Of a DNA stretch of 64,000 bases, positions 1 to 64,000 are shown piece by piece. The position numbers and the translations under genes are program-made. Source of the DNA: Curtobacterium sp. PhB115 (GTDB taxonomy: Bacteria; Actinomycetota; Actinomycetes; Actinomycetales; Microbacteriaceae). The stretch is taken from positions 310,001-374,000 of the forward strand of contig NZ_RJKR01000007.1 in NCBI RefSeq assembly GCF_003752025.1. Reading direction: 5' to 3'. The stretch's first letter is position 1, and the number at the start of each line of letters is the position of its first letter. A model generated the notes under the pieces. That model ran no database searches. It was not told the origin of the DNA and worked only from the letters and a program-made list of their open reading frames with translations.

Positions 1-434
1 CCCCGCAGCCTCGGCTCACCGACCTCCCCGCGCTCGTGCAGGCCACCCGTGCTGCGGGCATCCCCGTGGACCTCCGGGTCGACGAGCTCCGTGGGGATGA
101 CGACGTCGTCGACCGGCTCGCGCAGCTCACCGCGTACCGGGTCGTGCAGGAGGCGCTCGGCAACGTTGCCCGGCACGCGCCCGGCGCGTCCACCGTCGTG
201 ACGGTCGGGAGGCACGGGTCGGCGCTCCGGGTCGAGGTCGCCAACGACGCGCCACCGTCCGGCACGGTCCCCGCTGCACCACCGGACGACGGCGGCTACG
301 GACTCGCCGGGATGCGCGAGCGGGTCGCCGCCCTCGGCGGCACGATCGAGCACGGCCCCACGGCCGACGGCGGCTTCACGGTCGTGGTGACCCTGCCCGT
401 CCGCGAACCGGCGGCCGACGGGAGGACGCGGTGA
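1..434 (+). CDS. Two-component sensor histidine kinase, C-terminal part (NarL/DesK-type)
   Basis: This is the 3' end of a gene that begins before the window; the reading frame is open from base 3. The visible part is an HATPase_c domain of the HisKA_3 class. An N-box region (YRVVQEALGNVARHAPGA) comes first, followed by the glycine-rich ATP lid region (GGYGLAGMRERVAALGG). Such kinases autophosphorylate on a histidine, which lies outside the window, and pass the phosphate to a LuxR-type regulator. The stop codon overlaps the start of the response regulator by one base (TGATG), so the two are co-translated partners. The signal sensed cannot be inferred because the sensor part is missing. Confidence 0.9.
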   Translation, partial: PQPRLTDLPALVQATRAAGIPVDLRVDELRGDDDVVDRLAQLTAYRVVQEALGNVARHAPGASTVVTVGRHGSALRVEVANDAPPSGTVPAAPPDDGGYGLAGMRERVAALGGTIEHGPTADGGFTVVVTLPVREPAADGRTR

Positions 435-1093
435 TGCGGGTGATGGTGGTCGACGACCAACAGATGTTCCGGGTCGGACTGCGGGCGATCCTCCAGGCCC
501 AGGACGACGTCGAGGTCGTCGGTGAGGCCGCCGACGGCGCCGAGGCCGTCGTCGAGGCGATCCGGCTGCAGCCGGACGTGATCCTGATGGACGTGCGGAT
601 GCCGGAGCTGGACGGCATCGAGGCGACCCGGCGCATCACGGCCGCGCCCGCGGTCCGGCCGGTGCGCGTGGTGATGCTGACGACGTTCGACATCGACGAC
701 TACGTGTTCGACGCGCTCCGGGCCGGTGCGAGCGGCTTCCTGCTGAAGGACGCCAGTGCCGAGGAGCTCGTGGCCGCCGTGCGGACCGTGGCGGGCGGCG
801 AGGCACTGCTCTCCCCGCGCGTGACACGGCACCTGGTCGAGGCGTTCGTCGCCGGACCCGTGGCTGCGGCACCGCGGATGGAGGTGCTCGACGTCCTGAC
901 CGACCGCGAGCGGGACGTGTTCATGCTCGTCGCCCGGGGCCGGTCGAACGGGGAGATCGCGGCGGACCTGTACATCGCGGAGCAGACCGTGAAGACCCAC
1001 GTCGGGAGGATCCTGGCGAAGCTGCAGCTCCGGGACCGCGTGCACGCCGTGGTGCTGGCCTACGAGACGGGGCTCGTCGGCCCGGCCGCGTGA
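434..1093 (+). CDS. NarL/LuxR-family response regulator
   Basis: About 219 aa, the usual length for the family. The N-terminal receiver domain has the acidic pair VVDD near residues 6-7, the phospho-acceptor Asp in ILMDVRMPELDG (about residue 53), the Thr in VVMLTTF and the Lys in FLLKDAS. The C-terminal LuxR helix-turn-helix runs from LTDRERDV to about residue 210, with recognition helix EQTVKTHVGRIL. A GTG at 431 is an alternative start, but ATG at 434 sits 6-7 bases after GGGAGGACG and is preferred. It is translated together with the upstream kinase. Its target genes are unknown. Confidence 0.95.
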   Translation: MRVMVVDDQQMFRVGLRAILQAQDDVEVVGEAADGAEAVVEAIRLQPDVILMDVRMPELDGIEATRRITAAPAVRPVRVVMLTTFDIDDYVFDALRAGASGFLLKDASAEELVAAVRTVAGGEALLSPRVTRHLVEAFVAGPVAAAPRMEVLDVLTDRERDVFMLVARGRSNGEIAADLYIAEQTVKTHVGRILAKLQLRDRVHAVVLAYETGLVGPAA

Positions 1094-1185
1094 CGCGCCG
1101 CGCTCGTGCCCCGTCGCCTCGCCAGCAGCGTGTCGTGGGATCTCGTCAGCGGCGCGGGTCGCGGTGGGCAGGCGGCACCACAGAC

Positions 1186-1227
1186 GGACGGGAGGCCCGG
1201 TGCCAGCTGGCACCGGGCCTGCCGTCC
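1186..1227. terminator. Bidirectional hairpin between convergent genes
   Basis: The stem pairs GGACGG (1186-1191) with CCGTCC (1222-1227) and AGGCCCGGTGCC (1193-1204) with GGCACCGGGCCT (1209-1220), around an AGCT loop and one mismatch. It lies between the response regulator and the convergent dps gene, so it probably ends both transcripts. There is no clear U-tract, as is common in GC-rich actinobacteria. Confidence 0.65.
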
Positions 1228-1242
1228 GGAAGTGGTCGCGAC

Positions 1243-1770
1243 TCAGGCGGCGAGGTGCGCCTGCAGGAACCAGCGGTCCTTGGTGAGGCCGCGCTCGATC
1301 TCGATGGCGACGTCCTGGCTGTTGAGGTCGACCTCGTCGAGACCGTCGACGGCGCGGCGGACCTGCAGCAGCGCGGCGTCGATCTGGGCGATGACCTCGG
1401 TGATCGTGACGTCCGAGTTCTGGAAGCCCTGCGACAGCGGCGGGAGCGAGGTGTTCGCTGCGACGGTCGCGATGCGCGAGTCGACCGGCAGACCGAGGGC
1501 GACGATGCGCTCCGCGGCGGTGTCGGCGTACTCCTGGGCGTGCTCGACGATCTCGTCGAGGAGCTCGTGGACGCCGACGAAGTTGCGACCGCGGACGTGC
1601 CAGTGCGCCTGCTTGCCGTTGACGACGAGTGCCTCGAGGTCGATGACGACCGGGGCGAGGAACTGCGCGACCCCGGCAGCGAGCTCCGGCGTCGTCGAGA
1701 ACGGTGACGTGGTGGTGGTCGTCGTCGTGGTCGTGGTGCTGGCCTGGGTGGTGCTGCTCTGCGTGGTCAT
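1243..1770 (-). CDS. dps: Dps-family ferritin-like DNA-protection protein
   Basis: 175 aa. Dps dodecamers oxidise Fe(II) with peroxide, store iron and often bind DNA. All five Dps ferroxidase ligands keep E. coli spacing: H56 in KQAHWHVRG, H68 and D72 in GVHELLD, and D83 and E87 in YADTAAERI. The chosen ATG has a strong ribosome site (GGAGGAAAC) directly upstream; a longer frame to 1875 has none. The N-terminus is unusual, with a run of ten Thr followed by a Ser/Thr/Pro-rich stretch before the ferritin fold, probably a flexible tail. The upstream gene on the same strand has an iron-regulator box, so iron may also control this gene, but no equally good box is seen here. Confidence 0.93.
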   Translation of the reverse strand: MTTQSSTTQASTTTTTTTTTTSPFSTTPELAAGVAQFLAPVVIDLEALVVNGKQAHWHVRGRNFVGVHELLDEIVEHAQEYADTAAERIVALGLPVDSRIATVAANTSLPPLSQGFQNSDVTITEVIAQIDAALLQVRRAVDGLDEVDLNSQDVAIEIERGLTKDRWFLQAHLAA

Positions 1771-1906
1771 GTCGTTTCCTCCTGCATCGTGGCTACACCG
1801 GATCGCTGAGCCTGTCCTGACCAGCCCGGTGCTTCCGATGGACACAACCATGCCCGCTTCTCTTGCATGCCGCAAGGAAGAGCAGGCTGCCCTTACCCGG
1901 CCGAGA

Positions 1907-2320
1907 TCAGCCGATCAGGGTGTCGAAACCGGCGTCGGCGAGTTCGATCTGCACGACGGAACGCGCACGCTCGACCCAGGGGCTGTCGGTGCAGCCGATC
2001 CAGACGCTGGTGCGCGGCTCGCAGTCGGCGACGCACCACTCGGCAGCCCACCCGGTCACGGCCTGCGCCAGGACCTCACCGTGGTCGGCGAAGACGAGGG
2101 ACGCGACGGCGGACTCGCGCGTGCTCCGGACCAGCCAGGTCACGGTGATCCGCGGCGGTGCCGGAAGGATGCGGACCTGCTCCTGCACGGCGACCTCGAC
2201 GAAGACCTGCCCGTAGGCGTTCTCCGGCAGCTCCTCGAGCAGTCGGTGGATCTCGACGAGGTCCTCCGCGCCACCGGCGATGAGGATGCGTTCGCTGGGC
2301 TGTCGCCGGGTCCGTGCCAT
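1907..2320 (-). CDS. SIP-like (siderophore-interacting C-terminal domain) protein
   Basis: About 137 aa. The sequence resembles the C-terminal NAD(P)H-binding half of siderophore-interacting proteins, which are flavin ferric-siderophore reductases. It starts with RILIAGGAEDLVEIHRLLEE, has repeated beta-strand/loop patterns (VFVEVAVQEQVRIL, VTWLVRST) and ends in a helical segment. The FAD-binding N-terminal half of full SIP proteins (about 270 aa in total) is absent, so this is a stand-alone domain. ATG at 2320 is chosen because it is immediately preceded by an iron-box palindrome. A start at 2338 would lie inside that operator. No Shine-Dalgarno is visible, so a very short leader or leaderless mRNA is possible. 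Confidence 0.75.
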   Translation of the reverse strand: MARTRRQPSERILIAGGAEDLVEIHRLLEELPENAYGQVFVEVAVQEQVRILPAPPRITVTWLVRSTRESAVASLVFADHGEVLAQAVTGWAAEWCVADCEPRTSVWIGCTDSPWVERARSVVQIELADAGFDTLIG

Positions 2321-2328
2321 GTCGCAAC

Positions 2329-2346
2329 GGTAAGGCAAGCCTTACC
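2329..2346 (-). promoter_or_regulatory. IdeR/DtxR-type iron box
   Basis: An 18-bp palindrome, GGTAAGGC-TT-GCCTTACC on the minus strand, has perfect 8-bp arms. It matches the core of the DtxR/IdeR consensus (TTAGGTTAGGCTAACCTAA) at about 14 of 19 aligned positions. It ends only 8 bases before the ATG of the SIP-like gene, so a bound Fe(II)-loaded regulator would block the promoter or start region. This is inferred from sequence alone. Confidence 0.75.
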
Positions 2347-2349
2347 TCA

Positions 2350-3054
2350 TCACAAGGGGAACCGTCCGGTTCCGGCGATCTGCACAGCTGGCACACCGAG
2401 TTCATGCGACAGGAACGTCCACATCCACGTGAGCGCGACCGTGTTCGTCAGGCCAGGGACCCCCTGCGCGATCTGGGTCGCCACCCCGTCGCTGTACGCC
2501 GCGAGCTTGAGCGCGACGGTGTCGGGGTCGATGGACCCCGCGACGGCATCGCGGAAGACGCCGGAGTCTGCTCCGCGTCGGATCACCCGGACGAGACAGG
2601 CCTCCCAGACGCGGATCCGTTCGGCGTACTCGGCCGCGACCTCCGGCCGACGTGCGACGGCCGTCCAGTAGTCGGACCAGATGCTCCAGTGCTGCCGGAC
2701 CTGCTCGGTGTCGCCGAACAGCGGGGCGACGAGCGTCCGGAGCCCCACCAGCACGTCCGGTTCGGCGTCCACCGCCGCGACGATGGCCCCGTAGAACCGC
2801 TCGGTCTCGAGGACGACGACCTCGTTCAGGATCTCCGCGACGCTGCCGAAGTGGTAGGTCACCGTACCGACGGAGACCCCTGCCTCGGCCGCGATGTCCC
2901 GCAGCCCGGTGGCCCCGACGCCGTTCCGGACGATCACGGCACGGGCGGCCTCGACGATCATCGCGCGCCGGACCTCCGGACGCTGCCGGACGCGGGTGGC
3001 CTCCCCCGCCCTCGACCCCGACCCGGAACCGGCGACCGCCCCCACCCCGGTCAC
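2350..3054 (-). CDS. TetR-family transcriptional regulator
   Basis: 234 aa from a GTG that overlaps the stop of the upstream hydrolase gene (GTGA). The TetR helix-turn-helix is at about residues 30-75: MIVEAARAVIVRNGVGATGL, then IAAEAGVSVGTVTYHFGS. The C-terminal ligand domain carries a TetR_C-like pattern (FGDTEQVRQHWSIWSDYWTA). It is the last gene of the oligopeptide transporter operon. A perfect 18-bp palindrome just before the first gene of that operon is a good candidate for its binding site, suggesting substrate-relieved autoregulation. The Gly/Ser/Arg-rich first 25 residues may be linker; a later start cannot be excluded. Confidence 0.88.
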   Translation of the reverse strand: MTGVGAVAGSGSGSRAGEATRVRQRPEVRRAMIVEAARAVIVRNGVGATGLRDIAAEAGVSVGTVTYHFGSVAEILNEVVVLETERFYGAIVAAVDAEPDVLVGLRTLVAPLFGDTEQVRQHWSIWSDYWTAVARRPEVAAEYAERIRVWEACLVRVIRRGADSGVFRDAVAGSIDPDTVALKLAAYSDGVATQIAQGVPGLTNTVALTWMWTFLSHELGVPAVQIAGTGRFPL

Positions 3055-5108
3055 GCCGAGGTCCGTGGGACGTCGTCGACGAACGTGTGCTCGGCGACGA
3101 GGACCTCGGGGACCTCCGGCCCGCCGTCCCGCGCCCATGCTCGCACCGAGTTCACGACGTGGAAGGCCTCGGCGTCGGCGGACACCTCGGACGACGTCTC
3201 GAGCCGCGCCGCCCAGTCCGGCTTCGCCAGCCCGATCGCCCAGCGGGACGACGCGGTCGCGGACTCCGGGTCGTCGGAGGCGATCCGGTAGGTCTCCCGC
3301 GCGTCCTCGCTGAACACGAGTCCGTCCGGGTAGACGCGCCCGCCGCCGTAGCCGGGGTCGACGTCGAGCGTCCACTCCCCCGTCTCGACGTCGTGCGTGA
3401 CGGTGCGCTGCGGCAGGACCTCGGTCGGGGCGACGCGTTCGATGGCGAGGGGCGCCGACCGTTCCGGCGCGTCGAACCGCACCCCGTCGTCGGACTCCCG
3501 GGTCCAGACCGGCAGGGTGACGCTCGACGCGGTGGGGTCGACGGTGACCGTGGCTTCGACACCGTGCGGCCAGACCCACGGCCAGTACGACGACGACACG
3601 GCGATCCGGAGGCGGTGGCCCGCGGCGAACCGGTGCCCGGTCGAGACCAGCTGCACCGGCAACGCGACCGGCACGCCGGGTTCCAGGGGCTCGTTCCGGT
3701 CCATCCCGTTCCGCTTCGCGGCGTTGAGCACGCCGCGGGTGATGAGCGTCGACGAGCCGTCGGGCGCCACGTCGCAGAGTCGCACGGTCAGGGTCGCCCG
3801 GGCCTGGTCGCTGGTGACCGCGAGGTCGACGAGCACGTTGCCGAGCAGGTCGAACGACTTGCCCACCGGCAGGTCGAAGCAGACCGAGCGGCCGTCCTCG
3901 GCACGCTGGTCCGGTGGCAGGTCGGTGGCGTTGCCGAACGGGAAGAACCGGCCGGCATCGGCTCCGGTGTGCTGCGGCGACCGCACGATCACCGGTCCGA
4001 GGTCACCGCCACGCAGGGCGGCCAGCGGCAGGACCCGCTGGTGCGTCGCGGAGGACGGCCACGCCTCGGCGCCGACCCACCGTCCGCGGCGCGACTCGTA
4101 GTACGGCGCCGGCGCTTCGCCCTCGTTGATCCAGGCCCGGAGCGCCGGTTCCTCCTCGACCCCGTTCTCGGTGCCGCGGAGCCACCGGTCCCACCAGCGG
4201 AGCGTCTCCTGCAGGAACCCGATCGACGGTCCCGGTGCCAGACCTCGGTCCGGGTACTGGTGCGACCACGGACCGACGATGCCCTTCACCGGCGACTGCA
4301 CGGTGGACACCAGCCGGAGCACCGCGTCGCGGTACGGGTCCGCCCAGCCGCCGACGGCGAGGACCGCGGCGCTGATGTCGCCGACGTCCTCGGCCGCGCT
4401 GCCGTGCCGCCAGTAGTCGTCGCGCTCCTGGTGCGAGAGCCACACCGGGGTCATCGGCCGGTTGCGCTCGAGCCGGTCCGCCCACTGCGACACCCACGAC
4501 GAGCCGACGACCTCGGGCCGCGGCGGGCGCGAGTTGAACGCGAACATCGTCGCGCCCCACGCCGCCATGTCGATGCCGAGCACCGCGCCGCCGACGTAGT
4601 GGACGTCGTTGTCGTACCGGTCGTCCGTCGAGCACACGGTGACGATCGCCTTGAGTGCGGCCGGTGCACGGGCAGCCAGCTGGAGGGCGTTGAAGCCGCC
4701 CCAGGAGATGCCGAACATGCCGACGGAACCGGTCGACCACTCCTGCTCGGCGAGCCAGGCGATGACGGCCTCGCCGTCGCGGAGCTCCTGTTCGCTGTAC
4801 TCGTCGTCGAAGAACCCGTCCGAGGACCCACTGCCGCGGATGTCCACCCGGACGGAGGCGTACCCGTGCTGCGCGTACCAGGGGTGCCGCTCGGAGTCCC
4901 GCGGCGCGGTCCAGTCGTCGAGCCGGTACGGCAGGTACTCGAGCAGCACCGGCACCGGGCCGTCGGGCGACACCGGTGCCCAGATCCGGGTGTGCAGGCG
5001 CACCCCGTCGGGCATCGGGATCCACTCGTCACGGACGATCACACCGTCCGGCAGCGAGACCGGATCGCCGATGGCGGTGAAGGTGGCGGGAGTGGTCCCG
5101 TCGGTCAT
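3051..5108 (-). CDS. CocE/NonD-family X-Pro dipeptidyl-peptidase-type hydrolase
   Basis: 685 aa alpha/beta hydrolase of the S15 family. The N-terminal fold has the oxyanion-region motif LLEYLPYR, the strand VDIRGSGSSDG, and the nucleophile elbow GISWGG with Ser135. Asp257 (AVGGWADPYRD) and His283 (GPWSHQYPD) complete the triad. The C-terminal third is the beta-rich jelly-roll domain of the family (from about residue 400, with HRFAAGHRLRIAVSSSYWP). Family members cleave Xaa-Pro dipeptides or hydrolyse esters and beta-lactams. There is no signal peptide, so it is cytosolic. Its place behind a peptide/nickel-type importer suggests it processes what the transporter brings in. It starts in an ATGA overlap with the ATPase gene. 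Confidence 0.92.
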   Translation of the reverse strand: MTDGTTPATFTAIGDPVSLPDGVIVRDEWIPMPDGVRLHTRIWAPVSPDGPVPVLLEYLPYRLDDWTAPRDSERHPWYAQHGYASVRVDIRGSGSSDGFFDDEYSEQELRDGEAVIAWLAEQEWSTGSVGMFGISWGGFNALQLAARAPAALKAIVTVCSTDDRYDNDVHYVGGAVLGIDMAAWGATMFAFNSRPPRPEVVGSSWVSQWADRLERNRPMTPVWLSHQERDDYWRHGSAAEDVGDISAAVLAVGGWADPYRDAVLRLVSTVQSPVKGIVGPWSHQYPDRGLAPGPSIGFLQETLRWWDRWLRGTENGVEEEPALRAWINEGEAPAPYYESRRGRWVGAEAWPSSATHQRVLPLAALRGGDLGPVIVRSPQHTGADAGRFFPFGNATDLPPDQRAEDGRSVCFDLPVGKSFDLLGNVLVDLAVTSDQARATLTVRLCDVAPDGSSTLITRGVLNAAKRNGMDRNEPLEPGVPVALPVQLVSTGHRFAAGHRLRIAVSSSYWPWVWPHGVEATVTVDPTASSVTLPVWTRESDDGVRFDAPERSAPLAIERVAPTEVLPQRTVTHDVETGEWTLDVDPGYGGGRVYPDGLVFSEDARETYRIASDDPESATASSRWAIGLAKPDWAARLETSSEVSADAEAFHVVNSVRAWARDGGPEVPEVLVAEHTFVDDVPRTSA

Positions 5109-6913
5109 GCGTCCTCCCAGTTGCGGATGCGGTGTCCGTCGCCGTGGTCCGTCCAGCCGTCGGCGTGCCGCCAGCGCGGCACCCCGTCCCCGACGTCCGG
5201 CAACGTCGTGTTCCCCGGTTCGAGGGTCGCGGCGAGGAGCGTCGACGTGTACGGGTGGTTCGGGCCGGTGAAGACCCGTTCGGTCGGCCCGATCTCGACG
5301 ATCCGGCCGCCGGTCATCACGGCGACCCGGTCGGCCACGCCACGCACGACGGCCAGGTCGTGGCTGATGAACAGGCAGCTCAGCCCGCGCTCGCGCTGGA
5401 GCTCTGCTAGCAGGTCGAGGATCCCCGCCTGCACCTGCACGTCGAGCGCGGTCGTGATCTCGTCGGCGATCACCAGCGAGGGGCCGGCAGCCAGCGCCCG
5501 GGCGATCCCGACGCGCTGCCGCTGTCCGCCGGAGAGCTGGGCCGGCAACCGGTCCGCGAACTCCGGCCCGAGACCCACCTGGGTGAGCAGCTCGCCGACG
5601 CGCTGCCGCGAGGACGCACCCGTGAACAGCTTGAGCGGTCGACCGATGGCGGCCCCGACGGTGCGCCGTGGGTTCAGCGAGGTGTCGGCGTTCTGGAACA
5701 CGAGCTGCACGGCCCGCCGCAGCGGAGCGGACCGAACGGCGATCGGCTCGCGCAGGTCGCCGCTCGTCGTGCCGTCGTCGTAGGTGAACGTGCCCGACTC
5801 CGCCGGCACGAGGCCGGCCAGCGCCGTCGCGAGCGTCGACTTGCCACTGCCGGACTCGCCGACGACGGCGAGCGTCTCGCGCTCGGCGATCGTGAACGAG
5901 ACCCCGTCGACGGCGGCCGGCAGGCCGCGGCCGTAGCGGATCACCAGGTCGTCAGCGGTCACCACCGAGCGGACGGGAGGCCCGTCACCGGACGCTCCGG
6001 AGGCGGCCGTCTCGGAGACGGTGGCGTCCAGGGCCACGCGATCCGTTCCTCCCGCCCGTCGCCCGTCCGGCACCGCGGCCAGCAGGGCGCGCGTGTACTC
6101 GTGCTGCGGAGCGGCGAAGAGCGCCGCCGTGGCGGCGTGCTCGACGATCTCACCGTCGCGCATGACGGCGATCTCGTCCGCCATCGCGGACACGACCCCG
6201 AGGTCGTGGCTGACGAGCAGGACGGCCATGCCGAGCTGCCGACCGAGGTCGGCGATCAGGTCGAGGACCGCGGCCTGGGTGACGACGTCGAGCGCGGTGG
6301 TCGGCTCGTCGAGGACCAGCACGCGGGGGCGCGCGGCGACCGCCATCGCGATCGCGATGCGCTGCTGCTGGCCGCCGGAGAGCTGGTGCGGGTACCGGCG
6401 GACGATCGACTCCGGGTCCGGCAGCCGGACCAACCGGACGAGCTCGCTGACGCGCTCCGGGCTGTCGGGCTCGCCGTGGGCGCGGAGGGCCTCGCGGATC
6501 TGCTCGCCGACCCGCATCGACGGGGTGAGGGCCTGCCCGGCGTTCTGCGCGACGACGGACGCGGTGCCGCCGCGGAGGGCACGGCGGCCGGACGGGGACA
6601 GCGCGAAGACGTCGTCGCCGCCGACGCGGACCGAGCCGTCGACGATCGTCGAGCCCGCCCGGAGGTGCGCGAGCAGGGTCCGGGCGACGGTGGACTTGCC
6701 GCTGCCGGACTCGCCGACCAGGCCGAGGGTGCGGCCGGCGGGGATCGCGAAGGAGACGCCTCGGACGACCGGGACCAGGCGCTTGCCGGCGGCGTACGAG
6801 ATCGCGAGGTCGTCGACGCGGACGATGGGGTCCGTCGCGGTCGCCGTCGTGGGCGACGTGGTGTCGGTGCGGGCCGTGCGGCCGGTGGCGGTCGTGTGGT
6901 CGGTGCGGGTCAT
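5105..6913 (-). CDS. Oligopeptide ABC transporter, fused double ATP-binding protein (DppD-DppF type)
   Basis: 602 aa with two complete ABC ATPase domains in one chain. The first has Walker A GESGSGKST, signature LSGGQQQRIAIAMA and Walker B VLVLDEPTTALD. The second, starting around residue 320, has GESGSGKST, LSGGQRQRVGIARAL and VIADEITTALD. In this family the two ATPases are usually separate subunits (DppD and DppF); fused forms are common in actinobacteria and alpha-proteobacteria. It powers import through the two permeases encoded directly upstream. ATG at 6913 overlaps the preceding permease stop (ATGA), and the first 40 residues are a low-complexity Thr/Ala leader. Confidence 0.95.
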   Translation of the reverse strand: MTRTDHTTATGRTARTDTTSPTTATATDPIVRVDDLAISYAAGKRLVPVVRGVSFAIPAGRTLGLVGESGSGKSTVARTLLAHLRAGSTIVDGSVRVGGDDVFALSPSGRRALRGGTASVVAQNAGQALTPSMRVGEQIREALRAHGEPDSPERVSELVRLVRLPDPESIVRRYPHQLSGGQQQRIAIAMAVAARPRVLVLDEPTTALDVVTQAAVLDLIADLGRQLGMAVLLVSHDLGVVSAMADEIAVMRDGEIVEHAATAALFAAPQHEYTRALLAAVPDGRRAGGTDRVALDATVSETAASGASGDGPPVRSVVTADDLVIRYGRGLPAAVDGVSFTIAERETLAVVGESGSGKSTLATALAGLVPAESGTFTYDDGTTSGDLREPIAVRSAPLRRAVQLVFQNADTSLNPRRTVGAAIGRPLKLFTGASSRQRVGELLTQVGLGPEFADRLPAQLSGGQRQRVGIARALAAGPSLVIADEITTALDVQVQAGILDLLAELQRERGLSCLFISHDLAVVRGVADRVAVMTGGRIVEIGPTERVFTGPNHPYTSTLLAATLEPGNTTLPDVGDGVPRWRHADGWTDHGDGHRIRNWEDA

Positions 6914-7797
6914 GCGCTCACTCCCTTCGTGGCGCGGTCGACGCCGAGCGACTTGCTCAGTCCGTCCGCGGCGAGGTTGAGGCCGATGACGAGGGTCGCC
7001 AGGGCGACGATCGGCGCGAGGGTGCCGAGCGGGACGACGGTGAGCGCGGTGCGGTTCTCCTGCACCATCAGGCCCCAGTCCGGCGTGGGTGGGTTCGCGC
7101 CGAAGCCCAGGAAGGACAGCGAGGCGACGAGGAGCACGATCCACGAGGCGCGCATCGCGTACTCGACCAGCACGACGTCGAGCACGTTCGGCAGGATCTC
7201 GCGGACCACGATCGACAGCGCTCGCTCACCGCGGGCCCGTGCGGCGGTGACGTAGTCCTGCGTGATCACGGTCCGGGCGGCACCGCGGACGACCCGGGTC
7301 ACCGCCGGCGCGTACACGACGGTGACGGCCAGCACGATGACCCAGAGCCCGGCGTCGAACACCGTCACGACGACCAGGAGCGCGAGGATCGACGGCACGC
7401 TGAGCAGCGCGTCGACGACCCGCATCACGGCCTCGTCGAACCAGTTGTCGGCGTACGCGGTGATGCAGCCGAGAACGGTCCCGACGGCGACGGCGATCGT
7501 CGTCGCGAGGAAGGTCACGAGCAGTGCGTACCGGCCGCCGTTGAGCGTGCGGGAGAGCACGTCGCGGCCGTACTGGTCGGTACCGAGCCAGTGCGTCCAC
7601 GTCGGACCGGTGAGGACGTCCCCGGCGTTGGTGGCCACGGGGTCGTGCCCGGCGATGACCGGGGCGAGGACGGCGAGCACGACGTGCAGCGCGATGAGCC
7701 CGAGGCCGATGCTCAGCGCGGTCGAGCCGCGCAGCGGGGCGAGCGCGCCGGTGAGCACGTCGCGTCCGGCGCGGCGGCGGGGTGCGATGGCGGTCAT
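6910..7797 (-). CDS. Oligopeptide ABC transporter permease (DppC type)
   Basis: 295 aa membrane protein with a hydrophobic first helix (LSIGLGLIALHVVLAVLAPV) and the DppC signature GTDQYGRDVLSRTLNG. The BPD_transp_1 core contains the EAA-type cytoplasmic loop YVTAARARGERALSIVVREI. The C-terminal segment GFGANPPTPDWGLMVQE is typical of peptide/nickel permeases of this type. It pairs with the DppB-type permease encoded upstream, with which it shares an ATGA overlap. Confidence 0.95.
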   Translation of the reverse strand: MTAIAPRRRAGRDVLTGALAPLRGSTALSIGLGLIALHVVLAVLAPVIAGHDPVATNAGDVLTGPTWTHWLGTDQYGRDVLSRTLNGGRYALLVTFLATTIAVAVGTVLGCITAYADNWFDEAVMRVVDALLSVPSILALLVVVTVFDAGLWVIVLAVTVVYAPAVTRVVRGAARTVITQDYVTAARARGERALSIVVREILPNVLDVVLVEYAMRASWIVLLVASLSFLGFGANPPTPDWGLMVQENRTALTVVPLGTLAPIVALATLVIGLNLAADGLSKSLGVDRATKGVSA

Positions 7798-8843
7798 GCT
7801 GCGGCCTTCCTGGTGCTGCGCGTCCCGCGGGTGCGCGTGCGGGGTCGCCGCTGTCGGGTGCGCAGCTTCGGGTCGAGAGCGAGTGCGACGAGGTCCGCGG
7901 CGAGGTTGCAGACCACGTAGACGACGGCGCTGAGGAGCGCGATCGCCTCGATGGTGGGCAGGTCGCGGTTGAACACGGACTCGAGCATCAGCTTGCCCAT
8001 CCCCGGGTAGTTGAAGACGTTCTCGACGACGACCACGCCACCGAGCAGCCAGGCGACGTTGAGCGCCACGACGTTGAGCGTCGGCAGCAGGGCGCTCGGC
8101 ACCGCGTGCTTCCAGACCACGCGGCGCATCGTCAGGCCCTTGAGCTCCGCCGTGGTGACGAACTCGGACGCCATCACGTCGATGGTGGACGACCGTGCGG
8201 TGCGCACGATGTACGCGGCCATCGCCAGGGTCAGCACGATGATCGGCAGCCAGATCGTCGGCAGCAGCTCGGCCACGGTGGCGTCGCTCCCCCGCAGGAC
8301 CACGGCGGGGAAGACCGGCAGGCCGATCGCGAAGAGCAGGACGAGCACGGTGGCGACCATGAACTCGGGCACGCTCATCACGACGAGGCTGACGATGGAG
8401 ATGACCCGGTCGGTGGGGCGGCCGCGGCGGACACCCGCGATGACCCCGAGGGTCAGCGACACCGTGACGCCGACGAGCATGGCCGGGATCGCGATGAGCA
8501 TGCTGTTCCGGAACGCCGTGAACAGCGTCGGGGCGACGGGCTCGCCGCTGACGAGCGAGGTCCCGAAGTCGCCGTGTGCCGCGCCGCCGAGCCACTGCAG
8601 GTAGCGCAGCCAGACGTTCTGGTCGAGGCCGAGCGACTCGCGCAGTTGCTTGACGGCGTCGGGGGTGGCGTTCTGCCCGAGCAGCTGCTGCGCGACGTCG
8701 CCCGGCAGGGCCTGCACCGCGAGGAACACGAAGAGCGAGGCCAGGACGACGGTGAGGACGGCGATGCCGATCCGGCGGAGGACCGGGACGAGGACGTCCG
8801 AGGGCCTGTTCGTGGTCGCCCTGGGCTTGTTGGTGGTCGTCAT
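7794..8843 (-). CDS. Oligopeptide ABC transporter permease (DppB type)
   Basis: 349 aa. It starts with a cytoplasmic Thr/Arg-rich leader, then helix IGIAVLTVVLASLFVFLAVQ and the DppB hallmark loop around LPGDVAQQLLGQNATPDAV ... LRESLGLDQ. The permease core shows six probable helices and the EAA loop EFVTTAELKGLTMRRVVWKH. The C-terminus ends in an Arg/Thr-rich tail that is longer than usual. The gene overlaps both neighbours by four bases, so the whole operon is translationally coupled. Confidence 0.95.
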   Translation of the reverse strand: MTTTNKPRATTNRPSDVLVPVLRRIGIAVLTVVLASLFVFLAVQALPGDVAQQLLGQNATPDAVKQLRESLGLDQNVWLRYLQWLGGAAHGDFGTSLVSGEPVAPTLFTAFRNSMLIAIPAMLVGVTVSLTLGVIAGVRRGRPTDRVISIVSLVVMSVPEFMVATVLVLLFAIGLPVFPAVVLRGSDATVAELLPTIWLPIIVLTLAMAAYIVRTARSSTIDVMASEFVTTAELKGLTMRRVVWKHAVPSALLPTLNVVALNVAWLLGGVVVVENVFNYPGMGKLMLESVFNRDLPTIEAIALLSAVVYVVCNLAADLVALALDPKLRTRQRRPRTRTRGTRSTRKAAA

Positions 8844-10438
8844 CGGCGCAGTCCGATCCGGAGGTAGTCGAACTCGAAGCCGAACTCCGAGTAGTTCACG
8901 ACGTCGCGGGAGAGCCCCACGAGCCGGTCGCCGAACATCGGGGTCATGTCGGCCCCGTCCTCGACCACGAGCCGCTGGGCGTCCTGGTAGAGCGTCAGCC
9001 GCTTGGCGTCGTCCATCTCGGCCCGGGCGTCGTCGAGGAGCCCGTCGAAGGTCTTGTTCGACCACGCGCTCTCGTTGTACGACGACCCGGTGCGGAAGAT
9101 CTGGTTGAGCAGCTGGTCGATCGGCCGGCCGGTGAACCAGTAGCTCACCATCAATGGCTTCTGCATCCAGATCTGCGTGTAGTACGAGTCCGAGCTGGCG
9201 TTGCGCACCGTGAGCGTGATGCCCGCGTCCGCAACGGCATCCCGGTAGGCGACCGCCATCGGGGTGAACACCGACTCGTAGGACGACGTGTAGATCGAGG
9301 TCCGGAACCCGTCGTGGCCGGCCTGCTTGAGCAGTGCCTTCGCCTTGTCCGGGTCGTACTCGCGATGGTCGTCGACGAACGCGGCGAGCTGCGGCGGCAC
9401 CGGGTTGTCCCACCCGGCCGAACCGGTTCCCTGCAGCGCGGTGTCGACGACCTTCCGAGGGTCTTACGCGAGCTTCATCGCCTGACGGACGCGCGGGTCG
9501 CTGAACTCGTCGCTCGTGGCGAGCATCGGGATCGTGTACCACTGCGCGTTCTTCGAGCGGGCGACCGTGGCGCGGTCGGACGCCGACACCACACGGGCGG
9601 TCGCGAAGTCCAGGTTCGTCTGCGAGATCAGGTCGATCTGCCCCGCGAGCAGGGCGTTGACGCGCGCCGTGGTGTCCTGGATCGAGTAGAAGTCGATGCC
9701 GTCCAGTGCTGGCCGTCCGGCGAAGTGGTCGTCGAACGCCTCGACGCTGCCGGCTCCGGCCGGGGTGAACGAGGAGAGCTTGAACGGCCCGGTGCCGATC
9801 CCGGTGCGACCGATGTCCGCGATCGCGTCGGCGGGCACGATGTAGCACTGGTACGCGGTCAGGAGTGACGGGAACTCGGCGTTCGGCTTCGTCAGCGAGA
9901 AGCGCAGCGTGTACGGGTCCGTCGCGCGCATCGAGTCGGCGTCCATCACCTCGCCGAGGACACCGGCCTGCGGGCTGCCGGTCTTCTCGTCGAGGATGTG
10001 CCGGATGCTCGCGACGGCGTCGTCGGCGGTGAAGCGTGACCCGTCGTGGAACGTCACGCCGCGGCGGAGTGAGAACGTCCACTCGGTGCCGTCGGCGTTC
10101 GCGGACCACTCCTCGGCGAGGTCGGGCACGGTGGTGCCCTGTTCGTCGAGCTTGACGAGTCGGTTGTAGAGCGCGCCGAGGTACTCGTAGGCCGACAGCG
10201 AGCTGGCGGAGTCGAGGGTCTCCGCGGCGGATGCGGCCGGACGGGCGATCCGGAGCCGTCCACCGCGCCGGGCGATGCCGGTTGCCGCGGCTTCGGGGAT
10301 GGTCGGGGTGCCGGCGGCGCCGGAGCTGCACCCGGTGAGCGTGAGCAGGCCGAGACCTGCGAGACCGGCGGCGCCGGTGAGGAGCGCACGACGGCTCGGG
10401 CCGCGGGCGTTCCGGGGGTCGGTGACGATGGGCTGCAT
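8840..10438 (-). pseudogene. Extracellular solute-binding protein, family 5, interrupted by an in-frame TAA
   Basis: This would be a 532-aa lipoprotein that captures peptides for the DppBCDF-type transporter encoded downstream. The N-terminus has twin Arg followed by a hydrophobic stretch and lipobox (SRRALLTGAAG, then LLTLTGC), so Tat-dependent lipoprotein export is likely. Family SBP_bac_5 features follow, such as LRIARPAASAAETLDSA and WTFSLRRGVTFHDGSRFTA. A TAA stop at 9464-9466 falls inside the conserved segment MKLA(stop)DPRKVVDTALQGTG, and the same frame stays open for another 207 codons to 8840, where it overlaps the permease start. A single change (for example TAC to TAA) explains it. 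It is a nonsense mutation or a sequence error. ATG at 10438 follows AGGAGGGG. Confidence 0.88.
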
Positions 10439-10458
10439 TCGGGGTGGCCCCTCCTGTA

Positions 10459-10476
10459 ATCGTTCCGGTGAACGAT
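10459..10476. promoter_or_regulatory. Candidate TetR operator before the peptide-transporter operon
   Basis: Perfect inverted repeat ATCGTTC-CGGT-GAACGAT, 21-38 bases before the binding-protein start codon and so in the promoter/leader region. The operon's last gene encodes a TetR regulator, whose family usually binds such short palindromes near its own operon. Binding is inferred. Confidence 0.6.
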
Positions 10477-10673
10477 AGAGGGCCTGGTCCGATCCCCCAA
10501 GTCCGGCGATCTCGGTTCCCGCACCGGGCCGCGGCACCCGATCGGCAGCGCTCCGCGGATCCCGGACCCGCGGTGGACCGCCCGGACGGGGACCGAACGT
10601 TTACCAAGCCGTTACACGGGAACGCTCCGCGCACGGAATGATCGTCACAGCACGGTCGACGTGAGGAGCAGCG

Positions 10674-11267
10674 ATGGCGACGTTCACCAGAGGGTTCGGC
10701 GGTCGGCGGGACGACCACGACGCCGGACGGATCCCGCCGGGTCAGACACTCGTCCGCGACTGGCCGGTGCTGTCCGCCGGGGCGACGCCCGACATCGCCC
10801 CCGCCGACTGGAGCTTCTCGATCCGGACCGAGTCCGGCGTGCACGAGTGGTCGTGGGACGAGGTCCAGGCCCTCGGGGTCGAGGACGTCACGGTCGACAT
10901 CCACTGCGTCACGCACTGGACCAAGCTCGACATGCCTTGGCGCGGGGTGCCGCTCGACCGCTTCTTCGAGGACGTCGAGACCGAGCTCGACTACTGCATG
11001 GTGCACAGCTACGGCGGCTACACCACGAACGTCCCGCTCGACGAGTTGCTCGACGGCAAGGCCTGGGTCGCGTTCGAGGCCGACGGTGAACCCCTCGACC
11101 CCGAGCACGGCGGTCCCGCGCGGCTCCTCGTCCCGCACCTGTACTTCTGGAAGAGCGCGAAGTGGGTGCGCGGGATCGTCATGCAGTCGGACGACGAGCC
11201 CGGCTTCTGGGAGAACGCCGGCTACAACCTGCACGGCGACCCGTGGAAGGAAGAGCGGTACTGGTGA
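10674..11267 (+). CDS. Sulfite oxidase-like molybdopterin-dependent oxidoreductase
   Basis: 197 aa, the size of the short SUOX/YedY-fold proteins. The oxidoreductase molybdopterin-binding fold is recognisable from WSFSIRTESGVHEWSWDEVQ through VDIHCVTHWTKLDMPWRGV. The cysteine in HCVTHW, about residue 82, is the expected molybdenum ligand. The segment CMVHSYGGYTTNVPLDELLD and the end (VRGIVMQSDDEPGFWENAGY) match this subfamily. No signal peptide is seen, so it is probably cytosolic. The flavin reductase gene that follows in GTGA overlap is a likely electron partner. Its natural substrate is unknown. GTGAGGAGCAGCG precedes the ATG. Confidence 0.93.
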   Translation: MATFTRGFGGRRDDHDAGRIPPGQTLVRDWPVLSAGATPDIAPADWSFSIRTESGVHEWSWDEVQALGVEDVTVDIHCVTHWTKLDMPWRGVPLDRFFEDVETELDYCMVHSYGGYTTNVPLDELLDGKAWVAFEADGEPLDPEHGGPARLLVPHLYFWKSAKWVRGIVMQSDDEPGFWENAGYNLHGDPWKEERYW

Positions 11268-12067
11268 GCGCGTCCGCGCCCTCCGACACCGGCCTGGAGG
11301 CACGCCCCGCGTCCGGTGGGCCGGCCTCGGCGACCCGGCGGCCGGCCTGGCACCCGGCGACCGTCGCGGCGGTCGCCGTCGAGACGCCGAACGCCAGGCG
11401 GATCGACCTCGAGGTACCGACCTGGCCGGGCAACGACGCCGGGCAGCACCTCGACCTGCGCCTCACCGCAGAGGACGGCTACCAGGCATCCCGCTCGTAC
11501 TCGATCGCGTCGTCCGGTGACGGGACGCGGGTGGTGCTCGCGGTCGATCGGGTGGACGGCGGCGAGGTCTCCCCGTTCCTCGTCGACGCCGTCGAGGTCG
11601 GCGACGCGCTCGAGGTGCACGGTCCGCTCGGCGGCTGGTTCGTCTGGCGCCCCGGCGCCTCGTCGCGTCCGGTGCAGCTCATCGCCGGCGGATCGGGGAT
11701 CGTCCCGCTGCTGGCCATGGTCACCGCGCACGCGACGGCCGACGATCCGGCGCCGTTCCGCCTGCTCGCCGCGGTGCGGACGCCCGACGACGTCTTCTTC
11801 CGGGCAGAGGTGGACGGCGCGGTCGCGGCCGCCGCCCCCCTCGAGGTCACCTACGTGTACAGCCGGACCGCTCCCCCAGCGTCCGCGGTGCCGGCCGGAC
11901 GGCTGACCCGTGACTCCCTTGCCTCGGCGGTCTTCCCACCGGACGCCGGCGCCCGGGTCTACGTCTGCGGTTCGACGCCCTTCGTCGAGCAGGTGCTCCG
12001 GTGGCTCGGTGAGCTCGGGCACGACCTCACCGACGTCCGGGCCGAACGGTTCGGGGGCAACGGATGA
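11264..12067 (+). CDS. FAD/NAD(P)-binding oxidoreductase of the ferredoxin reductase family
   Basis: 267 aa from a GTG overlapping the previous stop. A flavin-binding barrel carries the FAD motif RSYSIASSGDG, and the nucleotide-binding half has GGSGIVPLLAM and the C-terminal VYVCGSTPFVEQVLRWL. There is no iron-sulfur domain. It probably passes electrons from NAD(P)H to the molybdenum enzyme encoded upstream, since these genes are found together as a unit. The first 25 residues (containing DTGLEARPASGG) look like an extra leader and coincide with a short dispersed DNA repeat, so translation might instead begin further in. Confidence 0.9.
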   Translation: MSASAPSDTGLEARPASGGPASATRRPAWHPATVAAVAVETPNARRIDLEVPTWPGNDAGQHLDLRLTAEDGYQASRSYSIASSGDGTRVVLAVDRVDGGEVSPFLVDAVEVGDALEVHGPLGGWFVWRPGASSRPVQLIAGGSGIVPLLAMVTAHATADDPAPFRLLAAVRTPDDVFFRAEVDGAVAAAAPLEVTYVYSRTAPPASAVPAGRLTRDSLASAVFPPDAGARVYVCGSTPFVEQVLRWLGELGHDLTDVRAERFGGNG

Positions 12068-12324
12068 CGCTCGTCGACGGCAACGCCCTCGCCGGGGCGC
12101 TCACCGAACTGCTCGGTCCGGACCCGACGGTCACCGTCCTGCGCTGCGCCGGCTGCGGGTCGCTCGGCCCGGTCGCCCTCGCCGCCGTGTACCGCACGGC
12201 GATGGGGTCGGTCGCGCGGTGCCGCGACTGTGACACGGTGCTCGTCACCGTCGTCGATGCCGGGGAGCAGCGGTGGGTCGCCCTCCCCGGGACCCGAGCG
12301 GTGCTGGAGCCCGTACCGGAGTAG
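12064..12324 (+). CDS. Small DUF6510-like protein with two CxxC pairs
   Basis: 86 aa, starting in an ATGA overlap with the reductase gene. Cysteine pairs CAGC (about residues 28-31) and CRDC (about 53-56) look like a zinc ribbon. The remainder is short beta-strand-like segments. Proteins of this type follow the molybdenum-oxidoreductase/flavin-reductase pair in other actinobacteria, so a shared role is likely, but the function is not known. Confidence 0.8.
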   Translation: MTLVDGNALAGALTELLGPDPTVTVLRCAGCGSLGPVALAAVYRTAMGSVARCRDCDTVLVTVVDAGEQRWVALPGTRAVLEPVPE

Positions 12325-12617
12325 CCGGATGGAGTGCAACGTCCCACAGCGTGTCGTGCGGCATCGTTGCGGGATTCCGCAAGCCGGGCAACACCGACCC
12401 ACCCGAACGAGGCACGGCTCCGGATCACTCCTCGGGACTTCGCCTGGCCACCCACCGGCGCGGTCCCGTCCCGGGGTGACGGTGCCCCTGCGTCCGGTGG
12501 GCGCGGGTACCCGAAGCCTGCGCACACCGGGCATCGTGGGGGCACCGGGCCGTGGAACGACGGAACCCCCGGGGCGACTCGTGATCGAGCTGTTCCGGGG
12601 GTTCTTCGTGCTTTCGA
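12325..12617. other. Intergenic stretch without a recognisable gene
   Basis: No frame here shows convincing codon usage or a start with a ribosome site. Its only clear element is a hairpin near the right end, listed separately as the tRNA-Gly terminator. Confidence 0.6.
12563..12604 (-). terminator. Terminator hairpin of tRNA-Gly
   Basis: GAACCCCCGG (12563-12572) pairs with CCGGGGGTTC (12595-12604). It lies 14 bases beyond the 3' end of the minus-strand tRNA-Gly, and a related hairpin follows the tRNA cluster near 21.8 kb. Confidence 0.6.
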
Positions 12618-12688
12618 GCGGATGACGAGATTCGAACTCGCGACCCTCACCTTGGCAAGGTGATGCGCTACCACTGCGCCACATCCGC
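12618..12688 (-). tRNA. tRNA-Gly (anticodon GCC)
   Basis: A 71-nt cloverleaf: acceptor GCGGATG/CATCCGC, anticodon loop TTGCCAA, T-arm GCGAG-TTCGAAT-CTCGT. No CCA is encoded. The sequence is identical to the tRNA-Gly at 22116-22186, so the two loci are paralogous copies. Confidence 0.97.
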
Positions 12689-12801
12689 GTTCGCACGCCC
12701 TGTCGGCCGTGCAGCAGTGACTCTACCCGATCCCGGACCCGATCCCCGGTTTCCACCGGTGATCCGGGCGTGTCCGGTCCTGGCAGAGTTCGATCGACAG
12801 C

Positions 12802-13008
12802 ATGAGCTACGTGCACGACAACCCCGGCGGGACCGAGGCCCACGGCGTCGACCTGATCGACGGCGACACCCCCGCGATCCGGATCCTGGTGCACGGTGAC
12901 CTGCCCACCACGATCGAGCACGAGGGGCGCACCTGGCTCGCCACCGGTGACGCGCACGACGACGGTGACGACCAGGCACCGCCGATCGCGATCTACCGGC
13001 CGGTCTGA
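12802..13008 (+). CDS. Small hypothetical protein, 68 aa
   Basis: I do not recognise this protein. It is acidic and His/Asp-rich with no membrane segment: MSYVHDNPGGTEAHG at the start, then RILVHGDLPTTIEHEG and WLATGDAHDDGDDQ. Third codon positions are almost all G or C, as in neighbouring genes, which supports real coding. The ribosome site is weak. The gene is convergent with leuA, whose stop lies 17 bases beyond. Confidence 0.6.
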   Translation: MSYVHDNPGGTEAHGVDLIDGDTPAIRILVHGDLPTTIEHEGRTWLATGDAHDDGDDQAPPIAIYRPV

Positions 13009-13024
13009 CCGGCGCGGGCGGGAG

Positions 13025-15574
<2,550 letters not shown>

Positions 15575-15612
15575 CCGCGCAGACTGCGCGGCCCGACGAC
15601 GGCTGCCCGGCG

Positions 15613-16992
15613 TCAGTGCCCCCGGACGTCGCCCGTCAGCAGCACGTGCTCGACCCCGACGCTGAGTTCGTCGTGCAGGGTGTCCGCGAAGTACTGCCCG
15701 GCCCCGAGCCCGAGCAGGTGCGCGACCGCAGCCGCCGCGTCGGGGTACCCGGGGTTCCACTCGTCGTGCAGGAACGCCTGGACGTGACCGGTCTCGTGCA
15801 CCACGACGGCTCCGACGTGCTCGTGGCCGTCGACGCCCTCGAGCACCGCGTCGTACACGACGGGTTCGGTGTCGTCCCCGAGCGGGTCGAGGTGGACCTC
15901 GCCGATCCCCGGCCACTCGGTGCGGACGGGCGGCAGGTCGGGCGCGTGCAGGTGCGGGGTCCGCTCGTCCTCCGCCGACTCGACCGTGCCGGTCGCCAGG
16001 TACTCGTCGACGACCTCGTGCACGCGGGTGTGCAGGTCCGGCTCGTACTGCCACCAGCGCTCGTGGACGGCGCGGAGCCACGCCTGGGTGACGGGGTCTG
16101 CGGCCGCCGAGATGCCGACGAGCTGCGGTGCGGTACCCGGCGTGCCGACCACCTCGAGCTGCTCGTCGTGGGTCTCGACGGTGATCGACCCGGTCGCCGG
16201 GTCGGCGTGCACCCCGTGGACGTCCTCCGGGGCGCCCGCCCAGAGGTCCGCGGACAGCTTCGGCGGCAGCGGGAAGGGCACCGCGACGGCGGGCAGGGTC
16301 AGGGCGTGCTCGACGGCGTCGCCGAGCCAGACGTCGTCCGCGCGGGAACCGGCGACGATCCCGCCGGTCGCCGCGTCGGTCGCGAGCCGGTCGACCTCGT
16401 CCTGGTCGGCGTTCATCGAGGCGAAGACGCTCGTGTCGGCCCACTGCACGAACTCGCCGGCGCTGCGGTCCTCGTCGGTGAAGGGGACGTCCCACACGGT
16501 CGGGTCGGTCAACACGAAGGACGCCGACCGGCCAGCGGGGCCACGTCGCACGGCGCGGAGCAGCGCGGGCACCAGGCCGGGCAACTCGCGGTACGCCTCC
16601 CCCACGCTGACGCGGTCGATGGCGAGCAGGTCGGGCTTGCCGAGCATGTGGGCCGCGGACTCCTGCAGTTCGAGGAGCTCCTCGCCCGTGGAGTCACGGA
16701 CGGCCGCGGCGGTGGCGAAGGCCCCGGCGACGTCGGAGACCTGGAACGCGAGGACCAGCGACTCGACGGACTCGGGTTCGCGGGCCGTGAACGCGGTGAC
16801 CTCGGCCACCGGCACGGCCTCGGACTCGTCGTCCGTCAGCGGCACGCGCACGTCGATCACCCAGCGGTCGATGTCCTGTCCGGGGAACCCGTCACCGTCC
16901 TCGTCCGCGACGGTGATGTGCACGAGGCGCAACGACCCGTCCCACGCGTCGTGCACGGCTCGGGCGATGGCGGCGTCCTGGTCGTCGTTCAC
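15613..16992 (-). CDS. Conserved acidic hypothetical protein, 459 aa
   Basis: I do not recognise a family. The protein is soluble and strongly acidic, with no signal peptide or membrane helix. The N-terminal part (AVHDAWDGSLRLVHITVADE, then EVTAFTAREPESVESLVL) reads like an alpha/beta fold. The middle carries PPKLSADLWAGAPEDVHGV, and the C-terminal part contains VVVHETGHVQAFLHDEWNPG. HETGH formally fits the HExxH zinc-protease pattern, but there is no further support. A perfect inverted repeat lies about 50 bases before the start codon. Codon usage is typical for the window, so it is a native gene. Confidence 0.8.
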   Translation of the reverse strand: MNDDQDAAIARAVHDAWDGSLRLVHITVADEDGDGFPGQDIDRWVIDVRVPLTDDESEAVPVAEVTAFTAREPESVESLVLAFQVSDVAGAFATAAAVRDSTGEELLELQESAAHMLGKPDLLAIDRVSVGEAYRELPGLVPALLRAVRRGPAGRSASFVLTDPTVWDVPFTDEDRSAGEFVQWADTSVFASMNADQDEVDRLATDAATGGIVAGSRADDVWLGDAVEHALTLPAVAVPFPLPPKLSADLWAGAPEDVHGVHADPATGSITVETHDEQLEVVGTPGTAPQLVGISAAADPVTQAWLRAVHERWWQYEPDLHTRVHEVVDEYLATGTVESAEDERTPHLHAPDLPPVRTEWPGIGEVHLDPLGDDTEPVVYDAVLEGVDGHEHVGAVVVHETGHVQAFLHDEWNPGYPDAAAAVAHLLGLGAGQYFADTLHDELSVGVEHVLLTGDVRGH

Positions 16993-17041
16993 GGCGTCAA
17001 CGCTAGTGCCGCGTGTGCTGACCGGTCGACGCGCGCGTCGA

Positions 17042-17060
17042 GACCACGTCGACCGTGGTC
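17042..17060. promoter_or_regulatory. Inverted repeat upstream of the 459-aa hypothetical gene
   Basis: GACCACG-TCGAC-CGTGGTC, perfect 7-bp arms, 50-68 bases before the start codon at 16992. The size and place fit an operator. The regulator is unknown. Confidence 0.35.
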
Positions 17061-17080
17061 CGACCGGTGCGGCGGACGTC

Positions 17081-17117
17081 CGCCGTCAGGACGGGGATCA
17101 GGGCCGTCCTGACGGCG
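17081..17117 (-). terminator. Hairpin overlapping the stop of the 60-aa gene
   Basis: CGCCGTCAGGACGG (17081-17094) pairs with CCGTCCTGACGGCG (17104-17117). It includes the stop codon of the small minus-strand gene and would end its transcript. Confidence 0.5.
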
Positions 17118-17280
17118 GGGTCGACGTCACCGGTGCACGCCGGGGTGGCGTGCCGCTGGGTGTGGTGACGTGGTCCCGACCGATCCCGCAGAAGCAGACG
17201 AGCCGGATCGGGGTGCCGTCGTGGAGCTGGTGGAACGTCTCGACGTGCGGGACGGGGGCGGGGGCGGGGACGTCGGTCAT
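17098..17280 (-). CDS. Small hypothetical protein, 60 aa
   Basis: I do not recognise it. The ATG start at 17280 has GAAGG about 8 bases upstream. Features are a Pro-rich N-terminus (VPAPAPVPHVE), a central IRLVCFCGIGRDH with two Cys flanking Phe, and a Pro/Thr-rich tail. Nearly every third codon base is G or C. It is divergent from the TetR gene, and the palindrome in the shared 141-base gap could regulate both. A longer frame reading to 17730 crosses the TetR gene and is rejected. Confidence 0.5.
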   Translation of the reverse strand: MTDVPAPAPVPHVETFHQLHDGTPIRLVCFCGIGRDHVTTPSGTPPRRAPVTSTPPSGRP

Positions 17281-17335
17281 GCGATGGGCCTTCAGAGCTG
17301 CCGGAGGGATGCCATGAATCGACAGTGGCTCACGG

Positions 17336-17359
17336 TTCGTAAGACGATCGTATTGCGAA
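17336..17359. promoter_or_regulatory. 24-bp imperfect palindrome, candidate ScbR/ArpA-like operator
   Basis: The core ACGATCGT is symmetric and the outer parts pair (TTCG ... CGAA), with only two mismatched pairs over 24 bases. It sits 63 bases before the TetR start at 17422 and 56 bases before the divergent 60-aa gene. The length and symmetry fit the operators of gamma-butyrolactone-receptor-type TetR proteins. Confidence 0.6.
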
Positions 17360-17421
17360 TCCTCGTTGCTCCGCGTCCCTCCTTCGGGGGCCGCGTGCCG
17401 AGGAACCAATAGGGTGAAACG

Positions 17422-18066
17422 GTGCCCCACCGTCGTGAAGAACAGAAAGCGATGACGCGGCAGGCGATCATCACGGCAGCGGCCGCCGAGTTCGCGGTGC
17501 GGGGCTTCGAGGCCACGACGTACTCGTCCATCGCGGCGGCGATGGGCAAGCAGAAGTCGGCGGTCGGCTACCACCACTTCGCCTCCAAGGAGGAGATCGC
17601 GCTCGCGGTGGTGGCGGAGCAACGGCAGCGTTGGTCGGCGATCGTCGAACGCGTGGAGGCCGCGACCGAGCCGGGACTGGTCCGCCTCTTCGTGCTGCTG
17701 CTCGATGCCGTCGAGGACGCTCGAGAACACGCGCTCGCCCGGGCGACGGTCCGGCTGCTCGTCGAGGCGCGCACCGTCGGCCTGGTGTTCCCCCGGTCAC
17801 CGTTCGGCTGGCGTGCTGCCGTCCAGCAGCAGGTCCAGACCGCCATCGACGCGGGCGTGATCCCGGCCGGAGCATCGGCGGAAGCGCTCACCGCCCGGCT
17901 CCTGAACGCGAGTTTCGGGGTGTTCGAGGTGGAGAACCGAGGGCTGCAGCCGGCCGACACCGTCGCGAACCTCCGCGCGCTCTGGGCGGATCTGCTCAGT
18001 GCCGCGGGCGTGGCCGATGCCGGGTCCGTCATCGCCGAGGCGGGGGGCCTCACGCGCACCCGCTGA
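17422..18066 (+). CDS. TetR-family regulator resembling ScbR/ArpA autoregulator receptors
   Basis: 214 aa from a GTG. The helix-turn-helix spans about residues 12-58: AIITAAAAEFAVRGFEATTY, SSIAAAMGKQKSAVGYHHF, SKEEIALAVVAEQRQRW. The YHHF-ASKEE-A-AVV-EQ-RW pattern is close to that of butyrolactone-receptor regulators (ScbR, BarA, ArpA). The C-terminal part has SPFGWRAAVQQQVQTAIDAG and VIPAGASAEALTARLLNASF, also seen in that group. Such proteins repress until a small signalling lactone binds. No lactone synthase (AfsA-like) is present in this window. A palindrome upstream suggests autoregulation. Confidence 0.85.
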   Translation: MPHRREEQKAMTRQAIITAAAAEFAVRGFEATTYSSIAAAMGKQKSAVGYHHFASKEEIALAVVAEQRQRWSAIVERVEAATEPGLVRLFVLLLDAVEDAREHALARATVRLLVEARTVGLVFPRSPFGWRAAVQQQVQTAIDAGVIPAGASAEALTARLLNASFGVFEVENRGLQPADTVANLRALWADLLSAAGVADAGSVIAEAGGLTRTR

Positions 18067-18151
18067 GCCGGAACCGGACTCCCGACCCGACGCCCTGGCA
18101 CGCTGAACGTATGATCCGAAGCACCACTCGTCGAGGAAGACGGAGCCCGGC

Positions 18152-19759
18152 ATGACCAGCACGACCCCGACCGCCGCCACCAGCGGAACCGCCCGACCGC
18201 ACCGGGCCACCGCGTCCGTCGCCGCGATCCTCGCCGAGTCCGCCGCGCGGTACCCGGACGACGTCGCCGTGATCGTCGGAGACCAGCGCACCACGTACGC
18301 GGAGCTCTGGGCCGAGACCCTCGCCTACGCGGGGGCGCTCCGGGCCGAGGGCGTCGCCGAGGGATCGCGGGTCGCCATGCTCGTGCCGAACGTCGCGGAC
18401 TTCCCCCGGGTCTACTACGCCACCCTGGCACTCGGCGCTGTCGTGGTGCCCGTGCACGCGCTCCTCAAGCGACGCGAGATCGACTACCTGCTCCGCGACA
18501 GCGGTGCGACCCTGCTCGTCTGCGCCGCACCGCTGCTCGCCGAGGGCGCGGCCGGCGCCGAGCTCGCCGGCGTCGACGTCGTGACCGTCCTCGCGCCTGC
18601 CGAGTCGTCGGAGCACCACCGCCTCGAATCACTGGCGGAGACGACGGAGCCGCTCGACATCTACGTGCCCCGCGACCCGTTCGACACCGCGACGATCCTG
18701 TACACGAGCGGCACCACCGGACAGCCGAAGGGGGCAGAGGGCTCGCACTTCTCGCTCCTGGAGCAGGCGAACACGAACCTCATGAGCACGTTCGACATGC
18801 ACCGGGGCGACGTCCTGCTCGGCGCCCTGCCGCTCTTCCACACCTTCGGGCAGACCTGCACGATGAACACCGGGTTCCGGGCCGGCGCGACGATCGTGAT
18901 GCTGCCGAAGTTCGACGGCGACACTGCCCTCGCGGCGATGGTCGAGCACGGCTGCGGCATCTTCATGGGCGTCCCGACCATGTACATGGCGCTGCTCGAC
19001 GCGGCGACGCGCTCCGACGCCCGCCCGGCGCTCCGCTACGCGATCTCGGGTGGGGCCTCCCTGCCGATGGCCGTGCTGGAACGGTTCCAGACCGTCTTCG
19101 ACGCGCCGATCCACGAGGGCTACGGACTCACCGAGACCTCCCCCGTCGCGACGTTCAACCACGTCGGCCGTCCGCCGCACCCCGGCACGATCGGCACGCC
19201 GATCTGGGGCGTCGACGTCGAGATCGCTGACCCGGAGACCCCGGACGCGATCGTGCTGCTGCCGCGCGGCGAGATCGGCGAGCTCGTGATCCGCGGGCAC
19301 AACCTGATGAACGGGTACCTCGACCGCCCCGAGGACACGGCTGAGGCGATCGTCGACGGCTGGTTCCGCACCGGTGACCTCGGCACGAAGGACGACGAGG
19401 GCTACCTGACGATCGTCGACCGCACCAAGGACATGATCATCCGCAACGGCTACAACGTGTACCCGCGTCAGGTCGAGGAGGTCCTCGCGGCGCACCCCGA
19501 CGTCGCCATGGCCGCGGTCTTCGGGGTGCCGCACGAGCTGCACGGGCAGGAGATCGAGGCAGCGGTCGTGCTGCGCGCCGAGGCCACCGTCACCGCAGAC
19601 GAACTCGTGCACCACGTCGCCGACCAGATCGCGGCGTACAAGTACCCCCGTGTCGTGCACGTCGTCGACGCACTCCCGCTCGGCCCCAGCGGCAAGGTGC
19701 TGAAGCGCACGCTCGTCGAGCAGTTCAGCGCGCAGCCGGAGGCTGCCAGCGCCTCCTGA
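18152..19759 (+). CDS. Long-chain-fatty-acid--CoA ligase (AMP-binding)
   Basis: 535 aa, adenylate-forming superfamily. It activates a fatty acid with ATP and CoA to acyl-CoA, feeding beta-oxidation or lipid synthesis. Motifs: P-loop-like ILYTSGTTGQPKGAEGSH (about 188-205), GYGLTETSPVA (about 328), DGWFRTGDLGTKDDEGYL (about 406) and the C-terminal catalytic Lys in GPSGKVLKRTL (about 513). The N-terminal 20 residues are a low-complexity leader. ATG at 18152 has GGAAGACGGAG upstream. An acyl-CoA oxidase 11 kb downstream could act in the same pathway. A strong hairpin follows the gene. Confidence 0.95.
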   Translation: MTSTTPTAATSGTARPHRATASVAAILAESAARYPDDVAVIVGDQRTTYAELWAETLAYAGALRAEGVAEGSRVAMLVPNVADFPRVYYATLALGAVVVPVHALLKRREIDYLLRDSGATLLVCAAPLLAEGAAGAELAGVDVVTVLAPAESSEHHRLESLAETTEPLDIYVPRDPFDTATILYTSGTTGQPKGAEGSHFSLLEQANTNLMSTFDMHRGDVLLGALPLFHTFGQTCTMNTGFRAGATIVMLPKFDGDTALAAMVEHGCGIFMGVPTMYMALLDAATRSDARPALRYAISGGASLPMAVLERFQTVFDAPIHEGYGLTETSPVATFNHVGRPPHPGTIGTPIWGVDVEIADPETPDAIVLLPRGEIGELVIRGHNLMNGYLDRPEDTAEAIVDGWFRTGDLGTKDDEGYLTIVDRTKDMIIRNGYNVYPRQVEEVLAAHPDVAMAAVFGVPHELHGQEIEAAVVLRAEATVTADELVHHVADQIAAYKYPRVVHVVDALPLGPSGKVLKRTLVEQFSAQPEAASAS

Positions 19760-19808
19760 CCGACGCGACGTCCGTGCGGGTGCTGCTGGTGGCCGTGGAC
19801 GGGACCGG

Positions 19809-19853
19809 GCCGGGAGGCGCGGTGCGGGTCGGGCCCGCACCGCGCCTCCCGGC
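19809..19853. terminator. Strong 20-bp stem hairpin after the acyl-CoA ligase gene
   Basis: Bases 19809-19828 pair perfectly with 19834-19853 around a five-base loop. The stem contains GGGAGGCGCGG, a sequence that recurs elsewhere in the window. It lies 49 bases after the stop codon and probably terminates the transcript. Confidence 0.7.
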
Positions 19854-19891
19854 AGACCGTCGCGTCCACAGCGACGCGTCGGTCTGCGACG

Positions 19892-20374
19892 ATGGCGGTC
19901 ATGAACGCTCTGCCGTACGACCCACCGTCGGAGCGCACGCTCGAGACCGTCGCCCTGGAGATCATCGCGGCGGTCGACTCCTCCGTCGACACCTGGCACC
20001 GGTACCGGCAGCTCGAACCGACCATCGCGGACGTCGTCCCGCCGTTCGTCCGCGAGTACGACGTCGGGTACGCGTGCAGGGACGACTGGCACGGCGGGGA
20101 CCCGGGACCGGCGATGCGGCGGATCCTCGGCGACCTCGAAGCGGCCGACGCGATCCGCCCGCTCCGCACGGCCGCGGCCGAGGCGCTGGTGGACTTCCAC
20201 ACGCGCTGGGCCCGCCGGCACGGCGGAGCACCGTCGACGTCGGACCGCTCGGCAGCGACCTGGGAGATCGTCGACGTGGACCGCTTCGAGTCGCGCGTGG
20301 CGGCGTTCACCCGACACCCGGCCTCGGTCTCGGCGGCGGTCCGGGCCGGAGTGGACCGGTTCGCCGACGCGTGA
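19892..20374 (+). CDS. Hypothetical protein, 160 aa
   Basis: I do not recognise a family. The protein is soluble and mostly helical in appearance: SERTLETVALEIIAAVDSSV, then DTWHRYRQLEPTIADVVPPF and IRPLRTAAAEALVDFHTRWA. Trp, Tyr and His are frequent. Start is ATG 19892, with ATG 19901 as an alternative; neither has a strong ribosome site. It is convergent with the next gene and shares a hairpin terminator with it. Confidence 0.65.
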   Translation: MAVMNALPYDPPSERTLETVALEIIAAVDSSVDTWHRYRQLEPTIADVVPPFVREYDVGYACRDDWHGGDPGPAMRRILGDLEAADAIRPLRTAAAEALVDFHTRWARRHGGAPSTSDRSAATWEIVDVDRFESRVAAFTRHPASVSAAVRAGVDRFADA

Positions 20375-20376
20375 CG

Positions 20377-20410
20377 GCGATCCGGCAGCCGTTCGTCAGC
20401 GCCGGATCGC
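20377..20410. terminator. Bidirectional hairpin between convergent genes
   Basis: GCGATCCGGC (20377-20386) pairs with GCCGGATCGC (20401-20410). It lies directly after the plus-strand stop and overlaps the end of the minus-strand gene. Confidence 0.5.
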
Positions 20411-21259
20411 GGGAGGGGCGACCGGGACCGCGAGGGTCTCCCGGAGCCGCTGCTCGGTGAGCGCCGGGTCCGTCAGCCACGGGATCCGCCGCACGAGGCC
20501 GTCGGCGAGCTCGGCGGTGCTGCGTGCGCGGAGGACATCGCGACCGAGCGCGGGGGTCATGAAGACGGTCTGACCGTGTCGGTCGTGCCACATGTCGAAC
20601 GCCCGGTAGCCGGACTCGCCGTCCGCTGCCGCCGCGGCCTGCAACGCGGTGATGTGCGCGCTCCGCTGCTGTTCCAGGGCCGCGGTGACCTGCACGATGC
20701 GGACGCGGCTCTCCCAGCGGAGCGGCACGTCCGGGGCGGTGGCGAACGCCGTCGAGACGTTGTAGGCGCGGCGGACGTTCCCCAACGACTCCTGCGACCA
20801 CCGCGGGTACTGCCCCGGCAGCAGGTACAGGTCCGCGAACACCAGGTCGTCGAGCCCTGCACCGACACCCGGCCACTGGCCCTGCCCCCGCGCGGGTCTG
20901 GCCGGCGTCCGGTCCAGGTACTCGTCGAGCCCGAGGCCGATGTGTCGCCACCACGGCGTCGGCTTCTGCACCTCGACGCCGAGCTGCAGGACGAGGGTCC
21001 GCGACGCGTGCCGGTAGGTGTCGAGCGTCGCCTCGAGCGAGGCCTCCACGTCGTCCCAGGTCAGCGGCCGCTCGTGCGTGGACCCTGCGATGAACGTGCT
21101 CGTCTCGCGGCGGGCAGCGAAGTCCGACCGAGCCTGCGTGGACAGCCGCGCGAGGGCCGTCTCGACGGGCAACACGGGTGGCACGTCGAGCGGGGCCTGG
21201 CGAACGAGCCGCGGCAGCCGCCGGAACGGCGCAGCGAGCGCGTCTGTCCATCGAGCCAT
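20396..21259 (-). CDS. Hypothetical protein, 287 aa
   Basis: I do not recognise this family. It is a soluble, Arg/Trp-rich protein without signal peptide: MARWTDALAAPFRRLPRLVR, then LTWDDVEASLEATLDTYRHA, then DLYLLPGQYPRWSQESLGNV. The last third (LGRDVLRARSTAELADGLVR) is helical. The frame continues upstream to 21463, but only ATG 21259 fits the normal spacing to the neighbouring cupin gene. Confidence 0.65.
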   Translation of the reverse strand: MARWTDALAAPFRRLPRLVRQAPLDVPPVLPVETALARLSTQARSDFAARRETSTFIAGSTHERPLTWDDVEASLEATLDTYRHASRTLVLQLGVEVQKPTPWWRHIGLGLDEYLDRTPARPARGQGQWPGVGAGLDDLVFADLYLLPGQYPRWSQESLGNVRRAYNVSTAFATAPDVPLRWESRVRIVQVTAALEQQRSAHITALQAAAAADGESGYRAFDMWHDRHGQTVFMTPALGRDVLRARSTAELADGLVRRIPWLTDPALTEQRLRETLAVPVAPPAIRR

Positions 21260-21336
21260 CTGCTGGTCGTCCCCCTCCGACCACCGACCATACGTGCGGG
21301 CGCACGGGCGCCGCAGCCCCGCGTCCGGGGTACTCG

Positions 21337-21681
21337 TCAGTGCGACGGGCCGAGGACCGACGTCGGCACGCCGGTGTCGGTTGCCTCCTTGAGTTCGATC
21401 AGGATGGTGTGGGTCGGCGTCGTCCCGGTGTTCCGGCCGGAGTGCTCCTGCGCTGCGAGCCACACGGCGGTGCCGGCATCGAGCGCGACCTGGGCTGTCC
21501 GGTCGCCGGCGGTGAGCTGCCGCTCGAAGGAGGTCAGCGTCACCATCACGCTGTCCGGGTGGTGGTGCGGGTGGGTCTGGTCACCGGGCTCGTCGGAGTA
21601 GTCGAGCACCCGGACGTGCTCGTTCTCCCACAGCAACCGGTAGTGCCCCGGATCCGTCACGAGGGGGTCGTCTGCGGTCAT
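21337..21681 (-). CDS. Cupin-domain protein
   Basis: 114 aa single-domain cupin. The first cupin motif is GDQTHPHHHPDSVMVTLTS, with the His cluster that holds a metal ion; the second is weaker, around DAGTAVWLAAQEHSGRNTG. Proteins like this are small metal-binding sensors or enzymes acting on oxidised substrates; the exact activity is unknown. ATG 21681 has GGAAGCGAG upstream. An in-frame extension to 21738 is possible but less likely. Confidence 0.82.
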   Translation of the reverse strand: MTADDPLVTDPGHYRLLWENEHVRVLDYSDEPGDQTHPHHHPDSVMVTLTSFERQLTAGDRTAQVALDAGTAVWLAAQEHSGRNTGTTPTHTILIELKEATDTGVPTSVLGPSH

Positions 21682-21790
21682 CGTCGACTCGCTTCCGTTC
21701 GGGGTGCACCCCATCGAGGATGCGTCGTTGCGCCCCATGGTGCTCTCATCGGGTCCGGCGCGCGGCTGACGGGGACCCCGGGAACGACGA

Positions 21791-21828
21791 AAGCCCCCGG
21801 CCGGACCTGGTGGTCCTGCCGGGGGGTT
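21791..21828 (-). terminator. Terminator of the tRNA-Gly/Cys/Val cluster
   Basis: CCCCCGGC (21794-21801) pairs with GCCGGGGG (21818-21825), and GGACC with GGTCC inside. On the minus strand the hairpin is followed by CTTTCGTCGTT. It lies 10 bases after the last tRNA of the cluster. Confidence 0.7.
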
Positions 21829-21837
21829 CTTCGTGGT

Positions 21838-21908
21838 GGGCGATACTGGGATCGAACCAGTGACCTCTTCCGTGTCAGGGAAGCGCGCTACCGCTGCGCC
21901 AATCGCCC
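21838..21908 (-). tRNA. tRNA-Val (anticodon GAC)
   Basis: 71 nt: acceptor GGGCGAT/ATCGCCC, anticodon loop CTGACAC, T-arm ACTGG-TTCGATC-CCAGT. It is last in the minus-strand cluster Gly-Cys-Val. Confidence 0.97.
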
Positions 21909-21961
21909 AGAGAGTCCCTGCCTGGATCGAGATCCGTGCAGAGTCTGGAGGGTGTTGCTGG

Positions 21962-22031
21962 AGGTGGGGACGGGATTCGAACCCGCGTGGACGGCTTTGC
22001 AGGCCGCTGCCTAGCCTCTCGGCCACCCCAC
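21962..22031 (-). tRNA. tRNA-Cys (anticodon GCA)
   Basis: 70 nt: acceptor GGTGGGG/CCCCACC, anticodon loop CTGCAAA, T-arm GCGGG-TTCGAAT-CCCGT. It is the middle gene of the minus-strand cluster. Confidence 0.95.
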
Positions 22032-22115
22032 CATCGAGGTTCACGTCTCCGTGAGTACCCGAACGGTGGGATACCCTCTGGTGAGTCGTGGGACTTCGAG
22101 AAGCCCCACACTCGA

Positions 22116-22186
22116 GCGGATGACGAGATTCGAACTCGCGACCCTCACCTTGGCAAGGTGATGCGCTACCACTGCGCCACATCCGC
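22116..22186 (-). tRNA. tRNA-Gly (anticodon GCC), second copy
   Basis: 71 nt and identical to the tRNA-Gly at 12618-12688. It is the first gene of the minus-strand cluster, with a promoter 37 bases upstream. Confidence 0.97.
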
Positions 22187-22548
22187 ATTTGTCTGACCCG
22201 CTGTTCCGGCGACGACGTAAACTCTATACGAACCCGAGGCCTTCCGCCAAAATCCTTCCCGTTCACCGGGCGTGTCCCCCGAGTTCATGCGGATCCGCAG
22301 GGGCATCGGCACCCTCGCACGGTGCGAGGAGCGCCCGCGACAACGGCTCACGGTGCGAGGTTCCGCGCATGGTGCAACCCCGACGCCCTCGCACACTGCG
22401 GGAAACCTCGCACCGAGCGACGCCACGAGCGGAGTACCGACCGCCCCGCCCCCGAGCGCACCCCGCAGCCGCGCCACACCCGGGCGGCACGTCGTGTTCG
22501 GTGCACCGCCGGAGATCGGCTAGTATCGATCCGCACGAACAGTGCAGG
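22187..22548. other. Gene-free stretch between divergent tRNA units with a cluster of GTGCGAGG palindromes
   Basis: No coding frame is supported here. Besides the tRNA promoter it holds five copies of an 8-mer in both orientations: CCTCGCAC at 22313, 22387 and 22406, GTGCGAGG at 22322 and 22353. The first two form a perfect 17-bp palindrome. CGGTGCGAGGTT (22351-22362) and AACCTCGCACCG (22404-22415) form 12-bp inverted arms. The likely promoter of the plus-strand tRNA-Val (TAGTAT at 22521) is at the right end. Confidence 0.7.
22223..22250 (-). promoter_or_regulatory. Promoter of the tRNA-Gly/Cys/Val cluster
   Basis: On the minus strand, TTGGCG (-35) and TATAGA (-10) are separated by 16 bases. 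The expected transcription start is about 30 bases before tRNA-Gly. The local sequence is noticeably more AT-rich than its surroundings. Confidence 0.6.
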
Positions 22549-22620
22549 GGGCGATTGGCGCAGTTGGTAGCGCGCTTCGTTCACACCGAAGAGGTCATCA
22601 GTTCGAGTCTGGTATCGCCC
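22549..22620 (+). tRNA. tRNA-Val (anticodon CAC)
   Basis: 72 nt: acceptor GGGCGAT/ATCGCCC, anticodon loop TTCACAC, T-arm ATCAG-TTCGAGT-CTGGT. It lies directly upstream of the JetA-JetB-JetC operon. Confidence 0.97.
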
Positions 22621-22640
22621 ACACGCAACACCACCACAGC

Positions 22641-22671
22641 AAGAGCCCGGCGCACGATGCGTCGGGCTCTT
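22641..22671 (+). terminator. Terminator of tRNA-Val (CAC)
   Basis: AAGAGCCCG (22641-22649) pairs with CGGGCTCTT (22663-22671), with an inner CGCA/TGCG pairing. It is followed by GTCATCTC. It separates the tRNA from the jet operon. Confidence 0.75.
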
Positions 22672-22732
22672 GTCATCTCATCAGGCCGCAGCACGCCGGC
22701 CACACCACCAGCACGATCGGACGAAGGGGCGC

Positions 22733-24262
22733 ATGACCGACGTCGACCTCGAGTTCGCCCGGGTCCGAGCGGTCCTCGACCGTCCGACGCTGCGGCTCAT
22801 GTCCCGCCCCACGAGCGCGACCGTCCTCGCCGTCTTCCGTACGGTGTTCGACCGCGACGTGCAGTACGTCCCCGCCGACCGGATGCACCTGCAGGTCGAG
22901 GAGCACGTCGCCCGCCTGCAGGCCTCGGGCGCGCGGGTGCCCGCGAGCGAACAGCACGAGCAGAGTGAGCAGGACGCTCGACCGCACGGCCGCGCACTCT
23001 GCCGTGAGTGGGTCGCCGCACAGTGGCTCGTCCGCTCCAACTCCCCCGACGGCGACGAGCAGTACTCGCTGACGAGCCACGCGCTCGAGGCCCTGAGCCT
23101 CGTCGACGCCCTCTCCGCCGACCGGGCACTCATCAGCGAGAGCCGGCTCGCGATGATCGTCGACGCCGTGCACCGCTGGGCCGCCCGCGCCGAGCCGGAC
23201 CCCGACGTGCAGATCCGCCGCATCGACGCCCAGATCGCCGAGCTGCAGGCCGAGCGCGAGCGACTCGAGCACGGCGACGACGTCGTGACGGTCGACGACG
23301 ACCGGATGCGCGACGGGTACACGAACATCTCGGACCTCATCCGGCAGCTGCCGAGCGACTTCAAGCGCGTGGAAGAGGCCGTCGCGACGATGCACCGGTC
23401 GATCGTCGAGGACTTCCGACAAGAGGTCCGCCCGATCGGCGAGATCCTCGACGACTACCTCGCCCGCACCGACAACCTCATGCAGGCCACTCCCGAGGGC
23501 CGTGCCTTCGAGGGGGCGTTCGAGCTCCTGCGCGACGACGCCCTGCTCCTGCGGCTCCGGGACGACGTGGCCACGATCCTGTCGCACCCGTTCGCCGAGT
23601 CGCTGGGTTCGGCGGAGCGCCGCGCCTTCCGCAACACGGTCACGATCCTCCGCCAGGGCATCGAGGACGTCCTCGCCCAACGCCGCCAGCTCACCGCGAC
23701 GCTCCGCGACCAGATCGTCGCGCACGACGTCGTCCGCGACCGCGAGCTCGATGCGGTGCTGCGCTCGATCAACCGCGGGCTCGCGACGCTGATGGGCCAG
23801 GGCGGCGCCCGTGAGCGCATCCCGCTCCCGCTGCTGCCGGCCCCGGCCGAGGTGGGCACCCTGCGCGAGCGCTTCTACGACCCGGACAACGAGTCGGTGC
23901 CACCGCCGATCGAGGAACCCGACGACGACGTCTTCGAGGACCTCGACGTCGAGATGCTCCGCAAGCACGGCGGTCCGCTCCTGACCGAGCTGCGCGCCGC
24001 GCTCCGGTTCGCCGAGGCCGACTCCAGCGTCGACGCGTTCCACGGGCTGCCGCCCGAGCAGCGCCGCCCGGTCGAACTGTTCGGCCTGGCGCACCTGCTC
24101 ACCGGGCACGCGGACTTCGAGTCCGCGGCGCACGTCGCCGAGCACCGCACGGTGCGTCCGGACGGCAGCCCGGTCACCTTCCACATGCCCACAGCTGCCC
24201 TCGCCGACGAGCGCACGCCGGTGAGCGATCCCCACGACGACGACGCACAGGAGGCGCGGTGA
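22733..24262 (+). CDS. jetA: Wadjet/MksBEF system protein JetA (DUF3375, kleisin-like)
   Basis: 509 aa of the DUF3375 family. JetA (MksF) is the kleisin-like subunit that bridges the SMC heads in plasmid-restricting Wadjet condensins. Visible family features: an N-terminal winged-helix region (FARVRAVLDRPTLRLMSRPT, then WVAAQWLVRSNSPDGDEQYS), a helical middle (VHRWAARAEPDPDVQIRRID), and SDLIRQLPSDFKRVEEAVAT leading into the long helical domain. ATG 22733 follows ACGAAGGGGC. It is the first gene of a three-gene operon and overlaps jetB by four bases (GTGA). The preceding hairpin isolates it from the tRNA transcript, so it needs its own promoter in the 62-base gap. Confidence 0.93.
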   Translation: MTDVDLEFARVRAVLDRPTLRLMSRPTSATVLAVFRTVFDRDVQYVPADRMHLQVEEHVARLQASGARVPASEQHEQSEQDARPHGRALCREWVAAQWLVRSNSPDGDEQYSLTSHALEALSLVDALSADRALISESRLAMIVDAVHRWAARAEPDPDVQIRRIDAQIAELQAERERLEHGDDVVTVDDDRMRDGYTNISDLIRQLPSDFKRVEEAVATMHRSIVEDFRQEVRPIGEILDDYLARTDNLMQATPEGRAFEGAFELLRDDALLLRLRDDVATILSHPFAESLGSAERRAFRNTVTILRQGIEDVLAQRRQLTATLRDQIVAHDVVRDRELDAVLRSINRGLATLMGQGGARERIPLPLLPAPAEVGTLRERFYDPDNESVPPPIEEPDDDVFEDLDVEMLRKHGGPLLTELRAALRFAEADSSVDAFHGLPPEQRRPVELFGLAHLLTGHADFESAAHVAEHRTVRPDGSPVTFHMPTAALADERTPVSDPHDDDAQEAR

Positions 24263-25050
24263 GCGACACGACGCCGGCAGAGGTCGACGAGATCGACCCG
24301 TTCGACGACCCCACCAGGGTCATCGAGGACGACGACCGTGACGAGTCCAGCTTCGCCCTCTTCGAGGGCGACGAGGGCCGGCTCGACGAGCACCAGCGCC
24401 GTGCACTCGTGGCGCTCCTGCGGTACTCCTACGTCAGCTCACGGTCCCACGCCGACGAGTGGCGCGCGGTCCTCGACGGCGAGTACCAGCTGCGGTCGCG
24501 ACTGAACGACCTGTTCCTCGAGCTGCACGTCGACCGGGACCGCGAGGTCGCCTGGAAGCGCCAGGCCCGTTCGGAGAGCCAGCGCCGCACGTTCCCGACC
24601 CTGCTCCGCGACGTGCCGTACACGCGCGAGGAGACGATCGTCCTCGTCTACCTGCGGATGCGGCTCCGTGCCGACGCCCGACCGGGTCCGGACCAGGTCG
24701 TCGTCGACCGCTCCGAGATCCTCGGGCACGTGGCGGGCTTCCGTCCGGCCACCGCGACCGACCGCACCCGCGACGAGGGCCGGGTGGCGAAGGCGATCGA
24801 GCGTCTCGTGACGGCACGCATCCTGATCCGGACGTCCGACCCGGACCGGTTCCGTGTCGCCAGCGCCGTCGAGGTGCTGCTGCCGCTCGACCGCCTGCTG
24901 GAACTGGACGCGTGGTTGCGGACGACCACCGCGAACGAGGACGCAACCGCCCCGGGTGGCGAGGCGACCGACGGGGACGACCCGCGCCTCCCGGCCGACG
25001 ACGCGACCGACCCGGGGACCGACACCGACGACGACGAGACGGAAGCATGA
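24259..25050 (+). CDS. jetB: Wadjet/MksBEF system protein JetB (DUF4194, KITE-like)
   Basis: 263 aa from a GTG overlapping jetA. It is a DUF4194 (MksE-like) subunit that binds the kleisin with two winged-helix domains. Visible: an acidic N-terminus, LDEHQRRALVALLRYSYVSS, TLLRDVPYTREETIVLVYLR, then EGRVAKAIERLVTARILIRT, a typical second winged helix. The last 50 residues are an acidic, Asp/Thr-rich tail. It is coupled to jetC by ATGA. Confidence 0.93.
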   Translation: MSDTTPAEVDEIDPFDDPTRVIEDDDRDESSFALFEGDEGRLDEHQRRALVALLRYSYVSSRSHADEWRAVLDGEYQLRSRLNDLFLELHVDRDREVAWKRQARSESQRRTFPTLLRDVPYTREETIVLVYLRMRLRADARPGPDQVVVDRSEILGHVAGFRPATATDRTRDEGRVAKAIERLVTARILIRTSDPDRFRVASAVEVLLPLDRLLELDAWLRTTTANEDATAPGGEATDGDDPRLPADDATDPGTDTDDDETEA

Positions 25051-28000
25051 CCGACACCTTCGCGATGCCCGCGCTGTTCGACACGGTGGCCCAGTGGCGC
25101 GCTGAGTCGATGCAGGTCGTGAACTGGGGCGGCTTCCACGGCCACCGGCAGGTCGAGCTGTCCGGCACGGCGACGCTCATCTCCGGCGCGTCCGGTACCG
25201 GCAAGTCCACCTTGATGGACGCGTACCTCGCGGTGATGATGCCATCAGACGTGCCGTTCAACGGCGCCTCGAACGACGCCACCACCGGCCGTGCCCGCAG
25301 TGCCGACCAGCGCAACCTGCTGACCTACCTGCGCGGCAAGGTCGACACGCGCCGTGACCCGGAGAGCGGCGCGCTGCGTGACGTGAACCTGCGCGGCGAC
25401 GACCAGACGACCTGGGGCGCGGTCGCGGTGACCTTCCGGAACGACGACGAGCGCCGGTTCACGGTGCTGCGCGCGTACATCGTGCCGAAGCGGGCGCGCG
25501 GCGTCGGTGACATCCAGATGACCATGGCGACCGTCGACGACACCTTCGACCTGCGCCGGCTCGAGGAGTTCGTGCCGACGCGGTTCCACCACCTCGAGCT
25601 GACCGGTCGCGTGCCGGGGCTCGTGATCCGCGACACCTACCAGGAGCTCGCGTACACGCTGCAGACCCGGCTCGGCATCGGCGACTCCGGTGGCGGCAAC
25701 CGGGCGATGCGCCTGCTCGCGCGCATCCAGGCCGGACAGCACCTGCCGACCGTCGACGCGCTGTACAAGTCGCTCGTGCTCGAGACCCCGGGCACCTACG
25801 AGGCCGCCGACCGCGCGCTCGCCCACTTCTCCGCCCTCGACGAGGCGTACGAGGCGATGGACACCGAGGAGCGCAAGGTCCGCATCCTCTCCCCCATCAC
25901 CGAGCTGCACGACGAGATCGCGCGGTCCCAGGCTGCGGCGAGTGCCCTCGACGGCATCGCCACCGGCGCCGAGGTCTCGCCGTTCGCGCACTGGACGGCC
26001 TCGCGGAAGCGGGAGCTTCTCGACGCCGAGGTCGCCCGCAACGGCCGGGAACGCACCGCGTCGCGCGCCGAGGTCGCCGCGGCCGAGGCCCGGCACGCCG
26101 CGGTCGAGATCGAGCTGCGCGACGCCGAGGCCCGGCTCCGCGACCAGGGCGGCAACGCGCTCGCCCAGCTCGAGGACCGCATCGACCGCCGCACCCGTGA
26201 GCGCGACGCGGTGGTCCGGACCCGGGCGACCTTCGACGAGCGGACCGCCGTGCTCGGGCTGTCGGCGTCGCTCTCGTCGGAAGCCGGCTTCACCAGCGCG
26301 CAGCGGGCGTCCCACGACTTCCTCGGGACGTACGCGGCTGCACGCTCGTCGTTGGACGACCGCCGCGACGCCCTGACCCGCGAGGAGTACCCGCTCCTCG
26401 ACCGCGAGCGGTCCCTGCGCCAGGAGCGGCAGTCGCTCGAGCACCGGCAGGGCGCGATGCCGCTGCCGATGCACGAGGCCCGGCTCGCCATGGCCCGCGC
26501 CGCCGGCATCGACCCGTCCGAACTGCCGTTCGTTGCGGAGCTGCTCGACGTCCTGCCCGGCGAGGAGCGCTGGCGCACGGCGATCGAGTCCGTCCTGGCG
26601 CCCGTCGCCCGCACGCTGCTGGTGGACCAGGACCGCCTCGGCGACTTCAGCGAGGCGATCGACGCACTGCGGCTGCCGGTCCGGGTGCAGTTCGAGGGCG
26701 TGCCGACCGGGCCGCACCTCGACCTCGACGGCGACCCCGCGATGGTGTCCGGCAAGCTCGCGATCAAGCAGTCCCCGTTCAGCACGTGGGTGCGCGAGCG
26801 GATCGAGTCCGACCGCACCGACGCCCGCTGCGTGGCCGACGCTTCGGAGCTCGGTGGCGGTGGCCGTCGGGTCACCGAGTCCGGGCAGCTCCGGGACGGC
26901 CGTCGTGGTGCGCACGGCGACCGGCGGCAGGCGAACGTCATCGGCTTCACCAACGAGGCCCGGATGGCCTCGGTGGAGCAGGAACTTACCTCGATCGCCG
27001 AGGACCTCACCACGCTCGAGGCCCGTCGCACCGATGTGGCGCAGGACATCGCGGCGCTCGACACCCTCCGCGCCGCGCACCAGCACGTCGTCGACGTCAC
27101 GTGGGACGCGATCGACGTCGAGGGGCTCGAGTCGTCGCTGGCCCGCCTCGACGAGGAGCGTCAGGCGCTGCTCGCAGCGGACGACGGGCTCCGCACCCTC
27201 CGCGCCTCGGTGGCACGCCTGCGGACATCGCTCGACGAGACCGCCGACCGCCGGTCCGCCGCACGGCTCTCCGTGCAGCGGCTCGAGGAGCGGCACGCGG
27301 TGCTCGTCGACGGGCAGGACGCCGCAGCCGAGATCCTGTCGCGTTTCGACGACACCCCCGAGTCGTTGCCCGACGACGAGCAGTCGCGACTGCTCGCCGA
27401 GACGTTCGCCGAGGTCGGTGCCCCGGACGGTGTGGACGGTTTCGACGACGCCACCCGACGGCTCCGACGCCGCCTGGAGGAGCGGCTGTCGCAGGCACTC
27501 GACGGTGCCGCAGCGGCCTCGACGTCGTTGACGCTCACGTTCCAGCGGTACCAGGACGCCTGGCCGGACCCGAACCTCGGCACCGGCGTCGCGTCGTACC
27601 CGGACTACCACGCGATCCTCGACCAGATCGTCGCCACCGGCCTGCACGCGCGACGGACCGAGTGGCGTCGGCGGCTGTCGCAGTGGAGCGGCGAGGACCT
27701 CGTGCCCCTCGCCGGAGCCTTCGACCGCGCCGTCGTCGAGATCGAGGAGCGCCTCGAACCGGTCAACGAGATCCTGCGCGAGCTGCCGTTCGGCGCGAAC
27801 CGGGACCGCCTGAAGATCCAGATCCGACGCGTCACCCGAGAGGACGTGAACGCGTTCCGCCGCGAACTCCGCGCGCTCTCCGCGTCGGTGGACACCGAGC
27901 TCACCGACGACGTGCTCGAGACCCGGTTCCGGCGGCTCCGGCGCTTCATGGACGTCATCCGCCCGGACTCCGAGGCGCCGCGCGGCCGCACCACCCAGCG

Positions 28001-28421
28001 CGACGCCGTGCTCGACGTCCGCCGCCACATGGAGATCACGGCCGTCCGGTACGACACCGACGGCAACGACCTCGGCGTGTACTCGTCGCTCGGTGACAAG
28101 TCCGGTGGTGAGACGCAGGAGCTCGTGGCGTTCATCGTCGGCGCGGCCCTGCGGTACCAGCTCGGCGACGAGACCCGGCCCCGGCCCCGGTTCGCGCCGG
28201 TGTTCCTCGACGAGGCGTTCATCAAGGCGGACTCGGAGTTCGCCGGCCGGGCGGTCACCGCGTGGCTCCGGCTCGGGTTCCAGCTCGTGGTGAGTGCGCC
28301 GCTCGACAAGGTCACGGCGCTCGAGCCGTCGATGGAGCGGCTCCTGTCGATGCGGAAGCACCCGGAGACGGGCCACTCGTCCATCACCGAGATCGCCCGG
28401 GTGGAGGCGGTCGCCGGCTGA
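25047..28421 (+). CDS. jetC: Wadjet/MksBEF system SMC-like ATPase JetC
   Basis: 1124 aa SMC-like protein. Walker A is GASGTGKS at residues 47-54. Long coiled-coil arms run from about 270 to 900, broken by a hinge region near 500. The C-terminal head has the ABC signature SLGDKSGGETQE (about 1014-1025) and Walker B PVFLDEAFIKADSEF (about 1051-1065). DEAFIKAD is characteristic of JetC/MksB. With JetA and JetB it should form a loop-extruding condensin. In Wadjet type I the nuclease JetD is encoded next; here no JetD follows, so DNA cleavage would need a JetD encoded elsewhere, or the complex acts as a chromosomal MksBEF-type condensin. Confidence 0.95.
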   Translation: MTDTFAMPALFDTVAQWRAESMQVVNWGGFHGHRQVELSGTATLISGASGTGKSTLMDAYLAVMMPSDVPFNGASNDATTGRARSADQRNLLTYLRGKVDTRRDPESGALRDVNLRGDDQTTWGAVAVTFRNDDERRFTVLRAYIVPKRARGVGDIQMTMATVDDTFDLRRLEEFVPTRFHHLELTGRVPGLVIRDTYQELAYTLQTRLGIGDSGGGNRAMRLLARIQAGQHLPTVDALYKSLVLETPGTYEAADRALAHFSALDEAYEAMDTEERKVRILSPITELHDEIARSQAAASALDGIATGAEVSPFAHWTASRKRELLDAEVARNGRERTASRAEVAAAEARHAAVEIELRDAEARLRDQGGNALAQLEDRIDRRTRERDAVVRTRATFDERTAVLGLSASLSSEAGFTSAQRASHDFLGTYAAARSSLDDRRDALTREEYPLLDRERSLRQERQSLEHRQGAMPLPMHEARLAMARAAGIDPSELPFVAELLDVLPGEERWRTAIESVLAPVARTLLVDQDRLGDFSEAIDALRLPVRVQFEGVPTGPHLDLDGDPAMVSGKLAIKQSPFSTWVRERIESDRTDARCVADASELGGGGRRVTESGQLRDGRRGAHGDRRQANVIGFTNEARMASVEQELTSIAEDLTTLEARRTDVAQDIAALDTLRAAHQHVVDVTWDAIDVEGLESSLARLDEERQALLAADDGLRTLRASVARLRTSLDETADRRSAARLSVQRLEERHAVLVDGQDAAAEILSRFDDTPESLPDDEQSRLLAETFAEVGAPDGVDGFDDATRRLRRRLEERLSQALDGAAAASTSLTLTFQRYQDAWPDPNLGTGVASYPDYHAILDQIVATGLHARRTEWRRRLSQWSGEDLVPLAGAFDRAVVEIEERLEPVNEILRELPFGANRDRLKIQIRRVTREDVNAFRRELRALSASVDTELTDDVLETRFRRLRRFMDVIRPDSEAPRGRTTQRDAVLDVRRHMEITAVRYDTDGNDLGVYSSLGDKSGGETQELVAFIVGAALRYQLGDETRPRPRFAPVFLDEAFIKADSEFAGRAVTAWLRLGFQLVVSAPLDKVTALEPSMERLLSMRKHPETGHSSITEIARVEAVAG

Positions 28422-29016
28422 CGCGGGCGGGGTGGCGGTCGCCGGGCCGGGTCTCGGGGCGGGGGCGGGTCGCGCGTGTCGGGTCTGGTCGCGCGTGTCG
28501 GGTCTGGTCGCGCGTGTCGGGTCTGGTCGCGCGTGTCGGCTGGTCAAGACACCCCGCTCAGTTTCGCCGAGCGGTCACTCCCCGTCGCCTGGCGGCGCCG
28601 CCGCCGACGGTCTGCGACCGCTCGGCGCGCTGGCGGCGGGGTGTCCTGACCACCCGGCCCGCGCCCTGGACGCGACCACTCGACGCGCTGTCGGCGGGGT
28701 GTCCTGACCACCCGGCCCGCGCCCTGGACGCGACCGACGACGGCCTGGAGGCGCGGTGCGGGCCCGCCACGGGCCTCCCGGGCGTCGTCCCGCCGGTCGC
28801 AACTCCCCGCTCAGGTTCGCGGAGCGGTCACGAACTGTCGGATGGCGGCGGCGCAGCCGACGGTCTGCGACCGCCCGGCGCCCGCCCGACGGGGTGTCCT
28901 GACCACCCGGCGGCGCGCGCCCGACGGGGTGTCCTGACCACCCGGCGGCCGGGCCGTCAGCGTGTCGGCAGGTGCCGCACAGACGTTCCATGACCACTCG
29001 CCGCTACGGTGAGGGC
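28422..29016. repeat. Gene-free region made of diverged direct and inverted repeats behind jetC
   Basis: No frame has convincing codon structure. A 19-bp tandem repeat lies at 28468-28539. Two diverged 111-base units (28547-28657 and 28800-28910) share CCCCGCTCAG, GAGCGGTCAC and GCCGACGGTCTGCGACCGC. Each ends in GGGGTGTCCTGACCACCCGG. That 20-mer occurs four times (28638, 28696, 28891, 28926), with a partial inverted copy at 28542-28555. The 58-base stretch around 28638 is almost perfectly duplicated at 28696. This is the position where jetD is expected. Confidence 0.8.
28468..28539. repeat. 19-bp tandem repeat
   Basis: Three exact copies of GGTCGCGCGTGTCGGGTCT (28468, 28487, 28506), followed by a partial fourth copy. 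The tandem array begins 47 bases after the jetC stop codon. Confidence 0.9.
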
Positions 29017-29319
29017 GTGTTCGGACGACGCCGCTCCCCCAAGCCCCGCCCCGACGACGCGCAGGGCCTCGGCATCGGCGCGCTCGTGCAGGTCATCGAC
29101 TCCGCGCAGGGCGGCGAGCGGTGGGCCGACGAGCCGATCGGCGTGATCGTGGCTCCTGGCGGCAACCAGCTCGTGGGCTACCCCGGGGTCGGCGAACCGC
29201 TGTCGTGGACGGTCGCTTTCGACGAGCCCGTGTACACGAAGGACGGCCGCGGCCCCTTCGAGCGCGCGACCGTCCTGAGTCGTCAGCTGGTGCCGGTCAC
29301 GACCGACAGCGGCGAGTAG
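29017..29319 (+). CDS. Conserved hypothetical protein, about 100 aa
   Basis: I do not recognise a named family. The sequence starts with a basic patch (FGRRRSPKPRPDD) and continues as a beta-rich small domain: GIGALVQVIDSAQGGERWAD, IGVIVAPGGNQLVGYPG, LSWTVAFDEPVYTKDGRG. It has no membrane segment. GTG at 29017 is chosen because GGTGAGGG lies four bases upstream; ATG 28990 in the same frame is the alternative and would add nine residues. Codon usage fits the window. Confidence 0.7.
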   Translation: MFGRRRSPKPRPDDAQGLGIGALVQVIDSAQGGERWADEPIGVIVAPGGNQLVGYPGVGEPLSWTVAFDEPVYTKDGRGPFERATVLSRQLVPVTTDSGE

Positions 29320-29333
29320 TCCGGGTCAGGGAC

Positions 29334-29441
29334 TCAGTACTCTTCGGAGCCGCTCTTCATCATGGCGGCGACCGCCATGCAGGAGCCCACGCCACCGAGG
29401 ACGCCGACGCCGATGATGATGCCTGCGATGAGTTCGAGCAT
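29334..29441 (-). CDS. 35-aa single-helix membrane microprotein
   Basis: A very short gene with clear signs of translation: GAGGAG nine bases upstream of the ATG, third positions rich in C and G, and a sensible protein. The peptide starts MLELIAGIIIGVGVLGGVG, continues SCMAVAAMMKSG and ends in SEEY. It has one hydrophobic helix with glycine spacing and a short charged tail, so it should sit in the membrane. The function is unknown. It may modulate the POT transporter encoded 45 bases downstream on the same strand. Confidence 0.65.
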   Translation of the reverse strand: MLELIAGIIIGVGVLGGVGSCMAVAAMMKSGSEEY

Positions 29442-29486
29442 GGGTGGTGACTCCTCGGTTTTGTCGGCCGTGTGGCTGCGTTCAGG

Positions 29487-30953
29487 TTACCGGATACCGC
29501 GCATGAGCTTCAGCACCGGCTTCGCGAGGACGAGCAGCACCACACCGACCGCGACGGCGACGAGTCCGAGCACGGTGAAGTACGGCGCTTCGTTCTCCGG
29601 GTCGTAGTAGCGCGAGAGCACCCCGGTGACCGCGGTGCCGAGCGACACCGACAGGAAGAAGAGCGCGACCATCTGCGTCTGGAACTTCGGCGGGGCGAGC
29701 TTGGTGGCCACCGACTGTCCGACCGGTGAGAGCAGGAGCTCGGCGACGGTGAAGACGAGCAGGATGCCGACGAGGGCGATCAGCGGCGTGCCGTTCTCGC
29801 CGGTGCTCACGAAGGGCAGGAAGAGCAGGAACGCGATGCCCATGATGCCGGTGCCGAGCGCGAACTTCGTCGGGGTCGACGGCTGGCGGGTGCCGAGCTT
29901 CGTCCAGAGGGCGGCGAAGACCCCCGACAGCACGATGATGAACACCGGGTTGATCGACTGCACCCACGAGACCGGCATCTCCCACCCGAACAACGACCGG
30001 TCGAGGCGTTCGTCCGAGTAGACCGTCACGACGGTGAACTGCTGCTGGTAGAGCGACCAGAACACCGCGCTGCCGATGAAGAGCGGGATGAACGCGAGGA
30101 CGCGCGAGCGCTCGTCGGCCGTGATGCCGCTGGTCAGGATGACGACGAAGTAGCCGATGGTGGCGAGGACGACGACCGCGACGACGACGGTGGGCAGGTT
30201 CCCGACGTTGAGCAGTCCGGTCAGGACGGCGACGACGATGACGACGAGCGCGACGACCACGCCCGCGCCGATCAGGGGCAGGCGTCGACGGTCGACGGGG
30301 TTCGCGACCTCGCGGACCACCTCGGGCAGCTTCTTCCGTCGGATCGCGTACTGCACCAGGCCGGCGGCCATGCCGACCGCGGCCAGACCGAAGCCCCAGT
30401 GGAAGCCGAGCGAGGACTGCAGCAGGCCCGTCAGCAGCGGCCCGAAGAAGGCACCGAGGTTGACGCCGAGGTAGTAGAGCGAGAACCCGGCGTCGCGCCG
30501 GGGGTCGTCACGACTGTAGAGCCCGCCGACGATCGTCGTGGCGGTGGCCTTCAGCCCGCCGGAGCCCAGCGCGATGAGCACCAGGCCGACCCCGACACCG
30601 GCGACCCCGGGGATGAGCGCGAGGGCGATGTGCCCGAGCATCACCACGACCGCGCTGCCGAACAGGGTGCGGTCGGCGCCGATCAGCCGGTCCGCGATCC
30701 ACGCCCCGATGATCGTGAAGAGGTACACGGCTCCGCCGTAGGCACCCATGATGCCGGTGGCGATGCCCTTGTCGATCCCCAGGCCACCCTGTGTCACCGT
30801 GTAGTACATGTAGATGAGGACGATGCCCTGCATCCCGTAGAACGAGAACCGCTCCCAGAGTTCGACCGCGAACGGGGTGGAGAGTTCGAACGGCTGTCCG
30901 AAGAAGGTGCGTGGGGGCCGGGGATCGTGTCCCTTGGCGGTGGAGCCTGACAT
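29487..30953 (-). CDS. POT/PTR-family proton-coupled peptide transporter
   Basis: 488 aa, major facilitator fold with about 14 membrane segments. The POT signature ELWERFSFYGMQGIVLIYM carries the ExxER proton-coupling motif in helix 1. IMGAYGGAVYLFTIIGAWIA and DRLIGADRTLF follow, together with the second POT motif around FSLYYLGVNLGAFFGPLLTG. It imports di- and tripeptides driven by the proton gradient. ATG 30953 begins MSGSTAKGHDPRPPRTFFGQ; an upstream in-frame ATG is unlikely. The gene is divergent from the acyl-CoA oxidase gene. Confidence 0.95.
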   Translation of the reverse strand: MSGSTAKGHDPRPPRTFFGQPFELSTPFAVELWERFSFYGMQGIVLIYMYYTVTQGGLGIDKGIATGIMGAYGGAVYLFTIIGAWIADRLIGADRTLFGSAVVVMLGHIALALIPGVAGVGVGLVLIALGSGGLKATATTIVGGLYSRDDPRRDAGFSLYYLGVNLGAFFGPLLTGLLQSSLGFHWGFGLAAVGMAAGLVQYAIRRKKLPEVVREVANPVDRRRLPLIGAGVVVALVVIVVAVLTGLLNVGNLPTVVVAVVVLATIGYFVVILTSGITADERSRVLAFIPLFIGSAVFWSLYQQQFTVVTVYSDERLDRSLFGWEMPVSWVQSINPVFIIVLSGVFAALWTKLGTRQPSTPTKFALGTGIMGIAFLLFLPFVSTGENGTPLIALVGILLVFTVAELLLSPVGQSVATKLAPPKFQTQMVALFFLSVSLGTAVTGVLSRYYDPENEAPYFTVLGLVAVAVGVVLLVLAKPVLKLMRGIR

Positions 30954-31157
30954 GCCGGCCAGTCTGCCCCGGTCGCTTCCGACGCGCACAATCGTCGACA
31001 GGCGCTCAACAATCCCGCTTGGAGGGTTCCCACCACCTCGACCACGTGTCGACCGCGCCGCGTTGTACGGCGCGCACGGCGTTCGAGCGGCTCTCGGCAG
31101 CCGTGTCTAGCGTGGACGGTGCAACACCGGACACCGCAGTTCAGGAGGACTCCGACC

Positions 31158-33281
31158 ATGGTCGACACCGCACCCGTGCAGCACAGCAGCGCCCCGAAGG
31201 CCGACGCCACCGGTGACCCCGCCGCGGGCACCCCCGCCGGCAGCACCGGCAGCACCGGCGCCTCGACGAACTCCGGGCCGGACACCGACCTGCACATCGA
31301 CGTCGACCTCGTCGAGGAACTCCTGCTCGGACGCTGGGCCGAGGACCGCCGGATCTCCCGCCGCCTCGTGCTCGACCCGGCGCTCCACAAGACCGAGGGA
31401 CTCGGCACGATCGAGCACCGTGCCCGCGCGTTCGACCAGCTGCAGATCCTCGTCGACGCCGGCGCGATCCAGCGGCCGTACCCGTTGGAGCTCGGCGGGC
31501 AGGACAACCACGGCGGCAACCTCGCGGCCTTCGAGGAGATCACCACCGCGGATCCGTCGCTGCAGATCAAGGCCGGCGTGCAGTGGGGCCTGTTCGGTTC
31601 CGCGGTCCACCACCTCGGCACGGCTCGGAACCACGAGGAGTTCCTGCCGGGAATCATCGGCTTCGACGTCCCCGGCTGCTTCGCGATGACCGAGACCGGC
31701 CACGGCTCGGACGTGCAGAACATCGCCACGAGCGCGACCTACGACCCGGACACGCAGGAGTTCGTCGTGCACACCCCGTTCCGCGGTGCGTGGAAGGACT
31801 ACATCGGGAACGCGGCGCTGCACGGCAAGGCCGCCGTCGTCTTCGCGAAGCTCGTCACGCAGGGCGTCGACCACGGCGTGCACGCGTTCTACGTCCCGCT
31901 CCGTGACGACGAGGGTGCGTTCCTACCAGGAGTCGGCGGTGAGGACGACGGCGTCAAGGGCGGCCTGAACGGCATCGACAACGGTCGGCTGCACTTCGAC
32001 CACGTCCGGATCCCCCGCACGAACCTGCTGAACCGCTACGGCGACGTCGCCGAGGACGGAACGTACAGCTCACCGATCGACTCGCCCGGACGCCGCTTCT
32101 TCACGATGCTCGGCACCCTGGTGCAGGGCCGTGTTTCGCTCGACGGTGCGGCCGTCGTCGCGCAGAAGATCGGCCTGCAGATCGCGCTGACCTACGGCAT
32201 GCAGCGCCGCCAGTTCCCCACCGGCGGCGGCACAGAGGGCGTCCTGCTCGACTACGGCCGCCACCAGCGGCGGCTCATCCCCCGCCTGGCGACCGTGTTC
32301 GCGCAGTCCTTCGCGCACGAGCAGCTCCTCCGCACCTTCGACGACGTCTTCAGCGGACGCGAGGACACCCCGGAGCGCCGCGAGGACCTCGAGACCCAGG
32401 CGGCCGCCTTCAAGTCCCTGTCGACCTGGTCGGCGCTCGACACGTTGCAGGAGTGCCGCGAGGCCTGCGGCGGCGCGGGCTTCCTGGCCGAGAACCGCCT
32501 GACGAGCCTCCGCGCCGACCTCGACGTCTACGTGACGTTCGAGGGTGACAACACCGTCCTCCTGCAGCTCGTCGGCAAGCGCCTGCTCACCGACTTCCGG
32601 AAGCAGGCGCCGCGCGACCCGGCGTCCACCGCGAAGTTCGTCGCGGCCCAGGTCGGCACGAAGCTCGCGGACGCGTCCGGCATCCGTCGGCTCGGACAGG
32701 CCGTCGCCGACCGCGGGTCGCTCGCCGCGAGCGTCACCGACCTGCGCGACCCGGCGACCCAGCGGGCGCTCCTCGCCGGACGGGTCGAGACCATGGTCAC
32801 CGAGATCGGGCTGCGGCTGAACACCGCCGGCAAGGACCGCGCCCGTCAGGCCCTGCTGCTCAACCGGTCGCAGCACGAGTTGATCGAGGCCGCGCGGGCG
32901 CACGCCGAACTCATGCAGTGGGACGCCTTCACCGCGGCGCTCGACGAGGTCACCGAGGGCGACACCCGGCGCGTGCTGGTGTGGCTCCGTGACCTGTTCG
33001 CGCTCGGGCTGCTCGAGCAGCACCTGGACTGGTACCTCGTGCACGGGCGGCTCACGGCCCAGCGGGCCCGTGCGGTGTCGGCGTACATCGACCGGCTCGT
33101 CGCACGGATCCGGCCGATCGTGCCGCAGCTGATCGAGACCTTCGGGTACGAGCCCGGACACGTCCGCGCCCCGATCGCCCTCGGCGAGGAGCAGGCCCGT
33201 CAGGACGAGGCACGCGCGTGGTTCGCGGCCGAGGCAGCAGCCGGCCGCCTGCCCGAACAGGAGAAGAAGCCCCGCCCGTAG
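31158..33281 (+). CDS. Acyl-CoA oxidase / acyl-CoA dehydrogenase family
   Basis: 707 aa, the length of acyl-CoA oxidases (the first beta-oxidation step, with electrons going to oxygen). Visible: helical N-terminal domain, the flavin motif GCFAMTETGHGSDVQNIATSA (shorter form TETGHGS), beta-domain AVVFAKLVTQGVDHGVHAFY, then RVSLDGAAVVAQKIGLQIAL and the C-terminal DTLQECREACGGAGFLAENR with FEGDNTVLLQLV around the catalytic region. The first 45 residues are an Ala/Gly/Ser/Thr-rich leader. CAGGAGGACTCC precedes ATG 31158. It probably works with the acyl-CoA ligase encoded upstream in the window. Confidence 0.93.
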   Translation: MVDTAPVQHSSAPKADATGDPAAGTPAGSTGSTGASTNSGPDTDLHIDVDLVEELLLGRWAEDRRISRRLVLDPALHKTEGLGTIEHRARAFDQLQILVDAGAIQRPYPLELGGQDNHGGNLAAFEEITTADPSLQIKAGVQWGLFGSAVHHLGTARNHEEFLPGIIGFDVPGCFAMTETGHGSDVQNIATSATYDPDTQEFVVHTPFRGAWKDYIGNAALHGKAAVVFAKLVTQGVDHGVHAFYVPLRDDEGAFLPGVGGEDDGVKGGLNGIDNGRLHFDHVRIPRTNLLNRYGDVAEDGTYSSPIDSPGRRFFTMLGTLVQGRVSLDGAAVVAQKIGLQIALTYGMQRRQFPTGGGTEGVLLDYGRHQRRLIPRLATVFAQSFAHEQLLRTFDDVFSGREDTPERREDLETQAAAFKSLSTWSALDTLQECREACGGAGFLAENRLTSLRADLDVYVTFEGDNTVLLQLVGKRLLTDFRKQAPRDPASTAKFVAAQVGTKLADASGIRRLGQAVADRGSLAASVTDLRDPATQRALLAGRVETMVTEIGLRLNTAGKDRARQALLLNRSQHELIEAARAHAELMQWDAFTAALDEVTEGDTRRVLVWLRDLFALGLLEQHLDWYLVHGRLTAQRARAVSAYIDRLVARIRPIVPQLIETFGYEPGHVRAPIALGEEQARQDEARAWFAAEAAAGRLPEQEKKPRP

Positions 33282-33383
33282 CCGCCTGGTGCGGACGGTC
33301 CGACCTGGAGGCCCGGGTCGGGTCGTCCCCGCCGGCCCCGCTCACGAGGAACGTCGTTCCGTCCGGTCGCGCCCCGCCAGCGT

Positions 33384-33413
33384 CATCGCGCCCCGAAGAG
33401 TCGGGGCGCGATG
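33384..33413. terminator. Perfect 13-bp stem hairpin after the acyl-CoA oxidase
   Basis: CATCGCGCCCCGA (33384-33396) pairs with TCGGGGCGCGATG (33401-33413) around AGAG. It lies between the oxidase and the convergent csrA end of the flagellar operon and can serve both strands. Confidence 0.7.
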
Positions 33414-33434
33414 CCCGCCACAGGGCGCGCTCGG

Positions 33435-33490
33435 CAACGACCAAACGCCAACGACCAAACGCCAACGACCATACGACAACGACCGCGACC
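33435..33490. repeat. 14-bp tandem repeat downstream of csrA
   Basis: Four copies with period 14: CAACGACCAAACGC twice exactly, then CAACGACCATACGA and CAACGACCGCGACC. The sequence is A-rich compared with its surroundings. It lies 45 bases past the csrA stop. Confidence 0.85.
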
Positions 33491-33534
33491 GCGCCCGACC
33501 CCGCCCGGACGGGCAGCCCGCGCGACGGCCGGGA

Positions 33535-33801
33535 CTACGCCCGGTCGGCCCCGCCGAGATCCCCGAGCGCCGCGCGCAACCGCGCCTCGGCGTCGTCGCC
33601 GGACTCGCCGGCAGCAGCCGCAGCAGCGGCTTCGGCGTTCGCCTCGGCGACCGCCCGCACGACCTCTTCACGCTGGATCTTCACGCCACGCGGCGCGTCG
33701 ATCCCGATGCGCACGCCGTCCCCTCGGGCGTCGAGGACCGTGATGACGATGTCGTCACCGACGAGGATCCGCTCGCCGACCTTCCGCGTGAGTACCAGCA
33801 C
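33535..33801 (-). CDS. csrA: Carbon storage regulator CsrA
   Basis: 88 aa. The first 48 residues are a clean CsrA: MLVLTRKVGERILVGDDIVI, then RIGIDAPRGVKIQREEVV. CsrA binds GGA-containing mRNA leaders and blocks or stabilises translation; in Bacillus it controls flagellin with FliW. The C-terminal 35 residues are an Ala/Glu-rich helix longer than in typical CsrA (about 61-75 aa). It is the last gene of the flagellar operon, four bases after the flhF-like stop, so it is made with the export machinery. FliW, its usual antagonist, is not in this window. Confidence 0.93.
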   Translation of the reverse strand: MLVLTRKVGERILVGDDIVITVLDARGDGVRIGIDAPRGVKIQREEVVRAVAEANAEAAAAAAAGESGDDAEARLRAALGDLGGADRA

Positions 33802-33805
33802 CCGT

Positions 33806-34735
33806 TCAGCCTAGCGACAGGACGGGCACCCCCAGCAGGTCGATCGACTCCGGCGTGGCGGTCTCCCCCGCGCCGATCGCGACGACGCCGGCCACGGGCA
33901 ACCGGTCGGCGACCGTGGACACCATGGCCGCCGAGTCCTCCGGCTTCCGTCCGACGTCGACCACGACCCACACCTGGTCGGGCTCGAGCCCTTCGCTGGT
34001 CCGTCGGTCGTCCCACGCGGCGAAGGCGACGACGGCGTGGCCGTCCCGCACCCCGTCGGCGCGGGCGAGGATCCCGGAGCGGCGGTCAGCGGCGTCGGTG
34101 GGCCGCAACGCGTACCGGGTCGCGAACAGGCGTGCTGCCGCGTCGACGTCGTTCGGCCGTCCGACCAACAGCACCAGGTCCCCGTCGGCGGACCGCACGG
34201 CCGGGGCCGTGGGCCGGACCGTGCGCCCGACCGGGGCGACGTCGGGGACGCTGGTCGGGCCTCCCGGCTGGGCGTCGGTGACAGCCTGGGTGTCGGTGAC
34301 GGCCCGGAGGCGCGGGTCGACCCGGACAGGCGCGTCCTGGTCCGGCAGCGCGGCCGTCGGGCGCGGCGCGCTCCCCGTGATCCCGTCCGCCGCGAAGCCG
34401 TCGAGCACCGACGCGAACGCGTCGGCGCGCGTCGTCGCGGTGCCGTCGGTGCCCGCGATGCGGGCCTCCGCCGCTTCCGCGTCGGCGAGGAGCGCCGCGA
34501 TCCCGATCCGCTGCACCGGCGAGTCCGCGATGACGACGCGCGCGGTCGGGGGCTCCCCCGGCTCCGGGACCTCGACGGTGGCCTCGACGTGCGCCTTGCG
34601 GAACAGTCCGCCGATGCCCGGCGTGGTGACGCGTTCGGCGGCGACGATGCGGGCACCGGCGCCGAACTCGGTCCGGACGGCGTCCCGGACCTCGTCGAGC
34701 GTGGCGCCGCTACGCTGCAATCGGGTCGGCGGCAC
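33806..34735 (-). CDS. FlhF-like protein lacking the GTPase P-loop
   Basis: 309 aa. The N-terminus resembles the FlhF B-domain (SGATLDEVRDAVRTEFGAGA, then ITTPGIGGLFRKAHVEATVE-like text with RVTTPGIGG). A Pro/Asp-rich linker follows, and a C-terminal alpha/beta domain has DGDLVLLVGRPNDVDAAARL. The glycine-rich GxxxxGKT that true FlhF GTPases carry at this place is replaced by GRPNDVDAA, and DQVWVVVDVGRKPEDSAAMV stands where the Asp-containing switch would be. It is probably a non-hydrolysing relative that still helps place or regulate the flagellum. GTG 34735, with GGGAG upstream, overlaps the flhA end by 26 bases. Confidence 0.7.
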   Translation of the reverse strand: MPPTRLQRSGATLDEVRDAVRTEFGAGARIVAAERVTTPGIGGLFRKAHVEATVEVPEPGEPPTARVVIADSPVQRIGIAALLADAEAAEARIAGTDGTATTRADAFASVLDGFAADGITGSAPRPTAALPDQDAPVRVDPRLRAVTDTQAVTDAQPGGPTSVPDVAPVGRTVRPTAPAVRSADGDLVLLVGRPNDVDAAARLFATRYALRPTDAADRRSGILARADGVRDGHAVVAFAAWDDRRTSEGLEPDQVWVVVDVGRKPEDSAAMVSTVADRLPVAGVVAIGAGETATPESIDLLGVPVLSLG

Positions 34736-36764
34736 GGACCACTCCCACGGTCTCGATGGTGGAGCCGGCGGCGGTGGCCTCCTGGTACGACAGCACCGGG
34801 AGCCCGTTCGACTGCGCGGAGACCATGCGGTGCACGGCCGGTCGCAGCTGCGGGGCGCAGACGAGGACGGCGGAGAGCCCCTGGTCCTCGACGCTCCGGA
34901 CGGCGTCGCGGACGGAGCCGAGCACCTGCTCGATGCGGTGCGCGTCGAGCACGATCTGCGAGCCCTGCTCGGACGGTCGGAGGCCCTCGAGCATGGACTG
35001 CTCGAGCAGCGGGTCGATCATGATGACGCGGAGGGTGCCGGCGTCGAGGTAGCGCGCGGCCAGGGCGGGTCCGAGGGCGGCGCGGGCGGCTTCGACGAGT
35101 CCCTCGGGGTCGGTGGACACCTTCGCGCGGAGGGTCAGCGCCTCGCAGATCCGGCCGAGGTCGTTGATCGGCACCCGCTCGACGAGCAGGCCCTGCAGCA
35201 CCCGCTGGAGTTCGGCCATCGAGAGCATGCCGGGCACGAGCTCCTCGACGGCGGCCGGGTTGACCTGCTTGACGCCCTCGGTCAGGACCTTGACGTCCTC
35301 GCGGGTGAGCAGGCGCGCGGCGTTGTCGCCGATGATCGCCTGCAGGTGGGTGACGAGCACGGACACGCGGTCGATCACGGTGGCCCCGGTCATCTCGGCG
35401 GCGTGCCGGAGCTCGGCGGGCACCCACTTGCCGGCCAGGCCGAAGACGGGTTCCACGGTGGTGGTGCCCGGCAGCCCGTCGAGGTGGTCGCCGAGCGCCA
35501 GGACACTGCGCGCCGGTGCGGTGCCGCGGCCGGCCTCGACCCCGGCGATCCGGATGGCGTACGTGGAGGGCGGCAGGTCGATGCTGTCGCGGGTGCGGAC
35601 CGGCGGCACCACGACGCCCATGTCGATCGCGATCTTGCGGCGGAGTGCCCGGACCCGGCCGAGCAGGTCGTCGGAGGCGCCGGAGACCATGTCGACGAGG
35701 TCGGGGGCGAGCAGGATCTCGAGGGCGTGCACGCGCATCTGCTCGATGAGGTCCTCGGGGCTGTCCCCGGTGGGTGCTGCGGACGCGATCGCCTGCTGTT
35801 CCGCCGCGGCGGCCTCGGCCTGGGCGGCGTTGCGGCCGATGCGCCAGCCGGTGAAGAGCAGGGTCGCGCCGACGAGCAGGAACGGCAGGATCGGCATGCC
35901 GGGGATGAAGCCCATCGCGATGGCCGCGACGCCCGCGATCATCAGGGCGTTCCGGGACTGCGACAGCTGGGTGGCAGCCGAGGCACCCATCTCGGACTCG
36001 GCACCGGAGCGGGTGACGATCATGCCGGTGGAGACCGCCATCAGCAGCGCGGGGATCTGGGTGACGAGCCCGTCGCCGATGGTCAGGATGCCGTACTTCG
36101 ACAGGGCGTCGGTGGCGGAGAGCCCGTTCTGCAGCATGCCGATCGCGATGCCACCGACCAGGTTGATGATGATGATGAGGATGCCGGCGATCGCGTCGCC
36201 CTTGACGAACTTCGACGCACCGTCCATCGCGCCGTAGAAGTCGGCCTCGGCGGACACCGCGGCACGGCGGTCCTTCGCCTGTTCGTCGGTGATGAGGCCG
36301 GCGTTGAGGTCCGCGTCGATCGCCATCTGCTTGCCCGGCATCGCGTCGAGGGTGAACCGCGCACCGACCTCGGCGACGCGCTCGGCACCCTTCGTCACGA
36401 CGACGAACTGGATCACGATGAGGATCAGGAAGATCACGGCGCCGATGATGATCGAGCCGGACACCGCGACGTGGCCGAACGCCTGGATGACGTCGCCGGC
36501 GAAGCCCTCGCCGAGGACGAGCCGGGTGGACGCAACGTTGAGCCCGAGGCGGAACAGCGTCGCGACGAGCAGCAGCGACGGGAACACCGAGAAGTCGAGC
36601 GGCTTCTTCACGAACAGCGTCGTGAGCAGGATCACCAGCGCCAGCAGGATGTTGATGATGATCAGGAAGTCGAGCAGGAACGACGGCACCGGCAGGATCA
36701 GCAGCAGGATGATGCCGACGATGAACACCGGGACGACGAGCTTCGGCAGGTCCTTGCGGTTCAT
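34710..36764 (-). CDS. flhA: Flagellar type III export protein FlhA
   Basis: 684 aa. The N-terminal half has about eight membrane helices with the FHIPEP-family signature (PSLLLVATLFRLGLNVASTR) and the conserved loop AERVAEVGARFTLDAMPGKQ. The cytoplasmic C-terminal domain (from about residue 340) carries AIRIAGVEAGRGTAPARSV and the chaperone-binding region. FlhA forms the nonameric ring that engages substrates for export. It starts in an ATGA overlap with flhB. Confidence 0.97.
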   Translation of the reverse strand: MNRKDLPKLVVPVFIVGIILLLILPVPSFLLDFLIIINILLALVILLTTLFVKKPLDFSVFPSLLLVATLFRLGLNVASTRLVLGEGFAGDVIQAFGHVAVSGSIIIGAVIFLILIVIQFVVVTKGAERVAEVGARFTLDAMPGKQMAIDADLNAGLITDEQAKDRRAAVSAEADFYGAMDGASKFVKGDAIAGILIIIINLVGGIAIGMLQNGLSATDALSKYGILTIGDGLVTQIPALLMAVSTGMIVTRSGAESEMGASAATQLSQSRNALMIAGVAAIAMGFIPGMPILPFLLVGATLLFTGWRIGRNAAQAEAAAAEQQAIASAAPTGDSPEDLIEQMRVHALEILLAPDLVDMVSGASDDLLGRVRALRRKIAIDMGVVVPPVRTRDSIDLPPSTYAIRIAGVEAGRGTAPARSVLALGDHLDGLPGTTTVEPVFGLAGKWVPAELRHAAEMTGATVIDRVSVLVTHLQAIIGDNAARLLTREDVKVLTEGVKQVNPAAVEELVPGMLSMAELQRVLQGLLVERVPINDLGRICEALTLRAKVSTDPEGLVEAARAALGPALAARYLDAGTLRVIMIDPLLEQSMLEGLRPSEQGSQIVLDAHRIEQVLGSVRDAVRSVEDQGLSAVLVCAPQLRPAVHRMVSAQSNGLPVLSYQEATAAGSTIETVGVVRAADPIAA

Positions 36765-37939
36765 GCGGTGACTCCTTCGGAGCGGGTGGTTCGGAGCTTG
36801 CGGGGCCGGAGGTCACCGGTCAGGGTGGCGGGGTCGATGACGCCGGCGACCTCGTCGGGCGTCGTCGGGCGCGGCGCCGAGTGCGTGCCGGCAGCGGTGC
36901 CGCGGGCCTTCAGCGCCATCACGAACGAGAGCACGCGGGCGACCGGCGTGTACAGGTCGACGGGGATCTCGTGCCCGAGCTCGCACGCGGCGTGCAGGGC
37001 ACGGGTGAGCGGGACGTCGCGGACGATCGGCACGCGGTCCTCTTCCGCACGGGAACGGATCACGTCGGCGACCGGTCCGGCGCCCTTCGCGACCACCCGT
37101 GGCGCGGACTTCCCCGGCTCGTACTTGAGCGCGACGGCGTAGTGCGTCGGGTTCGTCATCACGACGTCCGCGGTGCCCACCGACGCGATCATCCGGTTGC
37201 GGCTCATGGCGAGCTGCCGTGAGCGTCGCTGACCCTTGACGAGCGGGTCGCCGTCGCTCTTCTTGTGCTCGTCCTTGACCTCGCGCTTGGTCATCATGGT
37301 GCGCTTGCGGTTGCGCCGGATGACGACGAACACGTCGATCGCGGCGAGCAGAAGCCCGGCCGCGATCGCGGCGCGGAGCAGGGTGCCTGCGCCGTCCGCC
37401 GCGGCCTCGAGCACCGCGGACAACGGCAACGAGCCGCTCGTCATGAGCACGGGCATCAGCCCCTGCACCGCGAACCAGAGCACGAGCCCGACGACCGAGG
37501 TCTTCAACAGCGCCTTCACGCCGTTCCACAGCGCCTGCACGCCGAACACGCGCTTCAGGCCGGCGATGGGGTCGAAGTGCGAGGCCTCGGGTGCGAGCTT
37601 CCGGATGTGCACGCCGCCCTGCGCCACCGCGGCGGCCGTGACCGCGACGAGGACGACGAGGAGCATCGGTCCGAGGGTGGCACCGATCGACCCCATCGAC
37701 TCGGCGAACACCTGGTTCATCGTGCCGATCGTCGGGTTCGTGATGACGGAGCGGACGGCACTGAGCTGGTGGGTGCCGGCGGCCGCGGCGTTGCCGATGA
37801 CGGCGGGCACCATGAGCGCGACGACGGCGATGCCGATCCACGCGCCGAGGTCCTGGGAGCGGCCGAGCTGGCCCTTCCGGTAGACCTCCTGCATGCGCTT
37901 CTGGGTGGCCTTCTCGGACTTCTCACCACTGTCGGACAC
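36761..37939 (-). CDS. flhB: Flagellar type III export protein FlhB
   Basis: 392 aa. It starts MSDSGEKSEKATQKRMQEVY, typical of FlhB (GEKTE-AT-KR). Four membrane helices lie between residues 30 and 205, and the cytoplasmic domain has the self-cleavage site NPTH at 263-266 (MTNPTHYAVALKY). Cleavage after Asn switches export from hook to filament proteins. The C-terminal tail of about 45 residues is longer than usual. Confidence 0.97.
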   Translation of the reverse strand: MSDSGEKSEKATQKRMQEVYRKGQLGRSQDLGAWIGIAVVALMVPAVIGNAAAAGTHQLSAVRSVITNPTIGTMNQVFAESMGSIGATLGPMLLVVLVAVTAAAVAQGGVHIRKLAPEASHFDPIAGLKRVFGVQALWNGVKALLKTSVVGLVLWFAVQGLMPVLMTSGSLPLSAVLEAAADGAGTLLRAAIAAGLLLAAIDVFVVIRRNRKRTMMTKREVKDEHKKSDGDPLVKGQRRSRQLAMSRNRMIASVGTADVVMTNPTHYAVALKYEPGKSAPRVVAKGAGPVADVIRSRAEEDRVPIVRDVPLTRALHAACELGHEIPVDLYTPVARVLSFVMALKARGTAAGTHSAPRPTTPDEVAGVIDPATLTGDLRPRKLRTTRSEGVTA

Positions 37940-37945
37940 CGGGCG

Positions 37946-38704
37946 TCACCCCCGTCCCGTGATCGCCTGGACGGCGTCGCCGGTCAACGACGACACCACC
38001 GAGGGCAGGGCCATGAAGAGCGCACCGGCGAAGAGGACGGTCAGCCCGATCTTGATCGGGAAGCCCATCTGGAACGCGTTCAGCGCCGGGGCGACGCGGG
38101 TGAGCAGACCGAGGCCGACGTCCGCCAGGAACAGCACGACGACGAGCGGTCCGGCGATCTGCAGCGTGGCGAGGAACATCTGCGACATCGCGGTGACGAG
38201 CAGCGACGCGAGGCCGTCGAGCGCGAACGAGCCGGTCAGCGGGACGGCGTCGAAGGAGCGCACGAGGCCGCCGACGATGAGCTGGTAGCCGCCGGAGGTG
38301 AACAGGAGCGCGAGGGCCGCCATCTGGAACAGCCGGGTGAACTGGGCGCCGTTGACCTGCGACTGCGGGTCGAACGCCTGCGCGAGGGTGAAGCCGCCGA
38401 ACAGGTCGATGAGCGCACCGGCGGACTGCACCGCTGCGAACACCAGGAAGACGAGGAACCCGAGCGCCAGCCCGACGACGAGCTGGGTGAGCAGGGCGAG
38501 CAGGAACGGGCCGGTCTCGAGCGACTCGTAGCCGACGGCGACGCGCGGGGCGACCCCGATCGCGAGACCCAGCCCGAGGATCACCTTCACGGTGCCGGGG
38601 AACGCGCGGTACGAGAACGGCGGCGCGATCACGAAGAACGCCACCAGCCGGACGCCGGCGAGCATCGTCGCCTCGAGCCGGTCGGCGTCGACGGCGAGCT
38701 CCAT
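37946..38704 (-). CDS. fliR: Flagellar export protein FliR
   Basis: 252 aa with about six hydrophobic helices; family features PPFSYRAFPGTVKVILGLGL and the central AGALIDLFGGFTLAQAFDP. FliP, FliQ and FliR form the export gate. The stop of fliQ and the ATG of this gene share a base (TGATG), and the gene ends seven bases before flhB. Confidence 0.96.
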   Translation of the reverse strand: MELAVDADRLEATMLAGVRLVAFFVIAPPFSYRAFPGTVKVILGLGLAIGVAPRVAVGYESLETGPFLLALLTQLVVGLALGFLVFLVFAAVQSAGALIDLFGGFTLAQAFDPQSQVNGAQFTRLFQMAALALLFTSGGYQLIVGGLVRSFDAVPLTGSFALDGLASLLVTAMSQMFLATLQIAGPLVVVLFLADVGLGLLTRVAPALNAFQMGFPIKIGLTVLFAGALFMALPSVVSSLTGDAVQAITGRG

Positions 38705-38979
38705 CAGGCGCTCCCGAGGAGCTTCGGGATCATCTCGAAGGCGACGTGCGTGAACGCCACCATCTCCGAGATCATCCAGTTGCCGCAGATCACCAGGGCG
38801 ATCGCCACCGCGACGGCCTTCGGTACGAAGGAGAGCGTGACCTCCTGGATCTGCGTCACCGACTGGAACAGCGAGATCGCGAACCCGACCACGAGCGACG
38901 TGATGAGCACGGGAGCGGCGAGCTTCGCGGACACCAGGAGCGCCTGCAGCACGAGGTCGATGACTGCCTGCTGGTTCAT
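38704..38979 (-). CDS. fliQ: Flagellar export protein FliQ
   Basis: 91 aa with two membrane helices, the standard FliQ size: LVLQALLVSAKLAAPVLITS, VGFAISLFQSVTQIQEVTLS, then VPKAVAVAIALVICGNWMIS. It lies between fliP and fliR, as in nearly all flagellar operons. Confidence 0.97.
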   Translation of the reverse strand: MNQQAVIDLVLQALLVSAKLAAPVLITSLVVGFAISLFQSVTQIQEVTLSFVPKAVAVAIALVICGNWMISEMVAFTHVAFEMIPKLLGSA

Positions 38980-38988
38980 GCGCGCCCC

Positions 38989-39807
38989 CTAGACAACGTG
39001 GTAGCTCTCGATGAGCGACTTGATGATGAGGCCCCAGCCGTCGACCAGCACGAAGAGCAGGATCTTGAACGGCAGCGAGATCATGACCGGCGGGAGCATC
39101 ATCATGCCCATCGACATGAGCGCCGCGGAGACGACGAGGTCGATCACCAGGAACGGGATGAAGATGACGAACCCGATGATGAACGCGCTGCGGAGCTCCG
39201 AGATGATGAACGCCGGGATCACCGTCGTCATCGGCACGTCCGCCATCGACTTCGGGTTGTCGAGTCCGGCGGCGCGGGTGATCAGGGCGACGTCCTCGTC
39301 CCGCGTCTGGTGGAGCATGAAGGTCCGCAGCGGCTTCGTGCCGATCTCGACGGCCTGGTCAAAGTCGAGGTGCCCGGCCAGGTAGGGCTGCAGCGCGTCC
39401 TCGTTGATGTGCCCGAGCACCGGCGCCATCACGAACAGCGACAGGAACAGCGCGAGCCCCGCGATGACCTGGTTCGGCGGGATCGACTGCAGGGCGAGCG
39501 CGTTCCGGGTCATCGCGAGGACGACGAAGATCTTCGTGAACGACGTCATCATGAGCATGAGCGCCGGTGCGACGCTGAGCAGGGTGATGCCGATGAGCGT
39601 CTCGACGGCGGACGACGGGGTGCCGTCGGGACCGTTCACGCTGACGCTGAAGTCACCGGTCGCGGGTGCGGTCGGCGTGACGGGTGCCGTCGGTTCGACG
39701 ACCCCGGCGGCGTGCGCGCCGGTCGCGGTGAGCATGAGGAACCCGGCGACCACCGCCAGCCCGAGCAGGACCAGCGCGACCAGTCGTCCGGTCCGTGCGG
39801 CGGTCAC
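38989..39807 (-). CDS. fliP: Flagellar export protein FliP
   Basis: 272 aa from a GTG that overlaps the fliO stop (GTGA). It has a cleavable signal peptide (about residues 1-35, ending ATGAHAAG). FliP signatures are MMTSFTKIFVVLAMTRNALA, PPNQVIAGLALFLSLFVMAP and LIIKSLIESYHVV at the end. The open frame continues upstream through fliO but is not the real gene. FliP pentamers form the core of the gate. Confidence 0.96.
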   Translation of the reverse strand: MTAARTGRLVALVLLGLAVVAGFLMLTATGAHAAGVVEPTAPVTPTAPATGDFSVSVNGPDGTPSSAVETLIGITLLSVAPALMLMMTSFTKIFVVLAMTRNALALQSIPPNQVIAGLALFLSLFVMAPVLGHINEDALQPYLAGHLDFDQAVEIGTKPLRTFMLHQTRDEDVALITRAAGLDNPKSMADVPMTTVIPAFIISELRSAFIIGFVIFIPFLVIDLVVSAALMSMGMMMLPPVMISLPFKILLFVLVDGWGLIIKSLIESYHVV

Positions 39808-40346
39808 CCGGCCCGCCGGTTCCGGAGCGCCGCTGCTGCCTGCCGCCAGGTCTCGGCGGACAGGATCGAGCCCTGCAGCTGCTGCGCGGACGGCGCGACG
39901 GTGCGCTGGGGACGGCGGTTGCGCGGACGCATCGGCAGCGGGTCCGCTGCGGTCGTCTCGTTCGCGTCGGCCGGGAGGCCCGTGGTGGCGTCCGACTGCA
40001 GCGCCAGTTCCTGACGGAACACGTCGGCCGACGGGGCGGGACGAACGGGCAGCTGGACGGGTCCGGTCACGATGGTCAGCTCGGGTGCCGGTGCCTGCCC
40101 GCTGGTGAGCAGGCTGACGCCCTGCTCGGAGACGCCGAGCACGAGGCGCTCCCCCTCGACGTCGACGACGACGATGCTCGCCTTGCCGCCGAGGCCCTGT
40201 CGACCGACGACCTCGACGGTCGCCGCACGACGACCGGAGGCCTTCCCGGCGAAGCGCTTCTTGCTGGCGCGGTGCAGCACCCACATGAGGGCGAGCACGA
40301 CGCCGAGCGACAGCGCGACGCGGAGGGTGACGAGGAGGGTGTCCAC
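39804..40346 (-). CDS. fliO: Flagellar biosynthetic protein FliO
   Basis: 180 aa. One N-terminal membrane helix (LLVTLRVALSLGVVLALMWV) is followed by a basic stretch (HRASKKRFAGK) and a small beta domain with VEVVGRQGLGGKASIVVVDV and LVLGVSEQGVSLL, typical of FliO. The Pro/Arg-rich C-terminal tail is variable. FliO helps assemble the FliP ring. It is placed between fliN and fliP as expected. Confidence 0.92.
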   Translation of the reverse strand: MDTLLVTLRVALSLGVVLALMWVLHRASKKRFAGKASGRRAATVEVVGRQGLGGKASIVVVDVEGERLVLGVSEQGVSLLTSGQAPAPELTIVTGPVQLPVRPAPSADVFRQELALQSDATTGLPADANETTAADPLPMRPRNRRPQRTVAPSAQQLQGSILSAETWRQAAAALRNRRAG

Positions 40347-40356
40347 GGGGCCGGGC

Positions 40357-41064
40357 TCAGACGGATTCGGCGACGTCGAGGATCCGCGTGATGCGGACGG
40401 CGTAGTCCTGGTCCACGACGACGACCTCGCCGTGCGCGATCAGGCGACCGTTCAGCAGGACGTCGGCGGGAGCGCCGGCGCTGCGGTCGAGCTCGACGAC
40501 GGCGCCGGGCTCCATGCCGAGCACGTCGCGGACCGACATCCGGGTCCGGCCGATCTCGACGGTGAGGGTCATCTCGACGTTGTTGATGCGACCGAGGTTG
40601 CCGGCGGGGACGGCCGCCGGCGTGGCCGGAGCGGACACCGTGCCGTTCTCGCGCACCCGGATGCCGAACCACCCCCCGGGAGCGCCACCGGCGGTGAGCT
40701 CGAACACGACGGTGTCGGGGTCGGCCAGCAGCGACGCGGCCGAGCCACGGTGCGCCTCACCGAGGACGCCGACACCGAGCACGGTCGCGGCGGCCTCGAG
40801 CGACGGCCGCAGCACGTCGGTGACGGCGACGATGCCGTGGTCCGTGCCGCCCGCGGCGGTCACCGCGTCGAGGTCGGTGAGGACGAGCGCCAGATCGGCC
40901 GACAGGCCGCCGACGAAGGACGCGACCACCGCGTCGGCCGCCGCTTCGAGCACGACGGGGGTCGCGCCTCCAGGCAGGAGCACCGCACCCAGGGGGGCGG
41001 CCGTCGGGAGCTGCGCCGCGAGCGACTCGGCCGCTGTCGTGTGCAGGGTGGTGGTGACGTTCAT
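40357..41064 (-). CDS. fliN: Flagellar motor switch protein FliN (long form)
   Basis: 235 aa. The C-terminal SpoA domain (about 160-232) is clear: VEMTLTVEIGRTRMSVRDVL, MEPGAVVELDRSAGAPADVL, LLNGRLIAHGEVVVVDQDYA. The N-terminal 150 residues form a CheC/FliY-like region (VLTDLDAVTAAGGTDHG) and make this longer than enterobacterial FliN (137 aa). FliY-type phosphatase motifs are not clearly kept. Together with FliM it forms the cytoplasmic C-ring. It overlaps the fliM end (ATGA). Confidence 0.93.
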   Translation of the reverse strand: MNVTTTLHTTAAESLAAQLPTAAPLGAVLLPGGATPVVLEAAADAVVASFVGGLSADLALVLTDLDAVTAAGGTDHGIVAVTDVLRPSLEAAATVLGVGVLGEAHRGSAASLLADPDTVVFELTAGGAPGGWFGIRVRENGTVSAPATPAAVPAGNLGRINNVEMTLTVEIGRTRMSVRDVLGMEPGAVVELDRSAGAPADVLLNGRLIAHGEVVVVDQDYAVRITRILDVAESV

Positions 41065-41981
41065 GCGTGCTGCTCCGTGCTCGTGGCAGAGGTGGTGGTG
41101 ACGACGATGCCGGCGAGGCGTGAGCCGTTCGCGCCGACCGCTGCGGTCCCGACGGGCTCGCCGTCGACCGCGATGGTGAGGGGCCGGTGCTGCGGGTGCG
41201 GCAGGGGCAGGAGGTCGCCGACGGCGAGCCGGAGCACCTGCGTCGGCAGGACCGTCGCCGGGGCGAAGTGCAGGCTGACGCCGACCGGCACACCCGCGAG
41301 CTGCGCGTCGAGCAGCGCCTGCGCGTCCGCAGCGGACACGTGGGTCGCGGCCTCGCCGAGCTGCGGCAGGACGGCCTCGGCCGGCAAGGCCAGCGTGCCG
41401 GGGGCGATCCGGTCGCCGACGCGGATCGAGAACGAGGCGACGATCATCAGGTCGCCCTTCTGCGCGGCCTGGGCGAACTGGGAGTTGAACTGGAACCCGC
41501 CGGCGGTGACGTCGTGCGCCAGGAGCCCGCCGAACGAGTACCGCAGGTCGTCGAGTGCGTCCTCGACGATCTTCCGGACGAGGGCCTGCTCGATCGGCGT
41601 GAAGGTGCGGTCCGGGGTCGGCAGGGGCTTCGAGGCGCCGAGGGCGTGCGACACCCAGGTCAGCGCTGCGTCGAGCGGCACCTGGAGGACGCCCTTCGAG
41701 GCGATGTCGGCGATCGGGAGCAGCACCATGCCGGTCAGTGCGGGCAGCGAGGCGGCGTACTCGTCGTACGTCGTCATCTGCACCTGCTCGCAGGTGACCT
41801 GGCTGACGGCGCGCACCTTCGCGGTGAGCTGGGTCCCCCACTGGCGCGCGAAGGTCTCGAACGCGAGCTCGAGGACCCGTGCGTGCTCACGGGCGAGCGT
41901 CGACGGGCGCGCGAAGTCGTACACCTCGGGCGCTGGCAGGGTCTCGGTCACGAGGGCGTCTATCGGTCGCCTGTGTGCCAC
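41061..41981 (-). CDS. fliM: Flagellar motor switch protein FliM
   Basis: 306 aa from a GTG at 41981. Family features: YDFARPSTLAREHARVLELA near the N-terminus, CEQVQMTTYDEYAASLPALT and the middle FTPIEQALVRKIVEDALDDL. A SpoA-like C-terminal domain has LRLAVGDLLPLPHPQHRPLT. The N-terminal CheY-binding peptide (LSQ-type) of E. coli FliM is not evident. No gene for FliL lies between motB and fliM. The start is uncertain; GTG 41951 is another choice. Confidence 0.94.
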   Translation of the reverse strand: MAHRRPIDALVTETLPAPEVYDFARPSTLAREHARVLELAFETFARQWGTQLTAKVRAVSQVTCEQVQMTTYDEYAASLPALTGMVLLPIADIASKGVLQVPLDAALTWVSHALGASKPLPTPDRTFTPIEQALVRKIVEDALDDLRYSFGGLLAHDVTAGGFQFNSQFAQAAQKGDLMIVASFSIRVGDRIAPGTLALPAEAVLPQLGEAATHVSAADAQALLDAQLAGVPVGVSLHFAPATVLPTQVLRLAVGDLLPLPHPQHRPLTIAVDGEPVGTAAVGANGSRLAGIVVTTTSATSTEQHA

Positions 41982-42060
41982 CCGTCAGTGGTGTACCCCG
42001 TAGTGGGGCGGTGGGGGTTTCGCGTCGTCTCGCGTCGTCTCGCGTTCTCGCCTCGGGTGG

Positions 42061-42990
42061 TCAGCCCTTCTGGACTCCGTCCTGTGCCTTCGCCAGCGCC
42101 GGCATCAGGGCACTGACGTCCTGGTCGGCGTTCGACAGCACCACGATGTCGACCCGCCGGTTCAGGGCGAGGTCCTGGTCCGTGCCGCCCTTCGCGAGCG
42201 GCCGGCTCGACCCGAACCCGACGCTCTGCACGTGGTCGCCCGGCATCCCGCCCCGCTCGACGAGGTCGCGGAGCACCCCCGTGGCCCGCGCCGCGCTGAG
42301 CTCCCAGTTCGTGGCGTACGGCGCCGTCGAGTTCCGCTGGTCGGCGTGCCCCTCGATGCTGACGTCGTGCGCCGAGGTCTTCAGCACCGGGGCGATCGCG
42401 TCCATGATCGACCGCGCCTGATCGGACAGGTCCGCGCTGTTCGTGCCGAAGTACGTCTCGCTGCCGACGAGCCGGACCGTCAGGCCGCGGGCGTCCAGGG
42501 TGAACTGGACGTTGCGGGTCTGACCGGCCTTCGTCAGGTTCTTCTCGATGGCCCGCTCGATCTTCGTCAGGTCGTCGAGCTCCTGCTTCGCCGCCGCGAC
42601 GTCCTGCTTCGTCGCCGTCTTCGGCACCACCGTCGACGCGGGGTCGACGTTCGTGTCCTTCGCGCCGGACGACGCCGTGGAGTGGTCCGCCTGCGACTTG
42701 TCGGTCGAGTAGCCGGAGCCGTCCTCGACCTGGTCCTTCGTCACGACGGTGCCGCTCGCGGTGTCGACCTTCTGCGACTCCACCTCGCCGAACCCCGTCG
42801 CGAGCGAGTTCTTCAGCGCGATGTACTTCTCCTGGTCGACCGTCGACATCGCGAAGAGCACCAGGAACATGCACATCAGCACCGTGATCATGTCCATGTA
42901 GGACGCCATCCACCGCTCGTCCGGGTGCTCGGCCTCGTCGTGGGACTTCTTCGCGCGACCGCGGCCGCGTCCCCGGGGGTTCGCGCTCAC
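42061..42990 (-). CDS. motB: Flagellar motor stator protein MotB
   Basis: 309 aa. A basic N-terminus is followed by one helix with the proton-carrying Asp33 in ASYMDMITVLMCMFLVLFAM. A Ser/Thr-rich linker comes next, then the OmpA-like peptidoglycan-binding domain (about 165-290) with HDVSIEGHADQRNS and NWELSAARATGVLRDLVERG. It anchors the stator to the wall. motA lies directly upstream with a two-base gap. Confidence 0.97.
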   Translation of the reverse strand: MSANPRGRGRGRAKKSHDEAEHPDERWMASYMDMITVLMCMFLVLFAMSTVDQEKYIALKNSLATGFGEVESQKVDTASGTVVTKDQVEDGSGYSTDKSQADHSTASSGAKDTNVDPASTVVPKTATKQDVAAAKQELDDLTKIERAIEKNLTKAGQTRNVQFTLDARGLTVRLVGSETYFGTNSADLSDQARSIMDAIAPVLKTSAHDVSIEGHADQRNSTAPYATNWELSAARATGVLRDLVERGGMPGDHVQSVGFGSSRPLAKGGTDQDLALNRRVDIVVLSNADQDVSALMPALAKAQDGVQKG

Positions 42991-42992
42991 CG

Positions 42993-43829
42993 TCAGGCCG
43001 CCAGCTGCTGCTCGTCGGCGTCGGCGCTGCTTCCGCCCTTGCCGCCCTTGCCGCTCTTGCCCTTGCCTGCCGTGTCGACGCGGGCAGCCGGCGGGACCAT
43101 CGCCTTCAGCCGCTCACCGAGCAGCCGGGGCTGGCTGCCGGCCTGCACGGCCAGGAGCCCCTCCATCAGGAGCGTCTGCCGGTCCGACTCGAGCTGCGCG
43201 AGCTTCCGGAGCTTGCCGCCGATCGGCAGCCACAGGAAGTTCGCGGTGAGGAGGCCCCAGAGCGTCGCCACGAAGGCGCTCGCGATGAGCGGACCGAGCT
43301 CGTCCGGCTTGCCGAGGTTCGCGAGCACGTGGGTCAGCGACACCACGGTGCCGATGATGCCGACCGTCGGAGCGAACCCACCGAGGCCCATGAAGAACGC
43401 GCTCGCGCTCCGCACCGGGGCGGCGTTCGACTCGATCTCGTCCTCGAGCAGGATCCGCAGCTCGTCGCCGTCGGTGCCGTCCGCGATGTTCTGCAGCGCC
43501 TTCTTCATGAACGGGTCGTCGTGCTTGTCGGCCTCCTGCTCGAGCGCGAGCAGCCCGTTCGACCGAGCCGTCTCCGCGAGCCCCACCACGTCGTCGATGA
43601 CCGACTGCGGCGGGGTGACCTTGCCGGTGAACGCCTTCGGCACGGCCTTGAAGCTGGCGATGGCGTCCTTCAGCGTCGTGCTCGCGATGCCGCAGCCGAT
43701 GGTGGCGCCGAACACGAGGAGCATCGGGGCCGGCAGGAACAGGCCGGCGAGCTCGACGTGCTCCATCTCGACCATGCCGAACAGGGCACCGAAGGCGAGC
43801 AGGATGCCGACGATCGTTGCGATGTCCAT
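42993..43829 (-). CDS. motA: Flagellar motor stator protein MotA
   Basis: 278 aa with four membrane helices and the MotA/TolQ core: DPFMKKALQNIADGTDGDEL, FFMGLGGFAPTVGIIGTVVS, then LIASAFVATLWGLLTANFLW. The C-terminal 25 residues are a Lys/Gly-rich tail (GKGKSGKGGKGG). It forms the proton channel with MotB. The ATG overlaps the flbD stop by one base. Confidence 0.97.
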   Translation of the reverse strand: MDIATIVGILLAFGALFGMVEMEHVELAGLFLPAPMLLVFGATIGCGIASTTLKDAIASFKAVPKAFTGKVTPPQSVIDDVVGLAETARSNGLLALEQEADKHDDPFMKKALQNIADGTDGDELRILLEDEIESNAAPVRSASAFFMGLGGFAPTVGIIGTVVSLTHVLANLGKPDELGPLIASAFVATLWGLLTANFLWLPIGGKLRKLAQLESDRQTLLMEGLLAVQAGSQPRLLGERLKAMVPPAARVDTAGKGKSGKGGKGGSSADADEQQLAA

Positions 43830-44116
43830 CAGCGGCCCCCGTCCTGTGCACGCGGCGGGTGGATCGGTGCGACGGGCGCGAGCGTCGGCTGCGGGCCGGT
43901 GCTGTTCCGCACGGCAGCGTCGGTGCCGTAGGCCATCCCGACGATGCGGGCGCGGTACGCGGCGATGAGGTCGATCACGTCGGCCATGGACTCGCGGACG
44001 ATGTACTTCGCCCCGTCGACCATGATCAACGTCGTGTCCGGCGTCTCCTGGATGCGCTCCACGAGATCGGGGTTGACAGCGAATCCGCTGCCGTTCAGTC
44101 GTGTGACGACGATCAT
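43829..44116 (-). CDS. flbD: FlbD-family flagellar protein
   Basis: 95 aa. The FlbD core is clear: MIVVTRLNGSGFAVNPDLVE, then IQETPDTTLIMVDGAKYIVR and ESMADVIDLIAAYRARIVG. This is the small FlbD of Gram-positives and spirochaetes, not the Caulobacter sigma-54 activator of the same name. The C-terminal 30 residues are extra and Pro-rich. It is the first gene of the motor/export operon, and a sigma-28-like promoter lies 78-104 bases upstream. Confidence 0.93.
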   Translation of the reverse strand: MIVVTRLNGSGFAVNPDLVERIQETPDTTLIMVDGAKYIVRESMADVIDLIAAYRARIVGMAYGTDAAVRNSTGPQPTLAPVAPIHPPRAQDGGR

Positions 44117-44193
44117 GGCCCGTCCTGGTTCTCGATCGTCCCGCCGCCGTCCGTGGGGCGGGATGCGGCCCGTCCGTGGGCCTGCGAGAAGGA

Positions 44194-44220
44194 CTATCGG
44201 CGGGTGCGGCGGTGGCGTTA
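44194..44220 (-). promoter_or_regulatory. Sigma-28 (FliA/WhiG-type) promoter of the flbD operon
   Basis: On the minus strand TAACGCCA, 11 bases, then GCCGATAG. The sigma-28 consensus is TAAAGTTT-N11-GCCGATAA, so the -10 matches 7 of 8, the spacing is exact and the -35 begins TAA. It sits before the first gene of the flagellar operon. Confidence 0.7.
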
Positions 44221-44243
44221 GTGGCCGTCACTAGCCTGGTGCC

Positions 44244-45332
44244 GTGATCACTGCCGAGGACCTGCTCACCGGACCCCGAGGGCGCCGGTTCTGCCTGGAG
44301 CTCCTGCGTCGCGTGCAGCCCGACGACGACCCAGCGGCCGCGCACCTCGGCGAGCTGCTCTTCTGGGCCGTCTTCCACCTCGGCCAGGAACGCGGCGACG
44401 GCGGCGTGCTGTTCGGCATCGGTGGAACGGCCGTCGCCGGTCCCGTTCCGGAGATCGGTGCGGTGGCGGACGCGCTCGACGCGGTCCGGCTGCCCGATCC
44501 CACCGAGGACCACGTCGTCGAGGCACTGGAGCAGACGGCGGAGAGCGCGCTCTGGTGGCAACCGGCGGACGCCAGCGACGCCCTGCTCGAGCGGCCGGAG
44601 CTGGGCTCGGTGCTGCGGCGGGTCGCGCAGTGGGTGGCCGGGAGCGAGGTGGTGCAGCGGCTCTGGTCGGTCGAGCAGGACGGCGCGCGGTGGGTCGTGA
44701 CGTTCGACGACGACGACGACGGTGCCGGTGCCGGGCGTGCTCGTCCGGTCGTCTCTGATGCGCTCCGGGGCTGGGCCGACGATCTCCGGCGCGATGCGGC
44801 GGCGGGCACCGACGGCCGGACGAGCGGCGCGTGGTGGACGACGCCGCCCTGGCCGCTCGTGCAGACCACGGGCGCACCGCTCGCGTCGTCCGGGCCACTG
44901 GCGCTCTGGGCGGTCGAGGACTCGTTCGGCCAGCAGCACGCGCTCGTCGCTCCGGCGTCGCCGGGTCGGACGCTGCGGGTCTGCATCGTCGACGGCCCGG
45001 AGGACTGGGCGGCGGTCTGCCGTCGCTGGCCGCTCGACGTCACGGGGACGACCAGGAGGCACGACTGGGGGCTCGCGACCGGCCGCGACGGCGACTGGGT
45101 CGTGCCGGACTGGTCGGCGGTCGCGCGCGAGTACGACGTCGTGCACCTGACCGTCGCCGGGTGGCTCCGTACCTCGGGAGCCGTCGTCGCCGTGGACGAC
45201 ACCACCGCGAGCGTGGTCGCCGGCTGGACGCCGGACTCCGCGTACTGGCTCACCGATCCCGGCCCGGTGCTCGGCACCCCGGAGGTCTGGACTCGACCCG
45301 GCAACGCCGGGCCGTGGCGACCGCGCTCCTGA
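44244..45332 (+). CDS. Conserved hypothetical protein, 362 aa
   Basis: I do not recognise a named domain. It is a soluble, Trp- and Asp-rich protein: ITAEDLLTGPRGRRFCLELL at the start, an HLGELLFWAVFHLGQE segment, and in the second half SGAWWTTPPWPLVQTTGAPL and DVVHLTVAGWLRTSGAVVAV. It looks complete, with ATG 44244 about 127 bases from flbD on the opposite strand. It is the first gene of the non-flagellar segment between the two flagellar blocks. Confidence 0.78.
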   Translation: MITAEDLLTGPRGRRFCLELLRRVQPDDDPAAAHLGELLFWAVFHLGQERGDGGVLFGIGGTAVAGPVPEIGAVADALDAVRLPDPTEDHVVEALEQTAESALWWQPADASDALLERPELGSVLRRVAQWVAGSEVVQRLWSVEQDGARWVVTFDDDDDGAGAGRARPVVSDALRGWADDLRRDAAAGTDGRTSGAWWTTPPWPLVQTTGAPLASSGPLALWAVEDSFGQQHALVAPASPGRTLRVCIVDGPEDWAAVCRRWPLDVTGTTRRHDWGLATGRDGDWVVPDWSAVAREYDVVHLTVAGWLRTSGAVVAVDDTTASVVAGWTPDSAYWLTDPGPVLGTPEVWTRPGNAGPWRPRS

Positions 45333-45441
45333 TCCGTCGACGTCGGGTGCATCCGATCGGGGTCCCGGGCCGGTAGTGGGAGTACGACGTCGACGACGAC
45401 GTCGTCCGCACCGGCCCGGACCGGCCCGAAGGAGTCACGTC

Positions 45442-46302
45442 ATGCGCAAGACACTCGCCACCGGCCTGAGCGCCGGTGTCCTGCTCGCCGCAGCCGCGGT
45501 CGTGCTGCCCGCGACGGCCGCCACCGCCGCCACGGGCGACGCCACCCTCTCCGTCCTGCACGCCGTGCCCGCCGTCACCGTCGACGTGTACCTCGACGGC
45601 AAGCGGGCCCTCGACGACTTCGAACCAGGGTCACTCGCCGGGCCGATGATGATGCCGGTCGGTGCCCACGAGCTCGCGATCACGGCGTCCGACTCGTCCG
45701 ACGACTCGAAGCCGATCATCGGCCCGGTCGACGTCACGCTCGACGCCGGCGGGAACTACACCGCCGTCGCACACGACGAGGCCGACGGATCGCCGACCGC
45801 GACGCTCTTCACCAACGACACGTCGACGGTCCCGGCCGGACAGGGTCGACTGGTCGTCCGGCACGTCGCAGCCGCACCCGCGGTCGACGTGCTCGCCGGC
45901 GGCAAGGCGGTCGTGTCGAACCTGTCGAACCCGGACGAGCAAGCGCTCGAACTGCCGGCCGGCACGGTCTCGGCCTCGGTCGCGGCGACCGGCACGACCG
46001 ACCCCGTGATCGGACCGGCCGACGTCGAGGTCGCAGCGGGCGCCGACACGATCGTGTACGCGTGGGGCAGCCTGGACGACTCGAACCTGGCCCTCGCCAC
46101 CCAGACGATCTCCGACCTCGGTGGAACGCTGAACGGCGTGCCCGCAGGGAACGCCGGTCTGGTCGCGACGAACCGCCCCGACGCCGCACCGCTGTTCGGT
46201 GGTGCTGCTGCTGCGATCGCAGCCGCGGTGGCCATCGGCGCCGTCGTGCTCCGTCGCCGTCACGCGGCGACCACCACGCGAGCGCAGGACTCGGGCCGCT
46301 GA
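45442..46302 (+). CDS. Secreted DUF4397 protein with C-terminal membrane anchor
   Basis: 286 aa. The signal peptide runs from about 1 to 31 (RKTLATGLSAGVLLAAAAVV, ending ATAAT). Two DUF4397-type beta repeats follow (LSVLHAVPAVTVDVYLDGKR and LVVRHVAAAPAVDVLAGGKA). Near the C-terminus comes a hydrophobic helix (GGAAAAIAAAVAIGAVVL) and then a basic tail (RRRH). This layout is that of a cell-surface protein held by its C-terminal helix. No clear LPxTG lies before the helix. A sortase-like gene follows two bases later. GAAGGAG precedes the ATG. Confidence 0.88.
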   Translation: MRKTLATGLSAGVLLAAAAVVLPATAATAATGDATLSVLHAVPAVTVDVYLDGKRALDDFEPGSLAGPMMMPVGAHELAITASDSSDDSKPIIGPVDVTLDAGGNYTAVAHDEADGSPTATLFTNDTSTVPAGQGRLVVRHVAAAPAVDVLAGGKAVVSNLSNPDEQALELPAGTVSASVAATGTTDPVIGPADVEVAAGADTIVYAWGSLDDSNLALATQTISDLGGTLNGVPAGNAGLVATNRPDAAPLFGGAAAAIAAAVAIGAVVLRRRHAATTTRAQDSGR

Positions 46303-46304
46303 GC

Positions 46305-46952
46305 ATGCTCCGACCGGTGCGGTCCGCCGCGGCGACGCTCGTCGTCGCCGCGGTGGCCGTCGCCGTCCTGACCGGGTGCTCGTCGGCCGGGTCCGCCCCC
46401 GGCGGGCGCCCTTCGTTCGCCCCGACCACCACACCCACGCCCGTCCCCTCGGCGTTCTCCACCGCGGTGCCGCAGGCAGCGGCCACGCTGCCGCCGGTCC
46501 GGACAGCAGCACCGCCGACACGGATCAGCGTCGACTGGGCGGGTGTCACCGCACCGGTCCGGCCCGAGGGTGTCGACGACGACGGCGCGATGGCCCTGCC
46601 GCCGGACCCGGGCGTCGCCGGCTGGTACCGGTTCGGTGCGGCACCGTCCTCGTCGGCGGGCACCATCGTCATCGCGGCCCACGTCGACGCCGTCGGGTAC
46701 GGCACCGGCCCGTTCGCCCACCTGCAGGACGTCCCCGAGGGCACCACCGTCACGCTCACCGACGCCGACGGCACCGACACCCGCTGGCGGATCGACTCGG
46801 TCGGCCTGCTCACGAAGCAGGGGCTGCCCTGGGCGTCGGTGTTCCGCGGCGACGGACCGCGGCAGCTCGTGCTCGTCACCTGCGGCGGCGACTTCGACAC
46901 CGCCACCCACCACTACGAGAGCAACCTCCTGATCACCGCGAACCCCGCGTGA
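46305..46952 (+). CDS. Class F-like sortase lipoprotein
   Basis: 215 aa. The N-terminus has a lipobox (VAVAVLTGC, Cys at about 25), so it is membrane-anchored outside the cell. The sortase fold shows GWYRFGAAPSSSAGTIVIAA with HVD (catalytic His), and LVLVTCGGDFDTATHHY with the catalytic Cys. In many family members an Arg stands a few residues beyond the Cys; here the segment reads THHYESNLL, so the third catalytic residue is unclear. Sortases join surface proteins to the wall; the upstream DUF4397 protein may be its substrate. Confidence 0.85.
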   Translation: MLRPVRSAAATLVVAAVAVAVLTGCSSAGSAPGGRPSFAPTTTPTPVPSAFSTAVPQAAATLPPVRTAAPPTRISVDWAGVTAPVRPEGVDDDGAMALPPDPGVAGWYRFGAAPSSSAGTIVIAAHVDAVGYGTGPFAHLQDVPEGTTVTLTDADGTDTRWRIDSVGLLTKQGLPWASVFRGDGPRQLVLVTCGGDFDTATHHYESNLLITANPA

Positions 46953-47014
46953 GCACCGGGCGCGACGTACGATCAGGGCGCGGTCGACGAGGACCGCACC
47001 AGCGACAGGACGAC

Positions 47015-47560
47015 GTGACGACCACCCTCCTGGACGACGGCGAACTCTCCGACGCGTTCAGCGCCGGAGGCCAGGACGCCCTGCGTGCGGTCTACGACCG
47101 GTGGTCGTCGCTGGTCTACTCGCTCGCACTCCGCGCCCTGGCGGAGCCGAGCGCCGCCGAGGACGTCACGCAGCAGGTGTTCGTGAAGGCCTGGCAGCAC
47201 AGTTCCACCTACGACCCGGCGCGTGCACCCCTCGGCGCCTGGCTCGTCGGCATCACCCGGAACTGCATCGCGGACGCACTCGCCGAACGCCGCCGACACG
47301 CGAGCGCCGCCGACCCCGACGTCGTCGAGGAGACCACACCGGCACCGGAACCGGCGTTCGACCTGGCCGAACGGGCGCTCGTCGCGGGCGAGCTCGACCG
47401 GCTCGCCGAGGTCCCCCGACGGGTGATGCGACTGGCGTTCTACGACGACCTCAGCCATCGTGAGATCGCTGAACGGCTCGACCTGCCCCTCGGGACGGTC
47501 AAGAGCCACATCCACCGGAGTCTGGCTCGGCTCCGAACACGTCTGGAGGTGATCGAATGA
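47015..47560 (+). CDS. ECF-family RNA polymerase sigma factor
   Basis: 181 aa from GTG. Region 2 has VYDRWSSLVYSLALRALAEP and AEDVTQQVFVKAWQ. Region 4 has VPRRVMRLAFYDDLSHREIA and LPLGTVKSHIHRSLARLRTR, a typical helix-turn-helix. Size and linker fit SigK-like or similar ECF groups. It is followed by its anti-sigma gene in an ATGA overlap, so the pair forms a signalling switch at the membrane. Confidence 0.93.
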   Translation: MTTTLLDDGELSDAFSAGGQDALRAVYDRWSSLVYSLALRALAEPSAAEDVTQQVFVKAWQHSSTYDPARAPLGAWLVGITRNCIADALAERRRHASAADPDVVEETTPAPEPAFDLAERALVAGELDRLAEVPRRVMRLAFYDDLSHREIAERLDLPLGTVKSHIHRSLARLRTRLEVIE

Positions 47561-48324
47561 AGCACGTCGACGACGAGACCCTGGCGATGCTCGCGGTCTC
47601 CGACGAGGTGGCCGAGGACGACGTCGCGGCACACCCCGCCTCCTGTGCCACCTGCCGGGACGAAGTGGCCGCGCTGCAACGGGTCGCCGCAGTCACCCGG
47701 TCCTCCACGGACATCGAGCTGACCGCGCCCCCGGAGCGGGTCTGGGACCGGATCGCCGCCGAGATCGGGACGGCCCCGTCGCCGACGCCTGCGCGCGCGG
47801 TGCGCCGCCGTCCGCGCCGTCGTCGCCGCCTGCTCGCCGTCGTGCTGACCGGGGTCGGGGTGCTGGCCGTGCTGGTCGGCATCGGCGTCGTCTCCGGAGT
47901 CGTGCCCGGGGTCCTGCCCGGCTCGCCCGCGCGGAACGAGACGGTGCTCGCGACCGCCGACCTCGATGCCCTGCCCTCGTGGAAGGGCTCGAGCGGCACC
48001 GCCGAGCTCGAACGTGATCGGGACGGCCGCCTCACCCTCGTCGTGGACCTGCGCACCGGAGCCGACGCCGACGGCGACGCCGACGGCGACGGCGACGCCG
48101 ACGGCGACGGCACGGGTGCGCTCCGCGAGGTCTGGATGATGCGCTCGGACCTCGAGGGGCTCGTCAGCGTCGGGTTCCTCGACGGCGACCGCGGACGCTT
48201 CACCGTCCCGGCGGCGATCGACACCTCACGCTTCCCCGTCGTCGACGTCTCGGCCGAGGCGGACGACGGCGATCCGGCCCACTCCGGCGACTCGATCGTC
48301 CGCGGCACGCTGTCCCCGTCCTGA
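47557..48324 (+). CDS. Anti-sigma factor (RskA-like, zinc-binding N-terminus)
   Basis: 255 aa. The N-terminal 60 residues form an anti-sigma domain with HPASCATC, a His-Cys-Cys zinc pattern. A basic stretch (RAVRRRPRRRRR) then leads into one membrane helix (LLAVVLTGVGVLAVLVGIGV). The external C-terminal domain is RskA-like (LPSWKGSSGTAELERDRDG, LREVWMMRSDLEGLVSVGFL). A tandem repeat at 48061-48112 encodes ADADGDADGDGDADGDG inside that domain. It should hold the ECF sigma at the membrane until an outside signal causes release. Confidence 0.9.
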   Translation: MKHVDDETLAMLAVSDEVAEDDVAAHPASCATCRDEVAALQRVAAVTRSSTDIELTAPPERVWDRIAAEIGTAPSPTPARAVRRRPRRRRRLLAVVLTGVGVLAVLVGIGVVSGVVPGVLPGSPARNETVLATADLDALPSWKGSSGTAELERDRDGRLTLVVDLRTGADADGDADGDGDADGDGTGALREVWMMRSDLEGLVSVGFLDGDRGRFTVPAAIDTSRFPVVDVSAEADDGDPAHSGDSIVRGTLSPS

Positions 48325-48432
48325 TCGCGTTCGTCCCCCGAACTCTCAGATACGAGTTGATGCAAGTGCGTACGGGCCGCGAAACGGTCCGATCGGCAGC
48401 GTTTTATCTCATGAGCGTGTTAGCGTGACGCC

Positions 48433-50031
48433 ATGTCCGACACCACCACCGTCGTCACCCCCGCTGCCACCGTGCCCGGCACCACCGTGTCCGCCGCCAC
48501 TGGCTCCGCCGCTCCGCTCCGCGAGGTCGGCGCCCTGATCCGGGGCGCCCGCAAGGGTCGCAGCATGACCCAGGCGCAGCTCGCCGAACGCGTCGGCACC
48601 AGCCAGAGCGCGATCAACCGCATCGAGCAGGGCGGCCAGAACCTGTCCCTCGAGATGCTCACGCGCATCAGCGATGCCCTCGACCAGCAGATCGTCTCCA
48701 TCGGTGGCGCACCGCAGCGTGCGCACCTGCGCGTGCAGGGTGGCCGGAAGCTCAGCGGGTCGATCGCGGTGAACTCGAGCAAGAACGCCGCCGTGGCGCT
48801 GCTCTGCGCATCCCTGCTGAACCGTGGTGTGACCCGTCTGCACAAGGTCGCCCGGATCGTCGAGGTCGACCGCATCATCGACGTGCTCCGCAGCCTCGGC
48901 GCGAGCGTCACCTGGTCGGAGGACGGCGAGACCCTCGAGATCGTCGCGCCGGCCGACCTCCACCTCGACGCCATCGACGCCGACGCCGCTCGACGCACCC
49001 GCAGCGTCCTGATGTTCCTCGGCCCGCTGAGCGGCCGCTACGAGTCCTTCCGCCTGCCGTACGCCGGTGGCTGCGACCTCGGCACCCGGACCGTCGAGCC
49101 GCACCTCATCGCGCTCCGCCCCTTCGGCGTCGACGTCGAGGCGACCTCCGGTTGGTACGAGGTCGGCGTCGCCAACCAGGACGTCCCCGCGAAGTCCGTC
49201 GTCCTCACCGAGCGCGGCGACACCGTGACCGAGAACGCGATCCTCGCCGCCGCCGCCCGCGACGGTGAGACCGTGATCCGGAACGCCAGCCCGAACTACA
49301 TGGTGCAGGACCTCTGCTTCTTCCTCGAGCTGCTCGGGGTGCGCATCGAGGGCATCGGCACCACGACCCTCCGCATCACCGGCAAGAGCCGCATCGAAGA
49401 GGTCGTCGACTACTGGCCGAGCGAGGACCCGGTCGAGGCGATGAGCCTGCTGACCGCCGGCATCGTCACCTCGTCGACCCTCACCGTGACCCGTGCGCCG
49501 ATCGAGTTCCTCGAGATCGAGCTCGCGACCCTCGCCGAGATGGGTCTGCGCTTCGACGTCAGCGCGGAGTACTCCGCCGCCAACGGCCGGACCCGCCTGG
49601 TCGACATCACCGTGCACCCGTCCGAGCTGCACGCTCCGATCGACAAGATCCACGCGATGCCGTTCCCCGGCCTGAACATCGACAACCTGCCCTTCTTCGT
49701 CGTGATCGCCGCGACCGCCTCCGGCACCACGCTCGTGCACGACTGGGTCTACGAGGGCCGGGCGATCCACCTGCTCGACCTCACCCGCCTCGGCGCCAGC
49801 GTCACCCTCCGCGACCCGCACCGCCTCGACGTCACCGGTCCGACGCACTTCTCCGGAGCGGAGATCAGCTGCCCGCCGGCCCTCCGTCCCGCGGTCGTCA
49901 TCCTGCTGGCGATGCTCGCGGCCAAGGGCGAGAGCGTCCTGCGCAACGTCGGCATCATCGCCCGCGGGTACGAGCAGCTGCAGGAGCGCCTGAACTCGCT
50001 CGGCGCGTCCATCGAGACGTTCCACGACTGA
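48433..50031 (+). CDS. murA: UDP-N-acetylglucosamine 1-carboxyvinyltransferase with N-terminal XRE domain
   Basis: 532 aa. Residues about 31-88 are an XRE helix-turn-helix (REVGALIRGARKGRSMTQAQ, LAERVGTSQSAINRIEQGGQ). From about 96 the chain is MurA: Lys117 in NSSKNAAVALL, the catalytic Cys214 in AGGCDLGTR, and VNGGRTRLVD-like text near ANGRTRLVDITVHPSELHAP. MurA transfers enolpyruvate to UDP-GlcNAc, the first committed step of peptidoglycan synthesis. Standard MurA is about 420 aa; the extra 95 residues are the DNA-binding domain. The enzyme may thus regulate transcription, perhaps of its own gene. Confidence 0.95.
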   Translation: MSDTTTVVTPAATVPGTTVSAATGSAAPLREVGALIRGARKGRSMTQAQLAERVGTSQSAINRIEQGGQNLSLEMLTRISDALDQQIVSIGGAPQRAHLRVQGGRKLSGSIAVNSSKNAAVALLCASLLNRGVTRLHKVARIVEVDRIIDVLRSLGASVTWSEDGETLEIVAPADLHLDAIDADAARRTRSVLMFLGPLSGRYESFRLPYAGGCDLGTRTVEPHLIALRPFGVDVEATSGWYEVGVANQDVPAKSVVLTERGDTVTENAILAAAARDGETVIRNASPNYMVQDLCFFLELLGVRIEGIGTTTLRITGKSRIEEVVDYWPSEDPVEAMSLLTAGIVTSSTLTVTRAPIEFLEIELATLAEMGLRFDVSAEYSAANGRTRLVDITVHPSELHAPIDKIHAMPFPGLNIDNLPFFVVIAATASGTTLVHDWVYEGRAIHLLDLTRLGASVTLRDPHRLDVTGPTHFSGAEISCPPALRPAVVILLAMLAAKGESVLRNVGIIARGYEQLQERLNSLGASIETFHD

Positions 50032-50055
50032 GGCGACCGCCTGCCTGCGTGACCC

Positions 50056-50089
50056 GACGGCCCGTCCCCGCAACTGGGGACGGGCCGTC
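50056..50089 (+). terminator. Terminator of murA
   Basis: GACGGCCCGTCCCC (50056-50069) pairs perfectly with GGGGACGGGCCGTC (50076-50089). It begins 25 bases after the murA stop. Confidence 0.75.
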
Positions 50090-50163
50090 ACCCGACCTGC
50101 CGGAGCCGAGCCGCGCCTCCAGGCCGATGCCCAGGAGCGCTCCACCACCCGCCCAGGCGACAG

Positions 50164-51333
50164 GTGCTGGATTGGTTGATGGCCACGAGATCGCTCCTGA
50201 CCGTCCCCCTGCTCATCACCGTCACGGCGGCTGCCGTCGCGTGGGCCGTCCTCGGCCCCGCCGCGGCACTCGCCTTCGTCGCCCTCGCCCTGCTCGAGAT
50301 CGCGATGGCTGCCGACTCCTCGGTCCCGATGGCCGGCATCGCCGGCCGCCTGCACTCGCCCGCCCGCCGGCTCTTCCTGTCACTCGGCATCGTCGCGGGC
50401 GTCCTCGCGATGCGCCTCCTGCTGCCCCCGGCCGCCGTCGCCGTCGGTGACGCGACCGACCCCGCGGCGTCCGTCGGCGAGGCCGTCTTCGAACCCGGCT
50501 CGTTCACCGCGCACCTCGCCGAGGTCCGCCCGGCCCTCGCCGCCTTCGGCGCCGCGTTCATCTGGTTGGTCTTCGCCGAGTACCTGTTCAACACGGACCG
50601 CGCGTCGCGCAGGTCGTGGCTCGGCCGCCTGGAGGCGCGGCTCGCCGCCGTCGGACACCCTCGCGTCTGGTCGCTGGTCACCGCCACCGCCGGCGCAGCC
50701 GTCACCACGGTGCTCGTCGCCTGCGACGCGGGCTGGGCGCCGCGGGCGGTCCTGCAGGTGGCGATCGGTGGTGCGGCGGGGATCGGCGCGTACCTGGGGT
50801 CGAAGGCGGTCGCGAAGTGGGCGCTCCGGACGCCGAGCGGCAGCACCGACACGGCGTCGATCGGGACGGGCGGCAGCGCGTGGCGCATCCACGCATACGC
50901 CTCGACCGTGGTGTTCGAGCGGGGGCTCGTGGTCTTCATGCTGTTCGAGATCCTCGACGGCGTGTACAGCCTGTCCGGCTCGGGAGCGCTTGGCGCGGAC
51001 GGGCTCGGGGCGCTCGAGCAGGCGGCCGTGGCGGTCGCGGCGATCGGGGTCGGCGCGGTGTTCCTGGCGCGACTGACGTCACGACTCGACGAGGCCGCGG
51101 GCCTGAAGCGGCTGCGGTACCTCAAGGCGGGCGCCGCCTACGTGCTCGGCCTGCTCTCGGTGCTGCTCTGGGCGAGTCTGCTGGTGCCGATCCCGGGCGT
51201 CGTTGTCGGGTGGTTCGGCACGGTCGTCATCGGGCTGGCGCTGGCGAGTTCCCTGCCGTGGCGTGCGTGGTGGCGTCGGTTGACGCGGACGTCTCCCGCT
51301 CGCTGGGTGCATCCGAGCGCCGGACCGCGTTGA
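50164..51333 (+). CDS. DUF475/TerC-like integral membrane protein
   Basis: 389 aa with about nine hydrophobic helices: LLTVPLLITVTAAAVAWAVL first, then LAFVALALLEIAMAADSSVP, the acidic helix LLEIAMAAD that resembles the metal-binding motif of TerC/DUF475 proteins. A second acidic helix is GLVVFMLFEILDGVYSLSG. Family members are linked to metal ion export or tellurite tolerance; the substrate here is unknown. GTG 50164 or ATG 50179 could be the start. Codons around 50625 contain a copy of a short dispersed repeat (GLEAR-type). Confidence 0.8.
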   Translation: MLDWLMATRSLLTVPLLITVTAAAVAWAVLGPAAALAFVALALLEIAMAADSSVPMAGIAGRLHSPARRLFLSLGIVAGVLAMRLLLPPAAVAVGDATDPAASVGEAVFEPGSFTAHLAEVRPALAAFGAAFIWLVFAEYLFNTDRASRRSWLGRLEARLAAVGHPRVWSLVTATAGAAVTTVLVACDAGWAPRAVLQVAIGGAAGIGAYLGSKAVAKWALRTPSGSTDTASIGTGGSAWRIHAYASTVVFERGLVVFMLFEILDGVYSLSGSGALGADGLGALEQAAVAVAAIGVGAVFLARLTSRLDEAAGLKRLRYLKAGAAYVLGLLSVLLWASLLVPIPGVVVGWFGTVVIGLALASSLPWRAWWRRLTRTSPARWVHPSAGPR

Positions 51334-51376
51334 CTGGAGCGTCGGCCGAACGGAGTCGGCCGAACGAGGAGAACGC

Positions 51377-52957
51377 GTGCTGGGACCTGAACTCGTGGTG
51401 GTGCTCGGCCTCGCCATCGCCCTGACCGCGGCGCTTGCCGACCGGATCCGGGTAGCACCACCCGTGCTGTTGCTCGTGTTCGGGGCCGCGCTCGCCCTCA
51501 TCCCGGAGTTCGCGAACGTGCAGCTGCCCGCCGAGGCCGTGCTGCTGCTGTTCCTCCCCGCGCTGCTCTACTGGGAGAGCCTGACCACGTCGCTCCGCGA
51601 GATCCGGAAGAACCTGCGCGGCATCGTGCTGATGGGGACCCTGCTCGTGGTCGTCACGGCGGGAGCGGTGGCGGTGCTCCTCCACCTGCTCGGGCTGCCG
51701 TGGGGACCGGCGTGGGTGCTCGGTGCGGCAGTGGCACCGACCGACGCCACCGCGGTCGGGGTGCTGACGAAGATGCTCCCCCGCCGGAACGTCACCGTGC
51801 TCCGCGCCGAGAGCCTGGTCAACGACGGCACGACCCTCGTGGTCTACGGGATCGCGGTCGCCGTCACCGTCGGCACGCAGGAGCTCACGTTCTGGGGTGT
51901 CTCGGGCATGCTCGTGCTCTCGTACCTCGGCGGCCTCGCCGCTGGCCTCGCCGCCGCGTGGATCGGGACGCTCGTGCTGCGGCGGGTGGACACGGTCGTC
52001 CTCGAGAACCTCGTCACGCTGCTCGTCCCCTTCGCGGCGTTCCTCGCCGCCGAGGCGATCGGCGCCTCCGGTGTGCTGGCCGTGGTCGCTGCCGGCATCG
52101 TCGTCAGCCAGGTCGGTCCGAAGCTCGACCGCGCCGAGACCCGGCAGCAGGTGCGGGCGTTCTGGTCCTTCCTGACGTTCCTGCTCAACGGCGCGCTGTT
52201 CGTGCTGGTCGGCATCGAGGCGATGGTGGCCGCACGCGCACTCGACCCGGCGGACCTGCTGCGGGCGACCGGGATCGTCCTCGCCGTGGCGGTCCTGCTC
52301 GTCCTCGTGCGGTTCGCCTTCCTCAACGCCGCGGGCGGGACGATCTGGCTCGTCACCCGGCGTACCGGAGGCGAACCCCGCGAGGGCCACCGCGACCGGC
52401 TCGTCAGCGGGTTCGCCGGCTTCCGGGGTGCGGTGTCCCTGGCGATGGCCGTCGCCGTCCCGCGCACCCTCGAGTCCGGCGGCGCCTTCCCCGACCGGGA
52501 CCTCATCGTCTTCGTGACCGCCGGTGTGGTCATCGTCACGATCGTCGGCCAGGCGCTCGTCCTGCCAGCCGTGCTCCGGAAGGCGGCCCTGCCCGAGGAC
52601 GAGTCCGTCGGCGAGGAGCGTCGGTACGCCGAGCGCACCGCGATCGAGGAAGCACTCGACGCGCTCCCCCGCCTCGCCCGGTCGACGGGGGCGGACCGTG
52701 CCACGGTCGAGCGGCTCCGGAAGGACTACGAGGCGCACCTCGACGTGATCGATGCCCGGGAGACCGAGGACGACGACCACCCGGCGCTCCAGCGGCACGA
52801 CAACGCGGTCGCGCTGGAGCTCGCGCTCGTGCAGCACAAGGCGCGCACACTCCTGCGCCTCCGGGACGCCGACGAGATCGACGACCTGGTGCTGCGCCAG
52901 GTGCGCGCCGGGTACGACGCCGAAGAGGCGCGGTTGGGCGGCATCACGCCGGTCTGA
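51377..52957 (+). CDS. CPA1-family Na+/H+ antiporter
   Basis: 526 aa from a GTG with CGAGGAGAACGC upstream. There are about 12 membrane helices. Ion-binding motifs are VAPTDATAVGVL (Asp) and RAESLVNDGTTLVVYGIAV (Asn-Asp), and a C-terminal cytoplasmic domain of about 120 residues is rich in Arg/Glu (AERTAIEEALDALPRLARST). It exchanges monovalent cations for protons and so supports pH and salt homeostasis. The gene stands alone, 44 bases after the TerC-like gene. Confidence 0.94.
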   Translation: MLGPELVVVLGLAIALTAALADRIRVAPPVLLLVFGAALALIPEFANVQLPAEAVLLLFLPALLYWESLTTSLREIRKNLRGIVLMGTLLVVVTAGAVAVLLHLLGLPWGPAWVLGAAVAPTDATAVGVLTKMLPRRNVTVLRAESLVNDGTTLVVYGIAVAVTVGTQELTFWGVSGMLVLSYLGGLAAGLAAAWIGTLVLRRVDTVVLENLVTLLVPFAAFLAAEAIGASGVLAVVAAGIVVSQVGPKLDRAETRQQVRAFWSFLTFLLNGALFVLVGIEAMVAARALDPADLLRATGIVLAVAVLLVLVRFAFLNAAGGTIWLVTRRTGGEPREGHRDRLVSGFAGFRGAVSLAMAVAVPRTLESGGAFPDRDLIVFVTAGVVIVTIVGQALVLPAVLRKAALPEDESVGEERRYAERTAIEEALDALPRLARSTGADRATVERLRKDYEAHLDVIDARETEDDDHPALQRHDNAVALELALVQHKARTLLRLRDADEIDDLVLRQVRAGYDAEEARLGGITPV

Positions 52958-53083
52958 TGCGGTCGATGCGGTGCGGAGGTCGCCCGCTGCCGGACGGGAC
53001 TGACCCGTCGGTGCGTTGCAGTCCCGGCGGCGTCGGGGACGGAGGATGATCGACGGGCACGTCCACCGACCAAGGAGCCCTCC

Positions 53084-53719
53084 GTGACCAGCCCCCAACG
53101 CGCCCTCGTCCTCGTCGACGTCCAGCTGGAGTACTTCAGCGGCCCACTCGAGATCCGGTTCCCGCCGGTCGACGACTCGCTCGCGCAGATCACGGCCGCC
53201 ATCGACGCGGCGACCGCCGCCGGCACGCCGATCGTCGTCGTCCAGCACTCGGAGGGCGAGTCCGCTCCGGTCTTCGCCCCCGGCACCGAGGCGTTCGCGC
53301 TGCACCCCGCGGTCGAACAGCGATGGAGCCCCGAGTGGAAGCACGTCACGAAGCACCACAGCTCGGTGTTCGCCGACACCGACCTGCTCTCGTGGCTGCG
53401 CGAACGCTCGCTCGACACGGTGACCCTCGTCGGCTACATGACCAACAACTGCATCATGGCGTCCGCCGTCGAAGCGGAGGCGCTGGGCATCGCGGTCGAG
53501 GTACTCTCCGACGCGACCGGGGCGATCAGCCTGGTCAACGCGGGCGGTGCGGTGGACGCGGAGACGGTGCACCGCACGCTGATGGCGATCCTGCAGTCGA
53601 ACCTCGCCGCCGTGGCCCCGACGTCCGAGTGGACCGCGGCGCTGCATGTCGGCGCCGCGATCGCGAAGGACGCACTGCCGTCCTCCGCGACGGCGGGTGC
53701 CGAGCGGTTCCCCGCCTGA
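53084..53719 (+). CDS. Isochorismatase-family cysteine hydrolase
   Basis: 211 aa. The triad of the family is visible: Asp12 in LVLVDVQLEYF, Lys90 in EWKHVTKHHSSVF and Cys123 in VGYMTNNCIMAS. Close relatives are nicotinamidases and other amidases; no residues define the substrate. AAGGAGCCCTCC precedes the GTG start. A 13-bp hairpin follows and is shared with the convergent gene. Confidence 0.93.
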   Translation: MTSPQRALVLVDVQLEYFSGPLEIRFPPVDDSLAQITAAIDAATAAGTPIVVVQHSEGESAPVFAPGTEAFALHPAVEQRWSPEWKHVTKHHSSVFADTDLLSWLRERSLDTVTLVGYMTNNCIMASAVEAEALGIAVEVLSDATGAISLVNAGGAVDAETVHRTLMAILQSNLAAVAPTSEWTAALHVGAAIAKDALPSSATAGAERFPA

Positions 53720-53760
53720 CGCCAGCGACAGCCTGAGGCCAGCGGCGGCCCGCGGCAGCC

Positions 53761-53791
53761 CGCCGCACGCGGCGGCCCGCCGCGTGCGGCG
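53761..53791. terminator. Bidirectional hairpin between isochorismatase and formylglycine enzyme genes
   Basis: CGCCGCACGCGGC (53761-53773) pairs with GCCGCGTGCGGCG (53779-53791), five-base loop. It lies 41 bases after the plus-strand stop and 8 bases before the minus-strand stop. Confidence 0.65.
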
Positions 53792-53799
53792 TCGCTCCG

Positions 53800-54690
53800 T
53801 CAGGACGCGATGCGGAACCCGATGTGGCTCATGCCCGTGTCGATCGCCTGGCCGCGGCGTGCGGCCGGGCGGTACCGACGGCAGTAGCTGTCGGCGCAGA
53901 GGAACGAGCCGCCCTTGACGACCCGCTGCGCGACCGCGGTGTCGGTCTCGTCCTCCGGCGCGCAGCAGTGGTGGGCGGAGGCCTGATCGACGTACGGGTC
54001 GCTGGTCCACTCCCAGACGTTGCCGCCGGTGTCGTGCAGGCCGTACCCGTTCGGCGGGAACGACCCGACGGGCGTCGTCCGGCCGTACCCCTGGTCCGCG
54101 CGCCACGGGAACGCGCCGTGCCAGTAGTTCGCCCGTGGCTCCCCCGGTCGCTCGGGGTCGTCGCCCCAGGTGAACTCCGCGCCGTCGAGGCCGCCGCGGG
54201 CCGCGAACTCCCACTCGGCCTCGGTCGGCAGTCGACCGCCGGCCCATGCCGCGTAGGCGTCCGCGTCCTCGTGGGCGACGTGCACCACGGGGTGGTCCGG
54301 TCGGTCGGCGATCGTGGACCCCGGACCGACGGGTCGACGCCAGTGCGCTCCCGGGGTCCACGCCCACCACTGGCTGAGGTGTCGGAGGTCCACCGGCCCG
54401 CTCGTGCCGGTGAAGACCATCGACCCGGCGTGCAGGTTCTCGGGCGGAGCGCCGGGGAACTGTGCGGGATCGAGCGGGCGCTCCGCCACCGTGCGGTACC
54501 CCGTCGACCGCACGAACGCGGCGAACTCCCGGTTCGTCACCGGCTCCGGCGCGATCGCGAAGCACTCGACGGTGACCCGGCGGGCGGGCGCTTCTTCCGG
54601 GTAGTGCTGATCGGACCCCATCGTGAAGGTGCCGCCGGCGATCCGCACCATCGCGGAGCGGATCGCCGTCGTCGGAGCGCTCCCCGCCAT
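53800..54690 (-). CDS. Formylglycine-generating enzyme (sulfatase-modifying factor)
   Basis: 296 aa FGE-sulfatase domain. It oxidises the active-site cysteine of type I sulfatases to formylglycine. Features: IAGGTFTMGSDQHYPEEAP, then GGRLPTEAEWEFAARGGLDG, GLHDTGGNVWEWTSDPYVDQ and the paired catalytic cysteines C265 and C270 in GGSFLCADSYCRRYRPAAR. It needs copper and oxygen. It follows the sulfatase gene by two bases, so enzyme and maturase are made together. Confidence 0.95.
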   Translation of the reverse strand: MAGSAPTTAIRSAMVRIAGGTFTMGSDQHYPEEAPARRVTVECFAIAPEPVTNREFAAFVRSTGYRTVAERPLDPAQFPGAPPENLHAGSMVFTGTSGPVDLRHLSQWWAWTPGAHWRRPVGPGSTIADRPDHPVVHVAHEDADAYAAWAGGRLPTEAEWEFAARGGLDGAEFTWGDDPERPGEPRANYWHGAFPWRADQGYGRTTPVGSFPPNGYGLHDTGGNVWEWTSDPYVDQASAHHCCAPEDETDTAVAQRVVKGGSFLCADSYCRRYRPAARRGQAIDTGMSHIGFRIAS

Positions 54691-54692
54691 CG

Positions 54693-56234
54693 TCAGTCGC
54701 CGCCGGCCAGGAACGACTGCAGCTTGTCGACCGCCTGGTCGATGCTGAACGTCGCCGCGCGCTGTCGTGGCGGGAACTCCTCGAACGTGTCGAGGAAGTC
54801 GGTGACGAGCGCCGTGGCTGCCAGTAGGAGGTAGTCGTTCTCGAACAACCAGTCGAAGTACGTGTTCGACGTCACGTCCGCTCGTTCGAACGGATCGGTC
54901 CGGAGGTTGTAGAGCTTCGGGACACGGAGCGTGACGAACGGGTCGAACCAGACCTGCAGCGTCCCGTTGACCCGCTGCTCCATGAACACGGCCTTCCAGT
55001 TGTCGAACCGGAGCGCCAGGACGTCACCGTCGTCGGAGAAGTAGACCAGGCCGGGGCGCGGGCCCTTCTCCGTCGCACCGGTCAGGTACGGCAGGAAGTC
55101 GTACCCGTCGATGTGCACCTTGTACGTGCGGTCGCCGATCGTCTTGCCCGCCTTGAGCTCGTCGACCGTGGTGGTGTCCCCGACCGCGGCGAGGAACGTC
55201 GGGAACCAGTCGTGGTGCTGGATGATCGCGTTCGAGATCGACCCAGCGTCGATGTGCCCGGGCCAGCGGATCATCTGCGGGACGCGGAACGCCCCTTCCC
55301 AGTTCGTGTTCTTCTCGCTGCGGAACGGGGTCATGCCGCCGTCGGGCCAGGTGTTCATGTGCGGCCCGTTGTCCGTGGAGTAGATCACGATGGTGTCGTC
55401 GGCGATGCCGAGCTCGTCGAGCTGGTCGAGCAGGGACCCGACCACCCGGTCGTGGTCGATCATCGTGTCGTGGTAGGTCGACTGCCACCGCCCCGCCTGC
55501 CCGATGCTCTCCGGCTTCGGGTGCGTCCGGAAGTGCATGTGCGTGGTGTTCATCCAGACGAAGAACGGGGTCTCGGACTCGGCCTGCCGACCGATGAAGT
55601 CCATCGCGGCGTCCGCGAACTCCTCGTCGATGGTCTCCATCCGCTTCTTCGTGAGGGGGCCCGTGTCCTCGACGCGCTGCTTCCCGCGGCGCCCGTAGCG
55701 TCCGTCCACGGTGTCGTCGTCCTCGTCGGAAGCCCACGAGTGGATCACCCCGCGCGGTCGGGCGCGGTCGTTGAACGCCGGGAAGTCCTCGACCGACGGC
55801 CAGTTCGCCGACTCCGGCTCCTCTTCCGCGTTGAGGTGGTACAGGTTGCCGTAGAACTCGTCGAACCCGTGCGCGGTCGGCAGGAAGTCGTTCTTGTCGC
55901 CGAGGTGGTTCTTGCCGAACTGTCCGGTGGCGTACCCGTGCGGCTTCAGGACCTCGGCGATCGTCGGGTCCTCGGCGCGGAGCCCGAGGTCGGCGCCCGG
56001 CATGCCCACCTTGCTGAGCCCGGTCCGGAAGACGCTCTGCCCGGTGATGAACGACGACCGGCCGGCGGTGCAGCTCTGCTCGCCGTAGGAGTCCGTGAAC
56101 CGCATCCCCTCGTCGGCGATGCGGTCGATGTTCGGCGTCTGGTACCCCATCAGCCCGTCGCTGTAACAGCTCAGGTTGGTGATCCCGATGTCGTCACCCC
56201 AGATGACCAGGATGTTCGGCTTGTCCTTCGGCAT
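54693..56234 (-). CDS. Arylsulfatase, type I (formylglycine-dependent)
   Basis: 513 aa. Metal-binding ILVIWGDDIGITNLSCYSDG at the N-terminus and the formylglycine site CTAGR at 55-59 (EQSCTAGRSSFITGQ). This is the CxAxR variant, not the common CxPxR; FGE is known to accept it. FGKNHLGDKNDFLPTAHGFDEFYGN and TDNGPHMNTWPDGGMTPFRS (metal-binding second half) follow. No signal peptide, so it is cytosolic. It hydrolyses a sulfate ester of unknown identity. CGAGGAGGGC lies before ATG 56234. A CACCC-N5-GGGTG motif sits about 90 bases upstream. Confidence 0.93.
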   Translation of the reverse strand: MPKDKPNILVIWGDDIGITNLSCYSDGLMGYQTPNIDRIADEGMRFTDSYGEQSCTAGRSSFITGQSVFRTGLSKVGMPGADLGLRAEDPTIAEVLKPHGYATGQFGKNHLGDKNDFLPTAHGFDEFYGNLYHLNAEEEPESANWPSVEDFPAFNDRARPRGVIHSWASDEDDDTVDGRYGRRGKQRVEDTGPLTKKRMETIDEEFADAAMDFIGRQAESETPFFVWMNTTHMHFRTHPKPESIGQAGRWQSTYHDTMIDHDRVVGSLLDQLDELGIADDTIVIYSTDNGPHMNTWPDGGMTPFRSEKNTNWEGAFRVPQMIRWPGHIDAGSISNAIIQHHDWFPTFLAAVGDTTTVDELKAGKTIGDRTYKVHIDGYDFLPYLTGATEKGPRPGLVYFSDDGDVLALRFDNWKAVFMEQRVNGTLQVWFDPFVTLRVPKLYNLRTDPFERADVTSNTYFDWLFENDYLLLAATALVTDFLDTFEEFPPRQRAATFSIDQAVDKLQSFLAGGD

Positions 56235-56324
56235 GGCTGCCCTCCTCGTTCGTGGTGACCGCGTCGGTGTCGGTGGCAGGTGCGGCCCTGCTGGGATGCT
56301 GCTCGACCGTGTCCGGAGCCGGGC

Positions 56325-56339
56325 CACCCTGAGCGGGTG
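56325..56339. promoter_or_regulatory. CACCC-N5-GGGTG motif, copy 1 (before the sulfatase operon)
   Basis: CACCC-TGAGC-GGGTG, symmetric arms, centred about 98 bases before the sulfatase start. The same motif occurs twice more in front of the DUF1269 and HAD genes. A shared operator or activator site is inferred. Confidence 0.5.
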
Positions 56340-56359
56340 AGATGTTCCGTCCGGCGTCC

Positions 56360-56854
56360 TCAGCGCGGGCCGTGGGGGTCGTGCGCGATCTCCTGCTCGT
56401 CCTGGTCCGAGACGGTGGTGCGCAGGACGGTCCCCCCGAACCGGGCCAGTGCGTCCACGAGCCGAGCGCTGTCCTCGGGCGTCGTGTACGCGACGACGGC
56501 CGAACCGCCGTGCCCGAGCTGGTCGGCCAGCTCCCGTCGGAACGACGCGTCGAGGCCCGCGCGGTCGAGCCCGGCGAACAGGACGCCGACCACCCCGCCG
56601 ACGACGAGACCGATGAACGGCATCAGGAACAGGAACCCGAGGACCGTGCCGAAGACCGCGCTGGACGCCGCTCGGGCGCCGACCCGCGAATCGCGCGCTG
56701 GTGACTCGACGTGCGTCTTGCCGTGCTCGTCGACACGGACGTGGGCGAGACCGTCGAGCAGGACGGCGGACCGCTCGTCGAGGGCCTGCGCTTCCTCGTA
56801 CGCCGCGCGACCACGGCCCTCGTCGTCGAACGTCAGCACGATGAGCTCGGCCAT
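56360..56854 (-). CDS. DUF1269-family membrane protein
   Basis: 164 aa. The N-terminus (AELIVLTFDDEGRGRAAYEE) is the DUF1269 alpha/beta part, and the middle has two glycine-rich hydrophobic helices (VFGTVLGFLFLMPFIGLVVG and VVGVLFAGLDRAGLD). The C-terminal part has GSAVVAYTTPEDSARLVDAL. Members are small stress-associated membrane proteins of unknown activity. CGGAAGGACACC precedes the ATG. It is divergent from the HAD gene, with two CACCC-N5-GGGTG motifs in the gap. Confidence 0.88.
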   Translation of the reverse strand: MAELIVLTFDDEGRGRAAYEEAQALDERSAVLLDGLAHVRVDEHGKTHVESPARDSRVGARAASSAVFGTVLGFLFLMPFIGLVVGGVVGVLFAGLDRAGLDASFRRELADQLGHGGSAVVAYTTPEDSARLVDALARFGGTVLRTTVSDQDEQEIAHDPHGPR

Positions 56855-56940
56855 GTGGTGTCCTTCCGGTGTCGCACGAGCGGGCGTCGGAGCGGAGCAC
56901 GTCCGGTTCTGGTCCTACCGTCGGGTGTGCGGCTCCGGAC

Positions 56941-56955
56941 CACCCGTTGCGGGTG
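56941..56955. promoter_or_regulatory. CACCC-N5-GGGTG motif, copy 2 (between DUF1269 and HAD genes)
   Basis: CACCC-GTTGC-GGGTG, centred about 94 bases before the DUF1269 start and 74 bases before the HAD start. Its CGGGTGAAC also pairs with GTTCACCCG at 56976-56984. Confidence 0.5.
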
Positions 56956-56978
56956 AACCGCGGTCCCCGTGCGCAGTT

Positions 56979-56993
56979 CACCCGATGCGGATG
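56979..56993. promoter_or_regulatory. CACCC-N5-GGRTG motif, copy 3 (before the HAD gene)
   Basis: CACCC-GATGC-GGATG with one base off the symmetric form, centred 36 bases before the HAD start codon and 38 bases from copy 2. Confidence 0.4.
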
Positions 56994-57021
56994 GTGCGCG
57001 CGCGGTCCACGTCCGGTGACC

Positions 57022-57945
57022 ATGGCCGGCATGAACGCACTGCCTTCCTGGCGCCCGGGTGGCGCACGCGACGTCATCGAGCGATTCGTCGCCGACAGCA
57101 CGCACGGCGACACGGCGCTGCCGCCGGCCGAGCGGGTCGCCGTCTTCGACAACGACGGCACGCTCTGGAGCGAGAAACCGATGCCGACGCAGCTGCAGTG
57201 GCTCGTCGCCCGCTGGGCGGAGGCCGCACGCGCGGACCCCGACCTCGCCGCCACGCAGCCGTACGCCGCCGTCGCGTCCGGCGACCTGTCGTGGGTCGGC
57301 CAGGCGGTCGACAAGCACGCGAGCGGTGACGACGCCGATCTCCGCCTGCTGCTCGCCGCGGTGACCCGTGCGACCGCTGGCATGAGCGTGGAGGACTACG
57401 GCCGCGTCGTGGGTGACTTCTACGCGCAGGCGGAACACCCGGTGCTCGGCGTGCCGTACGCCGCGACGGTCTACCAACCGATGGTCGAGCTGGTGCAGTT
57501 CCTGCGCGAGAACGACTTCGCCTGCTACGTCGTCTCGGCCGGCGAACGCGACTTCATGCGGCCGATGACCGAGCAGAACTACGGCATCCCGCCGGAGGCC
57601 GTGATCGGGTCGGCGATGGGGCTGGAGTACGTCGACGGCGAGGTCCGATACGTCGACGCGCTCGCGTTCTTCGACGACGGGCCGGAGAAGCCGGTGCGGG
57701 TCTGGAGCCGCATCGGTCGACGACCCGCCGTCGCGGTCGGCAACTCGAACGGCGACCGCGAGATGCTCGAGTACACGCAGCCGGGTGCGTCCGGGCTCCG
57801 CCTGCTCGTGCACCACGACGACGACACCGGACGGGGCGACGAACCGTACGACAAGGGTGCGGAGACCGTGCTCCGAGAAGCATCCGACCGGGACACCACC
57901 GTGATCAGTGTGCGCGACGACTGGTCACGGGTCTTCCCGAGCTGA
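57022..57945 (+). CDS. HAD-superfamily hydrolase
   Basis: 307 aa. HAD motif I is FDNDGTLWSEKP with the nucleophile Asp and acid/base Asp, motif II lies around YVVSAGERDFM, and motif III/IV is GNSNGDREMLEYT. The large helical insert after motif I resembles the phosphoserine phosphatase-like C1 cap. The substrate is not known. ATG 57022 is chosen; ATG 57031 and GTG 57016 are close alternatives. It is divergent from the DUF1269 gene and may be co-regulated through the shared motifs. Confidence 0.9.
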   Translation: MAGMNALPSWRPGGARDVIERFVADSTHGDTALPPAERVAVFDNDGTLWSEKPMPTQLQWLVARWAEAARADPDLAATQPYAAVASGDLSWVGQAVDKHASGDDADLRLLLAAVTRATAGMSVEDYGRVVGDFYAQAEHPVLGVPYAATVYQPMVELVQFLRENDFACYVVSAGERDFMRPMTEQNYGIPPEAVIGSAMGLEYVDGEVRYVDALAFFDDGPEKPVRVWSRIGRRPAVAVGNSNGDREMLEYTQPGASGLRLLVHHDDDTGRGDEPYDKGAETVLREASDRDTTVISVRDDWSRVFPS

Positions 57946-57952
57946 TCCGCCC

Positions 57953-58618
57953 ATGTCGCGCGAACCCCGGCCCGAACCCCGGCCCGAACCCCGGCCCGAA
58001 CGGACCGAACCCCGGCCGCGCTGGCACCGCTGGCACGAGCTCGTCGCGGTCGTCCTGCTCTCCGTCACGGCGGTGACGACGGCGTGGTGCGGCTTCCAGG
58101 CGTCGAAGTGGGGCGGTGAGATGTCGATCGCGTTCAGCCAGGCATCGAGTGCGCGGATCCAGGCTGCGGACGCCGCTTCCGGAGCACGGGACGCCCGTCA
58201 GTGGGACGTGACGCTCTGGGTGCAGTGGGTCCTGGCGGACTCCCGCGACGACGAGACGCTCCGGGACTACGTGCAGACGCGGTTCTCCCCGGAGCTCCGG
58301 ACCGCCTTCCGGGCGTGGGACGAGGACGGACGCACCGAGGACGGGCCGTTCGCGACCACGGCGTACGTGCCGGCAGGAGCCGAACGCGCCGCAGCCCTGT
58401 CGGACCGGGCGGACCGGCGGTTCGACCTGGCGCTGCAGGACAACCAGCAGTCCGACGACTACTCCGTGCTGACGGTGCTCTTCGCGCTGGTCCTGTTCTT
58501 CACCGCGCTCTCCCAGCGCGAGGCCCGCGGGTGGATCCGGACGACGTTGCTCGCCGCCGGGGTCGTCGGGCTCGTCGTCGGCGCCTGCCTGCTCGCCGTG
58601 TTCCCGGTCGCGCTCTGA
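57953..58618 (+). CDS. DUF4337-like membrane protein with Pro-Arg-Glu repeat N-terminus
   Basis: 221 aa. The N-terminus is a cytosolic PRPE repeat (REPRPEPRPEPRPER), encoded by three exact 12-bp tandem copies of CGAACCCCGGCC (57961-57996). One helix follows (ELVAVVLLSVTAVTTAWCGF). An external or coiled middle carries ARIQAADAASGARDARQWDV. Two C-terminal helices are VLTVLFALVLFFTALSQ and LLAAGVVGLVVGACLLAVFP. This matches the layout of DUF4337-type proteins. The function is unknown. The gene starts seven bases after the HAD stop, so the two are probably one transcript. Confidence 0.75.
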   Translation: MSREPRPEPRPEPRPERTEPRPRWHRWHELVAVVLLSVTAVTTAWCGFQASKWGGEMSIAFSQASSARIQAADAASGARDARQWDVTLWVQWVLADSRDDETLRDYVQTRFSPELRTAFRAWDEDGRTEDGPFATTAYVPAGAERAAALSDRADRRFDLALQDNQQSDDYSVLTVLFALVLFFTALSQREARGWIRTTLLAAGVVGLVVGACLLAVFPVAL

Positions 58619-58635
58619 CCCGCGCGACATCGTGG

Positions 58636-58678
58636 GCAGGAATGGTCGGGTCCCCCGAGGGCACCCGACCATTCCTGC
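58636..58678 (+). terminator. Strong 16-bp stem hairpin
   Basis: Bases 58636-58651 pair perfectly with 58663-58678 around an 11-base loop. It lies 17 bases after the DUF4337-like stop and separates it from flgE on the other strand. Confidence 0.75.
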
Positions 58679-58703
58679 TCACGAAGCGACCGCAGCGCAC
58701 GCC

Positions 58704-58748
58704 GCGACCGCAGCGACCGCAGCGACCGCAGCGACCGCAGCGACCGCA
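58704..58748. repeat. 9-bp tandem repeat next to flgE
   Basis: Five exact copies of GCGACCGCA, with one more copy just upstream. The array ends 10 bases from the flgE stop codon and may form part of the flgE transcript end. Confidence 0.9.
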
Positions 58749-58758
58749 GCGCCGCCGC

Positions 58759-59934
58759 CTACCGCTTCAGGTTCGTCAGCTCCTGCAGCACCTCGTCCGA
58801 GGTCGTGATGATGCGCGCGTTCGCCTGGAAGCCGCGCTGCGCCACGATCAGGTTCGTGAACTCCTGCGACAGGTCCACGTTCGACATCTCGAGCGTCCCC
58901 GCCGCGAGCGAACCGACGCCCGCCGAGCCGGGGCCGCCGACGGTCGCGGTGCCCGAGTTGCCCGTTGCCCGGTACCCCGAGGCGCCGGTCTTCTCGAGGC
59001 CGGCCGGGTTGGCGAAGGTCGCCAGCGCGATGCGGCCGAGCGCGAGCGACGCACCGTTCGAGAACGTGCCGGTGACGGTGCCGTCCTTCGAGATCGAGTA
59101 GCCCTGCAGCGCGCCGGCCTCGCGGCCGTTCTGCGAGCCGATCGACGCGGTGTTCAGCGAGGCGAAGCCGGTGAGCTCCCCCATGTCGACCGTGATGCCG
59201 CCGACGGCGAGGGTGCCGCCGGCCGTCAGTGCGCCGTTCGCCCCGAAGGTGAGCGACGAGGTCGCCGAGGTGCCCTGACCGTTGTTGGCGGTCACGTCCC
59301 AGCCGTTCGCGGTGCGGGTGTACGCGAGGGACATCGTGTGCTTGGCACCCGAGGCGTCGTACACGGTGGCCTCGCGGGTGATGGTGTCGCCGACGGCGGT
59401 CTCGGACGGCAGGTTGCCGGCGACCGAGGCCGTGGTGGTGCGGACCGCGGGGGCTGCGGCGTCGAGCGGCAGCGTGATGTCGGCGAGACCGCCGTTGTCG
59501 TTGACGACACCGTTCGTCGCCGGGTACCCCTGCACGATCTTGCCGTCGGCGGTGACCAGGCGGCCGTCGGCGTCGAAGTCGAACGCGCCGGCACGGGTGT
59601 AGACGGTGTCGTTGCCGAGGCGGGTGACGAAGAAGCCGTCGCCCGAGATCATCAGGTCGGTCGCCTTGCCGGTGGCCTGCGCGGAGCCCTGGGCGAAGTT
59701 CGTGGAGACACCGGCGACCTGGACGCCGAGGCCGATCTGCGCCGGGTTCGTGCCGCCGACGCCGGTCTGCGGTCCGCCGGCACCCTGGGTCATCTGCGAC
59801 AGGGTGTCCTGGAAGACGGTGGTCGAGGACTTGAAGCCGACGGTGTTGACGTTGGCGATGTTGTTGCCGGTGACGTCGAGCATCTGCTGGTGGGAGCGGA
59901 GGCCGGAGATCCCGGAGTAGAGCGAGCGGAGCAT
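58759..59934 (-). CDS. flgE: Flagellar hook protein FlgE
   Basis: 391 aa. The N-terminus is the axial-protein signature LRSLYSGISGLRSHQQMLDV and TGNNIANVNTVGFKSSTTVF. The C-terminus has NVDLSQEFTNLIVAQRGFQA and NARIITTSDEVLQEL. The centre is a variable D1/D2 beta domain. It builds the hook that joins rod and filament. It is exported by the type III apparatus, so it has no signal peptide. GAAAGGA precedes the start. The motor operon (flbD and on), usually next, lies 14.6 kb away. Confidence 0.97.
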   Translation of the reverse strand: MLRSLYSGISGLRSHQQMLDVTGNNIANVNTVGFKSSTTVFQDTLSQMTQGAGGPQTGVGGTNPAQIGLGVQVAGVSTNFAQGSAQATGKATDLMISGDGFFVTRLGNDTVYTRAGAFDFDADGRLVTADGKIVQGYPATNGVVNDNGGLADITLPLDAAAPAVRTTTASVAGNLPSETAVGDTITREATVYDASGAKHTMSLAYTRTANGWDVTANNGQGTSATSSLTFGANGALTAGGTLAVGGITVDMGELTGFASLNTASIGSQNGREAGALQGYSISKDGTVTGTFSNGASLALGRIALATFANPAGLEKTGASGYRATGNSGTATVGGPGSAGVGSLAAGTLEMSNVDLSQEFTNLIVAQRGFQANARIITTSDEVLQELTNLKR

Positions 59935-59993
59935 GGTGCGTCCTTTCGGAGAGGCAGGAAGAAGAAGAAGGAGAAGGGGAAGGAGGACGAGCG

Positions 59994-60437
59994 TCAGGCG
60001 GCCGGAGCTGCCGTGGTGATGCCGGAGATCACGTCGAGAGCGACCTCCTTCCCGTTCACGCTGACTGTGGGGACGCTGTTCGCGTACGACACGGCCGAGG
60101 CGTTCCCGGTGACGGACTTGCCCGAAGCGGCGTCGGTGTAGCTGACCTGCTTGCCGACGAGGTTGGCGGCGGCGATCCGCATCTGCAGCGAGAAGTTCTC
60201 GTTCCCCGTCGTGGTCTGGTTGGTGATCTGCTCCATCATCGCGAGCTGCGTCTGCTGGCTGATCATCTGGTTGGTGTCCATCGGCGAGGACGGGTCCTGG
60301 TTCTGCAGCTGCGTGACGAGCAGCTTCATGAACACCTCGGAGTCCATCGTCTGGGACTTCTGTGCGGTCGAGTTCGCAGCGAGGGCCGCGGCCTGAGCGG
60401 CCGGGTCCACGCTGCCGGTGATGCCGTCGATGGGCAT
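59994..60437 (-). CDS. flgD: Flagellar hook capping protein FlgD
   Basis: 147 aa. FlgD features: MDSEVFMKLLVTQLQNQDPS, then SPMDTNQMISQQTQLAMMEQ and GKQVSYTDAASGKSVTGNAS. The protein caps the growing hook. It is shorter than enterobacterial FlgD (231 aa), lacking the C-terminal Ig/tudor-like domains. CAGGAACGC precedes the ATG. Confidence 0.95.
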   Translation of the reverse strand: MPIDGITGSVDPAAQAAALAANSTAQKSQTMDSEVFMKLLVTQLQNQDPSSPMDTNQMISQQTQLAMMEQITNQTTTGNENFSLQMRIAAANLVGKQVSYTDAASGKSVTGNASAVSYANSVPTVSVNGKEVALDVISGITTAAPAA

Positions 60438-60462
60438 GGTTGCGTTCCTGTTCGTGAGCCGG

Positions 60463-61902
60463 TCAGGCGAGGACGTCGAGTCCCGCGGTGCGGACGGTGG
60501 GTGTCGGGGTGGTGGGCCGGTCGCGCGGGGTGGGTCGCGCCTCCAGGCCGGTGTCGCCACGGGGCGGACCGGCGGCCGGTCGCTGGTCGCGGGTCGGCGA
60601 GTCGCCCGGGTGGTTCGCGGACGACAGGTCGAGCGTCGTGCTCAACCCGGTGCCAGCCGCGTCACGGCGGAGGTCGGGCAGCACCTGCCGGACGGCCTCG
60701 CGCCCGGCGTCGGACGCGGCGAAGAGCTCGACGTGCATGCCGTGCGTCGTGACGTGCGCGCGGACCGTGACGGGGCCGAGGCCCTCCGGTGCGACCTGGA
60801 CGGTCACGACGTGCTCGCCGGGGCCGGCCTGTGCGAGCGTGAACACCGGTCGCGACAGTTGCTGGGCGAGCGGCGCGGGGGTCGCGGACTGTGCCGGCGC
60901 GCTCGCGGCGCTGACCGCGGTCGTCGAGGTGGTCGGCAGGACGAAGGGCGTCTCGCCTCCGCGCGTGGAGGTGACGGCCTGGAGGCCCGGATCACCCGCC
61001 GTCGACCCCTGCTGCTCCGACCCGTGGCCGGTCTGGGCACCGCGTCCGGCCGTCGGCCCGGTGCCGGGTGCGGCGATCGTCGCGACCACGGGGGTGGCCG
61101 CGTCGTCGGTCGGTGTCGGTGCTGCGGCGGTCGTCGACGCGGACACCGGGGGCTGCGCGGCGACCGTGGTCGTGGTGCCGGGCGCGGGCGCGGCGCCGGG
61201 CGTGGTCGTGCTGACCGTCGGCGCCGCGGTCGCGGGCGTCGGGGTCGCAGCGCGTGCGGACTCGCCGGCGATGAGCGCCGCGGTCGGGGCTCCGGTCGGC
61301 GCTGCGGTCGGGGCGTCCGTCGGGGCTCCGGTCGGGGCGCCGGTCGGGGCTCCCGTCGGGGCGCCGGTCGTCGTCACCGGCGCGGTCGCCGGTGCCGGAG
61401 CGGTGCGCTGAGCAGTCCTCGCCGTGGTGCTCGCAGTGGCGCTCGCCGCGGTGCCCCCCTCGGTGCTCACGGTCGCGGAGGTCGCAGCCGTCGTCGTCGC
61501 CACCGCGGGCAGGACGGACGGGGTCGCGGCGTCCACCGGTGCGGCGCCGGTCGAGTCCGCGGGAGCGGCGGCAGCGACGAGCACAGGCGGGACGGGCGTC
61601 GGCAGGACGACGGCGGCCGGGGCGACCGGGGCGACGGCTCCGGGCAGCGCGGCGGTCTGCTGGTCCGTCGTCTGGGTGGTCTGGTCCGTCGCGGTCTGGT
61701 CCGGTGCGGGCGCAGTCGTCCCGCCGTCGGTGCGCGTGCCGGCGCCGCGGTCCCGCTCCGGGCGGCGCTCGGCGTGCCGGTCCGTGGTGACGGCCGCGGT
61801 CAGGGCAGCGTCGAACGCGCCCGGACCGGACGTGTCCTTCGCGGCACGCGCCGGCGGTCCGGCGGGCGTCGTCGTGGGCTGGGTGGCGATCGTCAGGCTC
61901 AT
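60463..61902 (-). CDS. fliK: Flagellar hook-length control protein FliK
   Basis: 479 aa. The N-terminal 300 residues are low complexity (Ala/Thr/Pro) with a tandem GAPT repeat (GAPTGAPTGAPTGAPTDAPT), coded by a 12-bp repeat at 61283-61370. The C-terminal Flg_hook domain is recognisable: VVTVQVAPEGLGPVTVRAHV, then THGMHVELFAASDAGREAV. FliK measures the hook and triggers the FlhB switch. Its repeat length may affect hook length. The last part holds a GDTGLEARP segment that matches a dispersed repeat. Confidence 0.9.
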   Translation of the reverse strand: MSLTIATQPTTTPAGPPARAAKDTSGPGAFDAALTAAVTTDRHAERRPERDRGAGTRTDGGTTAPAPDQTATDQTTQTTDQQTAALPGAVAPVAPAAVVLPTPVPPVLVAAAAPADSTGAAPVDAATPSVLPAVATTTAATSATVSTEGGTAASATASTTARTAQRTAPAPATAPVTTTGAPTGAPTGAPTGAPTDAPTAAPTGAPTAALIAGESARAATPTPATAAPTVSTTTPGAAPAPGTTTTVAAQPPVSASTTAAAPTPTDDAATPVVATIAAPGTGPTAGRGAQTGHGSEQQGSTAGDPGLQAVTSTRGGETPFVLPTTSTTAVSAASAPAQSATPAPLAQQLSRPVFTLAQAGPGEHVVTVQVAPEGLGPVTVRAHVTTHGMHVELFAASDAGREAVRQVLPDLRRDAAGTGLSTTLDLSSANHPGDSPTRDQRPAAGPPRGDTGLEARPTPRDRPTTPTPTVRTAGLDVLA

Positions 61903-62642
61903 GCGGCACTCCCGGACTGCATCAGGGACAGCAGCGCGGCGGTCTGCAGGTCGGTGGTGCTGCTCGCGGCGGTGCTCGCGGCGGCGGTGGCGGTCGTCGC
62001 CGTGGTGGCCGAGGCCTGCGACGGCACGATGCGGCGGATCGTGGCGATGTCGGCGTCCGAGTACCAGTTGTCCACGATGCGGACGTCCTTGCCGGGGCGC
62101 GGCGCGTGCAGCACCTTGCCGTCGCCGACGTAGATGACGACGTGGCCCTCGCCCTTCGGGATGATGAGGTCGCCGGGCTGCGCGTCCTTGAGGGACCCCA
62201 CCTCGACGCCCATCTTCGCCTGGTCCGGCACGACCCGGGGCATGGTTACCCCGAGGTCCTTGAAGACCGTCTGGACGAGTCCCGAGCAGTCCATGCCCGC
62301 GGTCGTGGTGCCGCCGAACACGTACGGCACGCCGAGGTACTTCTTCGCGTCCGCGACGACGTCGGCCCCGGTCGCACCGCTGCCGGTCGCGAGGGTGTCC
62401 GCACCGGCGTCGACCGAGGTGGCGGGGGCGGCGGTCGCGGTCGCCGCGGTGCCGGCCGCGGTGGTCCCGGCGGCGGCGGTGCCCGTGCCGGTCGCGGTGG
62501 CCAGGGCGTCGGCGAAGGCGCTCGACGAGGCCGCCGACGACGCGGCGGACGTCGACGCCGTCGTCGCGGCGGAGCCACCCCGGAGGGTGTCGATCTGCGA
62601 CCGGATCTCGGAGATCCGCGAGAGCACGGCTTCCACGCTCAT
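61899..62642 (-). CDS. NlpC/P60 peptidase in the flagellar operon
   Basis: 247 aa. A short helical N-terminus (SVEAVLSRISEIRSQIDTLR) and an Ala/Thr-rich linker lead into an NlpC/P60 domain: VPYVFGGTTTAGMDCSGLVQ with Cys119, GEGHVVIYVGDGKVLHAP with His167 and a third polar residue near 179. These enzymes cut peptidoglycan stem peptides. No signal peptide is seen. As it lies between fliJ and fliK, with ATGA overlaps, it may be exported through the flagellar system to open the wall for the rod, as FlgJ does in proteobacteria. Confidence 0.9.
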   Translation of the reverse strand: MSVEAVLSRISEIRSQIDTLRGGSAATTASTSAASSAASSSAFADALATATGTGTAAAGTTAAGTAATATAAPATSVDAGADTLATGSGATGADVVADAKKYLGVPYVFGGTTTAGMDCSGLVQTVFKDLGVTMPRVVPDQAKMGVEVGSLKDAQPGDLIIPKGEGHVVIYVGDGKVLHAPRPGKDVRIVDNWYSDADIATIRRIVPSQASATTATTATAAASTAASSTTDLQTAALLSLMQSGSAA

Positions 62643-63070
62643 CGGGCACCACCTTCCGTGCGGCGTCGGGCCGCGATCTCGTCGAGGGCGTTCTGTTCGG
62701 TGCGGAGTTCCTCGGCGGCCTGCTCGGCGGCGTGCTTGCCCTCGAGCTTCTCCAGGCCGACCGCGGCGCGGCGGGCAGCGGTGTAGTCCTCCTGGGCGCG
62801 GTCGGCGTCGGCGCGGCGGGTGCGGACCACGGCGTCGAGCTCCTCGAGCATCCCGCGGGTGGCTGCACGCGCGGCGGCCACGGCGCTCAGGTTCGCGGCG
62901 TCCTCGATGGGCTGCGACCCCTCGGCGTCGGCGAGGCTCCGCCGTGCGGCGATCCGGGCGTCTGCGGCGTCGCGGACGCGCTCGTTCGCCGTGGCGAGCG
63001 AAGCGGCGGCCCGGTCCTGTTCGGTGTGCCGGAGGCGCAGGAGCCCGGCGAGCGGGAAGCGGCGGGCCAT
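62639..63070 (-). CDS. fliJ: Flagellar export protein FliJ
   Basis: 143 aa, almost entirely coiled coil: ARRFPLAGLLRLRHTEQDRA, then ERVRDAADARIAARRSLADA and GLEKLEGKHAAEQAAEELRT. FliJ sits in the centre of the FliI ring and links it to FlhA. Identified by position directly after fliI, size and coiled-coil character. Overlaps fliI and the NlpC gene. Confidence 0.85.
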   Translation of the reverse strand: MARRFPLAGLLRLRHTEQDRAAASLATANERVRDAADARIAARRSLADAEGSQPIEDAANLSAVAAARAATRGMLEELDAVVRTRRADADRAQEDYTAARRAAVGLEKLEGKHAAEQAAEELRTEQNALDEIAARRRTEGGAR

Positions 63071-64000
63071 CACGCCACCCCCAGCTGCCGCACGAGGGCG
63101 CCGAGCCGCTGCCACGACGCATCCGCGGTGGCACGCTCGTCCATGCCCTGCCGGAGGAACGCGTCGATCGCGCTCTGGTGGTCGACGGCGGCGTCCACGA
63201 GCGGGTTCGAGCCGCGCTGGTACGCGCCGACGTCGAGCAGGTCCTGGGCGGCGGCGCGAGCGGCCATCACCTTCCGCAGGGTCGTCGCGGCACCGCGCTG
63301 CTCGGGACTGGTCACCTTTGAGGCGACGCGGGACACCGAGCCGAGGGCGTCCACGGACGGGAAGTGCCCGGTGATCGCGAGCTTCCGGTCGAGCACGACG
63401 TGGCCGTCCAGGATGCTCCGCGCAGCGTCGGCGATCGGCTCGTTGTGGTCGTCGCCGTCCACGAGCACGGTGTACATCCCGGTGATGCTGCCGGCGCGGT
63501 CGGTGCCGGCACGCTCGAGCAGCCCGGCGAGCACCGAGAACGTCGACGGCGGGTAGCCCCGGGTCGCCGGCGGTTCGCCGACGGACAGGCCGATCTCCCG
63601 CTGTGCCATCGCGACGCGGGTGAGTGAGTCCATCATCAGCACGACGTCCTGGCCGGCATCGCGGAACGACTCGGCGATGCGGGTGGCGACGAACGCGGCA
63701 CGCAGACGCATCAGCGCGGGCTCGTCCGACGTCGACACGACGACGATCGACCGGGCGAGACCCTCGGGTCCGAGGTCGTCCTCGAGGAACTCCCGGACCT
63801 CACGGCCGCGCTCCCCGACGAGGGCGATCACGTTGACGGCGGCGTCGCTCCCCCGCGCGATCATCGACAGCAGCGACGACTTGCCGACCCCGGACCCGGC
63901 GAACAGGCCCATGCGCTGCCCGCGGCCGACCGTGGTGAGGGTGTCGAGCACCCGGACGCCGAGCTGCATCGGGGTGTCGATGCGGGTCCGAGCCATCGCG
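63070..64000 (-). CDS. fliI: Flagellum-specific ATPase FliI, C-terminal part
   Basis: The gene runs out of the window at its 5' end; about 310 residues are visible of a usual 440. Walker A is GLFAGSGVGKSSL, VNVIALVGERGREVREFLED follows, and Walker B is QDVVLMMDSLTRVAMAQREI. The F1-ATPase-like GEPPATRGYPPSTFSVLAGL is also seen. FliI is the hexameric ATPase that helps unfold and dock export substrates. The apparent start at 63996 is internal to the protein. Confidence 0.96.
   Translation of the reverse strand, partial: AMARTRIDTPMQLGVRVLDTLTTVGRGQRMGLFAGSGVGKSSLLSMIARGSDAAVNVIALVGERGREVREFLEDDLGPEGLARSIVVVSTSDEPALMRLRAAFVATRIAESFRDAGQDVVLMMDSLTRVAMAQREIGLSVGEPPATRGYPPSTFSVLAGLLERAGTDRAGSITGMYTVLVDGDDHNEPIADAARSILDGHVVLDRKLAITGHFPSVDALGSVSRVASKVTSPEQRGAATTLRKVMAARAAAQDLLDVGAYQRGSNPLVDAAVDHQSAIDAFLRQGMDERATADASWQRLGALVRQLGVA

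What the first reader, a model, noticed from the sequence alone, without database searches (positions are those of the whole stretch)
22733..28421. Wadjet-type JetA-JetB-JetC operon without JetD
The sequence shows DUF3375, DUF4194 and an SMC-like ATPase in coupled order, with intact Walker A, signature and Walker B motifs in JetC. In type I Wadjet the nuclease subunit JetD (DUF3322/DUF2220) is the fourth gene, and cleavage of plasmid DNA depends on it. Here jetC is followed by about 600 bases of repeats and then an unrelated small gene. Either JetD was lost, lies elsewhere, or this is a JetABC (MksBEF-type) condensin that does not cut DNA. The locus also sits next to a tRNA gene, a common integration point.
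Basis: partly seen in the sequence, partly recalled or inferred. Interest (0 to 1): 0.7.

Follow-up and report, generated by a model that had tools for sequence, protein, structure and literature searches.

The report
Nuclease-less Wadjet motor in Curtobacterium
A three-gene DNA-looping machine, known elsewhere as the sensing half of an anti-plasmid defence, is kept across almost a whole bacterial genus without its DNA-cutting partner, so it probably does a chromosome-handling job instead of cutting plasmids.

Summary
The window (Curtobacterium, Microbacteriaceae) carries intact, overlapping jetA-jetB-jetC of the Wadjet type I families. No jetD follows, none is found in the 99.98%-complete genome, and no remnant is found in the 568-bp gap. 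This is a genus-wide state: JetC in 63 of 66 Curtobacterium genomes, JetD in 1 of 66, and that one follows a second, distant JetC.

There is no sign of an island at a tRNA: the same four tRNAs flank the locus in all 11 strains tested and in two strains that lack the operon. The genes are under purifying selection (dN/dS about 0.09-0.17), and ScpB of SMC-ScpAB is also present. JetD-less JetABC is common: 38 of 67 JetC-bearing Microbacteriaceae genomes and 36 of 65 JetA-bearing Actinomycetia genomes lack JetD. The JetD state changed at least 7 times on the JetC tree; one pair of cores 92% identical in DNA differs in JetD.

Best reading: a Wadjet-derived motor acting as a second, non-cutting condensin, like P. 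aeruginosa MksBEF, which a review already proposes arose by JetD loss. Function is inferred, not shown. At least one published annotation lists JetABC alone as 'Wadjet'. New variant of a known kind; moderate interest.

The parts
22549..22622 (+). tRNA-Val (cac), 110 bp upstream of jetA; a conserved landmark, not an attachment site by the tests made
22733..24262 (+). jetA, kleisin-type subunit (DUF3375), 509 aa
   Evidence: profile match to solved JetA chains, 132 bits
24259..25050 (+). jetB, KITE-type subunit (DUF4194), 263 aa; LFEGDEGRL motif at the end of a poorly conserved N-terminal tail
   Evidence: AlphaFold model (mean pLDDT 77.7) best matches solved JetB, E 1.3e-8
25047..28421 (+). jetC, SMC-like ATPase, 1124 aa, intact ATPase motifs
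   Evidence: solved JetC 184 bits, MukB 22 bits
28422..28989 (.). non-coding gap with 58-nt, 120-nt and 19-nt-spaced repeats; no trace of jetD found
28990..29319 (+). 109-aa gene of unknown function, next after jetC in most Curtobacterium loci; its cluster does not appear beside JetABC of other genera in the gene orders shown; probably not part of the system
   Evidence: no Pfam hit; dN/dS 0.31

Best explanation
The operon encodes a complete Wadjet type I motor core: JetC SMC-like ATPase, JetA kleisin, JetB KITE. It has lost its nuclease JetD and has been kept as a chromosomal, vertically inherited second condensin beside SMC-ScpAB. Shown here: the intact core, the absence of JetD, near genus-wide presence at one locus, purifying selection, presence of ScpB, and repeated change of the JetD state on the JetC tree. 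Inferred: that JetABC still loads on DNA and extrudes loops with ATP, as reported for Wadjet (PMC12647877, abstract in the listing), and that without JetD the outcome is DNA folding, segregation or compaction and not cleavage.
For: Intact families and motifs. No JetD in own genome or gap. JetC in 63 of 66 Curtobacterium genomes (60 of 62 good ones); JetD in 1 of 66, next to a second JetC only 29% identical. ScpB in 64 of 66, 62 of 62 good ones. In most named loci the same order: tRNAs, jetABC, 109-aa gene, POT, acyl-CoA oxidase, then csrA-flhF or two small genes. dN/dS medians jetA 0.087, jetB 0.167, jetC 0.105, against 0.061 to 0.305 for five neighbouring genes, 13 pairs, not all independent. 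JetD state changes at least 7-8 times on an 89-row JetC tree. JetD-less operons also sit at one locus in other lineages, e.g. after ileS-like genes in Isoptericola and kin. Literature: P. [quoted passage not shown] C. glutamicum MksBEFG, with the nuclease, does not fold the chromosome (PMC7083940, abstract and passages).
Against: No functional datum exists for this complex. The core keeps every one of 111 columns conserved among JetD-bearing rows and keeps the JetB F.GD.G.L motif, as would be expected if a JetD-like partner still existed. Two of 62 good-quality Curtobacterium genomes lack JetC, so it is not essential. Parsimony on an unrooted label cannot separate losses from gains of JetD, and the JetD tree is unresolved deep down.
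Confidence: 0.66

Rival explanations
1. JetABC still defends against plasmids, using an unrelated effector nuclease encoded elsewhere in place of JetD.
For: All columns conserved in JetD-bearing rows and the JetB F.GD.G.L motif are kept in the Curtobacterium lineage, whereas the g35/g55 JetD-less lineage departs at 18 of 111 columns and lacks the motif in 7 of 7 rows. One JetD-less locus (L199) has an sbcD-like gene directly after jetC.
Against: No gene other than the 109-aa ORF recurs next to jetC in the Curtobacterium gene orders, and none was seen to recur across JetD-less genera. The sbcD-like case is one of 28 JetD-less loci. Columns conserved across JetD-bearing systems may serve the motor alone. 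No search for co-occurring nucleases elsewhere in the genomes was made.
Confidence: 0.13
2. JetABC acts on plasmids without cutting them, by looping or compacting small circles and so silencing or destabilising them.
For: The motor core is intact. The review says that JetABC is the sensor and confers shape and size sensing (PMC10586767, passages).
Against: In C. glutamicum, deletion of the nuclease gene mksG has the same plasmid effect as deletion of mksB or mksF, so the nuclease is needed there (PMC10123090, passages).
Confidence: 0.12
3. The operon is a decaying defence remnant.
For: JetD is gone; 3 of 66 genomes lack JetC, one of them a 73%-complete assembly; jetA and jetC are broken into pieces in one contig (L045) and JetC matches in three pieces in G305.
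Against: dN/dS 0.09-0.17 over 13 pairs, within the range of neighbouring genes; 60 of 62 good genomes keep JetC; ATPase motifs intact. G305 is a 65%-complete assembly, and in L045 other genes are broken too. In G318 the two pieces lie in one open frame of 1195 aa.
Confidence: 0.04
4. JetD is supplied in trans by a gene that was missed or sits on an unassembled replicon.
For: Six genomes of the class sample carry both a JetD-bearing and a JetD-less operon (G359, G406, G534, G536, G549, G628), and so do some Microbacteriaceae, G163 among them, so sharing is possible in principle.
Against: 65 of 66 Curtobacterium genomes have no JetD_C hit, while the control genome C. glutamicum rings; the JetD profile A1 finds none in 6 of the 7 Curtobacterium genomes of the family sample, G163 being the seventh.
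Confidence: 0.03

Closest known systems
Wadjet type I, JetABCD / MksBEFG / EptABCD (C. glutamicum, M. smegmatis, P. aeruginosa PA14, E. coli GF4-3)
   Same: Same subunit families, gene order and overlaps; JetC 184 bits, JetA profile 132 bits, JetB profile 50 bits to solved PA14 chains.
   Different: No JetD gene found in the operon or genome; near genus-wide at one locus.
P. aeruginosa MksBEF (JetD-less, chromosome-acting)
   Same: Three-subunit core without nuclease; a second condensin beside SMC-ScpAB; the review proposes an origin by JetD loss (PMC10586767, passages).
   Different: MksE Pfam model under its cut-off here; no direct sequence comparison with that MksBEF was made; function untested here.
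'Wadjet: JetA, JetB, JetC' in Paenarthrobacter lasiusi S21
   Same: A JetABC call without JetD in an actinobacterium, listed beside a full type I operon on another contig (PMC11719660, table passage).
   Different: Counted as a defence system there; its sequence was not compared here.
MukBEF
   Same: Kleisin-KITE-SMC architecture; the JetB model also matches MukE (E 1.2e-5).
   Different: Weaker match than to Jet chains.

Membership tests
Wadjet type I (JetABCD) | JetA of the DUF3375 family | tested here: met
   324.8 bits; PADLOC JetA1 608 bits
Wadjet type I (JetABCD) | JetB of the DUF4194 family | tested here: met
   113.7 bits; JetB1 369 bits; fold match
Wadjet type I (JetABCD) | JetC SMC-like ATPase with Walker A, signature and Walker B | tested here: met
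Wadjet type I (JetABCD) | Coupled jetA-jetB-jetC order | tested here: met
   4-bp overlaps
Wadjet type I (JetABCD) | JetD nuclease (DUF3322 + DUF2220/JetD_C) | tested here: not met
Wadjet type I (JetABCD) | Restricts small circular plasmids | not testable with these tools
   needs an experiment
MksBEF-like condensin without nuclease | Kleisin, KITE and SMC subunits and no MksG/JetD | tested here: met
MksBEF-like condensin without nuclease | MksE-family KITE (PF21980) | tested here: not met
   21 bits, cut-off 27
MksBEF-like condensin without nuclease | Acts on the chromosome | not testable with these tools
   needs Hi-C or imaging
Additional condensin beside SMC-ScpAB | ScpB encoded in the same genome | tested here: met
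   own hit G000:C1:124851-125330; 64 of 66 in the genus. ScpA and SMC were not searched.
tRNA-borne integrated element | Attachment repeat, integrase, or presence tied to the tRNA | tested here: not met
   longest exact tRNA match downstream 12 nt; same tRNAs in 11 of 11 loci tested and in the 2 strains without jetABC; genes called between the tRNA and csrA are jetABC, the 109-aa gene, POT and acyl-CoA oxidase

The most novel reading that the evidence does not exclude
JetD loss has repeatedly turned an anti-plasmid defence into a housekeeping chromosome condensin in Actinomycetia, so that JetABC in about half of the JetA-bearing genomes of this class is not a defence system at all. In Curtobacterium the converted complex sits in the replication-terminus region (0.46-0.50 of the chromosome in 12 of 12 dnaA-first genomes; about 91 kb from the one dif-like site on the own contig) and may serve terminus segregation, as MukBEF and its partners do in enterobacteria (recalled).
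Probability: 0.3. Interest if true: 0.78.

Novelty: new variant of a known kind. Interest (0 to 1): 0.5.

Why it matters
Whether Wadjet and MukBEF/MksBEF are one machine pointed at different DNA is an open question. A review proposes that chromosome-acting MksBEF arose from JetABCD by JetD loss, with P. aeruginosa as the example. The Actinomycetia supply many such changes of state, one of them recent (92% DNA identity between a JetD-bearing and a JetD-less core), and a genus almost fixed in the JetD-less state. This makes the proposal testable by comparison. It also warns that a 'Wadjet' call on JetABC alone should not be read as anti-plasmid defence.

Tried and rejected
JetD remnant in the gap: rejected; the profile finds none, and in three Curtobacterium-type loci (L014, L020, L032) jetC is followed by the next gene after only 9-19 bp.

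The 109-aa gene as a new fourth subunit: not supported. In the gene orders shown it stands after jetC only in Curtobacterium-type loci, at 9 to about 700 bp (4.2 kb in L024), and the small genes after jetC in other genera are unrelated to it. Genomes were not searched for it.

JetB N-terminal motif as the published JetD contact: the review puts an IFDR motif at the JetB N-terminus. In a JetD-bearing Cupriavidus JetB, IFD is at residues 3-5; the F.GD.G.L motif here is at another place, next to the first helix of the model. Its meaning stays open. A regular-expression count gave 86 of 92 for other JetD-less rows, 0 of 7 for g35/g55 and 19 of 27 for JetD-bearing rows. Some misses are artefacts of the segment taken: L146, L152, L153, L157 and L167 show the motif in the aligned view, and L163 has a one-letter variant there.

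Gap repeats as a loading site: unlikely. The core motif occurs in the gap of 5 of 40 Curtobacterium-type loci (11 copies) and nowhere else in those loci.

Terminus linkage as a general rule: rejected. No dif-like site within 100 kb either side of jetC in G063, nor in the 180 kb fetched around jetC in G141. Of five dnaA-first JetD-less genomes outside Curtobacterium, one (G224) is at 0.503, three are at 0.63-0.72 and one at 0.22; a dnaA-first JetD-bearing genome (G150) is at 0.36.

JetD regained or lost in g52: undecided; the JetD tree shares supported tip groups with the JetC tree but has no deep resolution.

JetC on plasmids: 16 of 72,556 plasmid records match, best 41% identity; not pursued.
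Full report
WHAT IS THERE. The window lies on contig C3 (310001-374000) of a 3.97-Mb, 99.98%-complete genome. Its nearest relatives are Curtobacterium: the JetC-bearing contigs that carry this name are 88-98% identical (the 98% over 286 residues only), apart from two deep-branching ones at 72-74%. jetA (22733-24262), jetB (24259-25050) and jetC (25047-28421) are complete and overlap by 4 bp. Pfam and PADLOC place them in DUF3375/JetA1, DUF4194/JetB1 and JetC1. Solved structures agree: JetC hits PA14 JetC with 184 bits and MukB with 22; profiles of JetA and JetB hit only Jet chains at E up to 0.01; the JetB model (23 sequences, mean pLDDT 77.7) best matches JetB 8as8_C and 8dk1_E, then MukE. 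The JetA model has a low pTM (0.40) and was not used for a fold search.

JETD IS ABSENT. PF09983 gives no hit in the own genome and PF11795 only a 15.3-bit sub-threshold match. A profile of 11 JetD proteins (alignment A1) gives no match at E up to 1 in the own genome, 49 candidates scored. Over 299 family genomes it gives 33, which serves as its control; 30 of these are full JetD-type hits, and G129 (a remnant), G280 and G286 are weak. A six-frame search of the window and loci L002-L169 with a like profile finds JetD strongly in the operons that have it and nowhere else, except a 71-codon remnant in L164. In the genus, 1 of 66 genomes has JetD_C; there it directly follows another JetC (29% identical) of a second operon, while the genus-type operon on another contig has none.

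IT IS A GENUS CHARACTER. JetC is found in 63 of 66 Curtobacterium genomes, 60 of 62 of good quality. In most named loci the order is tRNAs, jetABC, the 109-aa gene, POT transporter, acyl-CoA oxidase, then csrA-flhF or two small genes. Exceptions: three contigs end just after jetC (L005, L007, L012), L062 is truncated, L045 has many broken genes, L002 has one extra ORF and L024 a 4.2-kb insert before the 109-aa gene, in L031 no 109-aa gene is called, POT is not called in L024, L025, L036 and L043, and beyond acyl-CoA oxidase L032 differs. Upstream of the tRNAs the genes vary between strains. Two good-quality strains without JetC, G295 and G336, have the same four tRNAs on one side and acyl-CoA oxidase on the other, with an unrelated 269-aa gene where jetABC, the 109-aa gene and POT would be. 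The longest exact match of any of the four tRNAs in the 14 kb downstream is 12 nt. So there is no sign of a tRNA-integrated element, and GC content is level (0.69-0.76 in 2-kb steps).

IT IS UNDER SELECTION. For 13 Curtobacterium pairs (not all independent), median dN/dS is 0.087 (jetA), 0.167 (jetB), 0.105 (jetC), against 0.090 acyl-CoA oxidase, 0.128 POT, 0.061 flhA, 0.278 flhF, 0.305 the 109-aa gene. ScpB of SMC-ScpAB is present in 64 of 66 genomes, 62 of 62 good ones; the two misses are an 88%- and a 73%-complete assembly. ScpA and SMC were not searched. JetABC is therefore most likely an extra condensin-like complex, not a replacement.

IT IS COMMON. In 299 family genomes, 67 have JetC and 32 a PF09983 match. 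Setting aside G129 (71-codon remnant, about 820 kb from its jetABC) and G212 (23.5 bits), 29 of the 67 have a JetD in the genome and 38 do not; one genome, G147, has JetD without a JetC hit. In 394 class genomes, 68 match JetA, 65 over the cut-off; 39 match PF09983, of which I counted the 31 with 100 bits or more. Of the 65, 29 have such a JetD and 36 do not, the 36 including four with partial or broken JetA (G417, G561, G621, G682); two genomes (G445, G711) have JetD without JetA. I fetched 36 stretches of that sample: 28 JetD-less operons, 5 with JetD, and 3 others, one without a resolved jetC (L211) and two with a JetD hit and no jetABC (L223, L231). Six genomes of this sample hold both kinds (G359, G406, G534, G536, G549, G628). 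In some JetD-less lineages the locus is the same from species to species, as after an ileS-like gene in Isoptericola, Sanguibacter and kin.

HISTORY. A JetC tree of 89 rows (28 with JetD; Curtobacterium thinned to 10 rows; L048 and L055 also left out) needs 8 changes of the JetD state, 7 forced by well-supported branches, against a mean of 24 for shuffled labels; it is a quick tree, and the tool warns of several long branches that meet. Curtobacterium, genus g50 and L038/L039 form one JetD-less clade of 17. The nearest JetD-bearing kin are g52 (49-51% JetC identity; L137, L184), Nocardioides cremeus (L047) and g3 (L144). In genus g48, L153 (with JetD) and L157 (without) are 91.7% identical in DNA across jetABC, and the similarity stops at the end of jetC; their neighbours differ, so the operon has moved there. 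The JetD and JetC trees share supported tip groups (25 rows), so JetD seems to travel with its JetABC. The counts cannot tell gain from loss; loss is preferred because, where jetC and JetD occur together in the stretches seen, JetD lies directly after jetC.

TWO KINDS OF JETD-LESS CORE. Of 111 columns conserved (88% or more) in JetD-bearing rows (14 JetA, 14 JetB, 83 JetC), the Curtobacterium lineage departs at none, most other JetD-less lineages at up to 5-6, and the g35/g55 JetD-less lineage at 18. The latter also lacks the JetB F.GD.G.L motif in 7 of 7 rows. So the Curtobacterium core looks like a Wadjet core with its nuclease removed, and g35/g55 like one that has drifted further. This is compatible with the best reading and also with an unknown partner (rival 1).

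MECHANISM. From the literature (passages read), JetABC supplies ATP-driven shape and size sensing and JetD cuts (PMC10586767); C. glutamicum MksBEFG does not fold the chromosome (PMC7083940), and deletion of mksB, mksF or mksG affects a plasmid alike (PMC10123090); the JetD-less P. [quoted passage not shown] By analogy with MksBEF the Curtobacterium complex most likely extrudes loops on the chromosome and does not cut. In 12 of 12 Curtobacterium chromosomes whose record begins with dnaA (of 20 examined) jetC lies at 0.461-0.501 of the length, opposite oriC; the only dif-like site on the own contig is at C3:242045, about 91 kb from jetA; in G017 (g18, JetD-less) a perfect dif-like site lies 4.7 kb from jetC. 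The dif pattern is recalled. Genus g50 (G224) is at 0.503, but g63, g78 and the other four dnaA-first JetD-less genomes do not fit, so this is a lead and not part of the main claim.

LITERATURE CHECK. A search for Wadjet with phrases for a missing JetD returned one paper, the review above; Curtobacterium with Wadjet returned one paper, which does not report this operon in the passages seen. A Paenarthrobacter genome paper lists a 'Wadjet' made of JetA, JetB and JetC beside a full type I operon (PMC11719660, table passage). Work on a mycobacterial MksB condensin is recalled; the search listed no paper with it in the title.

VERDICT. Observation confirmed; interpretation partly supported and sharpened. 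It is a JetD-less type I Jet core nearly fixed in a genus: it works most likely like MksBEF and belongs by family to the Wadjet type I core, but it fails that system's defining nuclease and so should not be called a Wadjet defence system.

Noticed in passing
window 29334-29441, minus strand: A 35-aa hydrophobic small protein (MLELIAGIIIG...KSGSEEY) between the 109-aa gene and POT, too short for the gene caller; a 103-bp stretch of it is 80% identical in DNA even in G295 and G336, where jetABC and POT are missing.
   Followed up: partly
window 28462-28959: 58-nt, 120-nt and 19-nt-spaced repeats after jetC; the core GTGTCCTGACCA motif occurs only in this gap, in 5 of 40 Curtobacterium-type loci.
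   Followed up: yes
G000:C3:242045 (L274:2045) and L134:13437-13456: dif-like sites (recalled consensus); jetABC lies in the terminus region in Curtobacterium and 4.7 kb from dif in G017.
   Followed up: partly
L164:5262-5474 (G129): A 71-codon C-terminal JetD fragment about 820 kb from the JetD-less jetABC of the same genome.
   Followed up: partly
L199, after jetC: An sbcD-like gene (by its first residues, recalled; 381 aa) starts 10 bp after a JetD-less jetC and overlaps a 1001-aa gene, perhaps sbcC.
   Followed up: no
L163 (G163, Curtobacterium): The only Curtobacterium genome of 66 with JetD carries a second, distant JetABCD operon besides the genus-type JetABC.
   Followed up: yes
L160, L161, L175, L177, L185-L187 (genera g35, g55): A separate JetD-less JetABC lineage with a drifted core and no JetB F.GD.G.L motif.
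   Followed up: partly
L223 and L231: JetD-type hits (154 and 279 bits) with no jetABC in the stretch fetched.
   Followed up: no
L241 10089-12684 (G336): Transposase-like genes (by eye) beyond the tRNA cluster in a strain without jetABC.
   Followed up: no
window 33535-44116 and 58759-63996: csrA followed by flagellar genes (flhF, flhA, flhB and others, named by eye) on the minus strand.
   Followed up: no
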